Positions 1 to 64,000 of a stretch of 64,000 nucleotides of DNA are shown here, in pieces. Position 1 is the stretch's first letter, and each line of letters opens with the position of its first letter. The stretch is from Okibacterium sp. HSC-33S16. GTDB taxonomy: Bacteria > Actinomycetota > Actinomycetes > Actinomycetales > Microbacteriaceae. Where the stretch lies: the NCBI RefSeq assembly GCF_024171565.1, contig NZ_JALJZZ010000006.1, forward strand, positions 1 through 64,000. Reading direction: 5' to 3'. Both the position numbers and the translations under genes were made by a program. The notes beneath the pieces were generated by a model that did no database searches, was not told where the DNA came from, and saw nothing but the letters and a program-made list of their open reading frames with translations.

Positions 1-86
1 GTCACATTCCGAACCCGGAAGCTAAGACTCTTTGCGCCGATGGTACTGCAGGGGGGACCCTGTGGGAGAGTAGGACACCGCCGGAC
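1..86 (+). rRNA. rrf: 5S ribosomal RNA, 3' part
   Basis: The window opens inside a 5S rRNA gene. The segment contains the conserved 3' half, including the CCGAACCCGGAAG loop region and the closing GTAGGACACCGCCGG end. The 5' part lies before the window, so an rRNA operon ends here. The exact 3' end is estimated to within a few bases. Confidence 0.92.
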
Positions 87-96
87 TTAACTTAGT

Positions 97-128
97 AAAA
101 TGGCCACCCAAGTGCGGGTGGCCATTTT
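97..128 (+). terminator. Rho-independent terminator of the rRNA operon
   Basis: A 13-bp perfect stem (AAAATGGCCACCC with GGGTGGCCATTTT) around a short loop sits just after the 5S gene, and its 3' arm ends in a T run. It would stop rRNA transcription before the coding block that starts at 170. Confidence 0.9.
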
Positions 129-169
129 GCGTTTTAACGCATCATTTTCAACATAATAGGGAGTACCTC

Positions 170-2194
170 ATGCCGGATTCTGCGGACAATTCGGGCGCTC
201 AGCGCCCCGATCGCGGCCCGAACGATCGCTCATCGAGCGACAATCGGCGATCCGGCGGCCCGAGCCGAGGTGACTCCCGTGACCGTCCGCGTACGGACCG
301 CGCTGGATCCGGACGCAGCGGTGGAGACCGTCCCGCCTACGGCCGCGGTGGCTCCGACCGGTCCCGCGACGAGCGACCGCGCACCGGCGGCGGCGACCGT
401 CCTCGGTATGGAGCCGGTCGCGATGACCAGGCCCGCAGTGACCGTCCGTCGTACGGCGACCGTCCACGTGGTGAGCGGTCTGAACGTCCCTCGTACGGTG
501 ACAAGCCGCGTGGTGACCGTCCGTCGTACGGCGACCGTCCACGTGGTGAGCGGTCTGACCGTCCTTCCTACGGTGACAAGCCGCGTGGTGACCGTCCCGC
601 CTATGGCGACCGTCCCCGTGGTGAGCGGTCTGAGCGCCCTTCGTACGGTGACCGCCCGCGTACTGACCGTCCGTCCTACGGTCATCGCCCCCGTGGTGAA
701 CGCCCCACGTACGGTGACAAGCCTCGCGGTGACCGGTCGGATCGTCCGTCCTACGGCCATAAGCCGCGGGGAGACCGTCCCTCCTACGGTGACCGTCCCC
801 GGGGCGAGCGCTCTGAGCGTCCCTCGTACGGTGACCGCCCGCGCACTGACCGTCCCTCCTACGGTGACAAGCCTCGTGGCGAGCGAACGTATGGTGACAA
901 GCCTCGCGGCGACCGTTCAGAGCGGCCCTCCTACGGTGACAAGGCTCGTGGCGAGCGAACGTACGGTGACAAGCCTCGCGGCGACCGTTCAGAGCGTCCC
1001 TCCTACGGTGACAAGCCTCGTGGCGACCGTCCGTCGTACGGTGACCGCCCCCGCGGTGAGCGGTCTGATCGTCCCCGCGAAGACCGTCCGCGTGGTGGTC
1101 GCGACCGAGGTGGCGACCAGAAGCTGTGGACCCGTGGCGGCGCTCCCGCTCGCGGCGACCGGGAAGCGAGCCGTCCCGAAGACGAGATGACCGAAGAGCA
1201 GCGGATGCAGCGGGAGCTGCGTATGGTTCGCAAGGACCACTACGACCCTGAGCTGCCCGACTCCGTGACGTCGAAGGACCTCGACCGAGTTGCGCGCAAC
1301 GAGCTCAAGACCCTCACCCCTGACAATGCTGAGCGCGTCGCTCGGCACCTCGCCATGGCTGCGATGCTCATCGAGGAAGATCCCGAGCTTGCGCATCAGC
1401 ACGCGCTCTCGGCCGCACGCCGAGCCGGCCGTATTGGTGTTGTTCGCGAGACGCTTGCGATCACCGCGTACGAGACCGGTGACTACGCTTTGGCGTTGCG
1501 CGAGTTGCGCACCCACCGTCGCATCACCGGGTCGAACGACCAGGTGCCGCTGATGGTCGACAGTGAACGCGGTGTCGGTCGTCCCGAGCGCGCGCTCGAG
1601 GTGGGCCGGTCTGTTGACCGGGCGAGCCTCGACGCTCCGGTGCGTGTCGCTCTGGCGATCGCCATGTCCGGTGCCCGGCTTGACCTCGGTCAGCCCGAGC
1701 TCGCACTGGCGGAGCTGCAGGTTCCTGAGCTGAACCCGGACCGCGCTTTCGAATGGAGCCCGGAACTCTTCGGCGCCGAAGCTGAAGTTCTCGAGGAACT
1801 CGGTCGCGCGGACGAAGCAGAGGTGTGGCGCAAACGTTCGCAGGTGGCATCCGCTGCTCTCGCGGAATTGCGCGGTGACCACGAACTCGAGACCATCGAA
1901 ATTTTCGAGGAACTGAGTGACGACGAGGACGCGGACGACGCTGCTGCTGCCGAGGGAATTCCGCTCGACATCGATGAGATGGGTGACCTCGCCAGCGCCG
2001 TCGCAGCGGGCGCGTTCGACGACGCCGATGAGGAGTCTGAGGAAACCGTCGGCGACGACGTCACGAGTGACGAAAACCTCGACGGCAACGTCGTCGCGGA
2101 CGTTGCGACCAACGTCGGCGAGAACGCCGACGAGAACGCTGAAGAGAACATGGGAGACGAGCTGGATGAGTCCGCTTCTCAGTCGGAAAAGTAA
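170..2194 (+). CDS. Arg/Gly/Asp/Tyr-repeat protein with helical C-terminal domain
   Basis: This 674-residue protein has three visible parts. Residues 1-90 are a disordered, charged N-terminus. Residues 91 to about 305 hold seventeen tandem copies of a 10-14 residue unit of the type SYGDRPRGERSDRP. From about 340 to 590 there is an alpha-helical region with TPR-like spacing, followed by a strongly acidic tail rich in D and E. The start at 170 has a GGGAG ribosome-binding site. The following HAD gene overlaps its end, so the two are probably co-transcribed. The RG-rich low-complexity repeats resemble RNA-binding or phase-separating regions, but that is inference. Actinobacterial homologues are usually left as hypothetical. 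The repeat region is prone to length variation. Confidence 0.85.
   Translation: MPDSADNSGAQRPDRGPNDRSSSDNRRSGGPSRGDSRDRPRTDRAGSGRSGGDRPAYGRGGSDRSRDERPRTGGGDRPRYGAGRDDQARSDRPSYGDRPRGERSERPSYGDKPRGDRPSYGDRPRGERSDRPSYGDKPRGDRPAYGDRPRGERSERPSYGDRPRTDRPSYGHRPRGERPTYGDKPRGDRSDRPSYGHKPRGDRPSYGDRPRGERSERPSYGDRPRTDRPSYGDKPRGERTYGDKPRGDRSERPSYGDKARGERTYGDKPRGDRSERPSYGDKPRGDRPSYGDRPRGERSDRPREDRPRGGRDRGGDQKLWTRGGAPARGDREASRPEDEMTEEQRMQRELRMVRKDHYDPELPDSVTSKDLDRVARNELKTLTPDNAERVARHLAMAAMLIEEDPELAHQHALSAARRAGRIGVVRETLAITAYETGDYALALRELRTHRRITGSNDQVPLMVDSERGVGRPERALEVGRSVDRASLDAPVRVALAIAMSGARLDLGQPELALAELQVPELNPDRAFEWSPELFGAEAEVLEELGRADEAEVWRKRSQVASAALAELRGDHELETIEIFEELSDDEDADDAAAAEGIPLDIDEMGDLASAVAAGAFDDADEESEETVGDDVTSDENLDGNVVADVATNVGENADENAEENMGDELDESASQSEK
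440..1080 (+). repeat. Tandem coding repeats (YGD-PRG units)
   Basis: Seventeen imperfect copies of a 30-42 base unit encode SYGDKPRGDRP or SYGDRPRGERSERP variants. Unit lengths are multiples of three, so the frame is kept. The high nucleotide similarity favours slippage and copy-number change. Confidence 0.85.
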
Positions 2195-3191
2195 GGGCCG
2201 GACACCGCTCGACGGCGTCGACGTTCTGCTCGCCGACCTCGACGGGGTCGTCTATGCCGGGCCGAATGCGATTCCGCACGCCATCGAGAGCCTCAACCAG
2301 GCCGCCGAGAGCATTCGGGTCGGATACATCACCAACAATGCGTCGCGCACCGATGCGTCGGTGGCCCAGCACCTCACGGAGCTCGGGCTGACCGTCGCGC
2401 CGAATGAGGTTGTCACCAGTCCGCAGGCAGCGGTTCGCCTGCTCGGCAATCACGTACCGGCAGGGTCGACCGTGTTGGTTGTCGGGGGAGACGGACTCGT
2501 TTCTGAACTCGAGAAGGGCGGCTTCGTCGTCACCCGCTCGGCCGATGACTCACCGGCTGCGGTGCTGCAGGGCTTCGCACCGCAGGTGAGCTGGTCCGAC
2601 CTCGCCGAGGCCGCATACGCGCTGCACCCGCGCGAAGACGGTGTCGAGATTCCGTGGATCGCGACGAACACCGACTGGACGATTCCGCAGGCTCGGGGAA
2701 TCGCGCCGGGAAACGGCACGCTCGTGTCGGCTGTGCACACCGCTGTCGGTCGACTTGCGACGGTCGCCGGCAAGCCCGAGACGCCCATTTTCGATGAGGC
2801 CAAGATCCGTTTCGGCTCCTCGCGTCCACTGTTCATCGGCGACCGGCTCGACACCGATATCCTCGGCGCGAACCGGGCCGGCATCGACTCGGTGCTCGTC
2901 CTGACCGGTGTCGACAAGGCCAAGCACGTGCTGGCCGCCGACAAGTTCTCCCGTCCAACGTTCATCGTCGAGGACCTGCGCTCACTACACGAGCCGTACC
3001 CGGTCACCCGGATGTCCCGCGACAATGCGGAGGCAACCGTCGGGGCCGCCGTGGTGCGGATCCAGGGAAACGACGTGGTCATCGTGAAGGAGGGCGAGCC
3101 GATCGACCTGCTCCGCGCGGCCTGCGCTGTGATCTGGGCATCGGGTCGTGCGATTTTCGGGTTCAACGTGCCGGAGCGCCTCTATTCCTGA
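2166..3191 (+). CDS. HAD-IIA family sugar-phosphate phosphatase
   Basis: This is a 341-residue haloacid dehalogenase-type hydrolase of subfamily IIA (NagD/phosphoglycolate phosphatase-like). Motif I is DLDGVVY, near residue 25, with both aspartates. The class II cap follows, and the C-terminal Mg-binding motif is GDRLDTDILGANRAG. YITNNASR matches the conserved motif II region. The ATG at 2166 lies inside the end of the preceding gene, 29 bases before its last base, which suggests translational coupling. The same frame is open further upstream, but that stretch is antisense-like read-through of the preceding gene. The substrate cannot be deduced; phosphoglycolate or small sugar phosphates are typical. 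Confidence 0.88.
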   Translation: MSPLLSRKSKGRTPLDGVDVLLADLDGVVYAGPNAIPHAIESLNQAAESIRVGYITNNASRTDASVAQHLTELGLTVAPNEVVTSPQAAVRLLGNHVPAGSTVLVVGGDGLVSELEKGGFVVTRSADDSPAAVLQGFAPQVSWSDLAEAAYALHPREDGVEIPWIATNTDWTIPQARGIAPGNGTLVSAVHTAVGRLATVAGKPETPIFDEAKIRFGSSRPLFIGDRLDTDILGANRAGIDSVLVLTGVDKAKHVLAADKFSRPTFIVEDLRSLHEPYPVTRMSRDNAEATVGAAVVRIQGNDVVIVKEGEPIDLLRAACAVIWASGRAIFGFNVPERLYS

Positions 3192-3213
3192 GGTCGCCGG
3201 TAATCTAGGGACC

Positions 3214-3378
3214 GTGAGTGACACTTCCCCTTTGAGCGACGACGCGCTCGTTCCTCGGCTTCACCTGATCGAAGATCAGCCGCTTGAGGCGCGCGCCGAG
3301 GCGTACGCACAACTGCACGAAGAGTTGCGCGCGCAGCTTGAGGGCGGCGACAAGCTGGCGTCGAGGAACTCCGCTTGA
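3214..3378 (+). CDS. Conserved small protein (54 aa)
   Basis: A GTG-started reading frame of 54 codons sits between the HAD phosphatase and tlyA, and its stop overlaps the tlyA start. The product is acidic and helical (pattern LEARAEAYAQLHEELRAQLE). Small proteins at this place beside tlyA are common in actinobacteria, but no function is known to me. The tight spacing and codon use like the neighbours support a real gene. Confidence 0.65.
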   Translation: MSDTSPLSDDALVPRLHLIEDQPLEARAEAYAQLHEELRAQLEGGDKLASRNSA

Positions 3379-4229
3379 CCGACCCCGTTGCCGGCACCGA
3401 CGCCGCCGTCCAGCGCCTCGACGCTGCGCTCGTCTCACGTGGGCACGCGCGCTCGCGCACCCTGGCCGCTCGGCTCATCGCTGACGGCCTGGTCACCGTC
3501 GACGGCCGCGCCGTGGTGAAGCCCGCCGCGAAAGTCCGGGCAACCTCACAGATCGAGGTTGCCGGCGCCGACCACTACGTGAGCCGCGGCGCCCACAAAC
3601 TCCTCGGAGCGCTCGATGCGTTCGGAGTCGACCCCACCGGCCGGCTCGCCCTCGACGTCGGTGCCTCAACCGGCGGATTTACCCAGGTGCTCCTCGAGCG
3701 GGGAGCGCGCCACGTCATCGCACTCGACGTCGGGCACGGGCAGCTAGCACCCGAAATTGCGATCGACGAGCGCGTGAGTGTGATCGAAGGATTCAACGTT
3801 CGTGACCTGACTCGCGAGAATCTCGCCGGGGCATCCGCTGTTTCACAATCGCCGACCCTTGTCGTTGGTGACCTGTCATTCATTTCGCTGACCCACGTGC
3901 TCGGCCCGCTGCAGCGCACGGTGGCCCAGGAGAGCGACTTTGTTCTCTTGATCAAGCCGCAATTTGAGGTCGGCCGTGGTGGCATTCGCGAAGGAATCGT
4001 GCGGAGCGACGCTCTGCGAGCCGACGCCATTGCCACGGTGCTCTGGCATGCCTGGGACCTCGGCCTCGGCACATCGGGGCTCATCGAATCGCCCATTGTC
4101 GGTGGCCACGGCAACCGTGAGTACCTGGCCTGGTTCCGTCCGGCCGGACCGGCTGTCAATCCCCCGAGCGATGCGGGGCGCAATCCGACAGAATGGTTGG
4201 ACACGATAACTGAGATAGCTGGAGCGTGA
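3375..4229 (+). CDS. tlyA: TlyA family rRNA 2'-O-methyltransferase / hemolysin
   Basis: This 284-residue protein has an N-terminal S4 RNA-binding domain (about residues 12-75, QRLDAALVSRGHARSR) and a Rossmann-type methyltransferase domain. The SAM-binding motif is LALDVGASTGGF, near residue 95. In mycobacteria TlyA methylates 16S and 23S rRNA at the subunit interface and affects capreomycin sensitivity. The TTG start overlaps the preceding stop, and its own stop overlaps the nadK start, so this is an operon. Length and domain order match the family. Confidence 0.92.
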   Translation: MTDPVAGTDAAVQRLDAALVSRGHARSRTLAARLIADGLVTVDGRAVVKPAAKVRATSQIEVAGADHYVSRGAHKLLGALDAFGVDPTGRLALDVGASTGGFTQVLLERGARHVIALDVGHGQLAPEIAIDERVSVIEGFNVRDLTRENLAGASAVSQSPTLVVGDLSFISLTHVLGPLQRTVAQESDFVLLIKPQFEVGRGGIREGIVRSDALRADAIATVLWHAWDLGLGTSGLIESPIVGGHGNREYLAWFRPAGPAVNPPSDAGRNPTEWLDTITEIAGA

Positions 4230-5161
4230 CCCGGATGGATTCTGACCGCAGATTCATCCTCGTCGTCTCGCACACGGGTCGCGCTGATTCGGTCGCAGCA
4301 GCCGTTCAGGTTATTGCCCAATTGCAGGCGGCCGGCGCACGCCCCGTGCTTGTGCGCCAGGAGTGCGAAGAGATCCAAGCCGACCCGTCGACCGTTGATC
4401 CGCTCGGCGACGTCTCGATCCTCGGTGAAGACGTCACCGCCGATGACCTCGAACTTGTCATCGTTTTGGGCGGCGACGGCACCATCCTGCGCGCCGCAGA
4501 GCTGGTGCGCGGCTACTCAGCACCCTTGCTCGGAATCAACCTCGGCCACGTCGGTTTCCTCGCGGAGAGCGAACGCGACGACCTCGACGAAGCTGTGCGA
4601 CGGGTCATCGACGGCGACTACCTCGTCGAAGAGCGCCTCACGCTGTCAGTCCGCGTGAAGGTGCGCGACGAAGTGGTCTGGGAAAGCTGGGCGCTCAACG
4701 AAGCCACCGTCGAAAAAGGCAGTAGAGAACGGATGCTTGAGGTCGTCATTGAAGTGGACGGTCGCCCTCTCTCCACCTTCGGTTGCGATGGCGTCGTCGT
4801 ATCGACACCGACCGGATCAACCGCGTACGGCTTTTCGGCCGGCGGCCCGGTGATCTGGCCCACCGTTGAGGCGATGATGCTCGTTCCGCTCAGCGCCCAC
4901 GCCCTGTTTGCGCGACCCATCGTTGTCGGACCAGACTCGTCGCTCGCCGTCGAAGTGCTGCGGCGCACCGACGGCACCGGCGTGCTCTGGTGTGACGGGA
5001 GACGCACCCACGAACTCGAACCGGGCGCCCGGGTTGTCGTCCGCCGTTCGTCGATCCCGGTGCGCCTCGCGCGCCTGCACCAGAGCCCATTCACCGACCG
5101 CCTCGTAAAGAAATTCCACCTGCCGGTCACCGGGTGGAGGGGACCTGACGCGAATGATTGA
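4226..5161 (+). CDS. nadK: NAD kinase
   Basis: This 311-residue enzyme phosphorylates NAD to NADP. The GGDGT motif (VLGGDGTILRAAE) is near residue 89, followed by GINLGHVGFLAE and the diagnostic TPTGSTAYGFSAGGP block. The C-terminus SPFTDRLVKKFHLP is also family-typical. The GTG at 4226 overlaps the tlyA stop; an ATG three codons later is an alternative start. Its 3' end overlaps recN, continuing the tlyA-nadK-recN order common in Gram-positive bacteria. Confidence 0.96.
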   Translation: MTRMDSDRRFILVVSHTGRADSVAAAVQVIAQLQAAGARPVLVRQECEEIQADPSTVDPLGDVSILGEDVTADDLELVIVLGGDGTILRAAELVRGYSAPLLGINLGHVGFLAESERDDLDEAVRRVIDGDYLVEERLTLSVRVKVRDEVVWESWALNEATVEKGSRERMLEVVIEVDGRPLSTFGCDGVVVSTPTGSTAYGFSAGGPVIWPTVEAMMLVPLSAHALFARPIVVGPDSSLAVEVLRRTDGTGVLWCDGRRTHELEPGARVVVRRSSIPVRLARLHQSPFTDRLVKKFHLPVTGWRGPDAND

Positions 5162-6872
5162 GGAAATCGGCATCCGTGACCTCGGTGTGATCGCCGAAGC
5201 GGCGCTGCCACTCGGCACGGGATTCACAGCCATCACCGGTGAAACCGGTGCTGGCAAGACCATGGTGGTGACCGCCCTCGGGCTGTTGCTCGGCGGTCGC
5301 GCTGACTCCGGCGTCATCCGGCAGGGCAGTGGTGCAGCGAGCGTCGACGGTCGCTGGGTGATTCCCGCAGACGGTGCCGTCGCCGAGCGCGTTGCCGAGG
5401 CCGGCGGGGGAGTCGACCCGTTCGGAGAAGGCCAGGCAGAACTCACCCTCGGCCGCTCGGTGTCAGCTGAGGGCCGCAGCCGCGCCCAGGTCGGCGGTCG
5501 CAGTGCGCCGGTCGGCGTGCTCGCGGAGCTCGGTGAACAGCTCGTCGTTGTGCACGGCCAGTCCGACCAAATCCGCCTGCGCTCCCAGACGGCCCAGCGC
5601 GATGCCCTCGACCGGTTCGCGGGAAGTGACCTGGCCGGACTGCTCGCCGACTACCGCAGTGTCTACTCGCGCTACCTCGAGAACACGACCGAGCGCGACA
5701 CCCTCATCCGTGAACGTGACGCACGCAGCGCCGAAGCCGCCGAACTGCGCGAGATCATCGCCGAGATCGAAGCCATCGCACCCCAGCCGGGCGAAGACGA
5801 CGAACTCGCCGTGCGCGCCGAACGGCTCACCAACCTCGAAGAGCTCAGGCTCGCCGCCGCCAGCGCTCGAGAGGCCATCTCCGCCGAGGAGTCTGAGGGC
5901 CCCGACGTCGCCCTGCTCCTCGATTCGGCACGTCGCCAGCTCGAGCGGGTCTCCAGTTTCGATGCCGAGCTCGGCACGCTCGCCGAGCAGGTGGCGAACG
6001 CGAGTTACCAGCTCTCCGAAGTGGCGCTCGAACTCTCGCGTTACCTGGCTGGCCTCGACGCCGACGGCGCCCGCGAACTCGAGATTGTCCAGGACCGCCG
6101 CTCCGACCTCAACGTTCTGCTGCGCAAGTACGGCCCCACGTTCGAGGACGTGCTGGCGACACTCGACAACGGTAACGCCCGGCTGCTCGAACTCGACAGT
6201 GACTCCGACCGCATTGACGAATTGACCGCGGTCGTCGAGGCGGATGCCGCGCTCGTCGACGCGCTGGCGACTCGCGTGACTGAGACCCGCAGGGAGGCAG
6301 CGGGCCAGCTCGCGAACGCCGTCTCCGACGAGCTGTCCGCCCTGGCCATGCCCGACGCGACCCTCGTCATTGAGGTCGCCGCTAGCGACGAACTCACCTT
6401 CTCCGGTCGTGACTCCATCTCGTTCCTGCTCAAACCGCACGCCGGCGCAGAACCCCGCGCGCTGGCCAAGGGGGCGTCCGGCGGCGAACTGTCGCGCGTG
6501 ATGTTGGCCATCGAAGTGGTCATCGCGGGCAGCGACCCCGTCCCCACCTTCGTGTTTGACGAGGTGGACTCCGGGGTCGGGGGAGCAGCAGCGATCGAGA
6601 TCGGTCGTCGGCTGGCCAAGCTGGCCGAATCGGCGCAGGTGATCGCCGTGACACACCTCGCTCAGGTCGCCGCATTCGCCAACAACCACCTCGCCGTCGT
6701 GAAGGACTCCGACGGAACGGTCACGGCATCCAGCGTTCGACAACTGACCGGCGACGAACGCACCGCCGAGATGGCTCGACTGCTTTCCGGCCTCGCCGAC
6801 AGTGACTCCGGGCTGGCCCACGCGGAAGAGCTGTTGACGCTCGCCCGCTCCGCAACTCACATGGTAGGATAG
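5154..6872 (+). CDS. recN: DNA repair protein RecN
   Basis: This 572-residue SMC-like ATPase acts in double-strand-break repair. Walker A is GETGAGKT near residue 29. A long coiled coil occupies about residues 150-380. The ABC signature region is KGASGGELSRVMLAIE, and Walker B is FVFDEVDSGVGG. Length and domain order match RecN. The start ATG lies inside the nadK end. A very long antisense open frame across the gene is a high-GC shadow. Confidence 0.96.
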   Translation: MIEEIGIRDLGVIAEAALPLGTGFTAITGETGAGKTMVVTALGLLLGGRADSGVIRQGSGAASVDGRWVIPADGAVAERVAEAGGGVDPFGEGQAELTLGRSVSAEGRSRAQVGGRSAPVGVLAELGEQLVVVHGQSDQIRLRSQTAQRDALDRFAGSDLAGLLADYRSVYSRYLENTTERDTLIRERDARSAEAAELREIIAEIEAIAPQPGEDDELAVRAERLTNLEELRLAAASAREAISAEESEGPDVALLLDSARRQLERVSSFDAELGTLAEQVANASYQLSEVALELSRYLAGLDADGARELEIVQDRRSDLNVLLRKYGPTFEDVLATLDNGNARLLELDSDSDRIDELTAVVEADAALVDALATRVTETRREAAGQLANAVSDELSALAMPDATLVIEVAASDELTFSGRDSISFLLKPHAGAEPRALAKGASGGELSRVMLAIEVVIAGSDPVPTFVFDEVDSGVGGAAAIEIGRRLAKLAESAQVIAVTHLAQVAAFANNHLAVVKDSDGTVTASSVRQLTGDERTAEMARLLSGLADSDSGLAHAEELLTLARSATHMVG

Positions 6873-6878
6873 AAGCCC

Positions 6879-8567
6879 GTGGTGAACATTACAGACGCGG
6901 ACCTTTCGAACGACACGACCAAGCACATCTTTGTGACCGGTGGTGTCGTTTCTTCGTTGGGCAAGGGACTCACGGCGGCAAGCCTGGGTAACCTGCTCAC
7001 AGCTCGGGGACTGCGTGTTGTCATGCAGAAACTCGACCCATACCTGAACGTCGACCCGGGAACGATGAACCCGTTCCAGCACGGCGAAGTCTTCGTCACC
7101 GACGACGGCACCGAGACCGACCTCGACATCGGACACTACGAGCGATTCCTCGACATCAACCTGAGCCAGGCGGCCAACGTCACCACCGGCCAGATCTACT
7201 CGACGGTCATCGCTCGGGAGCGTCGCGGCGAGTACCTCGGCGACACCGTCCAGGTCATCCCGCACATCACCGACGAGATCAAGCGCCGGATGCGCCTGCA
7301 GGCGTCGAACGACCCGAAGCCCGACGTGATCATCACCGAGGTCGGTGGAACCGTGGGTGACATCGAGTCGCAGCCGTTCATCGAAGCCGCTCGCCAGGTG
7401 CGTCACGAACTCGGTCGCAAGAACGTCTTCTTTGTGCACGTCTCACTCGTTCCCTACATGAACGCTTCGGGGGAGCAGAAGACCAAGCCGACGCAGCACT
7501 CCGTTGCCGCTCTCCGCTCGATCGGTATTCAGCCTGACGCGCTCGTGCTCCGCAGCGATCGCCCGGTCTCCGAGTCGAACAAGCGCAAGATCGCGCTCAT
7601 GTGCGACGTCGACGAGGCTGCTGTCGTGAACTGTGTCGACGTTCCCAGCATCTACGACATCCCGACTGTCCTGCACGACCAGGGCCTCGACGCCTACATC
7701 ATCGACCTCCTCGGCCTCGAAGCCGATGACGTCGACTGGTCGGCGTGGTCGCCGGTGCTCAAAGCCGTGCACGAACCCAAGCACGAAGTCACCATCGGCC
7801 TGGTCGGAAAGTACATCGACCTGCCCGACGCGTACCTCTCCGTCACCGAAGCGCTCCGCGCCGGTGGGTTCGCCCACGAGTCCAAGGTCAAACTGCAGTG
7901 GATTGCGTCAGACGAGTGCGAGACGCCGGAAGGTGCCGCCAAGGCGCTGGCCGATCTCGACGGCATCTGCGTGCCTGGTGGCTTCGGTATCCGCGGCATT
8001 GAAGGAAAGCTTGGGGCGCTGAAGTTCGCCCGCGACAACAAGATTCCTACGCTGGGCCTGTGCCTTGGCCTCCAGTGCATGGTGATCGAGTATGCACGCA
8101 ATGAAGCCGACCTCGCAGGCGCAAGCTCGAGCGAGTTCGACTCGGACACGGCGTTCCCGGTCATCGCGACCATGGCGGAGCAGGTGGAGATCATCGCCGG
8201 GGGAGACCTCGGTGGCACCATGCGACTCGGCCTCTACCCGGCACACCTTGACGAGGGATCGATCACCGCGGAGCTCTACGGTTCGACCGAGATCTCCGAG
8301 CGTCACCGTCACCGGTACGAGGTCAACAACCGCTACCGCCAGCAGATTGCGGATGCCGGACTGATCTTCTCGGGCACCAGCCCGGACGGCCAGCTGGTTG
8401 AGTTCGTCGAGCTGGACCGCGACGAGCACCCGTTCTATGTCGGCACCCAGGCGCACCCTGAGCTCCGTTCACGACCGACCCACGCGCACCCGCTGTTCCG
8501 CGGACTGATCGGTGCCGCCCTCGAGCGTCAGCAGGCCAGCCTGCTGTTCGAAGTTGCCGGTGCCTGA
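6879..8567 (+). CDS. pyrG: CTP synthase
   Basis: This 562-residue enzyme makes CTP from UTP, ATP and glutamine. The N-terminal synthetase domain carries [20 protein letters not shown] near residues 19-38. The C-terminal class I glutamine amidotransferase domain contains GLCLGLQCM with the nucleophile cysteine, and the histidine/glutamate pair in [10 protein letters not shown]. It begins with tandem GTG codons six bases after recN ends. Full length. Confidence 0.98.
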
Positions 8568-9222
8568 GTCGACGACCGGCGCATCGTCGGCGCCGCTCGC
8601 GGACGAGCCCACCGAGGTTGAGGTTCGTTCAAGCGAACTCGTCTTCGACGGGATGGTCTGGGGCATCCGTCGGGACGTCTTCGACTATCACGGTGAGGAC
8701 ATCACGCGAGAGTACATGGACCACACCGGTGCGGTTGCGGTGTTCGCCATGGACGAGAACGACCAGGTGCTGCTGATCCAGCAGTACCGGCACCCGGTCG
8801 GAATGCGCGAATGGGAGATCCCTGCCGGGCTGCTCGATGTGGAGGGTGAGGACCCCCTCGTCGCGGCCCAGCGGGAACTCGCCGAGGAAGTTGACCTCGA
8901 AGCGCGCGACTGGAAGGTGCTCGCGGAATTCGCGACATCACCCGGCGGCAGCGATGAGGTCATTCGGATCTACCTGGCCCGCGGCCTGAGCTCGACCGGG
9001 GAGGCGTTCGAGCGGACCGCGGAAGAGGCCGACATCGTGGTGCGCTGGGCGCCGTTGGACGAACTCGTCACAGCGGTGCTCGAGCGGCGGATTCAGAACC
9101 CCTCTTTGTGCATCGCGGTTCTTGCGGCTTCGGCCGCCGAGCGTCGCAACTGGGACACGCTCGGCGATGCGAACGCGCCGTGGACGCGGCATCCGAAATT
9201 CGGATCGTCTTCGGCGTCCTGA
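8560..9222 (+). CDS. NUDIX hydrolase, ADP-ribose pyrophosphatase-like
   Basis: This 220-residue protein resembles ADP-ribose pyrophosphatases, with an N-terminal beta region and the Nudix box in [19 protein letters not shown]. The REL-EE core is intact, but the spacing between the first glycine and the first glutamate is one residue longer than the canonical x5. The GTG at 8560 overlaps the pyrG stop; an upstream in-frame ATG inside pyrG is less likely. It lies between pyrG and xerD, as often seen in actinobacteria. Likely role: hydrolysis of ADP-ribose or related nucleoside diphosphates. Confidence 0.9.
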
Positions 9223-9223
9223 C

Positions 9224-10129
9224 ATGGCGCTGACGCGGGACCTTGACCAGTACCTCCGTCATGTCTCGATTGAGCGGGGCCTCTCGGCGAACACCGTGGC
9301 CGCCTACCGCCGCGATCTGACGCTATACCTCGAGTGGCTCGCGTCACGGGAGGTCACCGAGATCGTCGACGTCGAGCGGCAGCACGTTTCGGATTTTCTC
9401 CGGGATCTCGCCACCCGTGAAGACTCGCCGCTCACCGCGACGTCGCTCGCCCGGGTGCTCTCGTCGGTGCGCGGGCTGCATCGGTTCCTTCTCGACGAGG
9501 AGGCGATCGAGGTTGACGTGGCGCGCGACATCAAGCCGCCCAAACTGCCCAGTCGGCTGCCCAAGGCGCTTCCGCTTGAATCGGTGACCGCCCTGCTCGA
9601 AGCGACAGGTGGCGATGATCCGCAGTCGCTGCGCGACCGGGCGCTGCTGGAATTGCTCTACGCGACAGGTGCCCGCGTGTCGGAAGCGGTGTCGCTCAAC
9701 GTCGACGACGTCTTCGATGAAGACATCGTGCGGCTGACGGGCAAGGGGAACAAGGAACGGATCGTCCCGGTCGGTTCGTACGCCCGGGACGCGCTCGACG
9801 CCTATCTTGTGCGGGCCCGCCCGGTGTTCTCCGTGCGTGGCACCGCGACGCCCGCGCTGTTCCTCGGGCTGCGCGGCCAGCGAGTGTCCCGGCAAAACGC
9901 CTGGCTGATCATCCGCGCGGCGGCCGAACGCGCCGGCCTGACCACCGAGGTGTCGCCGCACACGCTCCGGCACTCCTTCGCCACGCACCTCTTGCAGGGT
10001 GGTGCTGACGTGCGCGTAGTGCAGGAGCTTCTCGGGCACTCGTCGGTCGCCACCACCCAGATCTACACTCTGGTCACAGCAGACACTCTGCGTGACATGT
10101 ACACCACCGCGCACCCCCGCGCCCGCTGA
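9224..10129 (+). CDS. xerD: Site-specific tyrosine recombinase XerD
   Basis: This 301-residue tyrosine recombinase resolves chromosome dimers at dif, together with XerC. A SAM-like N-terminal domain covers about residues 1-90. The catalytic domain shows the first Arg in ATGARVSEAVSLN, the HTLRHSFATHLL box, the LLGHSSV motif and the tyrosine in TTQIYTLV. The ATG start is two bases after the NUDIX gene. Position directly before parA-scpA-scpB is the usual actinobacterial context. Confidence 0.95.
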   Translation: MALTRDLDQYLRHVSIERGLSANTVAAYRRDLTLYLEWLASREVTEIVDVERQHVSDFLRDLATREDSPLTATSLARVLSSVRGLHRFLLDEEAIEVDVARDIKPPKLPSRLPKALPLESVTALLEATGGDDPQSLRDRALLELLYATGARVSEAVSLNVDDVFDEDIVRLTGKGNKERIVPVGSYARDALDAYLVRARPVFSVRGTATPALFLGLRGQRVSRQNAWLIIRAAAERAGLTTEVSPHTLRHSFATHLLQGGADVRVVQELLGHSSVATTQIYTLVTADTLRDMYTTAHPRAR

Positions 10130-10250
10130 CCGGCGCCGTGTGGCGCGCCCGGAACGGCGGGTTTACGCGTGGCCGCACGGCTGAGCGGGGCCCGCCCGAT
10201 AGAATCGGGAACGAAACACGTCGAGAAACGATGGGAGTGGGGCAAGCCTG

Positions 10251-11135
10251 GTGGCCAAAACAAGCGAAGAGCTCTTCTCGGTGGAGACACCGATCGAAAA
10301 GAAGGGACCGACCGGTCGGACCCTTTCCGAGTTTGCTGTACCCGCACCACTCAAAAGTCATGGCCCTGCCCGCATCATTTCCCTGTGCAACCAGAAGGGC
10401 GGCGTCGGTAAGACGACGACGACGATCAGCCTGGGTGCTGCCCTCGCCGACTACGGCCGCCGGGTGCTGTGCATTGACTTCGACCCGCAGGGTGCCCTGT
10501 CAGCCGGCCTCGGCGTCAACACCCACGACGCACTCACCATCTACGACCTGTTGCTGTCGAACAAGCACCAACCGACCGATGCGATCCAGCACACCTCGGT
10601 GGACGGCCTCGACATCATCCCCGCAAACATCGACCTCTCCGCGGCCGAAGTGCACCTCGTCAACGAGGTTGCCCGGGAACAGATCCTTGCTCGTGTCCTG
10701 CGCAAGCTGACGGACGACTACGACGTCATCCTCATCGATTGCCAGCCGTCGCTCGGCCTGCTCACCGTCAACGCGCTGACCGCCAGCCACGGCGTGCTCA
10801 TCCCGCTCGAGTGCGAGTTCTTCGCGCTGCGCGGCGTTGCCCTGCTCATCGAGACCATCGAGAAGGTCAAGGACCGGCTCAACCCGGCCATTGAGCTCGA
10901 CGGCATCCTGGCCACCATGTTCGACTCGCGCACCCTGCACTCCCGTGAGGTGCTCGAGCGGGTGGTCGACGCGTTCGGCGACGACGTACTTGAAACCGTG
11001 ATCGGCCGCACCGTCAAGTTCCCGGACGCGAGCGTTGCGGGCACCCCGATCACCGAGTTCGCCCCCGAGCACGCGTCGGCCCGCGCCTACCGTCAGCTCG
11101 CGCGGGAGCTGGTTGCGCGTGGCGCTGTCGCCTGA
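10251..11135 (+). CDS. ParA family ATPase (Soj-like)
   Basis: This 294-residue deviant Walker ATPase has the motif NQKGGVGKTTTTISLGAAL near residue 46. DFDPQGALSAGLG and the later LIDCQPSLGLLT match the ParA family. An N-terminal extension of about 40 residues precedes the ATPase core. It heads the parA-scpA-scpB set, so it is likely to act with the ScpAB-SMC condensin. This copy is separate from the oriC-linked ParA, and no parB is nearby. A 121-base gap before it can hold the operon promoter. Confidence 0.93.
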   Translation: MAKTSEELFSVETPIEKKGPTGRTLSEFAVPAPLKSHGPARIISLCNQKGGVGKTTTTISLGAALADYGRRVLCIDFDPQGALSAGLGVNTHDALTIYDLLLSNKHQPTDAIQHTSVDGLDIIPANIDLSAAEVHLVNEVAREQILARVLRKLTDDYDVILIDCQPSLGLLTVNALTASHGVLIPLECEFFALRGVALLIETIEKVKDRLNPAIELDGILATMFDSRTLHSREVLERVVDAFGDDVLETVIGRTVKFPDASVAGTPITEFAPEHASARAYRQLARELVARGAVA

Positions 11136-11961
11136 CACCGCCCGGGCGCAGACAGCCACGCCCGATCAGCAGCAGGGCCCGACCGGATTCCAGGTCGCGC
11201 TCGGCAACTTTGAGGGGCCGTTCGACCTGCTGCTCTCGCTGATCAGCAAACACGAACTCGACATCACCGAGATCTCGCTGTCGAAGGTGACCGACGAGTT
11301 CATCAGCTACCTCCGCAGCCTGGACTCGGCCGAAGAGCTCGACCAGGCCAGCGAGTTCCTCGTGGTGGCGGCGACCCTGCTCGACCTCAAGATTGCCGGG
11401 CTGCTGCCGCAGGGCGAGCTCGTCGACGCCGAAGACGTCGCGCTCCTCGAAGCCCGCGACCTGCTGTTCGCCCGGCTGCTTCAGTACCGCGCGTTCAAGG
11501 AGGCGTCCGCGTGGTTTGCCGAGAAGTTCGACACCGAAGCCAACCGGCACCCCCGGTCGGTGCGGCTGGAAGACAAGTTCCGGCAGCGCAAACCCGAACT
11601 GGTCTGGACCGTCACGCTCGACGACTTCGCAGCCCTCGCCACGCTGGCCCTGACCCCGCGCGAAATCCCGGTGGTCGGCCTCGAGCACCTGCACGCCCCG
11701 CTGATCAGTATCCGTGAGCAGGCAGCGCACGTCGTTGCTCTGCTCAAGCACGGTGAACCCATGTCGTTCCGGCAGCTCATCGCCGGTGCCGACGCGAAAG
11801 GCATCATCATCGCCCGCTTCCTCGCGGTGCTTGAGCTCTACCGCCGGGCGGCGCTGAGCTTCGAGCAGCTCGAACCGCTCGGCGAACTCACCCTGCGCTG
11901 GACCGCCGAAAACTTCACCGAAGAGACCCTCGCGAACCTCGGAGCCGACTATGACAATTGA
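11119..11961 (+). CDS. scpA: Segregation and condensation protein A
   Basis: This kleisin subunit of bacterial condensin is about 280 residues from the GTG at 11119; a TTG two codons upstream is an alternative. The N-terminal domain GNFEGPFDLLLSLISKHELD is diagnostic, and the C-terminal winged helix (LGELTLRWTAENF) is present. It bridges the SMC heads with ScpB. It overlaps both parA and scpB, so the three are translationally coupled. Confidence 0.95.
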   Translation: MALSPDTARAQTATPDQQQGPTGFQVALGNFEGPFDLLLSLISKHELDITEISLSKVTDEFISYLRSLDSAEELDQASEFLVVAATLLDLKIAGLLPQGELVDAEDVALLEARDLLFARLLQYRAFKEASAWFAEKFDTEANRHPRSVRLEDKFRQRKPELVWTVTLDDFAALATLALTPREIPVVGLEHLHAPLISIREQAAHVVALLKHGEPMSFRQLIAGADAKGIIIARFLAVLELYRRAALSFEQLEPLGELTLRWTAENFTEETLANLGADYDN

Positions 11962-12583
11962 CACCGGTACCCCCGATACAGATGTTGATCACACGGATGC
12001 TTCCAGCGCCACGCCAGCTCCCGCCCCGACGCCCGACCTCGAACGAGCCCTCGAAGCCATTCTGATGATTGCGGACGAACCGCAGAGCATCGTCAGCCTC
12101 GCAACGGCGCTGCGTTCCCCGGTGAAGGCGGTACGGGCGGCGATCGACCGGCTGGTGGCCGACTTCGACGGCGTCGACGGCACGGTCCGCCGTGGGTTCG
12201 AGCTGCGCGAGGTGGGCGGTGGCTGGCGCTTCTACGTCCGTGACGAGTACGACACCGCTGTCACCGACTTCGTGGCGAGCGAAAACCCGAGCAAGCTGTC
12301 ACAAGCCGCGCTCGAGACGCTCGCGGTCATCGCGTACAAGCAGCCGATCACCCGCGGGTCCATCGCTTCCATCCGCGCGGTCAACGTCGACTCCGTTGTG
12401 CGCACGCTCGCCGGCCGCGGTCTGATCACCGAGTTGTTCACCGACAGTGAGACCGGCGCCATCAACTACGGCACCACCGACCTCCTCCTGCAACAGCTCG
12501 GCATCAACTCGATCGACGAACTGCCCCCTCTTTCCCCCCTGCTCGCCGACGGCACCGAAGGATTCACCAGTGACTTCCGATAA
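11951..12583 (+). CDS. scpB: Segregation and condensation protein B
   Basis: This 210-residue protein has tandem winged-helix domains (LERALEAILMIADEPQSI and ALETLAVIAYKQPITRGSI), the ScpB signature. It dimerises and binds ScpA in the SMC complex. The ATG start lies inside the scpA end, and the next gene starts before its stop. Confidence 0.95.
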   Translation: MTIDTGTPDTDVDHTDASSATPAPAPTPDLERALEAILMIADEPQSIVSLATALRSPVKAVRAAIDRLVADFDGVDGTVRRGFELREVGGGWRFYVRDEYDTAVTDFVASENPSKLSQAALETLAVIAYKQPITRGSIASIRAVNVDSVVRTLAGRGLITELFTDSETGAINYGTTDLLLQQLGINSIDELPPLSPLLADGTEGFTSDFR

Positions 12584-13463
12584 CCCCACCCCCTCCGAGG
12601 ACTTCGAGTCCGACGCACAGCCGGCCGACAAGCCACGGTTCGACCCGTTCGAACCCGAAGGCGTTCGGCTCCAAAAGGTGCTGGCCGCCGCCGGCGTCGC
12701 CTCTCGCCGCGTGTCCGAGCAGTACATCGTAGAAGGTCGCGTTCGCGTGAACGGCGTCGTTGTGCGCGAGCTCGGCCGGCGTATCGACCCGGAGAACGAC
12801 CAGGTCGAGGTCAACAACGTTCCCGTCCAGCTCGACACCACGAAGCGCTATGTCGTGCTCAACAAGCCGGTCGGTGTTGTGAGCACCATGGCTGATGAGC
12901 GCGGCCGTGCCGACCTCACCCAGTACACACACGACTACGACGAGCGGCTGTTCAACGTTGGCCGCCTCGACGCCGAAACGAGCGGCCTGCTCATCCTCAC
13001 CAACGACGGCGACCTCGCGCACATGCTCGCGCACCCCTCGTTTGGCGTGCTGAAAACCTACATCGCCAAGGTGTCCGGTCGCGTGACCGCTCAAGACATT
13101 GCGACGCTCACCCGCGGCATCGAGCTTGAGGACGGCGTCATCGCCGCCGACAAGGCCCGGCTCCTGGCCGGCCAGTCCAGCGGAGACAGCAGCCTCGTCG
13201 AAATCACCCTGCACTCCGGCAAGAACCGCATCGTTCGCCGCATGCTCGCGGCCATCGGCCACCCCGTGCTTGAACTCGTGCGCCGCCAGTTCGGCCCGGT
13301 CAGCCTCGGCACCCTCCGCCCGGGGCAGACGCGCGAACTGACTAAAGTTGAACTCGGTGAGCTTCTCACGATTTCGCGAGAGGTCACCAAACTCGACAAA
13401 GCCGAGCGAGACGCCGAGCGTGCTGCAGCCCGCGCGGCCGCAGAAACCGAACCCTCCGAATAG
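12570..13463 (+). CDS. rluB: 23S rRNA pseudouridine synthase, RluB/RsuA family
   Basis: This protein is 297 residues from the GTG at 12570. After a short acidic leader it has an S4 domain (about residues 30-75, VRLQKVLAAAGVASRR). The RsuA-type catalytic motif is GRLDAETSGLLILTNDGDL, with the catalytic aspartate. A charged Ala/Glu-rich tail ends it. The start overlaps scpB. RluB forms a pseudouridine in 23S rRNA helix 89 in other bacteria, and the scpAB-rluB order is widely conserved. Confidence 0.93.
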   Translation: MTSDNPTPSEDFESDAQPADKPRFDPFEPEGVRLQKVLAAAGVASRRVSEQYIVEGRVRVNGVVVRELGRRIDPENDQVEVNNVPVQLDTTKRYVVLNKPVGVVSTMADERGRADLTQYTHDYDERLFNVGRLDAETSGLLILTNDGDLAHMLAHPSFGVLKTYIAKVSGRVTAQDIATLTRGIELEDGVIAADKARLLAGQSSGDSSLVEITLHSGKNRIVRRMLAAIGHPVLELVRRQFGPVSLGTLRPGQTRELTKVELGELLTISREVTKLDKAERDAERAAARAAAETEPSE

Positions 13464-13472
13464 AGCAGCCCC

Positions 13473-14564
13473 GTGAGCACTACCCCGTCCCGGTTGACCG
13501 GACAGGTCCGCATCGTCGGCGCAGGCCTGCTCGGTGCCAGCATCGGTCTGGCGCTGCGCGCCAACGGCGTCGACGTGATCCTCGCCGACTCCTCGCCGGC
13601 CCAGCTGAAGCTCGCCGTCGATTACGGTGCCGGCCGGGTCGAACGGGACGGTGATAATCCTCGCCTCGTAGTGGTGAGCGTTCCACCGGATGTCACAGCG
13701 AACGTCATCGAGGCAGAGCTCGCTCGATTCCCGTCCGCTGTGGTCACCGACGTGGCGAGCGTGAAACTCGAGCCGTTCCTTGCCCTGAAAAATCGGGGTG
13801 TGGACCTGACCCAGTACATCGGGTCGCACCCCTTGGCCGGGCGGGAACGCGGGGGAGCGATCTCCGCCCGCGCCGACCTGTTCCTCGGTCGGCCGTGGGT
13901 GGTCTGCCGTGACGAGGAGACGCCTCCGGAAGCGCTCGCGCTCGTCGAAGACCTCGCCCTCGACCTCGGTGCGAGCCCGATTGAAATGACCCCGGACGAG
14001 CACGACAGTTCGGTGGGCCTCGTCTCGCACGTACCGCAACTCGTTGCGAGTCTCCTCGCGAAGCAGCTCGTGCACGCACCGGACTCCGCCGTCCGGCTCA
14101 CCGGCCAGGGCCTCCGCGACACCACACGGATCGCGTCGAGCGCTCCCGAGCTCTGGGTACAGATCCTCGCCTCCAACGCCGAACCGGTCGTCGACGTGCT
14201 CGACGCGTTCGCGGCCGACCTTGCCCGGGTGACCGAGGCGTTGCGCGGACCCGACGCTCCCGGAGCTCGCCGCACCATTGCCGACGCCATCGCGGCCGGC
14301 AACAGCGGTGTGGCCCGGCTGCCGGGCAAGCACGGCCAGGACCGCCGCTACGAAACCATCGTCGTCATGGTCGACGACACCCCCGGCCAATTGGGCAAGC
14401 TCCTCACCGAACTCGGTGACATTGGAGTGAACATGGAAGACCTGCGACTGGAGCACTCACCCGGTGCCCAAATCGGCCTCGCCGAGATCGCCGTTCTTCC
14501 CGAGGTCCAGCAACGCGCCATCGATGACCTCGAGGCGCGCGGCTGGCGGATTGCGAGCACATAA
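13473..14564 (+). CDS. tyrA: Prephenate dehydrogenase with ACT domain
   Basis: This 363-residue NAD-dependent enzyme makes 4-hydroxyphenylpyruvate in tyrosine synthesis. The Rossmann motif is [18 protein letters not shown], and the conserved [12 protein letters not shown] is near residue 115. A C-terminal ACT domain ([20 protein letters not shown]) probably confers feedback control by an aromatic amino acid. It starts with GTG nine bases after rluB. Confidence 0.94.
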
Positions 14565-14566
14565 GA

Positions 14567-15235
14567 GTGACGAACACCGTAGTAGCCGTCGACGGTCCAG
14601 CCGGAAGCGGAAAATCCAGTGTCTCCAAGGCAGCCGCGAAGCGACTCGGCTTCGCGTTCCTCGACACCGGTGCCGCCTATCGCGCACTGGCGTGGCACGT
14701 CCTCGATTCGAACGCGGACCCGGAGCAGGCGACCGAGGTGATTTCCTCCCTCGCAGGTTTTGACTACGCGATCGGGACGGACCCGGATGGGTACGCTGTG
14801 CACGTGGCCGGAACGGACGTGACGGACAGCATCCGTGAACCGCGTGTTTCTGCCGCGGTGAGTGCTGTCGCTCGCGTTCCTGAGGTTCGCAACCACCTCA
14901 CCGCACTGTTCCGGAGCATCATTCGGGACAGCGACAAGGCCGGAATCATCGTCGAGGGACGTGACATCACCACGGTGGTGGCACCGGACGCCACAGCGCG
15001 CATTCTGCTCACAGCCAGCGAAGAGGCTAGAATGTCAAGACGCTCTGCAGAACTTGTGACTGAGTCGGCCTCCGACGTCGCGATTGCGCTGCAGAAGCGT
15101 GATCGCGCGGACTCGCGCGTCGTCGACTTCATGACTGCAGCGGATGGCGTTGTCACCGTCGATTCCACACACCTGAACTTTGACGAAACCGTCGATGCCG
15201 TACTCGACGTGATTCGCACCTCGCAAGAAACGTAG
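14567..15235 (+). CDS. cmk: Cytidylate kinase
   Basis: This 222-residue P-loop kinase phosphorylates CMP and dCMP. The P-loop is [13 protein letters not shown], followed by [12 protein letters not shown] and the [12 protein letters not shown] region. It begins with GTG two bases after tyrA and precedes der, the normal actinobacterial order. Confidence 0.96.
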
Positions 15236-15278
15236 AGTGCCCGCGCATCCGCGCGGCACGATCGTAGAGAGAGACAAC

Positions 15279-16793
15279 ATGGCTGACGCCTTTGACGAGA
15301 ACACCACCGACTACGACGATCGACTCGTCGAGCGTATGAGCGACATCGACGAAGAGCTCGCCTCTCGTCGCGCCGACGCGCTGCGCAGCGGGCTCAACGA
15401 CTATGACCTCGGCGACGAGGACCTCGAGATTCTCGAGTTGACGACCGACGACCCCGACGCGATTCACTACCTGCCCGCGTTGCCGGTGCTCGCGATCGTC
15501 GGTCGCCCGAACGTGGGCAAGTCAGCGCTCGTCAACCGGATCCTCGGCCGCCGTGAGGCCGTCGTCGAAGACACCCCCGGCGTCACCCGCGACCGGGTGA
15601 AGTACAAGGCCGAGTGGAACGAACGCCAGTTCACCCTCGTCGACACCGGCGGATGGGAGCCGGACGCCAAGGGCATCGACGCGTCAGTGGCCGCGCAGGC
15701 CGAGGTCGCCATTGACCTCTCCGACGCTGTGCTCTTCGTTGTCGACGCCAACGTCGGGGCAACCGCCACCGACGAGCACGTCGTTCGCCTGCTGCGCAAG
15801 ATCGACAAGCCCGTCTTCCTCGTGGCCAACAAGGTCGACGATGTGCGCCAGGAGCCGAACGCTGCCTCGCTGTGGTCACTCGGCCTCGGCGAGCCGTACC
15901 CGGTCTCAGCACTGCATGGCCGCAACGTGGCCGACCTGCTCGACCTCATCATGACCAAGCTGCCCGAAGTGTCAGCTGTCGCGAAAGAAGAGGTCGGGGG
16001 ACCCCGCCGCGTCGCGATCCTCGGTCGCCCGAACGTGGGCAAGTCGAGCCTTCTCAACAAGGCCGCCGGTGAAGAACGCGTCGTCGTCAACGAGCTCGCC
16101 GGAACCACGCGTGACCCGGTCGATGAGCAGGTCGAGATCGGCGGAAAGGTGTGGCGGTTCGTCGACACCGCCGGTATCCGCCGTCGCGTTCACCTGCAGC
16201 AGGGCGCAGACTTCTACGCCACCCTGCGCACGAGTGCTGCGCTGGAGAAGGCCGAAGTTGCCGTCGTCATGCTCGACGTCTCCGAGCCGATCAGCGAGCA
16301 GGACGTGCGCATCATCGACCTCGTCCTCGAGTCCGGTCGCGCCCTCGTTCTCGCCTTCAACAAGTGGGACCTCCTCGACGACGAACGCCGTCGCTACTTG
16401 GAACGTGAGATCGAGCAGGACCTTGCGCACGTGTCCTGGGCGCCGCGCGTCAATATCTCGGCCCGCACCGGTCGTCACATGGAGAAGCTGGTTCCGGCGC
16501 TCGAACTCGCGCTCGAGTCGTGGGACACCCGCCTGCCCACCGGTAAGTTTAACGCGTTCCTCGCCGAACTCACCGCAGAGCACCCGCACCCGGTTCGCGG
16601 TGGCAAGCAGCCGCGCATCCTGTTCGGCACCCAGGCCTCGAGCCGCCCGCCGACATTCGTGCTCTTCACCACCGGATTCCTCGACCCGGGCTACCGTCGC
16701 TACATCCAGCGTCGCCTCCGCGAGGTCTACGGCTTCGAAGGCAGCCCGATCAACGTCAACATGCGTGTGCGTGAGAAGCGCAAACGGTCATAA
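15279..16793 (+). CDS. der: Ribosome biogenesis GTPase Der
   Basis: This protein has 504 residues and two tandem GTPase domains, with P-loops [14 protein letters not shown] and [14 protein letters not shown]. It ends in a KH-like domain. It takes part in 50S subunit assembly. The ATG at 15279 follows a purine-rich GAGAGAGA ribosome-binding site. An upstream in-frame GTG at 15237 would add 14 poorly conserved residues. The N-terminal extension of about 65 acidic residues is common in actinobacterial Der. Confidence 0.96.
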
Positions 16794-16830
16794 ACCGCCG
16801 GGTGCTGCAGAACTCGTGAGAAGCTGAATT

Positions 16831-17739
16831 GTGACCAGCGAGTTTGTTCCCCCGCACCCGCGCAACCCGGGCGACGCCTGGGTGCACGCCGAGGACGGCT
16901 CCAAATACTGGGGCCGTTTCGGCGCAGCCGGGCTGCTCGTCGTAGACGCCGATCGCGGGATCCTGCTGCAGCACCGCGCCCTGTGGAGTCACTTCGGTGG
17001 CACCTGGGGGCTGCCCGGCGGCGCGCGCCACGAGGGCGAGGGTGCCGTCGATGGTGCCATCCGTGAGGCGAACGAAGAAGCGGCGGTGCCAACGGATGCT
17101 CTTCGGCCACGATTCTCGGCGACTCTCGATCTCGACATTTGGTCGTACGTCACCGTGGTGGCCGACGCGATCGCTCCGTTCGACCCGCGGATTGCCGACC
17201 CGGAGAGCCTCGACGTGCGGTGGGTTCCGCTCGATGAGGTGGACACGCTGCCGCTGCACCCCGGTTTTGAGTCGGCGTGGCCCGCCCTCCGGCGTGACCT
17301 TGACCGTCGACCGGTGCTCGTAGTCGACATGGCCAACGTTGTCGGCTCCCGGCCGGACGGCTGGTGGAACGACCGCGCCGGAGCGGCCGACCGACTCGGA
17401 TCACAGCTGCAGGCGCTGGCCATGACCGGCCTGCCCGCCGAGCAGTTGGGACTGCCGCAGTCACACTGGTGGCCGGATGTGGTTGCTGTGCTCGAGGGGC
17501 GGGCGAACGAGGCCACCGTGGACGACGCTGAACGATTCTCGGTGGTGCGCTCGTCGACAGACGGTGACTCGAGGATCGTCACCGAAGTGAGCCGCTTGAT
17601 GGCTGAGCCAGGGGCATCCGTCACCGTGGTGACAAGTGATCGCGGCCTGCGGGTGCGCGTGGAGGCGCTCGGAGCGGTGACCCGGGGCGCTGGGTGGCTG
17701 CGCGAGCTGCTGGACGGGGTGCCCGGCGGGGAATCGTAA
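16831..17739 (+). CDS. NUDIX hydrolase fused to a NYN/PIN-like domain
   Basis: This 302-residue protein has two parts. The N-terminal half (about 25-150) is a Nudix fold whose box GGARHEGEGAVDGAIREANE carries the REANEE core. The C-terminal half (about 160-295) begins VLVVDMANVVGSRPDGWW and ends with VTSDRGLRVRVEALGA. The pattern of acidic residues (VVDxAN, then DGDSRIV, then TSDRG) resembles NYN/PIN-type ribonuclease folds. The NYN assignment is inference from pattern. The fusion suggests coupled handling of nucleotides and RNA ends, but no substrate is known. It starts with GTG 37 bases after der. Confidence 0.82.
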   Translation: MTSEFVPPHPRNPGDAWVHAEDGSKYWGRFGAAGLLVVDADRGILLQHRALWSHFGGTWGLPGGARHEGEGAVDGAIREANEEAAVPTDALRPRFSATLDLDIWSYVTVVADAIAPFDPRIADPESLDVRWVPLDEVDTLPLHPGFESAWPALRRDLDRRPVLVVDMANVVGSRPDGWWNDRAGAADRLGSQLQALAMTGLPAEQLGLPQSHWWPDVVAVLEGRANEATVDDAERFSVVRSSTDGDSRIVTEVSRLMAEPGASVTVVTSDRGLRVRVEALGAVTRGAGWLRELLDGVPGGES

Positions 17740-17748
17740 GCTGGTCGA

Positions 17749-18708
17749 ATGCGCACTCTTCCCGTGATCCTCGACGTTGATACCGGTGTCGATGACGCCC
17801 TGGCTTTGCTTTTTGCGGCGACGCATCCCGCGATCGATGTGCGCGCCGTGACCTGTGTGGCGGGGAACGCTCCGCTCGAGCAGGTCGTCGACAACACGCT
17901 GCGCATCCTCGACGCGGCGAATGCTCCGGCGATCCCGGTCGCTGCCGGCGCTGTCCGACCGCTCCTGGCCGCGCCGCGCGTCGCCTCGCACGTGCACGGT
18001 GCCGACGGGCTTGGCGGGCTGACTCTGCCGCCAACGAGCCGGCAGGCAGCGGATGTCAGCGCGGTCGAACTAATGCGCCGCACGCTCATAGACAGTGCCG
18101 AGCCGGTCACCCTCGTCGCGCTCGCCCCGCAGACAAACCTGGCGTTGCTCGTGCGCACTCACCCCGAGGTGCTCGAGAAGATTGAGCGCATCGTCTTCAT
18201 GGGCGGCTCGGCGAGTGTGGGGAATGCGACAGCCGTGGCCGAATTCAACGTCTGGCACGACCCGGAGGCCGCAGCCATCGTCCTCGGCGCGGGGGTACCG
18301 GTGTTCATGTACGGACTCGACGTGTTCAACCAGGTGACCGTGGACGCGGCGATCGCCGAGACACTGGCCGTGGGCGACTCGCCGCTGGGGCGGGTGGTCG
18401 GTGCGCTGCTGGGCAACCGGGTCGCCCTGAGCGAGGACCGCTCGCTCGTTTACACCGGGCTCATCGGTGACGCCGGCGCGGTGTGCGCGCTCGTTGCCCC
18501 TGACGCTCTGGTCGTCGAGCGGCGGCCGGTGCGGGTCGAACTGGCGGGCTATGGCCGCGGGCAGACCGTTGTCGATCGGCGCCGGTATTCGGGTGAGGAC
18601 GCGATTCACGGCGGAGTCGGGGACTGGACGGTGATCGACGTCGCTGTCGACGTGGACGCACCGCGCTTCGCCGCCTTGTTCCTCGAGACGCTGGGACTCT
18701 CCGGCTGA
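17749..18708 (+). CDS. Inosine-uridine preferring nucleoside hydrolase
   Basis: This 319-residue nucleoside N-ribohydrolase splits nucleosides to base and ribose for salvage. The calcium-binding DVDTGVDDALALL motif is near residue 9; FMGGSASVGNATAVAEFN and the conserved later His/Asp region are present. It starts ten bases after the NUDIX fusion gene and probably shares its transcript. It converges with the GNAT gene on the other strand. Confidence 0.92.
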   Translation: MRTLPVILDVDTGVDDALALLFAATHPAIDVRAVTCVAGNAPLEQVVDNTLRILDAANAPAIPVAAGAVRPLLAAPRVASHVHGADGLGGLTLPPTSRQAADVSAVELMRRTLIDSAEPVTLVALAPQTNLALLVRTHPEVLEKIERIVFMGGSASVGNATAVAEFNVWHDPEAAAIVLGAGVPVFMYGLDVFNQVTVDAAIAETLAVGDSPLGRVVGALLGNRVALSEDRSLVYTGLIGDAGAVCALVAPDALVVERRPVRVELAGYGRGQTVVDRRRYSGEDAIHGGVGDWTVIDVAVDVDAPRFAALFLETLGLSG

Positions 18709-18723
18709 CGAACGACCGGGGCT

Positions 18724-19317
18724 TCAGATCGTGAGGTTGAGGCGCATGAGCGCCCGGTCGGGTTTCGGCCGAGACACCTCGGTGAAGCCGTTGGCAAGGA
18801 ACTGCGAGACGATGCCGTAGTAGAGGTCGGCTGACGCGACTTTCTCGCGGGCGGTCGGGTCGACCGGGTAGCCCTCGAGCACTGTCGCACCGTGAGCTCG
18901 TGCCTGCTCGATCGCGCCGGCGAGGAGTGCGGTCGCGATGCCCTTCTTACGAAAACCAACTCGAACCACGAAGCAGGTCACTGACCAGATCGACGGGTCG
19001 TCAGCCGGGTCGGGATCGGCCGCAACGCGCGTGCGGTGCAGCTCGGGGTAATTGCGCCGCGGTTCGACGGCTGACCAGCCGACGGGTTCGTCACCCAGGT
19101 ATGCGATCACGCCGGGTGGCGGGTCGAGTTCTCGAACCTGCTCGGCCAGCAAGGGTTCGCAGGTCGCTCGGCTGGCTTCCTTCCAGTCGGCCTTGTTCAT
19201 CTTGAAGAACTGGCACCAGCAGGTCGACGGGTCGCCTCGGGTGCCGAACACCGCCTGGACGTCCTGCCAGGGTGTATCCGCAACCGAAACGACGCGAATG
19301 TTCGAGTTCCCTTCCAT
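18724..19317 (-). CDS. GNAT family N-acetyltransferase
   Basis: This 197-residue acetyltransferase has the acetyl-CoA loop in FRKKGIATALLAGAIEQAR near residue 130. It contains CWCQFFKMNK near residue 30, a feature of a GNAT subgroup often seen in actinobacteria. The substrate is unknown. It converges with the nucleoside hydrolase and is divergent from the SnoaL-like gene at 19475. No ECF41-type site was seen ahead of its start. Confidence 0.85.
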   Translation of the reverse strand: MEGNSNIRVVSVADTPWQDVQAVFGTRGDPSTCWCQFFKMNKADWKEASRATCEPLLAEQVRELDPPPGVIAYLGDEPVGWSAVEPRRNYPELHRTRVAADPDPADDPSIWSVTCFVVRVGFRKKGIATALLAGAIEQARAHGATVLEGYPVDPTAREKVASADLYYGIVSQFLANGFTEVSRPKPDRALMRLNLTI

Positions 19318-19392
19318 GCCGGAAGCCTAAAGCGTATAAAGGACATCGGTCCATCGGTGCGCGGCTGGCCATGACAAAGTTCCCGATGGAAC

Positions 19393-19419
19393 GGTCACAG
19401 CGTCACGTCTCATCTGGTC
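19393..19419 (+). promoter_or_regulatory. Putative ECF41-type promoter (site 1)
   Basis: GGTCACA, then exactly 16 bases, then GGTC, ending 55 bases before the GTG of the SnoaL-like gene at 19475. It is one of seven matching sites in this island. The spacing agrees with the ECF41 consensus as I recall it (TGTCACA-N16-CGTC). Confidence 0.7.
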
Positions 19420-19474
19420 TTAGCTTGCAGTTCCGCTGAAGCGGATTCGCGAACGGGCTGAAAGGAGACCGGGC

Positions 19475-19945
19475 GTGGTACATCACCAACCGGGGATCAT
19501 CATGTCACTCAGCACTGCACAATACTCATCGGTTCAGCACTCCTCGCCGACACCGTGGGCCATGGCCTGGGAATGGCTAGCGCGACCGACCCACTACCGG
19601 GCGGTCCGAAATTTGCGGCTGGCGCTCGAGGACGGAGACGCCGCTCGCCTCGCTTCGCTGCTTGAACCCGCTGTCGCCGTCGTCGTCGACGATGGTCATG
19701 CCGAACAACACTCCATCAAGGTGGTCGACGGTGAATATGACGCGGTCGCGCTCCTCCTTCTCGGCATGGGAGGCCAACCGGGACGATGCCTTCTCGAGCG
19801 TTCCGTCAACGGTCAAGCCGGCCTCTTTCTTCGTCAGGACGATGAAACAACGGCAACAATCACGATTGACTTCACCGGACGCCTGGTCAGCGTGGTGTGG
19901 ATACGGTTGCGCCCCTTGATGCTGCGTCACTGGAACACCGTCTGA
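19475..19945 (+). CDS. Stand-alone SnoaL/NTF2-like domain protein
   Basis: This 156-residue protein resembles the C-terminal regulatory domain of ECF41 sigma factors but has no sigma regions. The segment ERSVNGQAGLFLRQDD and the ending LMLRHWN pair with EVSVNGAPGLALRLCD and KLLPWN of the protein encoded at 21379-21750. A strong AAAGGAG ribosome-binding site eight bases ahead selects the GTG at 19475 over the ATG at 19502. An ECF41-type promoter lies upstream and a bidirectional terminator downstream. Role is inferred: a trans-acting sigma regulator or a small ligand-binding protein. Confidence 0.75.
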   Translation: MVHHQPGIIMSLSTAQYSSVQHSSPTPWAMAWEWLARPTHYRAVRNLRLALEDGDAARLASLLEPAVAVVVDDGHAEQHSIKVVDGEYDAVALLLLGMGGQPGRCLLERSVNGQAGLFLRQDDETTATITIDFTGRLVSVVWIRLRPLMLRHWNTV

Positions 19946-19971
19946 GTGGCGCCCGCCAGTCACACTCGCAA

Positions 19972-20008
19972 ACACCCCGGCATGTGGCTGTCTGCCTGAT
20001 GCCGGGGT
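19972..20008. terminator. Bidirectional terminator hairpin
   Basis: A perfect 11-bp stem (CACCCCGGCAT with ATGCCGGGGTG) lies between the convergent genes ending at 19945 and 20038. The T-tract is poor on both sides, so efficiency is uncertain. Confidence 0.7.
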
Positions 20009-20037
20009 GCTCAGTATGAGAGCCGGGCGACGAAGTT

Positions 20038-20481
20038 CTATCTCGCCGGATCGACGAGATCGGCATACTGCGGGTACCTCGTGATGAAAGCGGCAACAAC
20101 CCCGCAGTACACGCGTATGTGTCTTCCTTGTGAGCGGATGTCGTCGAGCGCATCGGCGATCAGGTCGGCGGCGAGACCGCGCCCCCGAAATGCCGGGTCA
20201 ACGGTTGTCGCCAGCACGTCGATCCGGTCGTCCTCGACGGCGAATCGAAGAGTCGCGATTTCCTGCGAGTCCATCATTGCCACGTAGACACTTTCATCGT
20301 CATACCGACGTAGTGTGATTTCCGAGTTCGTCTCCGCTGATGGTCGATCAACCTCTCGGGCAGCATCGGCTGTCACTTCTGCGATGAGCCTGGCCGTTCC
20401 TTCATCGAGAAAACCAGCACCGTCAGGGTACCCGGCGGTATCGGGATATTCGAAGGTGTGAAAACCGTCGTGATGAGTCAT
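20038..20481 (-). CDS. GNAT family N-acetyltransferase
   Basis: This 147-residue protein is a small acetyltransferase. VDPAFRGRGLAADLIADALD near residues 92-111 is the acetyl-CoA pyrophosphate loop, and the C-terminal VYCGVVAAFITRYPQY is typical of short GNATs. An AAGGAGG ribosome-binding site precedes the ATG. It lies 49 bases downstream of the SDR gene on the same strand and could be transcribed with it from the ECF41-type site at 21342. Substrate unknown. Confidence 0.85.
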   Translation of the reverse strand: MTHHDGFHTFEYPDTAGYPDGAGFLDEGTARLIAEVTADAAREVDRPSAETNSEITLRRYDDESVYVAMMDSQEIATLRFAVEDDRIDVLATTVDPAFRGRGLAADLIADALDDIRSQGRHIRVYCGVVAAFITRYPQYADLVDPAR

Positions 20482-20530
20482 TGCAGTCCTCCTTGGATGG
20501 TCTATGGATTAGTGCGGGTCACGTGGGTTG

Positions 20531-21292
20531 CTAGCGACCCACAGGCACCGGGTTCGCCGGCAGCCAGCTCTGGAAGCGAGTCGCAGCAAGGCGGGCCTCG
20601 GCTGCGGGCAACAAAGTGTGGGGGTCGAGAAGTGCACCAAAGTACCGAGCGGCGGGATCAGCGACAACGCGTCGGCCGTCTTCACGAAACTCCAATCCGG
20701 TTCGCACCAGATCGTCGAGATACCACTCGTCAGGCCCGGCCACCTCGATCACAGCGTTCGTCGGCTCGTCGACAGCAGTTTCCGCGACCGCTGCCGCTAC
20801 GTCAGTGGCGGCCATCGGCCGAATCCCCGCGTGGGCCAGATGGACCTCCCCATCGACTGTCGCCGAATCCGCGATACTTGTCACGAACTCAAAGAACTGG
20901 GTCGCGTGGACGATGCTGTACGGGAGTCCACCCTGAACGATGAGTCGCTCCTGAGCAATCTTCGCGCGGAAATAGGGGCTCTCGGAGAGCCGGTCGGTTC
21001 CGACAACCGACAGTGCAACATAGTGACGGATGCCTGCGGTGCGTGAGGCGGACAAGAGATTCGTTGTTGACGTGGTGAAAAAGTCCATCACCGCCCGTTC
21101 TTCAAAGGAGGGGGAGTTGGAAACGTCAACAACGACGTCTGCGCCGGCCAGCACTTCGGATAGGCCGGCGCCGGTGAGGGTGTCTACACCCGAAGCGGGC
21201 GAAGCCGCGATCGCGAGGTGACCGTGATCTCCCAAGGTGGACACGAGTTTCGATCCGATGAGGCCAGTGCCTCCGATGACGACGATTTTCAT
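20531..21292 (-). CDS. NmrA/SDR-like NAD(P)-binding oxidoreductase 1
   Basis: This 253-residue atypical short-chain dehydrogenase begins MKIVVIGGTGLIGSKL, an N-terminal Rossmann fold. RAKIAQERLIVQGGLPYSI and HATQFFEF match the NmrA-like/epimerase group. The ATG at 21292 follows AAAGGAAC; an open frame 50 codons further upstream lacks a site and would cover the promoter. It is paralogous to the gene at 24947. Oxidoreductases and epimerases are the classic genomic partners of ECF41 sigma factors (established knowledge). Substrate unknown. Confidence 0.9.
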   Translation of the reverse strand: MKIVVIGGTGLIGSKLVSTLGDHGHLAIAASPASGVDTLTGAGLSEVLAGADVVVDVSNSPSFEERAVMDFFTTSTTNLLSASRTAGIRHYVALSVVGTDRLSESPYFRAKIAQERLIVQGGLPYSIVHATQFFEFVTSIADSATVDGEVHLAHAGIRPMAATDVAAAVAETAVDEPTNAVIEVAGPDEWYLDDLVRTGLEFREDGRRVVADPAARYFGALLDPHTLLPAAEARLAATRFQSWLPANPVPVGR

Positions 21293-21341
21293 GGTGTTCC
21301 TTTCTGGCTGTGGGGATGGTTCTCCTCCCCGTGCCAGCTTT

Positions 21342-21368
21342 GACCGAACGGCACCTGCGTCTGTGACG
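21342..21368 (-). promoter_or_regulatory. Putative ECF41-type promoter (site 2)
   Basis: On the minus strand: CGTCACA, 16 bases, GGTC, ending 49 bases before the ATG of oxidoreductase 1. It sits in the 86-base gap behind the SnoaL-like gene, so the oxidoreductase can be transcribed apart from the sigma operon. Confidence 0.72.
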
Positions 21369-21378
21369 CGTTCACCCT

Positions 21379-21750
21379 TCAGAGCTCCGGAAATCGCTGT
21401 CGGTTCCACGGGAGAAGCTTCCGGGGTGCGGCAGAGAGCCACAGGCGGTCAATCTGCCCGGTGAGGCTGTAACCAGCGGTGAGAACCCCGACATCCCATC
21501 CGTCGCACAGTCGAAGCGCCAGTCCAGGAGCTCCGTTGACAGAAACCTCCACAAAGAATGCACCGTCGTATGCGTGACGAAAGCTCTGCAACCGGGCGGC
21601 GCACAAAGAGCGACCGTGAATCACACCGCCGGTTTCGTCGCCGGTGTCGAGGACCATTCGCACTGAGTTCTTGAACACAGCGGCGAGAGCGAGGTCATCG
21701 CCGGTGTTCAGTGCGTTGAGCAAACGGGCGATGACATCATCACGCGACAC
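21379..21750 (-). CDS. Stand-alone SnoaL-like domain protein coupled to sigma gene
   Basis: This 123-residue protein resembles the C-terminal domain of ECF41 sigma factors: an initial helix VIARLLNALNTGDD, then a beta-sheet with EVSVNGAPGLALRLCD and the ending APRKLLPWN. Its ATG at 21750 lies 11 bases inside the end of the sigma gene 21740-22618, which implies translational coupling and near-equal expression. A detached copy of a sigma factor's own regulatory domain next to that sigma gene suggests regulation in trans; this is inference. It could also be a ligand-binding enzyme-like fold. Confidence 0.8.
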   Translation of the reverse strand: MSRDDVIARLLNALNTGDDLALAAVFKNSVRMVLDTGDETGGVIHGRSLCAARLQSFRHAYDGAFFVEVSVNGAPGLALRLCDGWDVGVLTAGYSLTGQIDRLWLSAAPRKLLPWNRQRFPEL

Positions 21751-22618
21751 GGGAAGTCACGGCACCGAGCTTGTGCGGATTCATCATCCACAGCAGCTGG
21801 TCGATGCCATCGATGGACGCGACGACTGAGACAACAGCGAAAACGCTCTCGTCCCGAGAGAGTACGACCGCGGGTTGGCCGTTCAGTGTGGTTTCCTCGA
21901 TTCGAACGCCGGTCCAGAACTGCCTCTGGAAGGCACGAACGAACTTCGCCACCGTCACCCTCCCGCGCACGGGGAACTTGGAAGCGCGGACGATTCCGCC
22001 ACCGTCAGAGTACGAGACAATATCTGCCGCGAAGAGGCGCTCGAGGTCTTCGAGCTGGCCGGTCTGTGCGGCGGAAAGGAATGCGGAAAGGAGCCGGCGC
22101 TGCTCCGTCGTTGAGACCTGCCGTCGGCGCTCTCCCTCGAGATGCTTGCGTGCTCGACTGACGAGTTGTCGAGTTGCCACTTCTGAGACCTGAACGATCT
22201 CGCAAATCTGTGTGTACGAGTAGGCGAAGGCTTCCCGGAGAACGTAAGCGGCGCGTTCAGTTGGTGTGAGCCGTTCCAGCATGACCAGGACGGCGAAGTT
22301 CAGCGCTTCAGCGCGTTCCGCCCCCAGCGCGGGGTCGTTGCGGGTGTCGACGGGTTCGGGTAGCCACGGGCCGACGTATGTCTCGCGCCTCGCTCGTGCG
22401 GACTGGAGTGCGTTGATGGCGAGACGAGTCGTTGTCGTGGCGAGAAAGGCAGCGGGATTCTCGACAACAGATCGGTTTGTACCCTGCCATCGAAGCCACG
22501 CCTCTTGCACAATGTCTTCCGCCTCGTGAGCGCTTCCGAGCATTCGATAGGCGATGCCGAAGAGGCGAGGGCGTACCGTCGCGAAGACCGAGAGCGCGTC
22601 TTGGAGGTCGGTAGTCAT
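21740..22618 (-). CDS. ECF41-type RNA polymerase sigma factor 1
   Basis: This 292-residue ECF sigma factor has region 2 (about 12-80, GIAYRMLGSAHEAEDIVQE) and region 4 (about 110-165). A SnoaL-like C-terminal domain follows. All three ECF41 signatures are present: WLPEP at 85-89 between the sigma regions, DGGG at 205-208, and NPHKL at 280-284. In characterised ECF41 proteins the C-terminal domain both activates and restrains the sigma factor, with no separate anti-sigma gene. An ECF41-type promoter 55 bases upstream suggests positive autoregulation. It heads a two-gene unit with the SnoaL-like gene. Confidence 0.93.
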   Translation of the reverse strand: MTTDLQDALSVFATVRPRLFGIAYRMLGSAHEAEDIVQEAWLRWQGTNRSVVENPAAFLATTTTRLAINALQSARARRETYVGPWLPEPVDTRNDPALGAERAEALNFAVLVMLERLTPTERAAYVLREAFAYSYTQICEIVQVSEVATRQLVSRARKHLEGERRRQVSTTEQRRLLSAFLSAAQTGQLEDLERLFAADIVSYSDGGGIVRASKFPVRGRVTVAKFVRAFQRQFWTGVRIEETTLNGQPAVVLSRDESVFAVVSVVASIDGIDQLLWMMNPHKLGAVTSRVA

Positions 22619-22673
22619 GGCGATAGTCCTGTCGATTCATCGAGGGTCTGCAGAACGTCCCTCTACCTATTCA

Positions 22674-22700
22674 GACCAGACAGCCCTCAAACCTGTGACA
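22674..22700 (-). promoter_or_regulatory. Putative ECF41-type promoter (site 3), autoregulatory
   Basis: On the minus strand: TGTCACA, 16 bases, GGTC, ending 55 bases before the ATG of sigma factor 1. A match ahead of the sigma gene itself implies autoregulation by one of the two ECF41 factors. Confidence 0.75.
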
Positions 22701-22777
22701 GCATTCGGACAATTTCTTTTGGACGCACTGACGGGGTGCGACAGCGAACGTCGCCGCACCCCGTTTACCTCGCGGAA

Positions 22778-23515
22778 TCACACCGTAATTGTTGCCTCGG
22801 CAACCGTGCGCACGGCGGTAGCGATGGTTGACGCGACGTCAGCCGGCCGCGACACACTGGTCGCGTGTGACGCGCCGGTGAGTTCGGTCGTTCCTCGGGA
22901 ACCGGCGCGCTCAGCACCCGCACGGAACACTGCGGCGGGGATATTGCGGTCCTCGGATCCGAATACATGCCACGAGGGGTGATTGGTCCAGCCCGGTTGA
23001 TCCGACTGGACGGTATCGCGCAGTGCTGCCTCGGTGATGGGGCGTTGGGTGGCGCCCATGAGACCGGCAACTTGTACTGGAGCATCCGCGGCGAATTGAC
23101 TGTGGAAAAGCGACCGACGAATAACAAACTCCACTCCGCCCGTCGACAGCGGGATCGGATCCAGGGCCTCGCCGAGTGTGCTGCCCGGTGCGCTTGCTGA
23201 CAGCGAGAACGCGCTGTCACCCTGCTCAGGCACGAACGCGGAAACGTAAACGAGGGCCGCGACCTTGTCATTGTTGGCTGACGCTTCGCTGATCACGAGA
23301 CCGCCATACGAATGCCCGACGAGAACGACCGGGCCGTCGATAGAAGCAATGACGTCACGGACGTATGCCGCATCACCACTCAAGCTGCGGAGCGGGTTTG
23401 CGACCGCGACTGAGGTGATTCTCATTGCGTACAGTCGTTCGATGACACCATTCCAACTTGCTGATTCAGCGAAAGCGCCGTGCACGAACACGACCGTTGG
23501 GCTTTGATCTGACAT
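22778..23515 (-). CDS. Alpha/beta hydrolase
   Basis: This 245-residue alpha/beta-fold hydrolase has VVFVHGAFAESASW at the N-terminus and the nucleophile elbow GHSYGG near residue 88. GASHATSVSRP carries the likely catalytic histidine. It belongs to the esterase/haloperoxidase-like group, often found under stress-sigma control. It is transcribed away from sigma gene 2 and has its own ECF41-type site. Substrate unknown. Confidence 0.9.
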   Translation of the reverse strand: MSDQSPTVVFVHGAFAESASWNGVIERLYAMRITSVAVANPLRSLSGDAAYVRDVIASIDGPVVLVGHSYGGLVISEASANNDKVAALVYVSAFVPEQGDSAFSLSASAPGSTLGEALDPIPLSTGGVEFVIRRSLFHSQFAADAPVQVAGLMGATQRPITEAALRDTVQSDQPGWTNHPSWHVFGSEDRNIPAAVFRAGAERAGSRGTTELTGASHATSVSRPADVASTIATAVRTVAEATITV

Positions 23516-23565
23516 GAGTGTTTCCTTTCTCCGTGAACCACCCCTGTCGATGATTCACCAACTCA

Positions 23566-23592
23566 GACAGCACCAAGGCCGGTGCTGTGACA
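23566..23592 (-). promoter_or_regulatory. Putative ECF41-type promoter (site 4)
   Basis: On the minus strand: TGTCACA, 16 bases, TGTC, ending 50 bases before the ATG of the alpha/beta hydrolase. The spacer contains an inverted repeat (CAGCACC and GGTGCTG), which could be an additional operator. Confidence 0.65.
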
Positions 23593-23730
23593 GGAAATCG
23601 GAATCACGGTGTTGCGCCCAGACTTTTTCTTGACATTTACTCACCTTCAGTGACAGCTTGGACGGGTGCCGACCTGCGGGCGTTCTCGGCAATCGCAGGC
23701 GTGAACGGTCGCCAACCCGAAAGACAACCA

Positions 23731-24708
23731 ATGCGTTCCCATGAAACAACGCAGCTGGCTTCGTCGCCGCGCGAGTCTCGACGCCCCGGTCGCATCAGTT
23801 ATCCATCAGCATCGGTCCTTCCGAAGACAGCGTCCCCCGATCTCGATGAGGCATTAGCGGCGTTTTCCGCGGTGCAACGTCGTCTGTTTGGAATCGCGTA
23901 TCGGATGCTCGGGAGCGCGTCAGACGCGGAAGATGTCGTCCAGGAGGTCTGGGTTCGCTGGCAAGGCTGTGACCGTTCCGTCGTGCGGGAGCCGGCAGCG
24001 TTCCTGGCGACAACGACAACGCACCTCGCTCTCAACATGATGACGTCTGCGCGGGCACGGCATGAGGCATACATTGGGCCCTGGCTCCCTGAGCCGATTG
24101 ACACTGGTGTTAATCCGGAACTGGCCGCAGAGAGCGAGGAGACGCTCGAGCTTGGAGTGCTTTTCCTGCTCGAACGCCTCTCGCCGGCGGAGCGAGCGGC
24201 GTATGTGCTTCGCGAGGCCTTCGACTATCCCTATGCGCAGATCGCCGCCATTGTCGGGGTGGAACAAGCCAACGCTCGTCAGTTGGTCAGCCGCGCGCGG
24301 AAACACCTCGCGACTGAGAAACATCCACCGGTCGGTGCGTCCCAACAACGGCGTTTCCTGGAAGCGTTCCTCGGCGCCGCTCAATCCGGAGACGTCGAGG
24401 GGCTGGAGACCATCTTCTCCGACGACATCGTGAGCTACTCCGATGGCGGCGGCACGAGGCAGGCGGCCCGGATTCCACTGGTCGGACGTACGCGTGTGGT
24501 CAAATTCGTGGCCGCTCTATCCGAGTGGTTCTGGGACGGTGTTGACATTCAGTGGATCGAGGCCAATGGTCGCGCGGCGCTGCGCCTTGTGGCCAACGAC
24601 GAAACCTTTGCGCTCATCACCGTCAGCGTTTCTGCTGAAGGTATCCACCAGCTGTTTTGGATGGTGAATCCGGCCAAGCTCGACAAGATACTGCCTGCCC
24701 TCGCGTGA
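23731..24708 (+). CDS. ECF41-type RNA polymerase sigma factor 2
   Basis: This 325-residue ECF sigma factor is paralogous to sigma factor 1. After a 40-residue N-terminal extension come region 2 (GIAYRMLGSASDAEDVVQE) and region 4. The ECF41 signatures are WLPEP at 118-122, DGGG at 238-241 and NPAKL at 313-317. The ATG at 23731 is preceded by a GAAAG sequence. The frame is open from 23587, but that would place the start within site 4. No ECF41-type site was found ahead of it in its own direction, so this sigma gene may be the unregulated member of the pair. Confidence 0.92.
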   Translation: MRSHETTQLASSPRESRRPGRISYPSASVLPKTASPDLDEALAAFSAVQRRLFGIAYRMLGSASDAEDVVQEVWVRWQGCDRSVVREPAAFLATTTTHLALNMMTSARARHEAYIGPWLPEPIDTGVNPELAAESEETLELGVLFLLERLSPAERAAYVLREAFDYPYAQIAAIVGVEQANARQLVSRARKHLATEKHPPVGASQQRRFLEAFLGAAQSGDVEGLETIFSDDIVSYSDGGGTRQAARIPLVGRTRVVKFVAALSEWFWDGVDIQWIEANGRAALRLVANDETFALITVSVSAEGIHQLFWMVNPAKLDKILPALA

Positions 24709-24864
24709 CTACTCGTTGGCCAGTTCCTCTCAGTCGTTGAAAGGCCTTCGCCGTTCGCCGTCAACGGTGATGACGCGTGGTAGCTGGAATCTCCGCTTTT
24801 AGTCTCCAGCTGGGAGCTGATGCCGCGGGTATCCGACTTTGGTCGACGCGGATTGTCCGCTAGC

Positions 24865-24891
24865 CGTCACAGACCGCATGTAGTCCCGGTC
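24865..24891 (+). promoter_or_regulatory. Putative ECF41-type promoter (site 5)
   Basis: CGTCACA, 16 bases, GGTC, ending 55 bases before the ATG of oxidoreductase 2. The first three spacer bases (GAC) match those of site 2 ahead of the paralogous oxidoreductase 1. Confidence 0.75.
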
Positions 24892-24946
24892 GTTGCTGAT
24901 GAGTCGCGCGGTGTTTGCTGCGTGCTGGCATATGAAAGGACTACAC

Positions 24947-25714
24947 ATGAAGATCGTCATCGTCGGAGGAACCGGGCTGATCGGGCGTCGCGTCGGACAA
25001 ATCCTGCAGGAGTCAGGCCATGAGGTGGTTGCCGCGTCACGTTCCACGGGCGTCAACGTGGTGACTGGCGAAGGCCTTGATGATGTGCTCCAGGGAGCTC
25101 ACGTTGTGGTTGACGTCCCGAATGCGCCGTCATTTGAAGACGGCCCGGTCATGGAATTCTTCCGAGCGTCGACACAAAACTTGGTCGCAGCTGAAGAGAA
25201 GGCCGGAGTCGGGCACCACGTGGTGTTGTCTATCGTCGGGACCGACCGACTCCCTGGTATCGGATACATGCGGGCGAAAGCACGGCAGGAGGAAATCGTG
25301 CGGGCGAGCGGGATCCCATACACGATCGTGCGCGCCACGCAGTTCTTCGAGTTCATCTCGGCGCTCGCCGACGGCGCTACAGAGGGAGATGTCGTCCGGC
25401 TCGCTCCGGTTCTCATGCAGCCGATCGCGGCCGCCGATGTCTCGAAAGCGGTGGCTCACATCGCCGTCGGAGACGCTCTCAACGACGTCATCGAACTGGC
25501 CGGCCCCGACGCTCTTCGTCTGGCGGATGTTGCGGCTGACCTCCTCCAGGCGACCTCTGACTCCCGGAAGGTAGTTCCGGAGATTTCTGTCGGCTACTTT
25601 GGCGGCACCGTCACAGATGAGTCGCTGACGCCGGGACATGACGACCGCGTGACCCGGCAGCTTCGTGGTGCCACATCGTTCTCGGCGTGGCTGAACTCGA
25701 TCGTCCGGCACTGA
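24947..25714 (+). CDS. NmrA/SDR-like NAD(P)-binding oxidoreductase 2
   Basis: This 255-residue Rossmann-fold oxidoreductase begins MKIVIVGGTGLIGRRV and is paralogous to the gene at 20531. Shared blocks include DVVVDV/HVVVDV near residue 65 and HATQFFEF/RATQFFEF near residue 140. The ATG follows GAAAGGA. It has its own ECF41-type promoter and ends ten bases before a strong hairpin. Likely a stress-induced dehydrogenase or epimerase of unknown substrate. Confidence 0.9.
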   Translation: MKIVIVGGTGLIGRRVGQILQESGHEVVAASRSTGVNVVTGEGLDDVLQGAHVVVDVPNAPSFEDGPVMEFFRASTQNLVAAEEKAGVGHHVVLSIVGTDRLPGIGYMRAKARQEEIVRASGIPYTIVRATQFFEFISALADGATEGDVVRLAPVLMQPIAAADVSKAVAHIAVGDALNDVIELAGPDALRLADVAADLLQATSDSRKVVPEISVGYFGGTVTDESLTPGHDDRVTRQLRGATSFSAWLNSIVRH

Positions 25715-25724
25715 TCTGAAGATT

Positions 25725-25760
25725 CGGGGCGCTCTCGGGATGTCACACGAGAGCGCCCCG
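25725..25760 (+). terminator. Terminator-like hairpin overlapping a promoter
   Basis: A perfect 13-bp GC-rich stem (CGGGGCGCTCTCG with CGAGAGCGCCCCG) encloses a 10-base loop. The loop contains the whole -35-like TGTCACA of site 6, and the 3' arm forms most of its spacer. It probably ends oxidoreductase 2 transcripts. Confidence 0.75.
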
Positions 25761-25767
25761 TCCGGTC
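25741..25767 (+). promoter_or_regulatory. Putative ECF41-type promoter (site 6)
   Basis: TGTCACA, 16 bases, GGTC, ending 34 bases before the NADH dehydrogenase ATG. It lies within the hairpin at 25725-25760, so one sequence serves as terminator and promoter. Confidence 0.75.
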
Positions 25768-25801
25768 TAAGTGATGAACCCGTCTACATAAGGAGCATCG
25801 C

Positions 25802-27124
25802 ATGCACAAGATCGTTATCGTCGGTGGCGGCTATGCCGGTTTTTACACGGCATGGAAGCTCGAGAAGCGGCTGAAGCCGCACGAAGCTGAACTGCTGATC
25901 ATCGATCCGCGGCCATATATGACGTATCAACCGTTTCTTCCTGAGGTCGCCGCCGGTTCGATCGAGCCCAGGCATGCGGCGATCTCGCTTCGCTCTCACT
26001 TGCGGCGGACACGCATTCTCGCTGGTGGTGCCACCATGATCAATCATTCGGCACGGTCGGTGACCGTTGAACCCGCCGATGGGCCGGAGCTGGAGGTGGA
26101 GTACGACACGATAGTCGTGACGGCAGGAGCGGTTACCAGGAAGCTTCCGATTCCCGGTGCCGAAGAAGTCGCCATCGGAATGAAGCACGTTGAGGAAGCC
26201 GTTGCGATCCGCGATCGAGTCCTCACCGCCTTTGACCGCGCGTCCGTCCTTGATTCCGGTGCTGAGCGGCAACGGCTGCTCACCTTCGCATTTGTCGGCG
26301 GGGGCTTCTCCGGTGTTGAAGGCTTTGGGGAACTGCTTTCCCTCGCAACCGGGCTCCTCAAGTCCTATCCGGAAATTCGCTTCTCCGAGTTGTCCTTCCA
26401 TCTTGTCGAAGCGAGTCCTCGAATACTTCCCGAAGTTACAGAAAAACCGGGTTTGTGGGTGGTGGAGTCGCTTCGATCTCGAGGCGCGCACGTGCATCTC
26501 AGTACACGAGTTATTTCCGCCGTAGACGGTCATGTCGAGCTCTCGACTGGTGAGGCGTTCGACGCCAACCTCATCGTGTGGACGGCGGGAAATGCCGCTC
26601 ACCCCATCATCGCTAAACACACTGACCTGCCAACGGACGAACGCGGCCGGCTTGTGGTGCGGGCCGATCTCCGAATCGGAACGTTCGATGAGCCCGTCGC
26701 GAATGCCTGGGCGGCAGGAGACAACGCAGCCGTTCCCGATCTTGCCTTGGAACAGTCCGGGTCGTTCACCGTGCCGAACGCCCAGCACGCCGTGCGCCAG
26801 GGCAAGAGACTGGCAGCCAATATCGTCGCGTCACTGCGAGGTGAGCGTCCGCGTCCCTATCGACACGATTCGCTCGGGGTTGTTGCCACGCTCGGACTTG
26901 GCCGGGGAATCTTCCAGTACAAGAGAATTGTGATCACGGGCCTGCCGGCATGGCTGATGCACCGGGGCTACCACGTGCTCGCCATTCCGACCTGGGAACG
27001 AAAGATCCGGGTGCTCGCGGTCTGGTTGACGGCCTTTGTGAGCGGACGCGACATCGTGTCGTTGCTCTCCGTGCAAGAGCCGCGGAAAGCCTTCGTTTCA
27101 GGAGGTATCCCTCATGCCCGCTGA
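25802..27124 (+). CDS. ndh: Type II NADH dehydrogenase (NDH-2)
   Basis: This 440-residue FAD enzyme passes electrons from NADH to quinone without pumping protons. The FAD-binding motif IVIVGGGYAGFYTAWKLEK is at the N-terminus. The NADH-binding motif FVGGGFSGVEGFGEL is near residue 165. ANAWAAGDNAAVPD and the quinone-site region NAQHAVRQGKRLAANI also fit. The C-terminal segment (about 375-420, with WLMHRGYHVLAIP) is the membrane-associating part. It follows AAGGAG and overlaps the cytochrome b gene by 11 bases, so the two are translationally coupled. Confidence 0.9.
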   Translation: MHKIVIVGGGYAGFYTAWKLEKRLKPHEAELLIIDPRPYMTYQPFLPEVAAGSIEPRHAAISLRSHLRRTRILAGGATMINHSARSVTVEPADGPELEVEYDTIVVTAGAVTRKLPIPGAEEVAIGMKHVEEAVAIRDRVLTAFDRASVLDSGAERQRLLTFAFVGGGFSGVEGFGELLSLATGLLKSYPEIRFSELSFHLVEASPRILPEVTEKPGLWVVESLRSRGAHVHLSTRVISAVDGHVELSTGEAFDANLIVWTAGNAAHPIIAKHTDLPTDERGRLVVRADLRIGTFDEPVANAWAAGDNAAVPDLALEQSGSFTVPNAQHAVRQGKRLAANIVASLRGERPRPYRHDSLGVVATLGLGRGIFQYKRIVITGLPAWLMHRGYHVLAIPTWERKIRVLAVWLTAFVSGRDIVSLLSVQEPRKAFVSGGIPHAR

Positions 27125-28751
27125 CCGCCGTCCTCGGCGTCCTTCCCTGAGTGACCGACTCAGCCTCAAGCTGCTGAACACCAGGGTATTCGGGCACCGC
27201 ATCGCTGAACTGAACGCTGACGTTCGGCGCAGAACCGTTCCGAACCACTGGACGACTCTGGTCGGAGTCGTGACCATGGCCTGTGTCCTTGTCGTCACCG
27301 TGACGGGGCTCATTCTGATGTTTTTCTATACTCCGTCGAGCGATTCCACGCGGTACAGCGGCACCTACGCGGCGCTGCACGGTGCCGAGGTCTCCAAGGC
27401 ATTCGCATCCATGATGCGCATCACCTTCGAGGTTCCCGGCGGGCTTCTGTTGCGACAGCTCCACCACTGGTCCGCACTGATGCTCCCTGCCGCGGTCTTG
27501 CTGCAACTGATCGTTGCCTTTTTCACCGGCGCCTTTCGTCGGCCGCGACGAGGCATGTGGTTGTTGCTCTTCGGTATCTATGTCGTCAGCCTGGCGGGCG
27601 GTTGGAGCGGCTATGCCTTGCCGGACGACATGCTCTCGGGCACCGGGCTGCGAATCACCGAAGGCATTATTCTCTCGATTCCGCTTATCGGCACATGGCT
27701 GACGTACCTGTTCTTTGGTGGCTCCTTTCCGGGTGCTGTCATCGAAAATCTTTACCCGCTGCACGTCGTCGTCGTTCCGGCGACGCTTTTCGTCTTCCTC
27801 ATCCTTCGTGGGCTGGCCGGTTGGCGGCATAAACCAGCGCAGTTTCCAGGACGGGACCGCACCGACGAAACTATCGTGGGTTCTCCGCTGGTACCCGTCG
27901 TGGCAACCCGCGCAGCCGGGCTGTTCTTTCTCACCGCGGGAGTTCTCGTTCTCGTGTCAGCAACCGTGACGGTGAATCCGATCTGGCTCTATGGCCCAGC
28001 CTCTCCTGGAGATGCTTCCGCCGGAAGTCAGCCCGACTGGTACACCGGCTTCCTTGACGGTGCACTCCGTCTCGTGCCTCCGGGCTGGGAATTGCAGCTG
28101 TTTGATCGCACCTGGACTCTGGCGTTGCTTGTCCCGCTTGCTGTGGTGACGGTCTACCTCCTCGCCATGGCCGCCTATCCGTTTGTCGAAGAATGGATCA
28201 CCGGTGACCGGCGCGATCATCACCTGCTCGATCGCCCCCGCAATACCTCAATCCGAACGAGCATCGGCATCGCCGCAATGGTCTTCTACGCGGTGTTGTG
28301 GGTCGCGGCGAGCGCCGACCTCATCGCAACTCATTTCTCCATCGCACTCGAGCAGATCATCGGCGTCCTTCAGGTATCGCTTGTCCTGGGTCCGATGATC
28401 GGGTTCAGCCTCACCCGACGAATCTGTCTCGCTTTACAGAGGAAAGACAGTGAGGTGCTTGTGCACGGCTTCGAAACAGGGCGCGTCGTCCGACTCCCCG
28501 GTGGGGAATATGTGGAGGTCCACCGGAAGGTCGGCGACTCCGAGCACGCAAGACTTGCTCGGGCAGACGACTATCGGCCTCTCGAGCTTCGACCCAACGA
28601 ACGTGGACAGCTGCCACTGAGTCACAGGCTGAGGGCCGCGCTGTCTCAACTCTTCTTCGAAGACCGCATTCAGCCCGCAGTATTGGCGCACGAGGCACCC
28701 GGGAAATCTCAGGACGGTCCCGTCACAACGGATGAACGCGTCTTGTCCTAG
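27114..28751 (+). CDS. Orphan cytochrome b (QcrB-like) lacking one pair of heme ligands
   Basis: This 545-residue integral membrane protein is homologous to actinobacterial cytochrome bc1 subunit QcrB. It has about eight or nine membrane helices and the family blocks FFTGAFRRPR, GYALPDDMLSGTGLR, SFPGAVIENLYPLH and SAGSQPDWYTG. The first heme-ligand pair is kept (H117 in helix B, H217 in helix D). The second pair expected 14 and 15 residues later is Q131 and R232, so the bH-type heme is probably absent. No Rieske or cytochrome cc subunit gene adjoins it. Coupling to NDH-2 suggests a small membrane redox module. Physiological role is unknown. Confidence 0.85.
   Translation: MPADRRPRRPSLSDRLSLKLLNTRVFGHRIAELNADVRRRTVPNHWTTLVGVVTMACVLVVTVTGLILMFFYTPSSDSTRYSGTYAALHGAEVSKAFASMMRITFEVPGGLLLRQLHHWSALMLPAAVLLQLIVAFFTGAFRRPRRGMWLLLFGIYVVSLAGGWSGYALPDDMLSGTGLRITEGIILSIPLIGTWLTYLFFGGSFPGAVIENLYPLHVVVVPATLFVFLILRGLAGWRHKPAQFPGRDRTDETIVGSPLVPVVATRAAGLFFLTAGVLVLVSATVTVNPIWLYGPASPGDASAGSQPDWYTGFLDGALRLVPPGWELQLFDRTWTLALLVPLAVVTVYLLAMAAYPFVEEWITGDRRDHHLLDRPRNTSIRTSIGIAAMVFYAVLWVAASADLIATHFSIALEQIIGVLQVSLVLGPMIGFSLTRRICLALQRKDSEVLVHGFETGRVVRLPGGEYVEVHRKVGDSEHARLARADDYRPLELRPNERGQLPLSHRLRAALSQLFFEDRIQPAVLAHEAPGKSQDGPVTTDERVLS
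28721..28747 (+). promoter_or_regulatory. Putative ECF41-type promoter (site 7)
   Basis: CGTCACA, 16 bases, TGTC, lying in the last codons of the cytochrome b gene and ending 70 bases before the ATG of the downstream esterase. Confidence 0.62.
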
Positions 28752-28817
28752 CTGGTGGAAGCGCCCAACATCGGTCGCCTTCAACGCACACAAGCTCACT
28801 AGTGAAAGGGAAAGACT

Positions 28818-29777
28818 ATGAACTCCAACATTCTCGAGCCAGAGGCACAGGCTCTTGCTGACGCAACATCACAACCTCCATTTCTTTACGAACTCGGAGT
28901 TGACGGCGCTCGGAAGGTGCTCGACGATCTCCAGAAAGCGCCGGTAGCTCTTCTCGACGTCAACGAGGAATGGATCACGGTTCCCGCTGCCGTGGGCGAT
29001 GTCCGTGTCCGAATCGTCAAACCCCACGCAGCGGCGGAGATTCTTCCGACCATCCTCTACGTGCACGGCGGAGGGTGGGTTCTGGGCAACGCCGGTACCC
29101 ACGACCGCCTCGTTCGCGAGCTCGCCGTTGGAGCTGAAGCCGCTGTGGTGTTTGTTGAGTACGATCGTTCACCTGAATCCCGGTATCCGGTCGCGATTGA
29201 GCAGGCATATGCCACAGCCCAGTGGATCACTCGTGAGGGCGAATCCAAGGGCCTCGACGCAACCCGCCTCGCAGTTGCCGGTGACTCCGTCGGTGGCAAT
29301 ATGACGGCGGCACTCGCAATCCTTGCTCAGCAAAGGGGCGATGTTACGTTCATCCATCAGTCGATGTACTACCCGGTTACCGATGCTGGACAAGACACAG
29401 CCAGCTATCGGCAGTTCGCTGACGGGCCGTATCTGACTGCCAAAGCAATGGCCTGGTTCTGGGACAACTATCTGCCGGACGTGACGAGGCGCTCGGACAT
29501 CACGGCTTCACCGCTCCGTGCCACGGTCGACCAACTTTCCGGGCTACCGGAGGCTTTGCTTCTTGTCGATGAAAACGACGTCCTTCGAGACGAAGGCGAG
29601 GCATATGCGCGCAAGCTCACCGAGGCTGGAGTGCGAACAACCAGTGTTCGCTATAACGGCACCGTTCACGACTTCATGATGCTCAACCCGCTGCGGCCCA
29701 GCGCCGCGACCACCGCTGCGGTGGAGCTTGCGATCCACGCGCTGCGCAAGGCGTTCGGTCGGGTACTCGTCAGCTAA
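28818..29777 (+). CDS. Alpha/beta hydrolase, hormone-sensitive-lipase family
   Basis: This 319-residue esterase/lipase has the oxyanion motif HGGG at 83-86 and the nucleophile elbow GDSVGG at 155-160, with Ser157. GTVHDFMMLNPL carries the catalytic histidine near the C-terminus. The ATG follows AAAGGGAAAG. It is the last gene of the ECF41-linked island and converges, with an eight-base overlap, on the alpha-glucosidase. Likely hydrolyses short acyl esters. Confidence 0.9.
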   Translation: MNSNILEPEAQALADATSQPPFLYELGVDGARKVLDDLQKAPVALLDVNEEWITVPAAVGDVRVRIVKPHAAAEILPTILYVHGGGWVLGNAGTHDRLVRELAVGAEAAVVFVEYDRSPESRYPVAIEQAYATAQWITREGESKGLDATRLAVAGDSVGGNMTAALAILAQQRGDVTFIHQSMYYPVTDAGQDTASYRQFADGPYLTAKAMAWFWDNYLPDVTRRSDITASPLRATVDQLSGLPEALLLVDENDVLRDEGEAYARKLTEAGVRTTSVRYNGTVHDFMMLNPLRPSAATTAAVELAIHALRKAFGRVLVS

Positions 29778-31431
29778 GCGGAAGCGACGGGGCTCCCTGC
29801 TGGAGCCAGACGGTGGTCTCGGCCGGGAGCTCGCGGTGGCGGAGCCGGGTGCTCGAGAGCAACAGGGTTCCGGCCGGCAGGTCCGTCGGCTCCGAGCCGA
29901 AGTTCATCACGATCTCCCACCCGTTCGGTCGGCGAAAGTGAACCACCTGAGCAGGGGAGTCAATCCACTCGAGGGACTCGTCAGTCTGCAGCCGGCGGCG
30001 CAGGTCGAGCGCCCGCCGGTAGAGCGCGAGAGTCGAGTCGGGGTCGAGCTCCTGCACCGACACCGAGACCGAGGCGAACCAGTCGGGCTGGGGAAGATGC
30101 GCAGGCGCCGTTCCGAACCCAAACGAGGGCCGGTCGGGTGTCCACGGGAGGGGTACTCGGCACCCGTCTCGTCCGATCTCAACACCCGCGTTGCGGAAGA
30201 ACGCCGGGTCTTGCCTGCTCGCCGCCGGGATATCGGCAACCTCATGCAGCCCGAGTTCTTCACCCTGGTAGAGGTAGGCAGAACCCGGCAGCGCGAGCTC
30301 GAACAGGGTGGCCGCACGAGCCCGCCGCAGACCGCGCTCCCGGTCGAGGACGGGGGAGACGCCCCCGGTGAGCAGCCAGGCGTGGCCGTGTTTTTCCTTC
30401 GGGTTCGCGGGTTCGGGAAGGCCATACCGGGTGGCGTGCCGGACGACGTCGTGGTTGGAGAGCACCCAGGTTGTTGACGAGCCGGACACCGCGGCCAACG
30501 CAAGGTTGTCTTCGACGACGCGGCGGAAGGCATCCGCATTGAAGTTGGCCTCGAGAAGATCGAAGTTGAAGGCCTGGCCGAGGCTCTCGGGGCTCGCGTA
30601 GCGCGGAATGCGGTGTGACTCGACCCAGGCTTCGGCCACCGCAGTGCGCGGTGGCGAGTAGCTGTCGAAGACGGTACGCCACTCGGCGTAGATGTCGTGC
30701 ACTTCGTCGCGGTCCCAGAGCGGGTGACCGCCGTTGCTCTTTGGTGTCGCGTCGAGGTCGGCCTGGCTCGGCAGTGTCTCGTCAAGCTGCTTGGCGAGGC
30801 CGTGCGCCACGTCGATGCGGAAGCCGTCGACACCGCGGTCGGACCAGAACCGAAGGGTGGTGAGGAAGTCGTCGCGTACCTCGCGGTTGTCCCAGTTCAG
30901 GTCGGGCTGTTCGGTGGCGAAATAGTGCAGGTACCACTGGCCGTCACCGACCGGCTCCCACGCGGGGCCACCGAACGCGCTGGTCCAGTCGGCGGGCGGC
31001 AGCGCTTTGTTCGGCCCGAGCCCGTCGCGGAAGATGTAGCGCTGTCGGGCGGGGGACCCTGGGGGAGATGCGAGGGCTTCGACGAACCACTCGTGCCGGT
31101 TCGAGCTGTGGTTGGGCACAATGTCAACGATGAGCCGGATGCCGGCCGCGTGCAGGCCGGCCACGAGGTCGTCGAAATCGGCCAGGGTGCCGAGCCGCGG
31201 GTCGACGTCGCGGTAGTCGTCGACGTCGTATCCGCCGTCCGCGAGGGCTGACGGGTAGAACGGGCTCAGCCAGACCGCGTCGATGCCCAGCGTTCGCAGG
31301 TAAGGAATGCGAGAACGGATGCCTGGAAGGTCGCCAAGCCCATCACCGTTGGCATCTGCAAAGCTGCGTGGATAGATCTGATAGACGGCCGCTTGACGCC
31401 ACCACGTGGCATCCGTTTCGCTGATCGACAT
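29770..31431 (-). CDS. Glycoside hydrolase family 13 alpha-glucosidase
   Basis: This enzyme is 553 residues from the ATG at 31431 and is a GH13 oligo-1,6-/alpha-glucosidase. Conserved regions are DIVPNHSS, GFRIDVAHGLAK with the nucleophile aspartate, EAWVES with the acid/base glutamate, and LSNHDVVRH. It lacks a signal peptide and should act in the cytoplasm on imported oligosaccharides. The ATG follows an AAGGG site and begins next to the permease stop; an earlier in-frame ATG would overlap the permease. It is the last gene of the ABC-importer operon. Confidence 0.92.
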   Translation of the reverse strand: MSISETDATWWRQAAVYQIYPRSFADANGDGLGDLPGIRSRIPYLRTLGIDAVWLSPFYPSALADGGYDVDDYRDVDPRLGTLADFDDLVAGLHAAGIRLIVDIVPNHSSNRHEWFVEALASPPGSPARQRYIFRDGLGPNKALPPADWTSAFGGPAWEPVGDGQWYLHYFATEQPDLNWDNREVRDDFLTTLRFWSDRGVDGFRIDVAHGLAKQLDETLPSQADLDATPKSNGGHPLWDRDEVHDIYAEWRTVFDSYSPPRTAVAEAWVESHRIPRYASPESLGQAFNFDLLEANFNADAFRRVVEDNLALAAVSGSSTTWVLSNHDVVRHATRYGLPEPANPKEKHGHAWLLTGGVSPVLDRERGLRRARAATLFELALPGSAYLYQGEELGLHEVADIPAASRQDPAFFRNAGVEIGRDGCRVPLPWTPDRPSFGFGTAPAHLPQPDWFASVSVSVQELDPDSTLALYRRALDLRRRLQTDESLEWIDSPAQVVHFRRPNGWEIVMNFGSEPTDLPAGTLLLSSTRLRHRELPAETTVWLQQGAPSLPLS

Positions 31432-31432
31432 C

Positions 31433-32350
31433 TCAGCCCTTGACCGCACCTTGCGTGACGCCTTCCATCACCCAACGCTGGGTGAAGAGGTAGACGATGA
31501 TGGCCGGGGCCATGGCCATGAGGTACGAGGCAAAGGAGACGTTGTAGTTAGTGCTGAATTGGGTTTGGAAGATGTTCTGCACCACGGGGATCGTTTGCTG
31601 GGAGGCGTCGGCGATGATCAGCGAGGGCATCATGAAGTCGTTCCAGGAGGCGAGGAACGCGAAGATCGCCACCGTCGCGCTCATCGGTGCGAGCAGCGGG
31701 AAGATCAGTTGCCAGAAGGTTTGCCAGGTGGTGGCGCCGTCGATGCGGGCACTCTCTTCAAGTTCGAGGGGAATCGAGCGGAGGAACGCGGTGAACAGCA
31801 GGATGCTGAAGGAGAGCTGGAACATGATGTGCAGGATTGTCACGCCGACCGGGTTCGCGAGGCCGACGAGGCCGGTGAGCTGGATCTGCGGGAGGGCGAC
31901 GACCGGGAACGGCAGGAACATGGCGGCGAGCAGGTAGAAGAACGAGTAGCGGAAGAGTCGGTGTTCCCAGTTGCGCACGATGGCGTAGGAGGCGAGGGCG
32001 GCGAGGAGCACGGTGCCGACGACGGTGCCCAGGGTGACGAGGGTGGTGATGGTGAAGGAGACCGGGAAGTTGGTGAGGTTCCAGGCCTCGGCGAAGCCGG
32101 AGACGTCAATCGGCGCAGGGAGGGAGAAGGCGTTGCCGTCGACCGCCTGCGCGGTGCTCTTGAGCGACATCGAGATGGTGACGTAGAGCGGCAGCAGCAC
32201 GGTCAGCGCGCAGAGGAACAGGATGACCATGACCGACCAGTTGGTGGTTTCCTGGCCGACCTTGCCGCGACGGCGTCGGCCCGAGGACTTCGAACCGTCG
32301 GCGGAGGCGGCCACGGCCGGAGCAAGAGGCCGCGAAAGTTCTTGCGTCAT
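31433..32350 (-). CDS. Carbohydrate ABC transporter permease, MalG type
   Basis: This 305-residue permease has six predicted membrane helices. The cytoplasmic EAA loop is ELEESARIDGATTWQTFWQL, which contacts the ATPase. The ATG at 32350 overlaps the stop of the first permease gene. With the binding protein and first permease it forms a CUT1-type importer, probably for an alpha-glucoside given the adjacent GH13 enzyme. No ATPase gene is in the cluster; such systems often share an MsiK-type ATPase elsewhere. Confidence 0.92.
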   Translation of the reverse strand: MTQELSRPLAPAVAASADGSKSSGRRRRGKVGQETTNWSVMVILFLCALTVLLPLYVTISMSLKSTAQAVDGNAFSLPAPIDVSGFAEAWNLTNFPVSFTITTLVTLGTVVGTVLLAALASYAIVRNWEHRLFRYSFFYLLAAMFLPFPVVALPQIQLTGLVGLANPVGVTILHIMFQLSFSILLFTAFLRSIPLELEESARIDGATTWQTFWQLIFPLLAPMSATVAIFAFLASWNDFMMPSLIIADASQQTIPVVQNIFQTQFSTNYNVSFASYLMAMAPAIIVYLFTQRWVMEGVTQGAVKG

Positions 32351-33312
32351 GAGAGGGCCGCCTTTCCGCGGGTGAGCCGGAGCTGGAGGATCGAGATCAG
32401 GACCGCGATGATGAAGAAGAGCGTGGCGTTGGCCATCTGGTAGGCGTAGTCGCCACCGGTGAATCCGGTGAAGATGGTCATCGCGATGCTGCGGGTGGCG
32501 GTGCCTGGCCCGCCGTTGGTCAGACCGACGATGATGTCGTAGGCGCCCAGGTAGTTCTTGAAGCCGAGGATGACGTTGATGACGACGTAGCCGGCGACCA
32601 GCGGCAGGGTGACCGAGCGGAGGCGAACCCAGGCGTTGGCGCCGTCGATGTCGGCCGCTTCGTACACTTCGCCGGGGATCGACAGCAGCCCGGCGATGTA
32701 GATCAGCAGGGTACTGGGAATCGACTGCCACGCGGTGACGATGACCACGCCGATCCACGCGGTGCTCTCGTTCGTGAGGATCGACTCCTGGAGCCAGCTA
32801 ATTCCGGTTGCGGCGCCGAAGGCCGGGAGCGAGTTCGAGAACAGGAACTTGAACACGAAGGCGATCACAATGCCGGAGATGACCATGGGAATGACAAAGA
32901 TCGCGCGTAGGGGAGTCTTCAACCGGATGCGTGAGGTGAGCGCAACGGCGAGGAGGAACGCGATCACGTTCACGAGGATGACCGTGACGAAGGCGAACCC
33001 GAAGGTGAAGAGGTAGCTGGAGAGCACGGCCGGGTCGGAGAACACCGCAATGTAGTTGGTGAAGCCGACGAGCTGCCAGTCACCGAAGCCGATGAAGTTG
33101 GTGAAACTGTAGAAGATGCCGAGGACCGCCGGAAGCGTGATCGCCAGGGTGAAGAGCACCAGTGTCGGTAGGAGGAAGAGGTAGTAGACCGGGTCGACCT
33201 TGGGTTTGCCTCGGCGGGAACGCAAACCGGCGATGTGGGCGGCGCGCCCGCGCTCAGCGTCGGAGACGAGGGAGCCGGCTGTCGCCGATGCCGGAGTGAT
33301 GGGAGTACTCAT
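32347..33312 (-). CDS. Carbohydrate ABC transporter permease, MalF type
   Basis: This 321-residue permease has a charged N-terminus, a first helix near VDPYYLFLLPTLVLF-like residues 39-60 and five further membrane segments. The EAA loop is IPGEVYEAADIDGANAWVRL. It lies between the substrate-binding lipoprotein gene and the MalG-type gene, with a start-stop overlap with the latter. Confidence 0.92.
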   Translation of the reverse strand: MSTPITPASATAGSLVSDAERGRAAHIAGLRSRRGKPKVDPVYYLFLLPTLVLFTLAITLPAVLGIFYSFTNFIGFGDWQLVGFTNYIAVFSDPAVLSSYLFTFGFAFVTVILVNVIAFLLAVALTSRIRLKTPLRAIFVIPMVISGIVIAFVFKFLFSNSLPAFGAATGISWLQESILTNESTAWIGVVIVTAWQSIPSTLLIYIAGLLSIPGEVYEAADIDGANAWVRLRSVTLPLVAGYVVINVILGFKNYLGAYDIIVGLTNGGPGTATRSIAMTIFTGFTGGDYAYQMANATLFFIIAVLISILQLRLTRGKAALS

Positions 33313-33332
33313 GATGTTTCCCTCCTGGTGCT

Positions 33333-34598
33333 TCAGTCGCGCAGGGCGAGTCGTGCCCAGTCGGCGTCGAGCCGGCGCAGTGTCGCGTCGACGTCGCCAC
33401 CCGTCGCCATGGTCTGCACATAGTTGGCGGTCGGGATGCTCAGGTGCACGCGTTGTGACGCACCCTGGTAGAACTTGCCTTCGTCGTAGAACTTCTGCAT
33501 ACCGAGGATGCGTTCGTCGGTCACCGGCGCCGCGTCGGTGGTGGTGCCGAAACCGAGGAAGCTGGCGTTGTACTCGTCCATGATCTCCGGCTGCATGAGG
33601 AACGAGACGAACTTGCGCGCCGCCTCCTTACTATTGCCAATCTCGGGGATCCAGAGAGCGAGGTCGAGGTTCACCCGCACCTTGAGGTCCTCGGGGTCGT
33701 TCGACGCGGGCAGCGGGAACGTGCCGAGCCGCAGGTCCTTGTTTGTCTTGGCGATTTCGCCGAGTGCCCACGGCCCCTGCATGAGCATCGCGGCCTGGCC
33801 CTTGGCGAACGCCACGTTGCCGTCGCCGTAGCTGCGACTCTCGGCGTCATCGTTCGAGTACCCGGCGAGCTGAACCATCTTCTCGACCGGTTCCTTGAGG
33901 GTCTTCTCGAACGAGACCGGTGAGTCCGGGCCCACCTCGGTGCCGAGCTCGTTCATTTGTTCGTAGAAGTCGGCGACATCGACCGATCCGCCCACCGTGT
34001 AGTCGAACAGCCCCTGTGCGACGGTCCACGGTTCCGAGAACGTGCTGTAGATCGGCGTGATCCCGGCGTCGAGGAGCGTGTCGCAGACATCGATCAGTTC
34101 GTCCCACGTTGTGGGAATCTCGAGGCCGTTCTCTTCGAAAATCTGAACGTTATAAATGACGGATGCCGCGGCAATCGAATACGGCAGCACGCTGGTGCGT
34201 CCCGGGTAGGTCGAATACTGATCGACGAGATCCTGCACCTCGGGTCGAATCCGGTCTGCTTCCGGCATATCGGAGAGATCGGAGAGGGCGCCGCGTTCCA
34301 TGAACCGTGACATCTCCATGTTGTAGTTGAGGAGCCCGACGTCCGGCGGGTTCCCGCGGAGGAATCCGGCGGAGAGGTTCGACGCGGTGTCGAGGGTGAC
34401 GTGGACATCCGACTGCTCGCTGTTGAACTCCGTGGCGAGGTTCCGGAAGAAGCCGATTGCCTCGGGCTTGCTCATGTGGAAGGTGATTTCCTCGGGCCCG
34501 CTGCCGGAGTTCGCGCAGCCGGTGAGCGACACGGTTGCAGCAGTGAGGACCGCTACAGCGAGTCCCAGTCGATTGCTGATGGATGTGCTGCGTTTCAC
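33333..34598 (-). CDS. Carbohydrate ABC transporter substrate-binding lipoprotein
   Basis: This 421-residue extracytoplasmic binding protein starts with a basic n-region and a hydrophobic stretch ending in the lipobox LTGC, so it should be lipid-anchored. The remainder is an SBP family 1 fold, including KGQAAMLMQGPWALGEI. The GTG at 34598 follows GGGAGA at good spacing and gives a normal signal peptide; an open frame 17 codons upstream does not. It heads the importer operon and is divergent from the ROK regulator. Confidence 0.92.
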   Translation of the reverse strand: MKRSTSISNRLGLAVAVLTAATVSLTGCANSGSGPEEITFHMSKPEAIGFFRNLATEFNSEQSDVHVTLDTASNLSAGFLRGNPPDVGLLNYNMEMSRFMERGALSDLSDMPEADRIRPEVQDLVDQYSTYPGRTSVLPYSIAAASVIYNVQIFEENGLEIPTTWDELIDVCDTLLDAGITPIYSTFSEPWTVAQGLFDYTVGGSVDVADFYEQMNELGTEVGPDSPVSFEKTLKEPVEKMVQLAGYSNDDAESRSYGDGNVAFAKGQAAMLMQGPWALGEIAKTNKDLRLGTFPLPASNDPEDLKVRVNLDLALWIPEIGNSKEAARKFVSFLMQPEIMDEYNASFLGFGTTTDAAPVTDERILGMQKFYDEGKFYQGASQRVHLSIPTANYVQTMATGGDVDATLRRLDADWARLALRD

Positions 34599-34676
34599 GA
34601 CACTGTCTCCCTTGACGAATGTGTGGGTGGCGCTTTTGGGGGATATCACTTCGACGTCGCTTGCGAGAATATTAAA

Positions 34677-34706
34677 TTTAGGACGTATATCTATTGGTGT
34701 CGTAAA
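34677..34706. promoter_or_regulatory. Candidate ROK operator (inverted repeat)
   Basis: TTTAGGAC and GTCGTAAA form an imperfect inverted repeat (one mismatch) around an AT-rich centre, in the divergent gap between the importer operon and the ROK gene. The place and AT-richness fit an operator, but binding is inferred. Confidence 0.4.
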
Positions 34707-34738
34707 TGATGCGCCCTCAGATTTGAAAGGTCAAGACC

Positions 34739-35992
34739 TTGAGACCGAGCGTGACCGTGTCGTCACCTCAGGGAATCCGCATGCAAAATGCGCGCGGAGT
34801 CCTCGAGCATGCGTGGCAAACGGAGGTTTTTACAGCGACGGATGCCATGGCATCCGTTGGTCTGACCCGTGCGACGATCATCGGGATCTGTGATGACCTC
34901 GTCGCGGGAGGCTGGCTGGAGGAACGAGAACTCGACGAGACGGCGCGGAAGGGCAGACCGGCTCGACGCTATGCCCTGCGGGAGCGAGCAGGATTCGTGG
35001 CGGGAATCGACGCGGGCACCGACCACATCGGTGCACGGGTTGCCGACCTTCGGGGTCGGGTGATCGGCAGCGCGGACGTGAGGACTCCGGCGCGCTCGAC
35101 GCTGGGTAGTTGGAACGCAGCCGATGGGGGCGAGCGCCGTCGACTGACGCACGAGGTTGTCGAGCGTGCGCTGTCGGCTGCGGGAGTGAATCGGTCGATG
35201 CTCCTCGCTGTGACGCTGGGCGTCCCCGCGCCGGTGGACGCGGCGGGCTTGTCGCCGGAAGGAAAAAACGGTTTCTGGGCGGCCATGAACCCGAACTTCG
35301 GCGCTGCTTTCGCGGACGCGGCTCCGATCGTCACGGTGGAGAACGACGCCAACCTCGTGGCGATCGCCGAGCGGGCCTCGGTGCACGGCCAGGGCCGTGA
35401 TGTCAGCTCGTACATCGCGATGCTCGTGGGGGAGGGCATCGGGTCGGGGCTCATGATCGACGGGCATCTCGTGCGTGGTCGCCGCGGTGGTGCCGGTGAG
35501 ATGCGTTTCCTCGACTACGTCGATGGAGTGGGCACGGCGAATGGGCTCGCCCTGCAGGCACGGCGGTGGGCGGAGGACGCGATCCGCTCAGGCGAGGCCG
35601 GTATCGAGTCGCCACTCGGACGGCTGGATCTCGCCACCCTGACCGAGCACGATGTGGCTCGGGCCGCCGAGTCCGGGGATACCGTCGCCCAACGTATTCT
35701 CGACCGCTTGGCCGAGCGCCTCGCACGCATCTGCATTGTGCTCGGTGACGTGCTCGATGTTGATCGAGTGGTCGTCGGGGGAGCGATGGTGGACTCCTTG
35801 CCCATGGTCATCGGTGATGCTGCTCGGCTCGTCGCCGAGAGCGGTGACCCGACCGCTCCCGATCTGAGGGCGTCGGCGCTGGGCGCAGAGGCGGTCGCGA
35901 CCGGGGCGATCGAGCACGCACTCTCACTCGTGCGTGAGCGGGCATTGGAGCTGCGCCCCGCCGCCCGCCCACTCGCGAATCCGGTCCTCTGA
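34739..35992 (+). CDS. ROK family transcriptional regulator
   Basis: This 417-residue protein has an N-terminal winged helix-turn-helix (about 15-75, TATDAMASVGLTRATIIG) and a C-terminal ROK sugar-kinase-like fold (GIDAGTDHIGARVADLRG). The usual ROK zinc motif with CxCGxxGC cysteines is absent after GGAGEM, so it may respond to ligand without a structural zinc. The start is a TTG at 34739; an ATG at 34781 is a shorter alternative. Being divergent from the importer genes, it most likely represses them until a sugar is present. Confidence 0.88.
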   Translation: MRPSVTVSSPQGIRMQNARGVLEHAWQTEVFTATDAMASVGLTRATIIGICDDLVAGGWLEERELDETARKGRPARRYALRERAGFVAGIDAGTDHIGARVADLRGRVIGSADVRTPARSTLGSWNAADGGERRRLTHEVVERALSAAGVNRSMLLAVTLGVPAPVDAAGLSPEGKNGFWAAMNPNFGAAFADAAPIVTVENDANLVAIAERASVHGQGRDVSSYIAMLVGEGIGSGLMIDGHLVRGRRGGAGEMRFLDYVDGVGTANGLALQARRWAEDAIRSGEAGIESPLGRLDLATLTEHDVARAAESGDTVAQRILDRLAERLARICIVLGDVLDVDRVVVGGAMVDSLPMVIGDAARLVAESGDPTAPDLRASALGAEAVATGAIEHALSLVRERALELRPAARPLANPVL

Positions 35993-36002
35993 AGCCGACG
36001 AG

Positions 36003-37655
36003 CTACTGTCGATCGTCTGGCGAGTCGGACTCGTCGTCTTTCCACGGGATGACGCGAAGGTCCCGTGTCTTGATGTCGGTTGGCCGGTCTCCGGCGTCCC
36101 ACATCTGGTTCACCGCCACCTTGAGCGAGGTGTCGGCCGCTGCCGCGGCCGCGAGCGTGCGCTCCAACCGGCTTTGGCGGTGACGCAGCCAGAGCCCGAG
36201 ACCGATGATGAGAATCAGCGCGAGATAACAGATCGCCGCGAAGGGACGGGTGAACAGTGCCCCGAGATCACCCTGGCTGAGTTGAAGCGCTCGCCGAAGC
36301 TGGGCTTCTGCCATCGGGCCCAGGATGAGGCCAATGACCAATGGCGCGATCGGGTACCCGTAGCGCCGAAGGAAGTATCCGACGATTCCGATGATCAACA
36401 GGATCACAATGTCGACGATCGAGAAGTTCACGGCGTACGCGCCCAACGCCGCAAAGGTCAGGATGCCGGCGTACAGGTAGGGCCGAGGGATCTGCAACAG
36501 TTTCACCCAGATGCCCACCAGCGGCAGGTTCAGCACGAGCAACAACACGTTGCCGATGTACAGGCTCGCGATGAGCGCCCAGACGAGCGCCGGCTGGTTG
36601 GTGAAGAGTTGCGGTCCCGGTTGGATGCCGTAGGACTGGAACGCCGACAGGATGATGGCGGCGGTTGCCGTTGTCGGCAGTCCGAGCGTCAGGAGCGGAA
36701 CGAGCACGCCGGCCGCCGCCGCGTTGTTCGCTGACTCTGGCCCCGCGACTCCTTCGATCGCGCCGCGTCCGAACTGCTCCTTGTGTTTGCTGAGCTTCTT
36801 CTCGCTCGCGTACGACAGGAAGGTCGCGACATCTGCTCCACCGGCCGGGATCGTTCCAATCGGGAAGCCGATGGCCGTTCCACGCAACCACGGCTTCCAG
36901 GATCGACGCCAGTCGTCCTTCGTCATCCAGCTGCGCCATCCGCGTGTCACCGGGATCAGAGCAACGGCTCCGTGCCTCATCCGGCTGGCCACGAAGAGCG
37001 TTTCGCCGACCGCGAAGAGCCCGACGGCCACCAGAACGACGTCGATGCCGTCAGCGAGGGGAAGCAAACCGAAGGTGTAGCGCTGCTGGCCGGAGAGGAT
37101 CTCGGTTCCGACGAGCCCCAGGAAGAGGCCGATGCCCAGCGAGGTGAGGCCTCGCCAGACCGATGAGCCCAGTAGGGCCCCGACCGTGATGAACGCGACG
37201 ACCATGAGCGCCACGTAGTCGGCGGGGGCCAGGGTGACCGCCCACGACGCGATGATCGGGGCGAACAGCGTGAGGCCGACCGTCGCGAGGGTGCCGGCCA
37301 CAAAGGAGCCGATCGCCGCCGTCGCCAGCGCGGCAGCACCGCGCCCAAGTTTCGCCATCTTGTTGCCCTCGAGCGCCGTCACAATGGAGGCGGACTCACC
37401 GGGTGTGTTGAGCAGGATGCTCGTGGTCGATCCGCCGTACATGCCGCCGTAGTAGATACCGGCGAAGGTGATCAATGCGGCGGTCGGGTCAAGCGAATAG
37501 GTCAGCGGAAGCAGCAGGGCCACGGTCATGGCCGGGCCAATGCCGGGCAGCACGCCAACGGCCGTGCCGACGAGCACGCCGATGAATCCGAAGATGAGGT
37601 ATTGAGGTTGGAGGGCGGTTGCAAACCCCTCCATCAGGCTCAGGATGTTGTCCAT
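36003..37655 (-). CDS. tctA: Tripartite tricarboxylate transporter permease TctA
   Basis: This 550-residue large membrane subunit has about twelve predicted helices. Family blocks are [17 protein letters not shown] near residue 37, [20 protein letters not shown] near residue 68 and the second glycine-rich repeat [16 protein letters not shown]. It carries the substrate across the membrane by ion gradient. The C-terminal 50 residues are hydrophilic. It is the last gene of tctC-tctB-tctA. Confidence 0.94.
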
Positions 37656-37656
37656 G

Positions 37657-38247
37657 TCAGCCTCTCAGCGTCGCGAGGAGTGGGTCGAGCCACGTGAGCA
37701 GCGGACCGGAAGGGAGGGAAAGGCCGAGGAGGCCGCCGAACAGTACGTAGATCACGAGTCCGAGGGCGAGGCCGATGACGAGTGCCATCCACCAGCGTTT
37801 GGCGCCCAGTGACCAGGCAACACCACCAAAGAGCACGGCCGCCGCGAAGGGCCATCCGATCAGCTCGATTAGAGCAATGTGCGCGACGACAAACGCTGTG
37901 ATTTTCGCGAGCGTGATCCAGTCGGTTTTCGCGGCGCTGTCGATGTCTTCGCCCTCTTCGAGGTCGGCGAGACGGCCTCGAATCACGTCTACGACGACCA
38001 TGGCCGCTGAGACGATGAGGATCGTTCCGACGAGGAACGGGAAGACGCGAGGGCCGACCTGCGTTCCCGCACCGGGAACCCGGATGGAGAACGCTCCGAC
38101 GAACACGAAGATGCCGAGAGCGAGCGCGAGGGCCGCGAAGATGTACTCGCCGAGCTTCGAGCGCGGAGCGGGGGAAGCGGCTGGAACGTCTCCAGCCGTC
38201 GGGCGCGCCGGGCCGGTGCCCGACGCGCCCGTCGATGGGGAGGACAT
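37657..38247 (-). CDS. tctB: Tripartite tricarboxylate transporter small permease TctB
   Basis: This 196-residue small membrane subunit has four predicted helices. Residues 1-30 are hydrophilic and Ala/Pro-rich, and the motif [15 protein letters not shown] is typical of TctB. It starts two bases after tctC ends and stops one base before tctA, so the operon is tight. Confidence 0.9.
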
Positions 38248-38249
38248 GG

Positions 38250-39260
38250 TTACTCGACCAGCCCGATGTTCTTCAGGGTGGTGGTGACCTCGGTGATGTT
38301 CTCGTCGAGGAACGTCGAGAACTCGTCACCGGCCAGGAAGGCGTCTGCCCAGCCGCGGGTTTCGAGCTGCTCGGTCCAGGCGCCGCTGTCGTGGAGCTCA
38401 GTGACCACGTCGATCAGGGCGTCACGGTCTCCGTCGGAGATGCCGGTCGGGGCGAGAATACCGCGCCAGTTGGTAAGGGTGATGTCGTAGCCCTCGTCGG
38501 TGATGGTGGGTACATCCGGCAGGTTCTCGGCCGGTTCGGCGCTTGAGACGGCGAGCGCCTTCATCGTGCCTGACTCGATGTGCTCGACAAACTCGCCGAT
38601 TCCGGAGATGCCCGCGGCAGCGTTGTTGCCGAGGATCAGGTTGACCGCTTCGCCGCCGCCCGAGTTGGGGATGTAGTTGAGGTTCTCGGCGATCTCACTT
38701 CCGGACAGCCCAGCCTCTTCGAGCAGCAGGCCGGCGAGGATGTGATCGGCGCCGCCCGCTGATCCGCCGGTCACGGTGACATCCTGGCCGTTCTCGACGA
38801 TGTCGTCGACGAGGTCCTTGAGGGTGTCGTACTTCGAGTCGGCCGGCACAACGACGACGAGGGCTTCCTCGGTGAGTCGAGCGATCGGGGTGGTGTCTTC
38901 CATCCGATTGGTGGCCGCGTTGGTTTCAACGGCGCCCACCATGACGAGCCCGGTGACCATCACGGTGTGCGGGTCTTTCTCGTTCGCCAGTGAGGCGAGT
39001 CCGACCGTGCCGCCGGCTCCACCGATGTTGGTGACCGGAGCGCTGTCCACGAGCTTCTCTGACGTCAGCGTCTCCGACATGGCTCGACCGGTCTGGTCCC
39101 AGCCGCCGCCCGGCTCAGCCGGAACGATGATCGAGAGGTCGGTGACCTCGGTGGCTTCGGCCGACCCGGAGTCGGACCCGCCGCTCCCGCCCGGTGAGCT
39201 GCAGGATGCCAGGGTGAGTGCCGTTGCTGCTGCCACAACGACCAGTGCGATTCGTCGCAT
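38250..39260 (-). CDS. tctC: Tripartite tricarboxylate transporter binding protein TctC
   Basis: This 336-residue binding lipoprotein has the signal peptide and lipobox LASC at the N-terminus, then a Ser/Gly linker. The TctC fold shows IIVPAEPGGGWDQTGR and NIGGAGGTVGLASLA, which bind the carboxylate. It heads the operon and is divergent from the histidine kinase. Substrate is probably citrate or a similar carboxylic acid. Confidence 0.93.
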   Translation of the reverse strand: MRRIALVVVAAATALTLASCSSPGGSGGSDSGSAEATEVTDLSIIVPAEPGGGWDQTGRAMSETLTSEKLVDSAPVTNIGGAGGTVGLASLANEKDPHTVMVTGLVMVGAVETNAATNRMEDTTPIARLTEEALVVVVPADSKYDTLKDLVDDIVENGQDVTVTGGSAGGADHILAGLLLEEAGLSGSEIAENLNYIPNSGGGEAVNLILGNNAAAGISGIGEFVEHIESGTMKALAVSSAEPAENLPDVPTITDEGYDITLTNWRGILAPTGISDGDRDALIDVVTELHDSGAWTEQLETRGWADAFLAGDEFSTFLDENITEVTTTLKNIGLVE

Positions 39261-39430
39261 GATTCCTCCTCATTGAGTGATTGCCTCGTTGCAAAACGCG
39301 ATGATGCTGAAATGCACGTTAGTTCGGGCTCTTCGCCAGCCGAGGCTTTCGTAACTATTGGACGCGACTTATCGACGCACTCCGTGGCATCCGTTCGTCG
39401 TCGGCACAACGTTGGCGTGACAATGGAGGG

Positions 39431-41086
39431 GTGAAAGCAATGTCGCTTCGGATGCAACTCCTCCTGCTGCAGGCGTTTATCGTCTGCGCGGTGGTGCTCG
39501 TGACGGGTATCGTCGCGGCGAGCCTCATCGAGCGCCAGGTGCGTGATGCCTATTTGGATCGCATGATCGGGGTAGCGCAGTCGGTGGCCACCCTTCCCGC
39601 GATCCGAAACGCATACGACGACGCCGACCCGGCGGCCGTGATCCAGCCGATCGCCGAGGTCATTCGTGAGGCGTCGAACGTCACCTACGTTGTTGTGACG
39701 GATGCCGATGGCATCCGTTATTCACATCCCGATACGGATCGAATCGGCGAACGTGTCTCGACCGACCCATCGGTTCCGTTGTCGGGGAAGATGTTCGTCG
39801 GCACGGAGACCGGAACGCTGGGGGAGTCCTGGCGGGCGAAGGTTCCCGTGCACAGCGCGGACGGCGACGTGATCGGCACCGTGTCGGTCGGCATCCTGGA
39901 ATCGTCGTTGCGTGATGACTTTGTCGGCGGGCTGGGCGGGCTGGTGATTCCGCTTGTGATTGCCGCCGTGGTCGGCATCTTCGGCGCTGCCGGGGTGACA
40001 GCGATTATCCGGCGGCGCATCTACCGGCTCGAGCCCCGGGAGATCGCGTCGTTGGTCGATTCCCGCGAAACCATGCTGCACGGCATGAGCGAGGGCATGA
40101 TCAGTGTCGACGAGAACGGCGTAATCGTGCTCGTCAACGACGCGGCGCTCTCGCTGCTGGGGCTCGAGAACGATGCGCTGACCGGTCGAGCGGCCGCTGA
40201 TGTCCTTGACCCCTCGCTTGTCGGTGTGCTGCAGCGCGGGGAGTCTGGCGGGCAGCTCGTACTTGCCGGCGAGCGAATTCTCGTGGCTCGCAGCACCGGT
40301 ACCGAGTTGAACGGCCGGGCTGTCGGAGCGACGTTGTTGGTGCGCGACCACACGGAGCTTCACCAGCTGCTGCGCGAGATGGACGGCGCGCAGTCGCTCA
40401 CCAACGGTCTGCGGGCGCAGGCGCACGAGTTCGCGAACAAGCTGCACGTGATCTCCGGGCTGCTCGAGCTTGGTCTGGTCGAAGACGCCCGCGCCTTCGT
40501 CGAGCGCACCGGAACGGGTGGTCCGCTGCGGGTGCCCGGCGAAGAGGTCATTCGTGAGATCCCCGAGCTTGCCGCCCTGCTGTTGGTCAAGGCGAGCCAC
40601 GCCCGTGAGCTGGGAATGTCGGTGTCGATCACGTCGTCCGACCCGCTGCCGATGTGGTTGAGAACGGATGCCGCGCTGACGTTGCGAGGCGACCTCGTGA
40701 CGGTCGTCGGCAACCTTCTCGACAACGCACTCGAGGCGTGTGCGAGCGGAAACCACATTGAACTCGGCTTCGCCGTCGATGGCGGGGTCATTCGGGTGAC
40801 CGTGCAGGATGACGGAAACGGGATTGAGCCAGACCAGTACGAGCGGATCTTTGAGGAGGGGGTGTCCTCGAAGGTCGTGACGGGTGACGCGAGTCCGACC
40901 TTGCGGCGGCGGGGGATTGGCCTGGCCCTGGTGCGGCGCACTGTCGAGCGTGCCGGCGGAACGGTGACGGTTGGCACATCGGAGCTGGGCGGTGCGCTGT
41001 TCACCGTGGAGTTGCCGGTCGGCGATCTGCCCGATCGGCTCGCGGGCGCTCCGTTCGAAGCTGGCCATCCGGGAGTGTTGTCGTGA
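39431..41086 (+). CDS. CitA/DcuS-type sensor histidine kinase
   Basis: This 551-residue kinase begins with a membrane helix. An extracytoplasmic PAS-like sensor (about 35-170, YVVVTDADGIRYSHPD) follows, then a second helix and a cytoplasmic PAS domain. The phospho-acceptor region is LRAQAHEFANKLHVI, and the ATPase has NLLDNALEA and GNGIEPD. This architecture senses citrate or C4-dicarboxylates. The start is a GTG at 39431, with an ATG three codons later. The gene overlaps its response regulator and is divergent from tctCBA, so it probably controls that operon. Confidence 0.92.
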   Translation: MKAMSLRMQLLLLQAFIVCAVVLVTGIVAASLIERQVRDAYLDRMIGVAQSVATLPAIRNAYDDADPAAVIQPIAEVIREASNVTYVVVTDADGIRYSHPDTDRIGERVSTDPSVPLSGKMFVGTETGTLGESWRAKVPVHSADGDVIGTVSVGILESSLRDDFVGGLGGLVIPLVIAAVVGIFGAAGVTAIIRRRIYRLEPREIASLVDSRETMLHGMSEGMISVDENGVIVLVNDAALSLLGLENDALTGRAAADVLDPSLVGVLQRGESGGQLVLAGERILVARSTGTELNGRAVGATLLVRDHTELHQLLREMDGAQSLTNGLRAQAHEFANKLHVISGLLELGLVEDARAFVERTGTGGPLRVPGEEVIREIPELAALLLVKASHARELGMSVSITSSDPLPMWLRTDAALTLRGDLVTVVGNLLDNALEACASGNHIELGFAVDGGVIRVTVQDDGNGIEPDQYERIFEEGVSSKVVTGDASPTLRRRGIGLALVRRTVERAGGTVTVGTSELGGALFTVELPVGDLPDRLAGAPFEAGHPGVLS

Positions 41087-41781
41087 CCGTCTCCGCCAAA
41101 CTCCGCACGATCATCGTGGACGACGATGTCGAGGTGGCGTCCTTGCACGCGAAATTCGTGTCGGTCCATCCGGCGTTCGACGTGATCGCCACCGCGCACA
41201 GTGGGCCGGAGGCATTGCGGCTCATTGCCGAGCGTCGGCCCGATCTGGTTCTGCTCGACTTTGATCTGCCGGGCAAGCCGGGCCTGGAGGTTTTGCGAGA
41301 CGTCCGCGCCATGGGAGGCGCTCAGCCGGAGGTCATTGCAGTGACCGCTGCCCGTGATGTTGAGAGTGTGCGGCAAGCGCGGAGTGCGGGCATTCAGCAC
41401 TATTTGGTGAAGCCCTTCACCGCCAGTAACCTCACGGCGCGGCTCGACGATGTGGCCCGGGACCGGCTGGCGCTCGTGGAGTCGGGAGCTCGCGAGGAAC
41501 TCGCGCAACGTGAGATCGACGCACTCATGCGCTCAGGTGTCCGTGCACGCACGCAGCTGCCCAAGGGGCTGAGTGGCGAAACGCTGGTCACCGTTGAATC
41601 GGCGTTGGGGTCCGCGCCAAATAGTTCGGCCGGTGAGATCGCGGAGTTGTCCGGTATTTCACGGGTGAGCGCGCGTCGTTATCTCGAATACCTGGTGGCA
41701 GTGAACCGAGCGCAGAGAACGCTCGACTATGCAACCGCAGGGCGGCCGTCGACGCGGTTCTCGAGGAACGACGGAGCCTGA
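41083..41781 (+). CDS. CitB/DcuR-type response regulator
   Basis: This 232-residue regulator has a receiver domain with acidic pocket IIVDDDVEV, phospho-acceptor Asp in LVLLDFDLPG and LVKPF. The C-terminal winged helix (SAGEIAELSGISRVSARRYL) is the CitB-family DNA-binding type. It overlaps the kinase gene by four bases. It is the last chromosomal gene before the tRNA-Pro integration site. Confidence 0.92.
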   Translation: MTVSAKLRTIIVDDDVEVASLHAKFVSVHPAFDVIATAHSGPEALRLIAERRPDLVLLDFDLPGKPGLEVLRDVRAMGGAQPEVIAVTAARDVESVRQARSAGIQHYLVKPFTASNLTARLDDVARDRLALVESGAREELAQREIDALMRSGVRARTQLPKGLSGETLVTVESALGSAPNSSAGEIAELSGISRVSARRYLEYLVAVNRAQRTLDYATAGRPSTRFSRNDGA

Positions 41782-41861
41782 GGGGCGAGACTTGGGCGTG
41801 ACAAAACCGGTGTCGTTTGTCCTGTAGCATTGATGAGGTTGCCCGCGAGGGCGACTGGTCG

Positions 41862-41935
<74 letters not shown>

Positions 41936-41941
41936 CCGAAT

Positions 41942-41974
41942 GTCCCGGAAACTCAAGGGTTTCCGGGACTTTTT
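41942..41974 (+). terminator. Rho-independent terminator of tRNA-Pro
   Basis: An 11-bp perfect stem (GTCCCGGAAAC with GTTTCCGGGAC) with a 6-base loop is followed by five T residues, just after the tRNA gene. Confidence 0.9.
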
Positions 41975-42116
41975 AGGTTAAGAGATTTGATTACCCCATC
42001 AAAAACCCACCTTTTACTCCTCTCAAACGGCATTGAGGCCGCGCTCCCGTCCGTCGCGCTGACGTCCTTCTGGGTCCGCTCCGATCGTTCGGGATTCTCG
42101 TGCGCACCTAGTGGAT

Positions 42117-42371
42117 ATGAGCATCCACGAAGAACACCCAACCTCTTCTCCGACCGACGCATGGGGACTGGAACCACTGATGGACGTCGCCGAACTGGCG
42201 TCTTACCTCGGTATACCGCTCTCAACGGTCTACGACTGGCGCGTGCACGGCAAAGGGCCGACGGCCTACCGGTTCGGCAAACATCTCAAGTTCGCCGTCT
42301 CCGACGTGCGGGCGTGGATCGCCGAGCAGCGCGAACCGTCCAACCAACCCGGTCACACCGATCGGCGGTGA
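42117..42371 (+). CDS. Helix-turn-helix excisionase-like protein
   Basis: This 84-residue MerR/excisionase-type DNA-binding protein has the motif LMDVAELASYLGIPLSTVYD followed by YRFGKHLKFAVSDVRAWI. It is the usual partner of an actinobacterial tyrosine integrase, directing excision or regulating int. A GTG two codons earlier is an alternative start. The integrase begins seven bases after its stop. Confidence 0.88.
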   Translation: MSIHEEHPTSSPTDAWGLEPLMDVAELASYLGIPLSTVYDWRVHGKGPTAYRFGKHLKFAVSDVRAWIAEQREPSNQPGHTDRR

Positions 42372-42377
42372 ACTGAG

Positions 42378-43565
42378 ATGGCCCGGCCACGGTTGACGAT
42401 CGGCACCTTCGGCGACATCACCACGCGGGTGATGCCATCCGGCCGATTCGAGGCACGAACCCGCTACCGCGACTGGGACGGTCGAGCGCGCCAAGTGCAG
42501 GCCACCGGCGCCACCGCCAAGGCCGCCGAAGGCGCGCTCAAGGCGAAACTCGCTGAGCGGTCCCTGCTCCGACCCACCGACACCACCCTGACACCCGACA
42601 GCCTCTTCGCAGACCTCGTGGCCTACTGGTTGAGCGACATCGACCTGGAGGGCCGGATCTCCAAAACCACCCGGAACCTGTACGAGCGCAATATGCGCAC
42701 GCTCGTCTCTCCGGCGTTCGACAGCCTCACGCTGCGTGAGATCGGCGTCGCCCGGTGCGACCAGTTCATCAAACAACTGGCGAAGCTCTCCTACAGCCGC
42801 GCCAAGCAGGCCCGGGTTGTGCTGCGGCTGGCGCTGGAACTGGCGGTGCGCCATGAGGTTCTCCCGCGGAACCCGATGGACCACGTTTCCCGCCTGCACC
42901 GCGAGCCGCACATCCCGGATGCGCTCACCGCCCCCGAGGTGAACGTCATTCGTGCGGCGATCGCTCGGTGGGAGGCCGGCGAAGACCATGTGTCCGGTCC
43001 CAAGCCCGACGGCCAGCTCGGGGCGATCGTCGAGGTGATGCTCGGAACCTCGGCTCGCATCGGCGAGGTGCTGGCCATCCGGAAACGGGACGTCGACATC
43101 ACCAGCGCCGTGCCGTCTATCCGCCTGGCTGGCACGATCGTCAGTCGGAACGGCGAGCGGACGTTCCGACAAGACCACCCGAAGACCGCCAAATCCCGTC
43201 GTGTCGTTGCGCTGCCCACCTTCACCGCAGACGCCGTCCGCCGGCGGCTCGCGAATGCAGGGAGCATGGGTTTGGATTCGCTGCTGTTCCAGTCGCGGGA
43301 CGGCACGCCGCTGACGACCGCGAACGTGCGCCGTCAATTGCGTCACGTGCTCGGGGGAGCAGGGATCGAGGGAGTGACCCCGCACATGTTTCGCCGAACG
43401 GTTGCAACCGCGGTCAACACCAACGCCAGCATCGAGCTCGCGGCAGAACTGCTTGGCCACACGGACACGAAGATCACGGTGCAGCACTACATACAGCGCA
43501 GCGAGATGGTGAACCCGGCCACTGCCGCGCTCCTCGATCGGGCGTTCGCGAAGGATGAACAGTGA
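42378..43565 (+). CDS. int: Tyrosine integrase of the element
   Basis: This 395-residue site-specific recombinase has an arm-binding N-terminal region, a core-binding SAM-like domain (about 80-160) and a catalytic domain. The catalytic residues lie in TSARIGEVLAIRKRDV (Arg), HMFRRTVATAV (His-x-x-Arg), LLGHTDTKIT and VQHYIQR (Tyr). It probably catalyses integration at the tRNA-Pro 3' end. Confidence 0.94.
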   Translation: MARPRLTIGTFGDITTRVMPSGRFEARTRYRDWDGRARQVQATGATAKAAEGALKAKLAERSLLRPTDTTLTPDSLFADLVAYWLSDIDLEGRISKTTRNLYERNMRTLVSPAFDSLTLREIGVARCDQFIKQLAKLSYSRAKQARVVLRLALELAVRHEVLPRNPMDHVSRLHREPHIPDALTAPEVNVIRAAIARWEAGEDHVSGPKPDGQLGAIVEVMLGTSARIGEVLAIRKRDVDITSAVPSIRLAGTIVSRNGERTFRQDHPKTAKSRRVVALPTFTADAVRRRLANAGSMGLDSLLFQSRDGTPLTTANVRRQLRHVLGGAGIEGVTPHMFRRTVATAVNTNASIELAAELLGHTDTKITVQHYIQRSEMVNPATAALLDRAFAKDEQ

Positions 43566-43568
43566 ACG

Positions 43569-43829
43569 CGGTGCTGCCACGGTGGCAGCACCGTCTATCC
43601 GGGGGTTTCGCTGGTTCTCCTGGAATCAGCGCCCCGACCGCAACTGCATTCGTCACCGGCTTTTCACGAAGGATGCCGACTTCTCACGGTGCCGCCACGG
43701 TGGCGGCACCGCATATCCTGGGGTTTGCCGCCAGCAGTGAATCACTGTTTCCGGTCGCGGCTAACCACATGGACCAGGAGCCGGCGAGCGTCGACCACCG
43801 ATCACGGTGGTGCCACGGTGGCACCACCG
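43569..43829. repeat. Three phased palindromes, 118-bp period
   Basis: Perfect 25-base palindromes (12-base arms, one central G) lie at 43569-43593, 43687-43711 and 43805-43829, exactly 118 bases apart. All share GCCACGGTGGC at the centre. The flanking arm bases differ between copies but change on both sides to keep pairing (GCTGCC/GGCAGC, GCCGCC/GGCGGC, GGTGCC/GGCACC). Each is followed by a related stretch of the type YMTMTCCKGGGGTTT. The rest of each unit is not obviously alike. Because 118 is not a multiple of three, the pattern is not a coding repeat. Confidence 0.9.
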
Positions 43830-44112
43830 TCTCTTCTGGAGTTGTGCGAGAGCCCAAGAATCAGGTCCGCGATGCAAGGTGCAGGCCTGCTCGGAACTAC
43901 CTTCCATTGTGCGCCGAGGATTGAGCGTTCGCAATCGCTCCATCCGCGAAAGCGGAACCTTCAACGGGAACGCAGCGCCGCCCTTCGAGTCTCTTGCGTC
44001 GAAAAGCTATCGCGGCGCGAAACGGCGGCTACTCACCCCGACCTGACGAGGCGTACAAATCCCGGTCGCAAGACGGTTCACAGGTATTGAGAACGACAAG
44101 GGGAAAACCGCG
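43830..44112. other. Non-coding stretch after the palindromes
   Basis: Together with the palindrome block this makes 547 bases without a gene between integrase and the membrane protein. I see only short open frames whose peptide composition follows the repeats, and no terminator with a T run. Confidence 0.5.
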
Positions 44113-44571
44113 TTAGAACAAAGGAGGTACGAAGAGTGTGGCGGCTACTCCGGCGGTGAAGAAGATGATATTGACCACAAGCTGGGTACGGAAGTCAGAT
44201 TTGGCGGACCTTTTTAGCTGAAGACCCAACTGCCCGCTTACGAGGGAAGCCACCGCTTGACGCTGTTCGTCGTTTAGCGTTGCAACGCGGTGGGCCTCCT
44301 CCGCATCAAATTTCAGTCTTGCTGTCTCCGTCTGCGCCAGAAGGAGTTCAGCTTGCACTTCGCGATTCAGCTGACCCGCCGCCCCGGTCAATTCCGCAAG
44401 CTGAAGCATCTTCATTTCGAGCGCCAGGGGCGGGGGTTCAGAGGCTTTTCGACGCTCCTCGATTCGGGCCTCCACCCAAACACGAAGGAGTCCGATGCAG
44501 AAGATGAGTACAAGGGCGGGAATGAACCAGCCGAGGACCGGCCAAAGTGCGGACCATATGTCTAACTTCAT
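44113..44571 (-). CDS. Small membrane protein with central coiled coil
   Basis: I do not recognise a family. The 152-residue product has an N-terminal membrane helix (about 8-30, WPVLGWFIPALVLIFCIGLL). A charged helical middle of about 90 residues follows, with LEMKMLQLAELTGAAGQL and repeated Glu/Arg typical of a coiled coil. A C-terminal membrane helix is at 128-148. The ATG at 44571 is preceded by AGGAG; an upstream extension of 36 codons lacks these features. The topology would place the coil on one face of the membrane. Confidence 0.65.
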   Translation of the reverse strand: MKLDIWSALWPVLGWFIPALVLIFCIGLLRVWVEARIEERRKASEPPPLALEMKMLQLAELTGAAGQLNREVQAELLLAQTETARLKFDAEEAHRVATLNDEQRQAVASLVSGQLGLQLKRSAKSDFRTQLVVNIIFFTAGVAATLFVPPLF

Positions 44572-45293
44572 TGCTGTTTCTCCTGAGCACAATGCCGAGC
44601 CGTCGAGCATAGGAGGAGGCGGCCTCGTTCCTCCGAACACGCCAACGATATCGCTGCGCACGTCACGATTAGCGCACATCTGTCACTCGATGACCCACGT
44701 ATGAGGATGGCCCAGAACCAGAATGGCCTGAATGCTCTTCAGCCGCGATTCTTAACGCGCCGGCCACCCACACAACGTGATCAATAGTGACGCCACGTCA
44801 AACATTTCCCCAGGGGACCGGTTTGCAGGTCGCTGTCGTAGTACCAAGCCTTCGCCACCAGGCAGCAGAGTCGCTCCTGCGCGTCCTGTACGCGATGACG
44901 GCCGCGAAGCCTCGGACTTGCGACTCCGCAACCCATCCGGCTCTTCTTCGCTGGCGTGACCACATACAAAGACCGGGGAGCACGAAGAAGGACGAGTGGG
45001 TTCGGAAACTCGGCGCCAGCGGCTATCGCCCCCAGGCATGCGAACGTGAGTCGCACTAGATCAATCGACGTCGATCCGAGGGGCACCCTCTCTGAGTTAG
45101 CGGAGCAATCACGATCGTTGGTTGGCGCAACCCCGGGATACGCCCAGTTTGGGTCCCCGCCGTCTGCCAGGTCGTCCGGACGCTTGCGCACTCAGATAAC
45201 CCGCCTTCGACGATGCTTATTGAAAGCGTTCACGGGCGCTCCGCCGCTTCAGCTCGCAGCAATGTCGAATATGTCGACGGCGGCTCACCGTGC
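44572..45293. other. Stretch with no convincing gene
   Basis: About 720 bases contain only weak open frames. The longest on the minus strand (44781-45191, 136 codons) and on the plus strand (44956-45396) have arginine- and proline-rich translations with no domain pattern. No strong repeat or RNA structure was seen. It could be a decayed gene. Confidence 0.5.
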
Positions 45294-46148
45294 TCATTCA
45301 CCGTCCGCGCTGGGTTCGCCTTCGGTCTCCCACTCATCGGCGTCCAAAGCCCATAGCTCACTGGCATCCCAGTCACATTCGCAGCCAAAGAGTTGACCTC
45401 CTTGGCGGGGGCATTCCTCTAGAACACAACCCGGGCCGTGGTACTCGTCTAACTCCGCCCCGCAGTCGCGACAGTACCTGGATGGAATCTTGCCATCCAT
45501 CCAGTCCTGCTCCCACACGTGCTCGCGCCCCCATCGCAACCGGGGATATTCGACGCCGTCGAGGTAAAGACTATGAACCCGCTGCGCCGCAACCAGCTTC
45601 CGTGCCCACCGCCGGTGCATCGGTCGGCCACGAAACGTAATGAACTCCCGCTTGAAAGACTCCACGAGGTCCATGGCCGTCTGGACGTGGGTTTCGGGGA
45701 TATGTTCAGACAGTGAGCCTTCGAAATGCTCCTCGTGGAACTTGTCGAGGAACTCGAAGATGAGGAGGTAGTTTTCGCGCACCTCTGGAGCTATGAGGTC
45801 TACCTCGTAATGCGTTATGTTGTTTCGCCACTTGACCGCTAGCCGGATTGCCCGAGTGTCTTCGTCTTCGAGCGAAATACCCGCTGCAATAAGGCGATCA
45901 ATCGACCTCTCTAGGCTCACGGTGTTTCGACCTGGTCTGTCGACGTCTTGCCAGATAAGGAGCGGGTGCTCGTCGCTCAACTTCTGCTTCAGGACGAGTT
46001 CCACTGCATGAACCAGATTGAGCACGGCGAATTTCCAACGTGAGTGGTCGCCCTTAGCGCGCTCGACATCGCTAAGCGACTCCGCGAATGAGTCGTACGC
46101 GTTCTCGATGAGAGACATCCGAAGAGCCGGGGCTGTTGAATTCTCCAT
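45294..46148 (-). CDS. HEPN-like protein with C-terminal cysteine-rich domain
   Basis: This 284-residue protein has an N-terminal helical domain. It carries R108-NNIT-H113, matching the R-x4-6-H motif of HEPN ribonucleases, in a WRNNITHYE context. The C-terminus (about 223-265) has CRDCGAELDEYHGPGC and further cysteines, likely a zinc ribbon. The very acidic tail is unusual. HEPN domains are common in toxin-antitoxin and defence systems. No antitoxin-like (MNT) gene is next to it; the closest small gene is at 46596. Function is inferred from motifs only. Confidence 0.75.
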   Translation of the reverse strand: MENSTAPALRMSLIENAYDSFAESLSDVERAKGDHSRWKFAVLNLVHAVELVLKQKLSDEHPLLIWQDVDRPGRNTVSLERSIDRLIAAGISLEDEDTRAIRLAVKWRNNITHYEVDLIAPEVRENYLLIFEFLDKFHEEHFEGSLSEHIPETHVQTAMDLVESFKREFITFRGRPMHRRWARKLVAAQRVHSLYLDGVEYPRLRWGREHVWEQDWMDGKIPSRYCRDCGAELDEYHGPGCVLEECPRQGGQLFGCECDWDASELWALDADEWETEGEPSADGE

Positions 46149-46595
46149 CCTCTGAATCTAGGACCTTGATGGCGACACGCGAGCGGGATATGTAAGGGAT
46201 CGCATCTCGGTTGTCGTGGGTGGGGGCATCCTGGCTCGAACCCCACGGTCTCTGAGGGCACTCTGTGCGCTACTCGCCGTCGTCCGTGAACTCCAGCACA
46301 CCCCTCGCAGGTGCGACGCAGCGAGTAGCGGTAACTCTGCCGCATCGCCACAACCGACGATCTGGACGCGAACCCGGTCCCCTTCTCCGAGACGACGGAC
46401 TAATCATCGTTCCCGCTCGGGGCCGCTTCGTCGATCGTGCCGCATGATGAACCCCTACGGGCCATCCGCCGCGTTAGCTTCGGACGGATTCACCAGCGCC
46501 GAGAGACGCGTCGACCAGGCACACGGCGGCTACTGAAATGCGAGGGCGGCCGTTAGGTATTTCAATGCCGATTTTGAGCCGGCGACGCGAATGCG
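46149..46595. other. Stretch with no convincing gene
   Basis: Roughly 450 bases between the HEPN-like gene and the small minus-strand gene. Open frames here are short and arginine-rich. I see no clear regulatory or repeat structure. Confidence 0.5.
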
Positions 46596-46826
46596 TCACA
46601 AATGGATCGCGCGATACCGTAGTGCCTCGTGTGCAGTGCCGAAGTCGCGGTCACCTGCGAAAAACCGACCGTCACGCTCGTGCATGATGCCACGCGGCCC
46701 CCACGGGTAAGTTTTCGCCTGTTTGTACTCAATATGCCAAATCACGCCAAACTCGTCACTTCGTTCGGAGCGCGTTGTCCTATAAGGAATACCGTTGTAC
46801 TCGGTCTCTTCATACCCATCCGCCAT
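46596..46826 (-). CDS. Hypothetical protein (76 aa)
   Basis: This small acidic-aromatic protein (MADGYEETEYNGIPYRTTR at its start) has a normal amino-acid mix. It contains an aromatic-rich middle (IWHIEYKQAKTYPWGPRG), unlike shadow frames. No family is recognised. It lies upstream of the HEPN-like gene on the same strand, but 447 bases away, so linkage is doubtful. Confidence 0.5.
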   Translation of the reverse strand: MADGYEETEYNGIPYRTTRSERSDEFGVIWHIEYKQAKTYPWGPRGIMHERDGRFFAGDRDFGTAHEALRYRAIHL

Positions 46827-46955
46827 CCAGGAATCCTAGCGGCACCGGCACCGGCGTTGTCGTCGCAGTCGAGTGGAAGCCTTCAGCTAGGCAGAGCGAC
46901 TCAGCTTCATCCCGTGTGATGGATCGTCCGCGAACCGGCAGGCCTACTGTCCCGC

Positions 46956-48026
46956 GTGGGGCAGGATAAACAAGTGACCGGAGAGCGCACCCACGAAGCG
47001 AAGCGACACCACCATGTTCCTCAGTTCTACCTTCGCGGCTTTGCGGACGGTGAGCAGATTACGACCGTTCGCTTGCCCGGGGACAAACGCTATGTCCAGT
47101 CAGTGCGCAAGGCGGCCGCGGAGAACGGGTTCTACTCGGTGCCGGGGCACGAGGACGGCGCGGACGTGTTCGAGAAGATGCTCAGCTCCATCGAGGGCGA
47201 AGCGGCAGGCATATTCAGATCGGTGGAGTCCGGCGTCTGGCCACTCGAACCAAAGGACCGGACGACACTTGGGGCCTTTATCGCTCTACAGGTGAGCCGC
47301 GGGCCGGAGCAGCGCAGAAACATGCAGTTTCTCAGGGCGCAGATCACCCGGTTGGAAGTCGGCGCCGGTGGCAGGTCAAAGATCAAAGATTGGGCGAAGC
47401 GCAAACTCCGCGTGGAACTAAGCGACGAGCAGGCCGAGGAGATGTGGGAGCAAGCGACGCGCCCAGAAGGGCCACCCATTCGGATCTCACCCTTGGCGCA
47501 CATCCGTCAGATGGCGGAACAGAGCGAGGCGCTCACGCCATTTGTCCTCGGTCGTCCTTGGACACTGGTTCGCTTCGATAGGCGCTCCCTCTTCACGTCC
47601 GATACACCGGTTGGTCTCGTGCCGCACGCGGAACGCGAGGATGACCATGGCCTGGAGTCGGGCGTTGGCTTCATGACCGCCTGGGGAGTTACATATCCAC
47701 TCACGCGCAAACTGGGTCTCCTCATGAGCGATCCGATGGTGCTCTCCGACAGCATCCATGTGTCGCGTGTCCAGCGAGGGGAGTTCGACCTCGCACAGGT
47801 AGGGAGCACTCAGATGGGGCGGTTCTTCAATCTGAGCACTGTGACGAATGCGTCGGAGGTTGTCTTCCACCACCCTAAAGACGCGCGTTTCGTTCCGAAT
47901 GAGCTCCCGGAGGCGAACCCGGTGACGATGCGAATGGCGGGCCTGCCACCGGAGTTTCCTGACGAGGGGATGTTGAAGCCAAGGCCCGCGAAGCCTGAAC
48001 ACGCGGAGCCAGCAGCTGATGCATAG
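46956..48026 (+). CDS. DUF4238 domain protein
   Basis: This 356-residue protein opens with EAKRHHHVPQFYLRGFADG, the hallmark of DUF4238. LVRFDRRSLFTSDTPVGLV and LTRKLGLLMSDPM further along are also family features. The function is unknown; such genes often occur on mobile elements next to defence genes. The start is a GTG at 46956 or a GTG six codons later. The C-terminal 25 residues are Pro/Ala/Glu-rich. Confidence 0.85.
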   Translation: MGQDKQVTGERTHEAKRHHHVPQFYLRGFADGEQITTVRLPGDKRYVQSVRKAAAENGFYSVPGHEDGADVFEKMLSSIEGEAAGIFRSVESGVWPLEPKDRTTLGAFIALQVSRGPEQRRNMQFLRAQITRLEVGAGGRSKIKDWAKRKLRVELSDEQAEEMWEQATRPEGPPIRISPLAHIRQMAEQSEALTPFVLGRPWTLVRFDRRSLFTSDTPVGLVPHAEREDDHGLESGVGFMTAWGVTYPLTRKLGLLMSDPMVLSDSIHVSRVQRGEFDLAQVGSTQMGRFFNLSTVTNASEVVFHHPKDARFVPNELPEANPVTMRMAGLPPEFPDEGMLKPRPAKPEHAEPAADA

Positions 48027-48196
48027 TCCGGCGGCGAAGCGAGAGGGAAACTGAAGGTGTTTCTGGCGGCCGGGTGTCGACACGCTCACCCGCCCGTCGG
48101 GGCGATTCTCGGCTCTCGGGTCTTGCGCCGCGCTTGAGTTGGACGCCCGCGGTCTATCTGCAGCTCCATCTTGAAGGGATCGGCTCACGCCCACCC

Positions 48197-48242
48197 CTCT
48201 GGGAGCGGGGGCTGGACCACTATCCCGCCCCCGCTCCCAGAG
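48197..48242. repeat. 16-bp perfect inverted repeat (strong hairpin)
   Basis: CTCTGGGAGCGGGGGC and its exact complement enclose a 14-base loop. No T run follows on either strand, so a simple terminator is uncertain. It lies in the 600-base gap before the gene at 48627. Confidence 0.8.
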
Positions 48243-48334
48243 CTACAAGGGCTCGATAGTGATCGTGATTGCGGTTACAGTGACAGTCACAGTGATGCGG
48301 ATGCCTGCGTTAATCGGGTCCTCCCTTCTCTCGG

Positions 48335-48370
48335 GATGCCCCCTCCTGTCTTGCCGGACGAGGGGGCATC
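48335..48370. repeat. 11-bp inverted repeat hairpin
   Basis: GATGCCCCCTC pairs with GAGGGGGCATC around a 14-base loop. It is 93 bases after the preceding hairpin, has the same loop length, and likewise lacks a T tract. Confidence 0.75.
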
Positions 48371-48521
48371 TAGCTTATGAGCCAACTTTGGCCCCACAGC
48401 TGACCGCCGTGCAACTTCGAGACACAACGCTCTGAGCGGAGCAGAACGACCCTTTTTCGAGGCAGCCCGATGTTCCAAGCGGTATAGCAATGCGACGTGA
48501 GCGGGCCGCGAATCCGTCGCG

Positions 48522-48562
48522 AGCGGTACGGTAAGGAGTAACTCTCGTAGCTCTGTACCGCT
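48522..48562. promoter_or_regulatory. Inverted repeat ahead of the 48627 gene
   Basis: AGCGGTAC and GTACCGCT form an 8-bp inverted repeat with a 25-base spacer. Two more GTAC tetramers follow at 48565 and 48573. The block ends about 50 bases before the ATG and could be an operator or a replication-initiator site. Confidence 0.4.
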
Positions 48563-48626
48563 GTGTACCCCCGTACTGCATGTCGCTCCGCTGAGGTAGG
48601 CAAAAAATCTGACCGGAGCCGCATAT

Positions 48627-49358
48627 ATGGACACCCCCGCTGAAGCAATCGAGTCGCTCGGGCTGTTCGCCGACAGGTCAAAGCGGAAGTCCAGCGTGAA
48701 CTTTCCCATCGAGTATGTGAAGCGTGCGGACGGGACTAAGCCAATGGCAGCTCGGCTCTTTCGATCCAACGACCTTCGACTCAAACTCCACATGACGCTG
48801 GTGATGAGGGCCACTAAAGCTCCGCACACGCTCCCCAAGTACACAACTCGCTACCTGGCAAGGCTGCTGAATGTTCCTGGCGACACAGGGCCCCGCCGGA
48901 TCAACGACGCGATGAAGTGGCTTCGAGAAGAGAAGCTCATTGCGAGCACGACCCTCGCTGATGGGAAAGAGGGAATTCTGCTCCTCCAGCCCGATGGGTC
49001 AGGGGATCCCTGGGAGGTTAAGGGAGCGACACGTTGGGTCGGGGTGCCCTTCTCGCTTTGGACTAAGGGGTGGATCCTGCAACTCGGGGGGCGTGACCTC
49101 GCCGTCCTACTTGCACTCCTTGAGCTCAACGGAGGGTCGAACCACCCGCATGGGGAGATGATGAGTGGACACCGCAAGAAACAATACGGGCTTGCTGACG
49201 ACACATGGACGAGAGCCACCCAAGAACTTGAAACACAGGGTCTGCTAGAAACCACGAAGGTCGTGTGGGGCAACGAAGAGCATGAGTTGCGCACCCGGAA
49301 GCGCTACCGCATAGTCCGGCCGAGGCTTGACGACCTGCCGAATTGGTCCCTCACGTAG
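48627..49358 (+). CDS. Probable winged-helix DNA-binding protein
   Basis: This 243-residue basic protein is not firmly recognised. Two segments look like winged helices: KYTTRYLARLLNVPGDTGPR followed by INDAMKWLREEKLIA, and GLADDTWTRATQELETQGLL. This resembles replication initiators or regulators of mobile elements. The gene has an ATG start and inverted repeats upstream. It could be a Rep-like protein for element replication; no catalytic residues of a nickase are evident. Confidence 0.7.
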   Translation: MDTPAEAIESLGLFADRSKRKSSVNFPIEYVKRADGTKPMAARLFRSNDLRLKLHMTLVMRATKAPHTLPKYTTRYLARLLNVPGDTGPRRINDAMKWLREEKLIASTTLADGKEGILLLQPDGSGDPWEVKGATRWVGVPFSLWTKGWILQLGGRDLAVLLALLELNGGSNHPHGEMMSGHRKKQYGLADDTWTRATQELETQGLLETTKVVWGNEEHELRTRKRYRIVRPRLDDLPNWSLT

Positions 49359-49423
49359 CCTAGGTTTCTGGGGCCCGGCGACGCGGCACCGACGGTGAGG
49401 GAAGCCTCAGCGGGACGCTGCAC

Positions 49424-49786
49424 TCACGTAGCGCCCGGCAGCCGACGCCGCACGACCGCCAATCTATGCGGGAGTAGTGACTCGTGCACCACAAGTGATG
49501 GCGGCGGTTCACTTTCATTCAAAATCACCGTCCGAACGTACGTCCACCGTTTCTTCGAGGACGGGGACCACCACACGCCTTCCACCCGACCGTCCGCGCG
49601 TTCAATATGTACCCGCGCCTCTGGTATTTCCTCAACATCACCAAGCCTGCTCCTGGGTGAGACTGTCACGGACCAGCGCCACCCATCTACATCCCGCTCG
49701 AGCAACGTCGAGTACTCCCAGCGACGTGTCGACAGCTGCCGCGTGAACAAGAGGACCGGGATCCCTTCGAGGCGCATTCGCTTCAT
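49424..49786 (-). CDS. Hypothetical protein (120 aa)
   Basis: A 120-residue protein with a beta-rich composition and many Arg and Trp residues (STRRWEYSTLLERDVDGWRW). No family is recognised. The residue mix is more natural than that of overlapping frames on the other strand. The start is an ATG at 49786. Confidence 0.5.
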   Translation of the reverse strand: MKRMRLEGIPVLLFTRQLSTRRWEYSTLLERDVDGWRWSVTVSPRSRLGDVEEIPEARVHIERADGRVEGVWWSPSSKKRWTYVRTVILNESEPPPSLVVHESLLPHRLAVVRRRLPGAT

Positions 49787-49870
49787 GGCACGAGCTTACG
49801 GTCGGAAGCAAGGCGTTGATCCCGACATTCCACTTCGCTGCGGGGACTAAGGAACGAGTGGCGAGCTGAC

Positions 49871-51280
49871 ATGCGCCCGGGTCAGAATTTCGAAGGGCTT
49901 TCCCGAGTAATGGAACCACGACAGAAGTTGCAGACTGTACTCATGCCCATGAGTCTTAAAGCCTGTCCATGCATCGATGCACATCGCCGGCTTATGGACG
50001 TGCACGAAGACATCCACCGCGCCATAGACAACTATCACGAGCCTGAGGAGTTTCGCCGCAGTTTGAACTCGGCCATCCAGAGCGCTCGAAGCGTCACGTT
50101 TCTGATTCAGAAGCGGAAGTCAAAGTGGGCCGATTTTGATGACTGGTATGGCACCTGGGTAGCGACAAGCAAGCTGAATCCAGTTCTGGCTTGGAGCGTG
50201 CATTCACGAAACAAAATCGTCAAGGAGGAAGATCTCAAAACGTCGAGCGTCGCAGAGATCGGAATCTACGGCCCGCGTCTTAAAGTGCTCGAGGACGCCT
50301 TCGTCGTTCCAGCTGCTACGACGGCAGAAGACGTGCTGCGAATTATCGCGCAGCCATCTCAGGCTGGAACGTCGCAGCAGAATGAACCCATTCCTGCGGG
50401 CGATCCAGCGGAGATGACTATTCGCGTTCGTCGCAAGTGGATTGATTCGGGGTTGCCCCATTTAGAACTTGTATCCGCGTTGCGGGAGGTATACAGGGGT
50501 GTGGCGCATGTCGTGGAAGAGGCACACACCCGATCTCAAGTCGATCGGTGCACGGCACCGCACTTCTCTAGATCGTGCGTAAACGCTGAGATAGATGCAG
50601 GCCTCGGATGTATGGGGCCCGATATCGGCGGATCGGTGATGTTTCTGGATGGGAGGACAGGAGAAGTACGGACGCCGCAGTACGTTCGGGTGAATAGAGA
50701 CCCGGACATGGACGAAGCCTTCTTCCACGAGCACTACGGGATACCCACGCCGACATTTGGAAAGGGCCCAATCGGCGATCTTGAGGCTCGTTTAGAAATG
50801 GCCCGGGCGATGGTACGCACTGAAGGATTCGCTGGCCAATTTCTGATGTTCTACTACGGAGATGAACCCTTCTCATTCGCGCCGCTAACCTTCGAGAGTG
50901 ATCGACCAAGAGAGGCCAAAATCGAAATGGCTGTTGAGGGCCTGGGGGCGCGAAGTTTCGACGGAGCGCTGTTTGTGACGGAATTGTGGATGGGTACCGG
51001 CACTTCCGGAGGAGAGAAAAGCGAAGTGACGCCAACGCCAAACGAAGATGAAGAGCAAGAATCATCGCACTATGCTCGCGACACCATCGGGGGACGGAAA
51101 GAAGCCATCTCGGTTATTGGGTTGTCCGCACATTCGACCCCCAGACAACTCATCCAAGTTTTTCGTAGGGTTGACGGTGAAGTCGAGTTCGACAAGCCCT
51201 TCGAAACACGCGGCTGGAACGCAATCCCTCCTCTGCTTAGGCCGGTTGTTCGTGGATTCAGTAAGCGCTCAAGTGACTAG
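49871..51280 (+). CDS. Hypothetical protein, helical N-terminal domain
   Basis: This product is up to 469 residues. The conserved-looking part starts around residue 40 with MDVHEDIHRAIDNYHEPEEF and continues RRSLNSAIQSARSVTFLIQK. It then has WSVHSRNKIVKEEDL, which resembles a HEPN-like core without the final histidine. From about 250 on there is a mixed alpha/beta region of unknown fold. Later in-frame ATG codons, for example at 49991-49993, are possible starts. No function is assigned. It precedes the repeat-bounded defence segment. Confidence 0.72.
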   Translation: MRPGQNFEGLSRVMEPRQKLQTVLMPMSLKACPCIDAHRRLMDVHEDIHRAIDNYHEPEEFRRSLNSAIQSARSVTFLIQKRKSKWADFDDWYGTWVATSKLNPVLAWSVHSRNKIVKEEDLKTSSVAEIGIYGPRLKVLEDAFVVPAATTAEDVLRIIAQPSQAGTSQQNEPIPAGDPAEMTIRVRRKWIDSGLPHLELVSALREVYRGVAHVVEEAHTRSQVDRCTAPHFSRSCVNAEIDAGLGCMGPDIGGSVMFLDGRTGEVRTPQYVRVNRDPDMDEAFFHEHYGIPTPTFGKGPIGDLEARLEMARAMVRTEGFAGQFLMFYYGDEPFSFAPLTFESDRPREAKIEMAVEGLGARSFDGALFVTELWMGTGTSGGEKSEVTPTPNEDEEQESSHYARDTIGGRKEAISVIGLSAHSTPRQLIQVFRRVDGEVEFDKPFETRGWNAIPPLLRPVVRGFSKRSSD

Positions 51281-51400
51281 AGAGTCAGTTCCTAATCCGC
51301 AACAACTGTTGACTCAGTGGAGGCGCGTGCGAGCCTTCCTGTCGAACGCCCCTGCTCTGTCGGCTCTTGGTACAAAGGTGGTCAGTCAGCTAGCCGTACG

Positions 51401-51438
51401 ACGGACCTTGAATGAAAGTGCACGCCGGAGAACTGACT
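51401..51438 (+). repeat. Dispersed 38-bp repeat, copy A
   Basis: It begins ACGGACCTTGAATGAAAGTG and matches copy B at 55701-55738 in all but about four or five positions, same orientation. It ends directly at the stop codon of the gene 51439-52443. Confidence 0.8.
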
Positions 51439-52443
51439 CTAGAGTTGACTCGCAAGAGCAGCGTATGCGAGAGGTTCAAGCGGATCATAGGCACGTTGCT
51501 TCAGCAATTCAGCTACTCCATACCCAACCGCTCCCGCCTCAAGCACGCCAGCTCCTACGCTGAGGCCGACCGATAGCGCGGCGCCTCCAGAGACAATGGT
51601 TGCCGCGGTCGCGAGAGCGATACCCGTTACGCCTCCGAAGCCAACCAAGACAACCTTTGGCCAGCGCTTCTTCTGCATCTGTTCGCGGAGCTTGGCGAGA
51701 TCTCTCTCAATCTCCTGCATGACTCCTTTAGCCTTCACCTCGCGCTGCGTAGCGTTGTCGATCAGCGCGAGGTCAACCAATTTAGCGTCGAGGAACACAC
51801 GGCATCGCTGCAGCTCTTCGTGGTTGTCCTCCTTGAACGCCCTCAGCTCGGCCGCTGGAACCGGGGAGCTTGGAGCGGGCAGTGCGTCCATGATTACGGC
51901 GAATCGCAACTCGGCAAGGCGTCGGTCCACGTCATCAATTCCGGGCGCGAGGATTCCTATCGCACGCCTCTGATCTGTGACGGGAAGCAGGCCCTTGCGT
52001 GCTCCGCTCATCGCAGCGGCCAGATACGCCATGTAGGTGTCTGCCGTCTCGCTCTCGATTTGCCACCAGCCAAACTCGAGTCCATCGTCCGTCCGCGCGA
52101 GGCCTTTCTTACTCAGCCTTTCGAAGAGACTCCAGGACATCTTCCCGGAGTGAAGGCGAACGAATCTCCAACTGCTCGGCGGACCTGCCGGAGCCGACAG
52201 CAAACCCAGGAACCCCTCGTCGAACGAGTCACGATCGATCTCCCGCATCGCGTCATCAGGGCTGAGGTACTCAAGCATGCCTTCCTTGCGCAGTTGCTGC
52301 ATATACGGATGTTCAGCTTCTCCGGCGCGCTGGAACGATCGAGGCACTATAGACGCCACGCTGTCCCAATAGAGAAGAACCTGTGTGAACCATGGCGACT
52401 CGGGAACCCGAATATACGGAAAGTACAGCGCTGTCTGCTCCAT
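51439..52443 (-). CDS. Hypothetical protein with C-terminal membrane segments (DUF6236-like)
   Basis: This 334-residue protein begins ALYFPYIRVPESPWFTQVLL then YWDSVASIVP, which I associate with the DUF6236 group (moderate certainty). The middle is helical and charged, with EIERDLAKLREQMQKKRW forming a coil. Residues about 265-315 are glycine/alanine-rich and hydrophobic, probably one or two membrane helices. A membrane-ended protein beside a Shedu-type nuclease suggests cargo of a defence segment; the function is unknown. Confidence 0.72.
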   Translation of the reverse strand: MEQTALYFPYIRVPESPWFTQVLLYWDSVASIVPRSFQRAGEAEHPYMQQLRKEGMLEYLSPDDAMREIDRDSFDEGFLGLLSAPAGPPSSWRFVRLHSGKMSWSLFERLSKKGLARTDDGLEFGWWQIESETADTYMAYLAAAMSGARKGLLPVTDQRRAIGILAPGIDDVDRRLAELRFAVIMDALPAPSSPVPAAELRAFKEDNHEELQRCRVFLDAKLVDLALIDNATQREVKAKGVMQEIERDLAKLREQMQKKRWPKVVLVGFGGVTGIALATAATIVSGGAALSVGLSVGAGVLEAGAVGYGVAELLKQRAYDPLEPLAYAALASQL

Positions 52444-52947
52444 GGTCTCTCCTCAGCGTGGTTACTGCAGGCTACGGCGATGCGACAAGGTTCCACAAGG
52501 TTCCCAGAACGGCGATCACGAAATATTCGGAGCGCGTCCATAGACATAAGGTCGACGTTCGCATTTCGCGGCAGACTGATGCCTTCCGGGAGTAAGGGGC
52601 CCGTAGCTGGCTCGCACATGTGCTCCTCACGAGGATCACCATCCCTCGATGCGGAGGGTTGCCATGAACCCCGCATCCGACTCTGCTCTGAAGGTGGGGG
52701 CGCGGAAGATTGAATACGCGCGTGCCTCGGCGGTAGCCCGAAGCGAGCGGTAGAGATCTGCGCTCTTGAGCCCCATAGTCACCACACCCTCGCGCTGGGT
52801 TCTTGGCGCGACGGGCGGGGCTGGCGCGGAGATGGAGTTCTCCTTCGGTTTGAGGCGCGAGTCTCGTTCTGCCGGGTTGTCCGCATCGCGCTAAGAGCTG
52901 ACTATGACGGTCCCGAACGCCCGGGGCGTGAGCAACCAGGGGATGCC
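52444..52947. other. Stretch with no convincing gene
   Basis: About 500 bases between two minus-strand genes. A 159-codon minus-strand frame covers it but is Arg/Ser-rich with no domain pattern, and I treat it as a shadow. The downstream gene's promoter should be here. Confidence 0.5.
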
Positions 52948-53913
52948 TCACACGTCGCGAAACGCGTGCTCGGAGAGAGAGACTCGCACTCGCCGACTTT
53001 GATTCAGTCTGGCGTTCCGGACCGTGTTACCGCGCTCATCCTCGTACATTTCGAACTCCTGCACTCCGTCTAGTGAGTAACCGTATGCAGCAAGTATCCA
53101 GCGAAGGGATTGCTCCGCGCCTAGCGGTGCAGTGGGCCCAAGACGTATCTCGCGAATTGGGAGCGCATTCTCATCCTCTGTCGGCCCGCCAGGAGATGGG
53201 GCAAGTGTGGTGAGCCCCACGCGGGGACGAGGTCCCGCTTTGCCCGCGCCGAACCTGATAGCAGTCCGTGGTGGGTCCGTGACGGTGATCCGGAACTCCC
53301 TCTCGTCCGCATATGACGGCGACTTGGCCGCAGACAAAATTAGCGTCTGAATGCTGGAGTACCCGGTAATCAAGACACCATGGTTCGGAGCCTCGTCGCC
53401 AACTCCGGATTCCTGATACTCCTCAATGATCTGATCGATCAGCGAGTCAACCTGGTTTTGCAATTCCTTCGTAGAGTACGAAACGGACTGCCAGGATGTC
53501 TTCTGCCGACTAGTGGACTCTTTGATCCCAAGAGGTACCGCAGGGTCGAGCCCCACCGCGCAGCTCACATCCCCAATTGCTCCATATGTGCGCCAGCAGT
53601 ACATGCTGTCACCGTCAGCGCTCCCGCAGAGCAAGAAACGTGAACCATCGAGCAATCGATCGAGATTGACGCTGGAGTACGGTGGATCGTTCAGATGCTT
53701 CGCGAGATCTACTAAGAAATTTCCGGCGCCTTTGTGCCTTCCGCGTGCACGCTCCAACGCGGCCGTGATCATGCTTTGAGCGTACGAGACTTCGTTTGGA
53801 TCATTCTGAAAGTTGGCCTCAGTAGCCAGAAGCGTCTGTGTACTAAGGATCTTCTCCAACGTCTCCAGTGTGGTGTAGTGCCAGACTAAATTCTTGGGAT
53901 TGGGCTGTGTCAT
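52948..53913 (-). CDS. DUF2971 domain protein
   Basis: This 321-residue protein starts NLVWHYTTLETLEKILSTQT and contains FQNDPNEVSYAQ, the two hallmarks of DUF2971. Further features are FLLCGSADGDSMYCWRTYG and SYADEREFRI. The domain is common on mobile elements and in defence neighbourhoods, and its biochemical role is unsettled. It lies inside the repeat-bounded segment. Confidence 0.85.
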   Translation of the reverse strand: MTQPNPKNLVWHYTTLETLEKILSTQTLLATEANFQNDPNEVSYAQSMITAALERARGRHKGAGNFLVDLAKHLNDPPYSSVNLDRLLDGSRFLLCGSADGDSMYCWRTYGAIGDVSCAVGLDPAVPLGIKESTSRQKTSWQSVSYSTKELQNQVDSLIDQIIEEYQESGVGDEAPNHGVLITGYSSIQTLILSAAKSPSYADEREFRITVTDPPRTAIRFGAGKAGPRPRVGLTTLAPSPGGPTEDENALPIREIRLGPTAPLGAEQSLRWILAAYGYSLDGVQEFEMYEDERGNTVRNARLNQSRRVRVSLSEHAFRDV

Positions 53914-54251
53914 GATCCAAAGGCTATTGGTGATGGGCCCGTCGTCCGTTCGTCCGACGCCGCTGGTCGATCAGAGTTCATGACGTATTGGAGTTCACCC
54001 AAGGAGGCGGGTTGACGTAAACGAGACCTCCGCCGCTGATCGTCATCTCAAGCCCGGCATCGTTCGGCCGATGTGGACCCCTTACGCGAATCCTCAACGC
54101 GTACACGTTTCAGTGATAGGTCCGGTCGGGATGACTTGAGTCTCGACGGGTACTAACTCATTCTCGGATGGGAACAGAGCCCCGTCGCTTGCTCTCCTGA
54201 AACGTCTCGGAGCTGTTGCTCCCTAGAGTTAGCACAGCGGCCATCGGTCGG
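53914..54251. other. Intergenic stretch
   Basis: About 340 bases without a gene between the Shedu-type gene and the DUF2971 gene. It is less GC-rich than the flanks; no clear structure was seen. It probably contains the promoter of the DUF2971 gene. Confidence 0.5.
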
Positions 54252-55451
54252 CTAACCCTCGATGATGAACCTGGCCCTCGCGAGGAGCTCGTCAAATGTG
54301 ATGACCTCGATGTCACTGTGAGTGCGTCGAAACAGTTCGAAAGATTCCATCCGCTCTCCATTCACTCCGTGCTGATTTCGGAATTCGCTCAAGTCGCCGA
54401 CCAATAGCACCTGACGTGCTTTGGTAGTAGAGAAATCTAGCCCGGTCGGTGAACCGTCCTCCGCCGTGTGGGCTTTGATTTGATCAAGGAAGCTCCGGTA
54501 CGCCTTTCGCACGGTCTTCTGGAGCTGAGCAACACCACCAACCAATTCTTCTGAAGGCACGTACACGTCCGGCTTCCTGTAGGGCACCGGCCTTAACAGG
54601 GGGGTGTCGTGGCGCTTGATCTCGCAAAAGAGCAAAGTGCTAATCACGGCACGCGACCTCATCACGGCGTCGCTGCGCTTACCACCGCCGGTCCAAAGGT
54701 TGGCGCCTGTAGTTATCTGCTCCAGCTTTCCCGAGTCGACCGCTTCGTGGCCTACAAGACTTAACCCGTAACCGAATATCCAAGTGGCGTCCTCGAAAAA
54801 TGACTGCCAAAGCGCCTCGGGCTTCTTGCCGGTCCGGGTGAGCTCCGCAGAAAAGAAGCCTTCCTCGGACAAGAGTCGTTCAAAGTAGTCGATCTGTTCT
54901 TTGCGGTTATTGATCAAGCTGATCTCCCGCTCGGTCAACGAAGACTTCAGCAAACTGGAAACCAGTGGCAGAATCTTGTCACGATCGCGCCCGTCGACCA
55001 GCTCGATGATTTCCGCGTCCGTCGCATTCGCCATTCGGAAGGTGCCGGCACCCACGTCGACTTCCTCAAGGCTCAGCACGAAACTCATCAACCTCATGAA
55101 ATTCTCATGCCCACCCTCGGTGCTGACAGCGGCTTTGAGAGCGATAGAGCGAGTCACGACGTCTTCTGTCTCAGCAGCCAGCTTGGTCTTGTCGGCCCGC
55201 ATAAGCCGGATGCGGGGCGAGAATCGGCCGCCTTTCGCGATTAGTTTCACTTCGCAGAGCAGCACCACACGGGGCGTTTCGCTCAACAAGAACTGCTTGA
55301 CCAGTGTTTTCCGCGCGGAGTTATAGAAGAAAAAGAAGTGCTCGTCAGCCGGGCGGATCTCCAGAGTGGAGAAATCGTCTACCGCTACATTGAACCACTC
55401 CGCTCGTTTCGGCAGCTCAAGCATGCGGTTCCAGTCAACGGTGGCATTCAT
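54252..55451 (-). CDS. sduA: Shedu-type anti-phage nuclease (DUF4263)
   Basis: This 399-residue protein matches Shedu SduA. The C-terminal PD-(D/E)xK nuclease has D261, E277 and K279 in SDAVMRSRAV and LFCEIKRHDTPL, followed by VGGVAQLQKTV. Residues 1-220 are the variable N-terminal sensing region. SduA alone protects against phage in known systems; it oligomerises and nicks or cuts DNA or end-bearing substrates. It stands alone with no methylase, as expected. The ATG at 55451 has no strong ribosome-binding site that I can see. Confidence 0.82.
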   Translation of the reverse strand: MNATVDWNRMLELPKRAEWFNVAVDDFSTLEIRPADEHFFFFYNSARKTLVKQFLLSETPRVVLLCEVKLIAKGGRFSPRIRLMRADKTKLAAETEDVVTRSIALKAAVSTEGGHENFMRLMSFVLSLEEVDVGAGTFRMANATDAEIIELVDGRDRDKILPLVSSLLKSSLTEREISLINNRKEQIDYFERLLSEEGFFSAELTRTGKKPEALWQSFFEDATWIFGYGLSLVGHEAVDSGKLEQITTGANLWTGGGKRSDAVMRSRAVISTLLFCEIKRHDTPLLRPVPYRKPDVYVPSEELVGGVAQLQKTVRKAYRSFLDQIKAHTAEDGSPTGLDFSTTKARQVLLVGDLSEFRNQHGVNGERMESFELFRRTHSDIEVITFDELLARARFIIEG

Positions 55452-56045
55452 GATATTTGTACACGGATCGTCAAGTCGGCTCCATCGAAAAGGGGTCCTG
55501 GAAGGGTGTCACCTCAGTATGCACAGGTCCACGTGTGAACGCGTCCCTGTCGCTGTCGGAAGCCGCGGCAATGCACGTCGGTCGGATGGTCGAACTACTT
55601 GAGGGGACCGCGAGGACGCTTCACTCGCTGCACTGAGCTGTGCCACTCAGGTTCTGGAGGCACCCCTGTGCGGGCGAGGAGCAACCCCGCCGTCCGCAGG
55701 ACGGACCTTCAATGAAAGGGTACGCCGGACAACTGACTGTGAGAGGGGGAGGCAGAGCGCTGTCTCGCAAGACCTGTTCGGTGAGATTCCCGTTGAACGG
55801 GAGACGTACGCATTGCGGCGACCGACGCCTCATGGACGCGGTATGGAATGTCCGAGTACGTCAGGAACACTCGGGAGTTGCGCGGAATCCGACCTCGGTC
55901 TCGCGCCGTGTCACGCCGTCATCCCGCCTACGAAACGTCATGCTCGTGACTGCCTGGAAGCCTGCCTCCGACCCTAAGTTCGAATTGCCACGCCTCTTGC
56001 AGATTGAGGCGGCGCACCTCCTAAGCGAGAGCGGAGGAGCGCCCG
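55452..56045. other. Gap before the relaxase, possible oriT region
   Basis: About 590 bases without a convincing gene. It holds repeat copy B at 55701-55738 and a small hairpin (CGCCTC and GAGGCG) near 55991-56011, just ahead of the relaxase. MobF relaxase genes often lie next to oriT, so the nick site may be here. This is inference. Confidence 0.4.
55701..55738 (+). repeat. Dispersed 38-bp repeat, copy B
   Basis: It begins ACGGACCTTCAATGAAAGGG and matches copy A at 51401-51438 in the same orientation. The pair brackets the DUF6236-like, DUF2971 and Shedu genes. Confidence 0.8.
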
Positions 56046-59000
56046 GTGACGGTGTCGATGCGGGTAATGAGTGCGGGCGATGGGTACAAATACTTGCTGC
56101 GCACCGTCGCCGCTGGCGACGGACAACGCTCACTCTCAGCACCGCTGACCCGCTATTACAGCGCGCAAGGCACACCGCCGGGACGGTGGATCGGCGGTGG
56201 CCTCGACGGACTCGGTGCTGGACTCATTCTCGAAGGCGACCAAGTCACGGAAGCGCAGTTACAGCTGCTGATTGGGTTGGGCCAAAACCCGCTCACCGGT
56301 GAGGCTCTCGGGCGCGCATACCCCGTCTACGGAACCGCGAGCGACGCGGGCCCAGAAGACGGACGGATCGAACAGGAGGACGCGACTGCGGGATCAGCGG
56401 GGCAGGCACCCCGAGCCAAGCGGCGACGCGCTGTTGCTGGTTACGATTTCACCTTTTCGATTCCGAAGTCAGCGAGCGTCCTGTGGGGTGTTGCTGACGC
56501 GGCTACGCAGGCGGTCATCGCGAGTGCGCATCATGAGGCGATTGCTGACGTGATTGCCCACATGGAGCGCGAAGTCGCCGCCACGAGGACCGGCGCAACA
56601 GTGTTCGACGGTGCCGTCGCGCAAGTCGGTGTGACCGGCATCATCGCGACGGCTTTCGATCACTTTGACAGCAGGGCCGGAGACCCTCACCTGCACACTC
56701 ACGTAGTGATCAGCAACAAGGCGCAAGCCGTGCTGGACGGGAAATGGCGCTCCCTTGATGGACGACCCATGCACGCTGCCGTCGTGGCACTGTCGGAACT
56801 TCACGAGACTCTGTTCGCGGATGCGCTCACACGGTCCCTGGGCGTGCAGTGGGAGATGAGGGAGCGGGGCCGAGATCGGCACCCTGCGTGGGCGATCAAG
56901 TCTGTTCCCGAGGTCCTGGTTGCGAAGTTCTCTACGAGGTCGCGGCATATCGATGTCGAGACCGATGCGCTGATTGAAGCGTTTGTGAAGAGGCATGGTC
57001 ATCGCCCCGGTTCTGTCACGATCATGAAGCTGCGTGCGCAAGCCACCCTTTCGACACGACCAGCGAAGGTCATGGGTTCGCTTGCTGAGCTCACAGCGGA
57101 GTGGCGGGAACGAGCCGAGTCAGTGTTGGGAGAGGACGCGACGACGTGGGCGCGGGCCGCGGCCGCAAACTTTTCATCGTCGGTGCTGCGCGCAGAGGAC
57201 GTTTCTCTTGCCGAAATTGGCGCGCTCGGATTGAGTGTGATGTCGGCGGTTAGCGAGAAGCGTTCGACTTGGCGACATTGGAATCTTGCTGCTGAAGCAG
57301 CACGTCAAACCATGCGACTCCGATTCGCGTCGGCCGCCGATCGGGAAGCCATACTCGGCTTTGTCCTTGATGCCGCCCAGACCGCATCGCTGCGAATCAC
57401 GCCACCGGAGCTGGCGTCGACCCCGCAGGCATTCCAGCGAGACGACGGGACGTCGGTTTTCCGTCCGAGGCACTCCACCGTGTTCACCTCGTCGGAGTTG
57501 CTCAATGCAGAGGCCCGACTGCTCGAACGCGCTGCCGATGTGACGGGACCAAGGGTCGCGCTGGCCACGTTGCGTTCCGTTGCCCGTACGCAGCTGCACG
57601 GTGGGGGAGTACTCGCCGCTGACCAGCTTCGAGCGCTCGCGGCGATCGCTGGCTCGGGGCGCGTCATTGATGTACTCGTAGGTCCGGCCGGTGCGGGCAA
57701 AACGACCGCAATGCACGCGCTCCGTCTGGCCTGGGAGGTGGCACATGGTCCGGGGTCAGTTGTCGGTCTTGCTCCTTCCGCGGCTGCCGCTCAGGTACTG
57801 GGGGAGGACCTTGGCATCGTGGCGGAGAATCTGGCCAAATGGTGGCAAAACCACCTGGTCCTAGGAGAAACGTTCCGCTCCGGTCAGCTCGTGATCATCG
57901 ACGAGGCATCTCTGGCGGGCACCCTGGCTCTGGACAGAATCACAGCTCTCGCTGCGATATCCGGCGCGAAAGCACTTCTGGTTGGCGATTACGCCCAACT
58001 CCAGTCGGTGGATGCGGGCGGTGCGTTATCGCTACTGGTCCACGATCGGGCGGACGCACCAGAGCTCGCAGACGTATTCCGCTTCACCCACGAATGGGAG
58101 AAGACGGCATCCCTTGGACTACGTCAAGGTGACCCGGCGTCCATCGACCTGTACATCACGCACGATCGCATCCGCGAAGGTAGCACTGAGGCCATGGCGG
58201 ATGCCGCATACGAGGCCTGGCGCAAAGACACCCGAGAAGGAAAAGCAACAGTGTTGATCAGCGACTCCAACGAGGCAGTGGCGTCGCTGAACGAGCGCGC
58301 CCGCACAGAAATGATCCTGGAGGGCCGGGTGCAGGCCCTTCGTGAAGTCACTCTCCATGACGGAAGCCGCGCGGCTGTTGGTGACACAGTCATCACGCGT
58401 CGCAACGATCGTCGGCTGCGCGCCGGCCGACCTTGGGTGCGTAACGGCGACCGGTGGACCGTAATCGGAGTCCGCCGGAACGGTTCGGCCGAAGTGCGAC
58501 GGTACGGTCGGCGGTGGGGGAGCGCGGTGCTGCTTCCTGCCGAGTACGTCAAACACCACGTCGAACTCGGTTATGCCGTCACTTCCCACCGTGCGCAGGG
58601 CATCACGACCGACACGGCACACGTCGTCGTCGCCTCAGGCTCGACACGAGAGAAGTTTTACGTCGCCATGACCCGCGGCCGCGAGACGAACACCGCGTAC
58701 TTGACGGTGGACCGGCCGGATCTCGCCCATGTTGGAGCACGCCCCTGTGACGACGCAACGGCGCGCGGCGTCCTTCACGGGGTTCTCCAGCACGTCGGCG
58801 CCGAATTGTCTGCGCACGAGACCGTCGCGGCGGAGCAGGACGCCTGGGGATCGATTGCACAACTCGCGGCGGAGTACGAGACTATTGCAGCCGCGGCGCA
58901 GCACGACAGATGGGCGGCAATGCTGCGAGAGAGCGGGCTCTCGCCTGGCCAGGCTGACGACGCCATCCGGTCGGTCGCATTCGGAGCCTTAACTGTCGAG

Positions 59001-59570
59001 CTCCGCCGAGCTGAGGCATACCACCTCGATGCTAGGAACTTGCTAACGCGAGTTGTCGCAGAACGCGCTTTCGACGATGTGCAGGATGTTGCAGCGGTCG
59101 TTCACGCCAGGATCGCAATGGTGATCGCCCGCGAAACGGGTGCAGGTCGTTTGCGATTGAAGCCCCGTCTGATCGTCGGCCTGATTCCCGGTGTGACCGG
59201 CCCGATGAACCCGGACATGCACCGGGCGCTCGTCGAGCGCAAGAAGCTGATCGAAGCGCGAGCGAGCGCCGTCCTAGACCAGGCGCTGCTTGCGGGGGCG
59301 CCATGGGCCCGTGCGCTCCGAAGTACGCCCCAGGGCTCAACTGCCGCCTTGTGGCGGCAGCATGCGTGCACGATTGCGGCATACCGGGACCGCTACGGGA
59401 TCGTCGATGCGAGCCCGCTCGGACAGGCGCCACAAACGCGGAGCCAGGAAATGGACGCTGCCCGTGCTCGTGCCGCACTCCAGGCGGTCCGGCGGTTCGG
59501 GCGCGACCGGTACGACGCGCCCCGACCAACTGTTGCTACAGGACTGCCCCCTGCCGGCATTTCGTTCTGA
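56046..59570 (+). CDS. MobF-family conjugative relaxase-helicase (TraA/TrwC-like)
   Basis: This 1,174-residue protein combines a relaxase with an SF1 helicase. RYYS at 36-39 and the SIPKSASVLW block belong to the TrwC relaxase domain. The metal-binding histidines are H206 with HLHTH at 215-219. A RecD-like helicase has Walker A GPAGAGKT near 546, Walker B VIIDEAS near 616 and the late motif YAVTSHRAQGIT. It would nick oriT and unwind the transferred strand. The GTG at 56046 has GGAGGAG six bases ahead. All motifs are intact, so the element is probably transferable if secretion genes are present beyond the window. Confidence 0.95.
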   Translation: MTVSMRVMSAGDGYKYLLRTVAAGDGQRSLSAPLTRYYSAQGTPPGRWIGGGLDGLGAGLILEGDQVTEAQLQLLIGLGQNPLTGEALGRAYPVYGTASDAGPEDGRIEQEDATAGSAGQAPRAKRRRAVAGYDFTFSIPKSASVLWGVADAATQAVIASAHHEAIADVIAHMEREVAATRTGATVFDGAVAQVGVTGIIATAFDHFDSRAGDPHLHTHVVISNKAQAVLDGKWRSLDGRPMHAAVVALSELHETLFADALTRSLGVQWEMRERGRDRHPAWAIKSVPEVLVAKFSTRSRHIDVETDALIEAFVKRHGHRPGSVTIMKLRAQATLSTRPAKVMGSLAELTAEWRERAESVLGEDATTWARAAAANFSSSVLRAEDVSLAEIGALGLSVMSAVSEKRSTWRHWNLAAEAARQTMRLRFASAADREAILGFVLDAAQTASLRITPPELASTPQAFQRDDGTSVFRPRHSTVFTSSELLNAEARLLERAADVTGPRVALATLRSVARTQLHGGGVLAADQLRALAAIAGSGRVIDVLVGPAGAGKTTAMHALRLAWEVAHGPGSVVGLAPSAAAAQVLGEDLGIVAENLAKWWQNHLVLGETFRSGQLVIIDEASLAGTLALDRITALAAISGAKALLVGDYAQLQSVDAGGALSLLVHDRADAPELADVFRFTHEWEKTASLGLRQGDPASIDLYITHDRIREGSTEAMADAAYEAWRKDTREGKATVLISDSNEAVASLNERARTEMILEGRVQALREVTLHDGSRAAVGDTVITRRNDRRLRAGRPWVRNGDRWTVIGVRRNGSAEVRRYGRRWGSAVLLPAEYVKHHVELGYAVTSHRAQGITTDTAHVVVASGSTREKFYVAMTRGRETNTAYLTVDRPDLAHVGARPCDDATARGVLHGVLQHVGAELSAHETVAAEQDAWGSIAQLAAEYETIAAAAQHDRWAAMLRESGLSPGQADDAIRSVAFGALTVELRRAEAYHLDARNLLTRVVAERAFDDVQDVAAVVHARIAMVIARETGAGRLRLKPRLIVGLIPGVTGPMNPDMHRALVERKKLIEARASAVLDQALLAGAPWARALRSTPQGSTAALWRQHACTIAAYRDRYGIVDASPLGQAPQTRSQEMDAARARAALQAVRRFGRDRYDAPRPTVATGLPPAGISF

Positions 59571-59704
59571 ACTTGGCTTCCGGCGTCGTCGGGCTCCACA
59601 CGGGCGAGGGGGCACCTCGCCTAACGCTCGGGTTTCGTGCTGTCCCAAGATGCATCGCAAGTGGATCGCAAGTGAGTGTCATGTGAAGCGTTAGCGGAGG
59701 AGCG

Positions 59705-60394
59705 CTACGTGGGAGGTGAAGTAGAAATAGGAGCGCCGTCCAGCTCTTTATATGACGTTTGCAGCAACTCGATGTCTCCGGCTTCAATCACTACATAGTC
59801 CGTACCTTCGAGTTCCGCGGCTTCCTCGCCTCCGGCAGAACGGTAAGACGGTTGAGTGAGCGTTATCGCCCGGTGCGGATGTGGGTCGGGATCGTTGTCG
59901 AAGTTGTACAGGGTTCCCGATACCCAGGCTCCCGACTTCAGGGTGATTGCGACTTCTACGATCTGACGATCTTCTGCTCCTGAGAACAGTGCATTCCATG
60001 CGGAGGTGTCACGTGGGATGGCGGACCGCCAAAGCCGCCCGAGGCCGTGCTCGTCCGCCCACTGGGTTCCGAGTCCGAAGCCAAGAGTTGTTGTCAAGGC
60101 AAGGACAGCGATGACAAGACCGATTGAAGCCGGTAGATTGTCCTGGATCCATGTAACATCGCCCGCCAGCAAGTCAACGACTTGTCGTTCGAAATCGGCC
60201 CAAAACAGCGCGACGATTGCAACCGGAACCGCGACCACCGCTGCACAAATTGCGCTGACCAACACAACGGCCGCGGTTTCGCGTAGGGCGGAGCGTTTAG
60301 CCGCAGGCCGATGTCCCTCGCGGGCGAAAAGGAACGCGACGCCTGGAAAGAGCGCAAAGACGTAGAACGCTATTCCCCAGATGTTTGTAGGCAT
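59705..60394 (-). CDS. DUF6338-like membrane protein
   Basis: This 229-residue protein has three membrane helices (about 8-22, 42-66 and 90-110). A cytoplasmic C-terminal domain has the pattern VEVAITLKSGAWVSGTLYNF and ends in a hydrophilic tail. The arrangement matches DUF6338 proteins as I recall them; the function is unknown. It converges with the relaxase and is divergent from the two small tandem genes. Confidence 0.75.
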   Translation of the reverse strand: MPTNIWGIAFYVFALFPGVAFLFAREGHRPAAKRSALRETAAVVLVSAICAAVVAVPVAIVALFWADFERQVVDLLAGDVTWIQDNLPASIGLVIAVLALTTTLGFGLGTQWADEHGLGRLWRSAIPRDTSAWNALFSGAEDRQIVEVAITLKSGAWVSGTLYNFDNDPDPHPHRAITLTQPSYRSAGGEEAAELEGTDYVVIEAGDIELLQTSYKELDGAPISTSPPT

Positions 60395-60437
60395 TTGTTC
60401 CCTTCGTAAGAGAGAATGCTAGTGGAGGTGCAACCGC

Positions 60438-60587
60438 ATGATTGACAAGTCAAAAGGCCAGTACAGCACATCAGAACGGAAGCTGACGGAGCGTGGTATG
60501 CAGCCAGCACGGGTTCAATACCGGCCCGCATCAAGGCCCGCGTCGTCGCAGATCAAACCCCCACCGCCTCAGCCAAAAAATGGCTGA
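60438..60587 (+). CDS. Tandem small protein 1 (49 aa)
   Basis: A 49-residue, basic, proline-rich peptide with the core GMQPARVQYRPASRPASSQ then IKPPPP. The ATG follows GGAGG at seven bases. It overlaps the next gene by eight bases in a shifted frame, and that gene encodes a paralogue. The length, RBS and paralogy argue for real expression. No family is recognised. Confidence 0.65.
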   Translation: MIDKSKGQYSTSERKLTERGMQPARVQYRPASRPASSQIKPPPPQPKNG

Positions 60588-60729
60588 CAGAGAAATGACT
60601 GAACCGACGAAAAAGACAGCTGGGCGATCTGGAGAATTCGGCATGCAGCCGGCCAAGGTTCAACAGAAGCCGGCAGCGCGGCCCGCAGCGTCGCAGATCA
60701 AGCCGCCACCTGCAAAGAAGTCTTTATAG
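60580..60729 (+). CDS. Tandem small protein 2 (49 aa)
   Basis: A 49-residue basic peptide, paralogous to the preceding gene product: GMQPAKVQQKPAARPAASQ then IKPPP align with its core. Its ATG lies inside the end of gene 1, so translation is probably coupled. The N-terminal 20 residues differ between the two. The conserved C-terminal half is likely disordered and may be a binding tail. Confidence 0.68.
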   Translation: MADREMTEPTKKTAGRSGEFGMQPAKVQQKPAARPAASQIKPPPAKKSL

Positions 60730-60957
60730 CTGAGTGCATTCCGGCCGATGTCTCTTCGTCGATATCCTCCGTGACCGGCGCTGGGTATGACGGCTATCAG
60801 TTCGCTACCCGCATCTAGACAGAGCCGCGAGAATAGCTGGTCCGCACCCTCGGCGTAGTGCTTGTCTAAGGGAGTGAGAGCCCCATTTCGGAGGGCAATC
60901 ATCCTGCGTCATAAGCGGTGAGACGCCGATGTCGTCGACGTGCGCTAGCTTCTAGAG

Positions 60958-63900
60958 ATGGCAGTCATCGTCGAACCTATCGTCCTGGACAACCGCTTCG
61001 TGTTGCCGCGAGAGGAATTCGGATCCGGAGGGCATGCGCGGCTTTTCAAAGCGTATGACAACGAATCCGGCGCCCATGTGGCTGTGAAGCTATTCACTCC
61101 AGTTGCCCATGTTGACATAAGAACGCTCGAGCTTTCGTGGAGCAATGAGTTGGCCGTCTACAGCAAGCTGGAGGCTCATCCCAACCTCCTGAAAGTCGTT
61201 GGGTTTGGCACTCCGGCGGACGGCGCACCGTGGATCGCTTTCGAATGGTTCGGCGACGACTTGGGTGCGATCGCGGCGCGTTCGATGATGGTGTGGGCTC
61301 AGCTGCAACCTATTGCGCTGGAGATTCTTCGGGGACTGAGTGTTCTTCATGCCAGAGGATGGGTTCATCGGGACGTGAAGCCGGGGAACATACTCATCGA
61401 CGGAGGGCGTGTGAAAGTCGCCGACTTCGGCACGATGCGTTACCGCGAAGTGACAAGCTTCGGTAAGACCATGAGTCAGCTCGGAACGCGACCATATTGT
61501 CCGCCTGAGTCCGGCACCGAGAACCCCGTGCCCGCCTACGATGTCTACTCGTTCGCTGTCCTCATCATCTGTTGTCTCCTGAACGATTTCGAGTTGAAAG
61601 GCAGTACTCCGGAAGCCGCGCTCGGGCAGGTCGACGTACCGGAGCCCATCCGCCTGTTGCTTGCCAGATGCCTCAGCGACCGAGAGGAAGAACGACCCGG
61701 TAGCGCCGGAGTGGTGCTCGCTGAATTGGAGCAAATTGCTAAGGGCGCCCCGGTCGGTGATGACATTCCAGAGATCGGGCTTCATCTACCGGTCAACGTA
61801 ACCCAAATCTTCCGCGACGTGACGCTCGCGGAGACGGCTGAATTCGACGAGTTCAGACGTGAGTTCGGGCCACGTGTCCGCATCGTCAGAGATCCAAAGG
61901 CTGTCGATACACAAGGCCTTTTGCTCGTTGGGCGTTCACTGATCGCCGCAGCCGCACCTCACGGATCGCGTACGGGGGCATTATTTGTGAAGCATGTGTG
62001 GCGGCCACCCGTAGCACATCTTGAGCGGCTGCGAAAGCGAGGAATCGGACTCAATGTGAGATGGGTCCCCGTGCCGATGCGGCCATTCGACGCCGACACA
62101 GCTATTAGCGAGATCCTCCGCCTGCTCGCAGAGCGCGAAGCGGCTAACCCTGAACAACACGATCGGGCAGAGATCCACGACCGATGGGAGCGCGTTCTGG
62201 ATGCCAAGTTCGCGTTAGCCCGGGAAAGCGGCAAAGACGTCCCCTACTCTGCAGTCCGCGTGGATGGCGCTCGGGCATATTTCACTACAGGTGGCCATGC
62301 AGCTGACCCGCAACTTGGTGAGCTTCGCGTTGTTCGCACCACTACTAACCGGCATCTTCGAGGCGAGATAGAAGCGATCGAAGGGAATGAAGTAGTTCTC
62401 TATGTCAGCGAAGGAAGCCCAGAAGACCTCCCGAGGCGTGGAACCCTGACCGTAGATGCCGAGCGTACCGTTTCCAAGTTGCGGCGCGAGCAGGATGCTG
62501 TACGTCGCGTATTCGAAGGGCGCGCTGCGCGCGCCGACCTCAAAGACATCTTGAGCCATCCTGCGCTGAATCCTCTTCCAAACGACGCTGTGGTTGAGAA
62601 CTTCGAACAAGAGCAACTCGACGATGCAAAGCGACAGGTGGTTGCTTCCGTGCTCGGTTCGCAAGGCATGAGTCTCGTCAAGGGGCCGCCTGGCACGGGC
62701 AAGACAACCCTAATCGCTGAGCTTGTGGCGCAGCAGTTGCGAAGGAAGCCCGACTCGCAAATTCTTTTGGCATCACAGACACACATCGCTCTCGATCACG
62801 CGCTGAGCAAAGTGGCTAATGTCACGCCATCAGCATCGGTCTTGAGAATCGGCTCACCGGACCAGCTCTCTGCAGATTCCGAGGCGTGGACCGTGCCGTC
62901 CCAACTTGAGGCCTGGCGTGCTGAGACCGAAGCGTCAGTCACCGCATTCGTTCAGGACCACCTTGAGACGGCGGGGGTGCTGAACGTTGCTGTGCGGGGG
63001 ACGGCAACCCGCCTGCGTGCCCAAGTTGAACGCCGGGTTCGGACCAGGGACGAGCTCGCTGCAGCCGAGGCTGACCTGAACTCCGCAGTAACACAACATG
63101 AGGCTACCCGCGCCGGTATCGAGTCGCTTTTCGTCGCCGTGAGCGGAATCGAAAAGGCGGCCGCCGGTTCGATCGGCGATGTCATCGACGACCTCGCCCG
63201 ACTCGCCGATGCCGTCACTCAACTGGGTGCCAACTTGGAGAAGCGGTCGCCGGCTCTCCGAAGTATGAGCGGGCTGCGGGAGAGGGCGGTCGAGTTGCGG
63301 GAGCGCCTTGACGAACTTGAGGCCGATACCAGAAGTGCGTTCGAGGAACTCCGAAGGGTCGAGGAGTTGGCCGATGCCTCCACAGAGGACGAGATGCTGA
63401 AACGCATCGAGGAATCGATGTCGGCCGATGACGAACGTATCCAAGGCCTTCGACTGCTGGCAGAGGAGTGGCTGGAACGATTCCGCCCCAATGGAGAATT
63501 CCGGCTGGGCCTTCTCTTTCGGGCCTCGGTTGTCGCATCGACGTGTGTCGCGCTCACAGGATCTAAGGGGGCGGAGCGTGTGGAGTTCGATTTGTGCATT
63601 ATTGACGAAGCGTCGAAGGCAACCCCAACAGAACTCATGGTTCCAATGGCCAACTCGCGCCAGTGGGTGCTTGTCGGTGACGACAAACAGCTCCCGCCTT
63701 TCCTCGACTCTGGACTCGTTGACCCCGATTTCCTTGCTGAACGTGACCTGACGCGCGCGGAGGTGGACGAAAGATTGTTCACTGAACTCGGCGGAGAATT
63801 ACCATCTGCATGCGTATCCACACTTAGCCATCAGCACCGGATGCACCCCGATATTGGTCAAGTAGTCAGCGATGTGTTCTACGGGGGCCAGCTGCAATCC

Positions 63901-64000
63901 ACAAACCGTGGCACGTCCCCGCTGGTTGAGCGGGCACTTGCCGGTGTTGTCACGTGGCGAGATACAGGCTCGCAGGAGACAGAGCGCAGGGTGGGCCTTA
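60958..64000 (+). CDS. Protein kinase-SF1 helicase fusion (partial, cut by window end)
   Basis: One frame stays open for at least 1,014 codons. Residues about 10-265 form a Ser/Thr protein kinase: glycine loop GSGGHA, catalytic Lys44 in VAVKLF, HRDVKPGN with Asp139, and DFG at 156. A linker domain follows. The UPF1-like superfamily 1 helicase has Walker A GPPGTGKTT at 576, a long coiled-coil insertion (about 660-830), Walker B DEAS at 883, GDDKQLPP at 907 and HQHRMHP near 960. All catalytic residues are intact. The C-terminus lies beyond 64,000. Such kinase-helicase fusions are seen in defence-type neighbourhoods. The role is inferred: nucleic-acid sensing linked to phosphorylation. Confidence 0.88.
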   Translation, partial: MAVIVEPIVLDNRFVLPREEFGSGGHARLFKAYDNESGAHVAVKLFTPVAHVDIRTLELSWSNELAVYSKLEAHPNLLKVVGFGTPADGAPWIAFEWFGDDLGAIAARSMMVWAQLQPIALEILRGLSVLHARGWVHRDVKPGNILIDGGRVKVADFGTMRYREVTSFGKTMSQLGTRPYCPPESGTENPVPAYDVYSFAVLIICCLLNDFELKGSTPEAALGQVDVPEPIRLLLARCLSDREEERPGSAGVVLAELEQIAKGAPVGDDIPEIGLHLPVNVTQIFRDVTLAETAEFDEFRREFGPRVRIVRDPKAVDTQGLLLVGRSLIAAAAPHGSRTGALFVKHVWRPPVAHLERLRKRGIGLNVRWVPVPMRPFDADTAISEILRLLAEREAANPEQHDRAEIHDRWERVLDAKFALARESGKDVPYSAVRVDGARAYFTTGGHAADPQLGELRVVRTTTNRHLRGEIEAIEGNEVVLYVSEGSPEDLPRRGTLTVDAERTVSKLRREQDAVRRVFEGRAARADLKDILSHPALNPLPNDAVVENFEQEQLDDAKRQVVASVLGSQGMSLVKGPPGTGKTTLIAELVAQQLRRKPDSQILLASQTHIALDHALSKVANVTPSASVLRIGSPDQLSADSEAWTVPSQLEAWRAETEASVTAFVQDHLETAGVLNVAVRGTATRLRAQVERRVRTRDELAAAEADLNSAVTQHEATRAGIESLFVAVSGIEKAAAGSIGDVIDDLARLADAVTQLGANLEKRSPALRSMSGLRERAVELRERLDELEADTRSAFEELRRVEELADASTEDEMLKRIEESMSADDERIQGLRLLAEEWLERFRPNGEFRLGLLFRASVVASTCVALTGSKGAERVEFDLCIIDEASKATPTELMVPMANSRQWVLVGDDKQLPPFLDSGLVDPDFLAERDLTRAEVDERLFTELGGELPSACVSTLSHQHRMHPDIGQVVSDVFYGGQLQSTNRGTSPLVERALAGVVTWRDTGSQETERRVGL

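Follow-up and report, generated by a model that had tools for sequence, protein, structure and literature searches.

The window analysed here, a 64,000-nucleotide stretch of DNA from Okibacterium sp. HSC-33S16, carries two genes for sigma factors of the ECF41 group, ECF41a and ECF41b. Grouped with them are genes for oxidoreductases, hydrolases, a membrane redox pair and two stand-alone homologues of the ECF41 C-terminal domain, along with seven predicted ECF41-type promoters. In order of position, the features are as follows.

19393..19419 (+), ECF41-type promoter, site 1; exact match, 25.9 bits
19475..19945 (+), CTD1, stand-alone homologue of the ECF41 C-terminal (SnoaL/NTF2-like) domain, 156 aa; start GTG, with ATG at 19502 also possible
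20038..20481 (-), GNAT-family acetyltransferase
20531..21292 (-), NmrA1, NmrA/NAD(P)H-binding SDR-type oxidoreductase; domain match
21342..21368 (-), ECF41-type promoter, site 2; exact match, 32.2 bits
21379..21750 (-), CTD2, stand-alone ECF41 C-terminal domain; start overlaps the ECF41a end by 11 bases
21740..22618 (-), ECF41a sigma factor; YVGPWLPEP, DGGG and NPHKL motifs
22674..22700 (-), ECF41-type promoter, site 3, before ECF41a; exact match, 23.0 bits
22778..23515 (-), ABH6, alpha/beta hydrolase; domain match
23566..23592 (-), ECF41-type promoter, site 4; exact match, 26.0 bits
23731..24708 (+), ECF41b sigma factor; start provisional, open frame from 23587; YIGPWLPEP, DGGG and NPAKL motifs
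24865..24891 (+), ECF41-type promoter, site 5; exact match, 22.2 bits
24947..25714 (+), NmrA2, NmrA/NAD(P)H-binding SDR-type oxidoreductase; domain match
25741..25767 (+), ECF41-type promoter, site 6; exact match, 24.7 bits
25802..27124 (+), NDH-2-like NADH dehydrogenase; domain match, solved chains
27114..28751 (+), QcrB paralogue (cytochrome b); model match, haem-ligand alignment
28721..28747 (+), ECF41-type promoter, site 7, overlapping the last codons of the cytochrome b gene; exact match, 22.7 bits
28818..29777 (+), HSL-type esterase, nearest LipP1 but below that model's cut-off; domain/model match

Both sigma factors meet the ECF41 layout of sigma2-sigma4 followed by a SnoaL-like C-terminal extension, with matches to Sigma70_r2 and Sigma70_r4_2 and a weak match to SnoaL_2 that falls below the cut-off. 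ECF41a scores above the cut-offs of the SigX4 and SigJ models and ECF41b just below them. The same domain layout, and the YVGPWLPEP and NPxKL motifs, are found in Ecf41Bli, Ecf41Rsp and SigJ of Mycobacterium tuberculosis. DGGGK is an ECF41 motif, and in both window proteins its K is replaced. The NDH-2-like protein qualifies as a two-dinucleotide-binding flavoprotein of the NDH-2 type by its Pyr_redox_2 match, and the solved chains that it matches best are of NADH:quinone reductases and NADH dehydrogenases.

A conserved set of predicted promoter sites

The sites conform to the consensus BGTCACA-N16-KGTC, often followed by nnAGCT. Exact matches to GTCACA-N16-KGTC occur eight times in the window, where 0.36 are expected; none of 100 shuffles reached eight, and seven of the eight fall inside 9.4 kb. 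When scored with a matrix built from 60 sites of relatives, these seven occupy ranks 1-7 in the window at 22-32 bits. The next candidate reaches only 7.1 bits, and the highest score among 20 shuffles was 14.7 bits. The distances from -10 box to start codon are, for sites 1 to 7, 55, 49, 55, 50, 55, 34 and 70 nt, with the ATG at 24947 the probable start after site 5 in preference to the first TTG of that frame. No site for ECF41b was found on its strand among the 25 best window scores, and a matrix scan of the window gave none for the GNAT gene, although its homologues in loci L072 and L074 do have one.

An initial annotation, made from the sequence alone, had placed seven sites at these positions and strands, 34-70 bases before start codons on the correct strand. 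All seven were confirmed, and the distances held when remeasured. The same annotation likened the sites to the ECF41 consensus, which is right for the -35 core and the 16-base spacer; these agree with the ECF41 target promoter TGTCACA-N16-CGTC, whose -35 box TGTCACA has been stated to be ECF41-specific (PMC3426412). However, the -10 box is GGTC in five window sites and TGTC in two rather than the published CGTC, a shift that had been missed.

The promoter-gene pairs recur widely. In a phylogenetic tree, both window sigma factors and those of multi-site HI loci form one 18-row clade (SH-aLRT 95), represented at 13 loci that together hold 49 sites. A homologue of a window gene lies directly after 41 of these, on the same strand and within 200 nt, and the site-to-gene distance is 45-60 nt in 26 of the 41. 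Two or more strict sites are present in 11 of the 13 loci, while L086 and L087 have only one. The locus of Leifsonia sp. Leaf264 (L157) carries seven sites and largely the same gene set as the window. Enrichment is limited to the 16-base spacer: the 23 HI loci contain 53 sites with this spacing versus two each with spacers of 14, 15, 17, 18 and 19 bases. Across 79 ECF41 loci, 144 sites were counted versus three with the reversed pattern. The locus set leaves out one close ECF41 match near a contig end (G270).

Matches elsewhere in the genome were not taken to extend this set. The complete 3.23-Mb sequence holds 20 exact matches versus 7 for a backwards control, and seven of the 20 belong to this cluster. 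We counted none of the other 13 as a target on the basis of their scores, open-frame positions and start codons: 11 score at most 10.7 bits, all are enclosed by open frames of 435-1977 bases, and a candidate start lies no more than 110 nt from six of them. The two highest-scoring, at 18.2 and 15.9 bits, fall within frames of 1641 and 1356 bases and have no suitable start downstream. The eighth window match (6912-6937, minus strand) is probably due to chance, since it scores 7.1 bits and, like the only start candidates downstream of it, lies within an open frame of 659 codons. A genome scan returned six matches in the strain's own genome, five of them in the cluster, although it missed two of the seven cluster sites at E<=1 and scored 150 of 2055 candidates.

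It is thus very probable that the cluster represents a locus-bound, multi-operon ECF41 regulon, although the dependence of the sites on these sigma factors is inferred and there are no expression data. A multi-operon regulon including the NDH-2/cytochrome b module had been claimed in advance and is supported by the recurrence of the pairs in the 13 loci, whereas the stand-alone domain genes and the haem-ligand loss described below had gone unnoticed. The accompanying view that ECF41 factors usually have a single target holds only in part. It fits the members examined in Bacillus licheniformis, Rhodobacter and Sinorhizobium (PMC3426412; PMC6180224), but RpoE10 of Azospirillum, listed as ECF41 (PMC8999054), controls motility according to the title of a work cited there. 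A single target transcript is a described tendency (PMC3426412) rather than a membership criterion, and with seven predicted promoters the window does not conform to it. The NmrA/oxidoreductase targets of the known group are present in the window as well, whereas the stand-alone domain genes and the predicted NDH-2 and QcrB-paralogue targets are additional.

Stand-alone ECF41 C-terminal domains

A stand-alone C-terminal domain gene lies directly 3′ of the sigma factor gene in 11 of the 13 clade loci and in none of 30 other ECF41 loci. The remaining two, L089 and L090, have a second, diverged ECF41 in the place of CTD2. For comparison, C-terminal domains were cut out of 57 fused ECF41 rows by alignment, and those of the L089 and L090 second sigmas group with the stand-alones (96/96). 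CTD1 matches only positions 163-290 of the SigJ and SigX4 models, and among 19 stand-alones 18 match SigJ and 17 match SigX4. The best PDB match to a profile of these domains is SigJ (5xe7, residues 175-296; E 1e-10), with the next at 4.5e-5. By sequence, therefore, the stand-alones are closer to the SigJ C-terminal domain than to other NTF2-like proteins.

In the 11 domains encoded beside ECF41a, KLxxW is present in all and takes the PxKL form in seven; in fused ECF41 a motif of the PxKL type contacts the sigma linker (PMC7730460). None of eight CTD1-type proteins retains KL. We rejected KLxxWN as a mark of the stand-alones only, because KLxxW also ends seven of the 57 fused ECF41, namely the second sigma of each of L089 and L090 plus five other ECF41, which all fall with that pair in a full-length tree (8-row set). 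For the same reason, the stand-alones may derive from that KLxxW subclade and not from a copy of ECF41a.

In seven of 23 loci, those with the start resolved, the CTD2 gene and the sigma factor gene overlap; our script gave a plausible answer only for these seven, and its answer for L183 was spurious. CTD1-type genes are not confined to ECF41a loci. Genome G006 has one without any ECF41a relative at E<=1e-30, and at L080, outside the 30 comparison loci, one lies 1.4 kb downstream of an ECF41 gene with another gene between. No good site was found for the copies in L080 and in the same-genus genome G002 (L077), nor is there a site directly before the CTD1-type gene of L157. An apparent stand-alone match at L188 proved to be a broken end without the tail of the family and was dropped.

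Whether the stand-alone domains act as regulators is, in our judgment, as open to denial as to acceptance, with binding or inhibition of sigma inferred in the absence of binding data. An NTF2 fold is predicted with good confidence for both CTD1 and CTD2 (pLDDT 94.5 and 87.7), the best Foldseek matches of CTD2 are ketosteroid isomerases, and in VIA-align SigG1 leads other NTF2-like chains by no more than 1 Z. The last two results leave an enzymatic role possible.

A close known parallel is SigG1-RsfG of Streptomyces tsukubaensis, likewise a SnoaL_2-fused ECF factor with a small protein gene directly downstream (PMC7730460). RsfG belongs to no Pfam family and was shown to bind its sigma factor SigG1 (PMC7730460), but SigG1 is an ECF56 member whereas the window sigmas are ECF41. 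At 20 loci matching TIGR02960, which may be the model for ECF56 (12 above cut-off, six Streptomycetaceae genomes), no stand-alone domain occurs within 1.5 kb; this is no test of RsfG itself. Judged on titles and abstract openings, the open-licence literature searched does not describe a stand-alone ECF41 domain.

A QcrB paralogue without haem bH ligands

The cytochrome b gene encodes a protein homologous over nearly its whole length to actinobacterial QcrB (bcc-aa3, PDB 7q21), with which it shares PDWY and the haem bL ligands, here H117 and H217. However, Q131 and R232 occupy the bH positions, and the four-histidine criterion for a QcrB of the bcc complex is not met. The paralogue also differs from actinobacterial QcrB in having an NDH-2 gene before it, an ECF41-type promoter and no adjoining Rieske gene; no Rieske motif was found at L083 within 1.5 kb on each side.

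Comparison loci were the best 30 of 50 places found. A Rieske gene neighbours QcrB in all 21 four-His loci, none of which has an ECF41-type site above 9 bits, whereas the ligand-defective members have such a site upstream in nine of ten cases and a Rieske neighbour in none. The correctly oriented site of L132 reaches no more than 9.7 bits. L153 and L081, which represent another ligand-defective form with ALWY instead of PDWY, were left out of these counts; the L081 site scores 9.2 bits. The claim that only bH-less QcrB carries the promoter is true for the 21 four-His loci fetched but is broken by L169 (Actinacidiphila), where a four-His homologue (44%) follows a site. As judged by titles and abstract openings, QcrB lacking haem bH is not described in the open-licence literature searched.

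Regulatory model and alternatives

We propose that ECF41a, whose gene is itself preceded by a site, guides RNA polymerase to the seven promoters, and that ECF41b probably does so too, although ECF41b lacks a site and could have different targets. This would switch on the NmrA-type oxidoreductases, two hydrolases, the NDH-2/cytochrome b membrane pair, ECF41a and CTD1, the last from its own site, with CTD2 probably produced from the same transcript as ECF41a. The two stand-alones would be freed ECF41 regulatory domains that provide feedback in trans, by targeting either the sigma factor or its small-molecule signal. We consider this explanation as a whole likely, with both the reading of the sites by sigma and the regulation by the domains inferred. 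No inducing condition is known for ECF41 (PMC3426412), and an inferred role in redox or electrophile stress is a suggestion we would not quite back.

Two alternatives remain possible. In the first, the stand-alones are SnoaL/ketosteroid-isomerase-like enzymes that destroy or convert the small molecule that the fused domain senses, making the feedback metabolic. The confident NTF2 folds, the ketosteroid isomerases heading the CTD2 Foldseek list and the occurrence of CTD1 without ECF41a in G006 favor this idea. Against it stand SigJ as the nearest solved chain by sequence, the gene overlaps in the seven resolved loci, and the placement of the L089 and L090 second-sigma domains in the same clade as the stand-alones. 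In the second, the seven promoters are divided between ECF41a and ECF41b in parallel circuits, and no single regulon exists. Two sigmas of the clade occur together in five of the 13 loci (the window, L072, L075, L088 and L094), and the window has both GGTC and TGTC boxes. However, several sites are already present at loci with one clade sigma (two in L091, three in L092), and one matrix is common to all sites.

It is unlikely that the bH-less QcrB is non-functional, a duplicate in decay. The loss of two canonical haem ligands and of the neighboring Rieske gene would fit decay, but several genera retain these H-to-Q and H-to-R changes in open frames with PDWY intact and mostly with an ECF41-type site. 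Least tenable is the view that another sigma factor reads the sites and that their clustering with ECF41 is coincidental, which draws on the lack of biochemical proof and the departure from CGTC but is opposed by the stated ECF41 specificity of the -35 box (PMC3426412) and by the 144-to-3 excess over the reversed pattern.

The literature searched mostly describes ECF41 factors that regulate one target and have no separate partner protein, a pattern from which the clade described here would depart. With up to eight sites per locus, the clade offers a strong comparative handle on the ECF41 signal, the free domains make the working of the fused domain testable in trans, and the bH-less QcrB serves as a natural experiment in the capabilities of a single-haem cytochrome b.

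A bolder reading, which taken jointly we regard as a little more apt to fail than to hold, is that a second ECF41 beside ECF41a lost its sigma core to become the trans partner CTD2, and that CTD1 is an inducible feedback copy. The circuit would then govern a new membrane redox module of NDH-2 and a bL-only, single-haem QcrB, the latter handling quinol outside the bc1 complex. Loci L089 and L090, with a diverged but full ECF41 in the CTD2 place, might resemble the stage before the sigma core was lost.

Promoter sites in the window and its relatives

The initial annotation had proposed a seven-promoter ECF41 regulon that includes NDH-2 and cytochrome b. Eight exact matches to the ECF41-type promoter GTCACA-N16-KGTC are present in the window against 0.36 expected, and seven of these coincide in place and strand with the claimed sites. 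A gene lies 3′ of each of the seven, with 34-70 nt separating the -10 box from the start codon, and the observation of seven sites before genes is confirmed.

Genes following the seven sites (window positions)
19475: CTD1, a stand-alone homologue of the ECF41 C-terminal (SnoaL/NTF2-like) domain
20531-21292: NmrA1, oxidoreductase
21740-22618: ECF41a, sigma factor
22778-23515: ABH6, alpha/beta hydrolase
24947: NmrA2, oxidoreductase
25802-28751: NDH-2 and cytochrome b
28818: HSL-type esterase (HSL)

A scoring matrix built on 60 sites from the loci of 16 relatives, with the window excluded, places these seven sites at ranks 1-7 (22.2-32.2 bits); the next-best score in the window is 7.1 bits, and the top score over 20 shuffled windows is 14.7.

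When ECF41a was used as a query on 199 genomes of the same family, 65 gave matches at E<=1e-30. Stretches were fetched at 20 close relatives and 20 more distant ECF41 genes, as well as at matches to the C-terminal domain (CTD). The 23 HI (close) loci carry 52 sites against 2 of the reversed pattern, and the 24 LO (distant) loci carry 25 against 0. Only the 16-base spacer is enriched in HI loci, yielding 53 sites where each of 14, 15, 17, 18 and 19 bases yields 2. The first -10 base is commonly G in HI loci (G36 T15 C1 A1) and less so in LO loci (C12 T10 G3 A1; G versus rest, Fisher p 2e-6, rows not independent), and HI loci also favour nnAGCT downstream.

A quick tree of 57 ECF41 proteins contains one 18-row clade (SH-aLRT 95) that takes in both window sigmas, ECF41a and ECF41b, and at least one sigma from each multi-site HI locus. 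Across its 13 loci there are 49 strict sites, between 1 and 8 in each, and 11 loci have more than one. For 41 of the 49, a window-gene homologue on that strand lies no more than 200 nt 3′ of the site (NmrA1 17, ECF41a 6, HSL 5, ABH6 5, NmrA2 2, NDH-2 2, CTD1 2, the acetyltransferase GNAT 1, ECF41b 1). Among 30 further ECF41 loci (L095-L124), two is the highest number of sites and is reached in four. L074, which has three, lies 12 kb from the cluster of genome G083. Two sites per locus are therefore not diagnostic alone.

Further predicted targets in relatives include a hexameric tyrosine-coordinated heme protein gene (HTHP; L090, 3673-4001), directly 3′ of a strict site, and Pyr_redox_2 and SDR genes in L094. 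Judged from these target genes, a role in oxidative or electrophile stress is possible; to our knowledge, no inducer of the regulon is known. In genome G029, a 215-aa protein with no Pfam family and, by eye, membrane-like stretches also follows a strict site (L072, 9280-9924).

A contig scan for named relatives returned at least 79 loci, and the best 79 carry 144 sites against 3 of the reversed pattern. In Leifsonia sp. Leaf264 (L157), 7 sites accompany two stand-alone CTDs, NDH-2, a QcrB paralogue, HSL, ABH6, GNAT and a single ECF41. Site counts are 2, 5 and 4 in three Agromyces loci, 9 in Actinacidiphila glaucinigra (L169), 8 in Actinoallomurus purpureus (L171) and 7 in Streptomyces lanatus (L188); many other named loci have one site or none. 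By inference, the closest named relatives place the window most likely in the Microbacteriaceae. The interpretation as an ECF41 regulon is supported and extended, with sigma dependence inferred in the absence of expression data.

Genomic reach of the predicted regulon

The window's own genome (3.23 Mb, ten contigs) contains 20 exact matches against 7 with a backwards control pattern. Genomes were scanned with a model from 56 relatives' sites; in each, 150 of the 2053-3294 candidates from a first pass were scored. At E<=1, six matches were found in the own genome, five of them inside the cluster, and two of the seven sites were missed. Matches also fall inside ECF41 clusters in G029 (8/9), G083 (6/8), G015 (7/7) and G109 (6/7), whose cluster sites were mostly among the model's training set; both matches in same-genus G002 lie outside such clusters. 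Since matches are concentrated in ECF41 clusters, the regulon is likely confined to its locus, an inference from sequence alone that leaves room for occasional outliers, one possible case being G029 C2:844876 (E 0.01). A third, distant ECF41-type sigma (C6:133951-134802; 34-36% identity) is encoded 110 kb away in the own genome, with one strict site in its 16-kb surroundings (L082).

The cytochrome b paralogue

The window cytochrome b matches NF050120 above its cut-off, identifying it as a QcrB homologue, and has 48% identity to the genome's other QcrB. In cytochrome b, the first histidines of the ligand pairs bind haem bL and the second haem bH. Alignment with solved QcrB reveals that the second histidine of each pair is replaced (Q131 and R232), while the quinol-site PDWY is retained; NDH-2 would supply the quinone pool.

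QcrB relatives were drawn from the 199 family genomes and the best 30 taken as loci. The H-Q-H-R pattern is present in the window, L125-L129, L131 and L132, with a near form in L105 and H-H-H-Y in L130. For 9 of 10 ligand-changed QcrB, a same-strand site scoring 14.5 bits or more precedes the gene or its operon (the site stands before NDH-2 in L125, L130 and the window, and before CTD1 in L128), the best site in L132 scoring 9.7 bits. A Rieske motif is absent from the stretches examined near these ten genes, and is present in 21 of 21 four-histidine QcrB loci, where no site exceeds 9 bits. Beyond the family, L171 conforms to this pattern and L169 does not. Ligand-changed paralogues also adjoin ECF41 genes outside the 18-row clade (L097 10424-13263, L105 7434-8927, L112 10544-12085, L081 7138-8592), and the ECF41-cytochrome link is therefore wider than the clade.

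Stand-alone C-terminal domains

Neither CTD1 nor CTD2 (gene at 21379) matches a Pfam family at 0.001, and both match SigJ/SigX4 models, over positions 163-290 and 174-287, respectively. AlphaFold predicts NTF2/SnoaL folds for CTD2 (pLDDT 94.5) and CTD1 (87.7). A 19-row profile of stand-alone domains best matches residues 175-296 of SigJ (5xe7) among solved chains (E 1e-10; runner-up 4.5e-5). The top VIA-align chain for both is SigG1 (7qh5; Z 12.4, 115 residues, 3.2 A; Z 13.3, 137 residues, 4.4 A), a match that is not specific because its lead over other NTF2-like chains is at most 1 Z. Foldseek ranks SigG1 fourth and SigJ seventh for CTD1, and places ketosteroid isomerases on top for CTD2.

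Searching the fetched loci for ORFs that match the fused-domain model and lack a sigma match yielded 19 stand-alone CTDs. One lies directly 3′ of ECF41a in 11 of 13 clade loci, against none in the 30 loci L095-L124 (Fisher p 1e-8, rows related by descent). In L089 and L090 the CTD2 place is occupied by another complete ECF41, whose sigma core has diverged (N-domain scores 172 and 179, median 214). A tree of 76 domains unites all 19 stand-alones with the two L089/L090 fused domains and no other fused domain (96/96), CTD1 forming a separate 8-member group (100/99). The direction of change is an inference, as the tree is rooted at its midpoint and rests on few columns with long branches. Because the two second sigmas group in the full-length tree with L082, L080, L081, L090_13413, L113_18429 and L115 (97), that subclade, and not ECF41a, may be the source of the stand-alones.

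The 11 members in the CTD2 place all end in KLxxW (PxKLxxW in 7, WN in 9); the 8 CTD1-type members have no KL, with WN in 7. Among 57 fused ECF41, NPxKL is present in 49 and a KLxxW end in 7, including both second sigmas. Of the 79 named loci, 12 have a KLxxW-tailed stand-alone domain after ECF41 (three Agromyces, Leifsonia, three Microbacterium, Kribbella, two Streptosporangiaceae, Asanoa and Saccharothrix; L188 left out).

Ecf41Bli and Ecf41Rsp become about 20- and 120-fold more active when the distal extension is cut away, and lose activity altogether when none of the extension is left (PMC3426412). The NPDKL motif joins the C-terminal domain to the YVGPWLPEP linker (PMC7730460), and both motif types are kept in both window sigmas. 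A free KL-bearing domain produced next to the sigma might compete for the linker, enter a mixed dimer or bind the ligand, and CTD1, having its own site, would complete a feedback loop. Sites are present at the CTD1 genes of the window, L072, L073, L076 and L079, with a GTCACG variant at L078; no good site was found at those of L077 and L080.

In G002, CTD1 (L077, 9767-10207) lies directly between the flanks of the window cluster (19946-29769) without the ECF41 cluster itself, and the 10-kb block is therefore present or absent within the genus. The sole tRNA gene found in the window, tRNA-Pro(ggg) at 41862-41937, does not adjoin the cluster.
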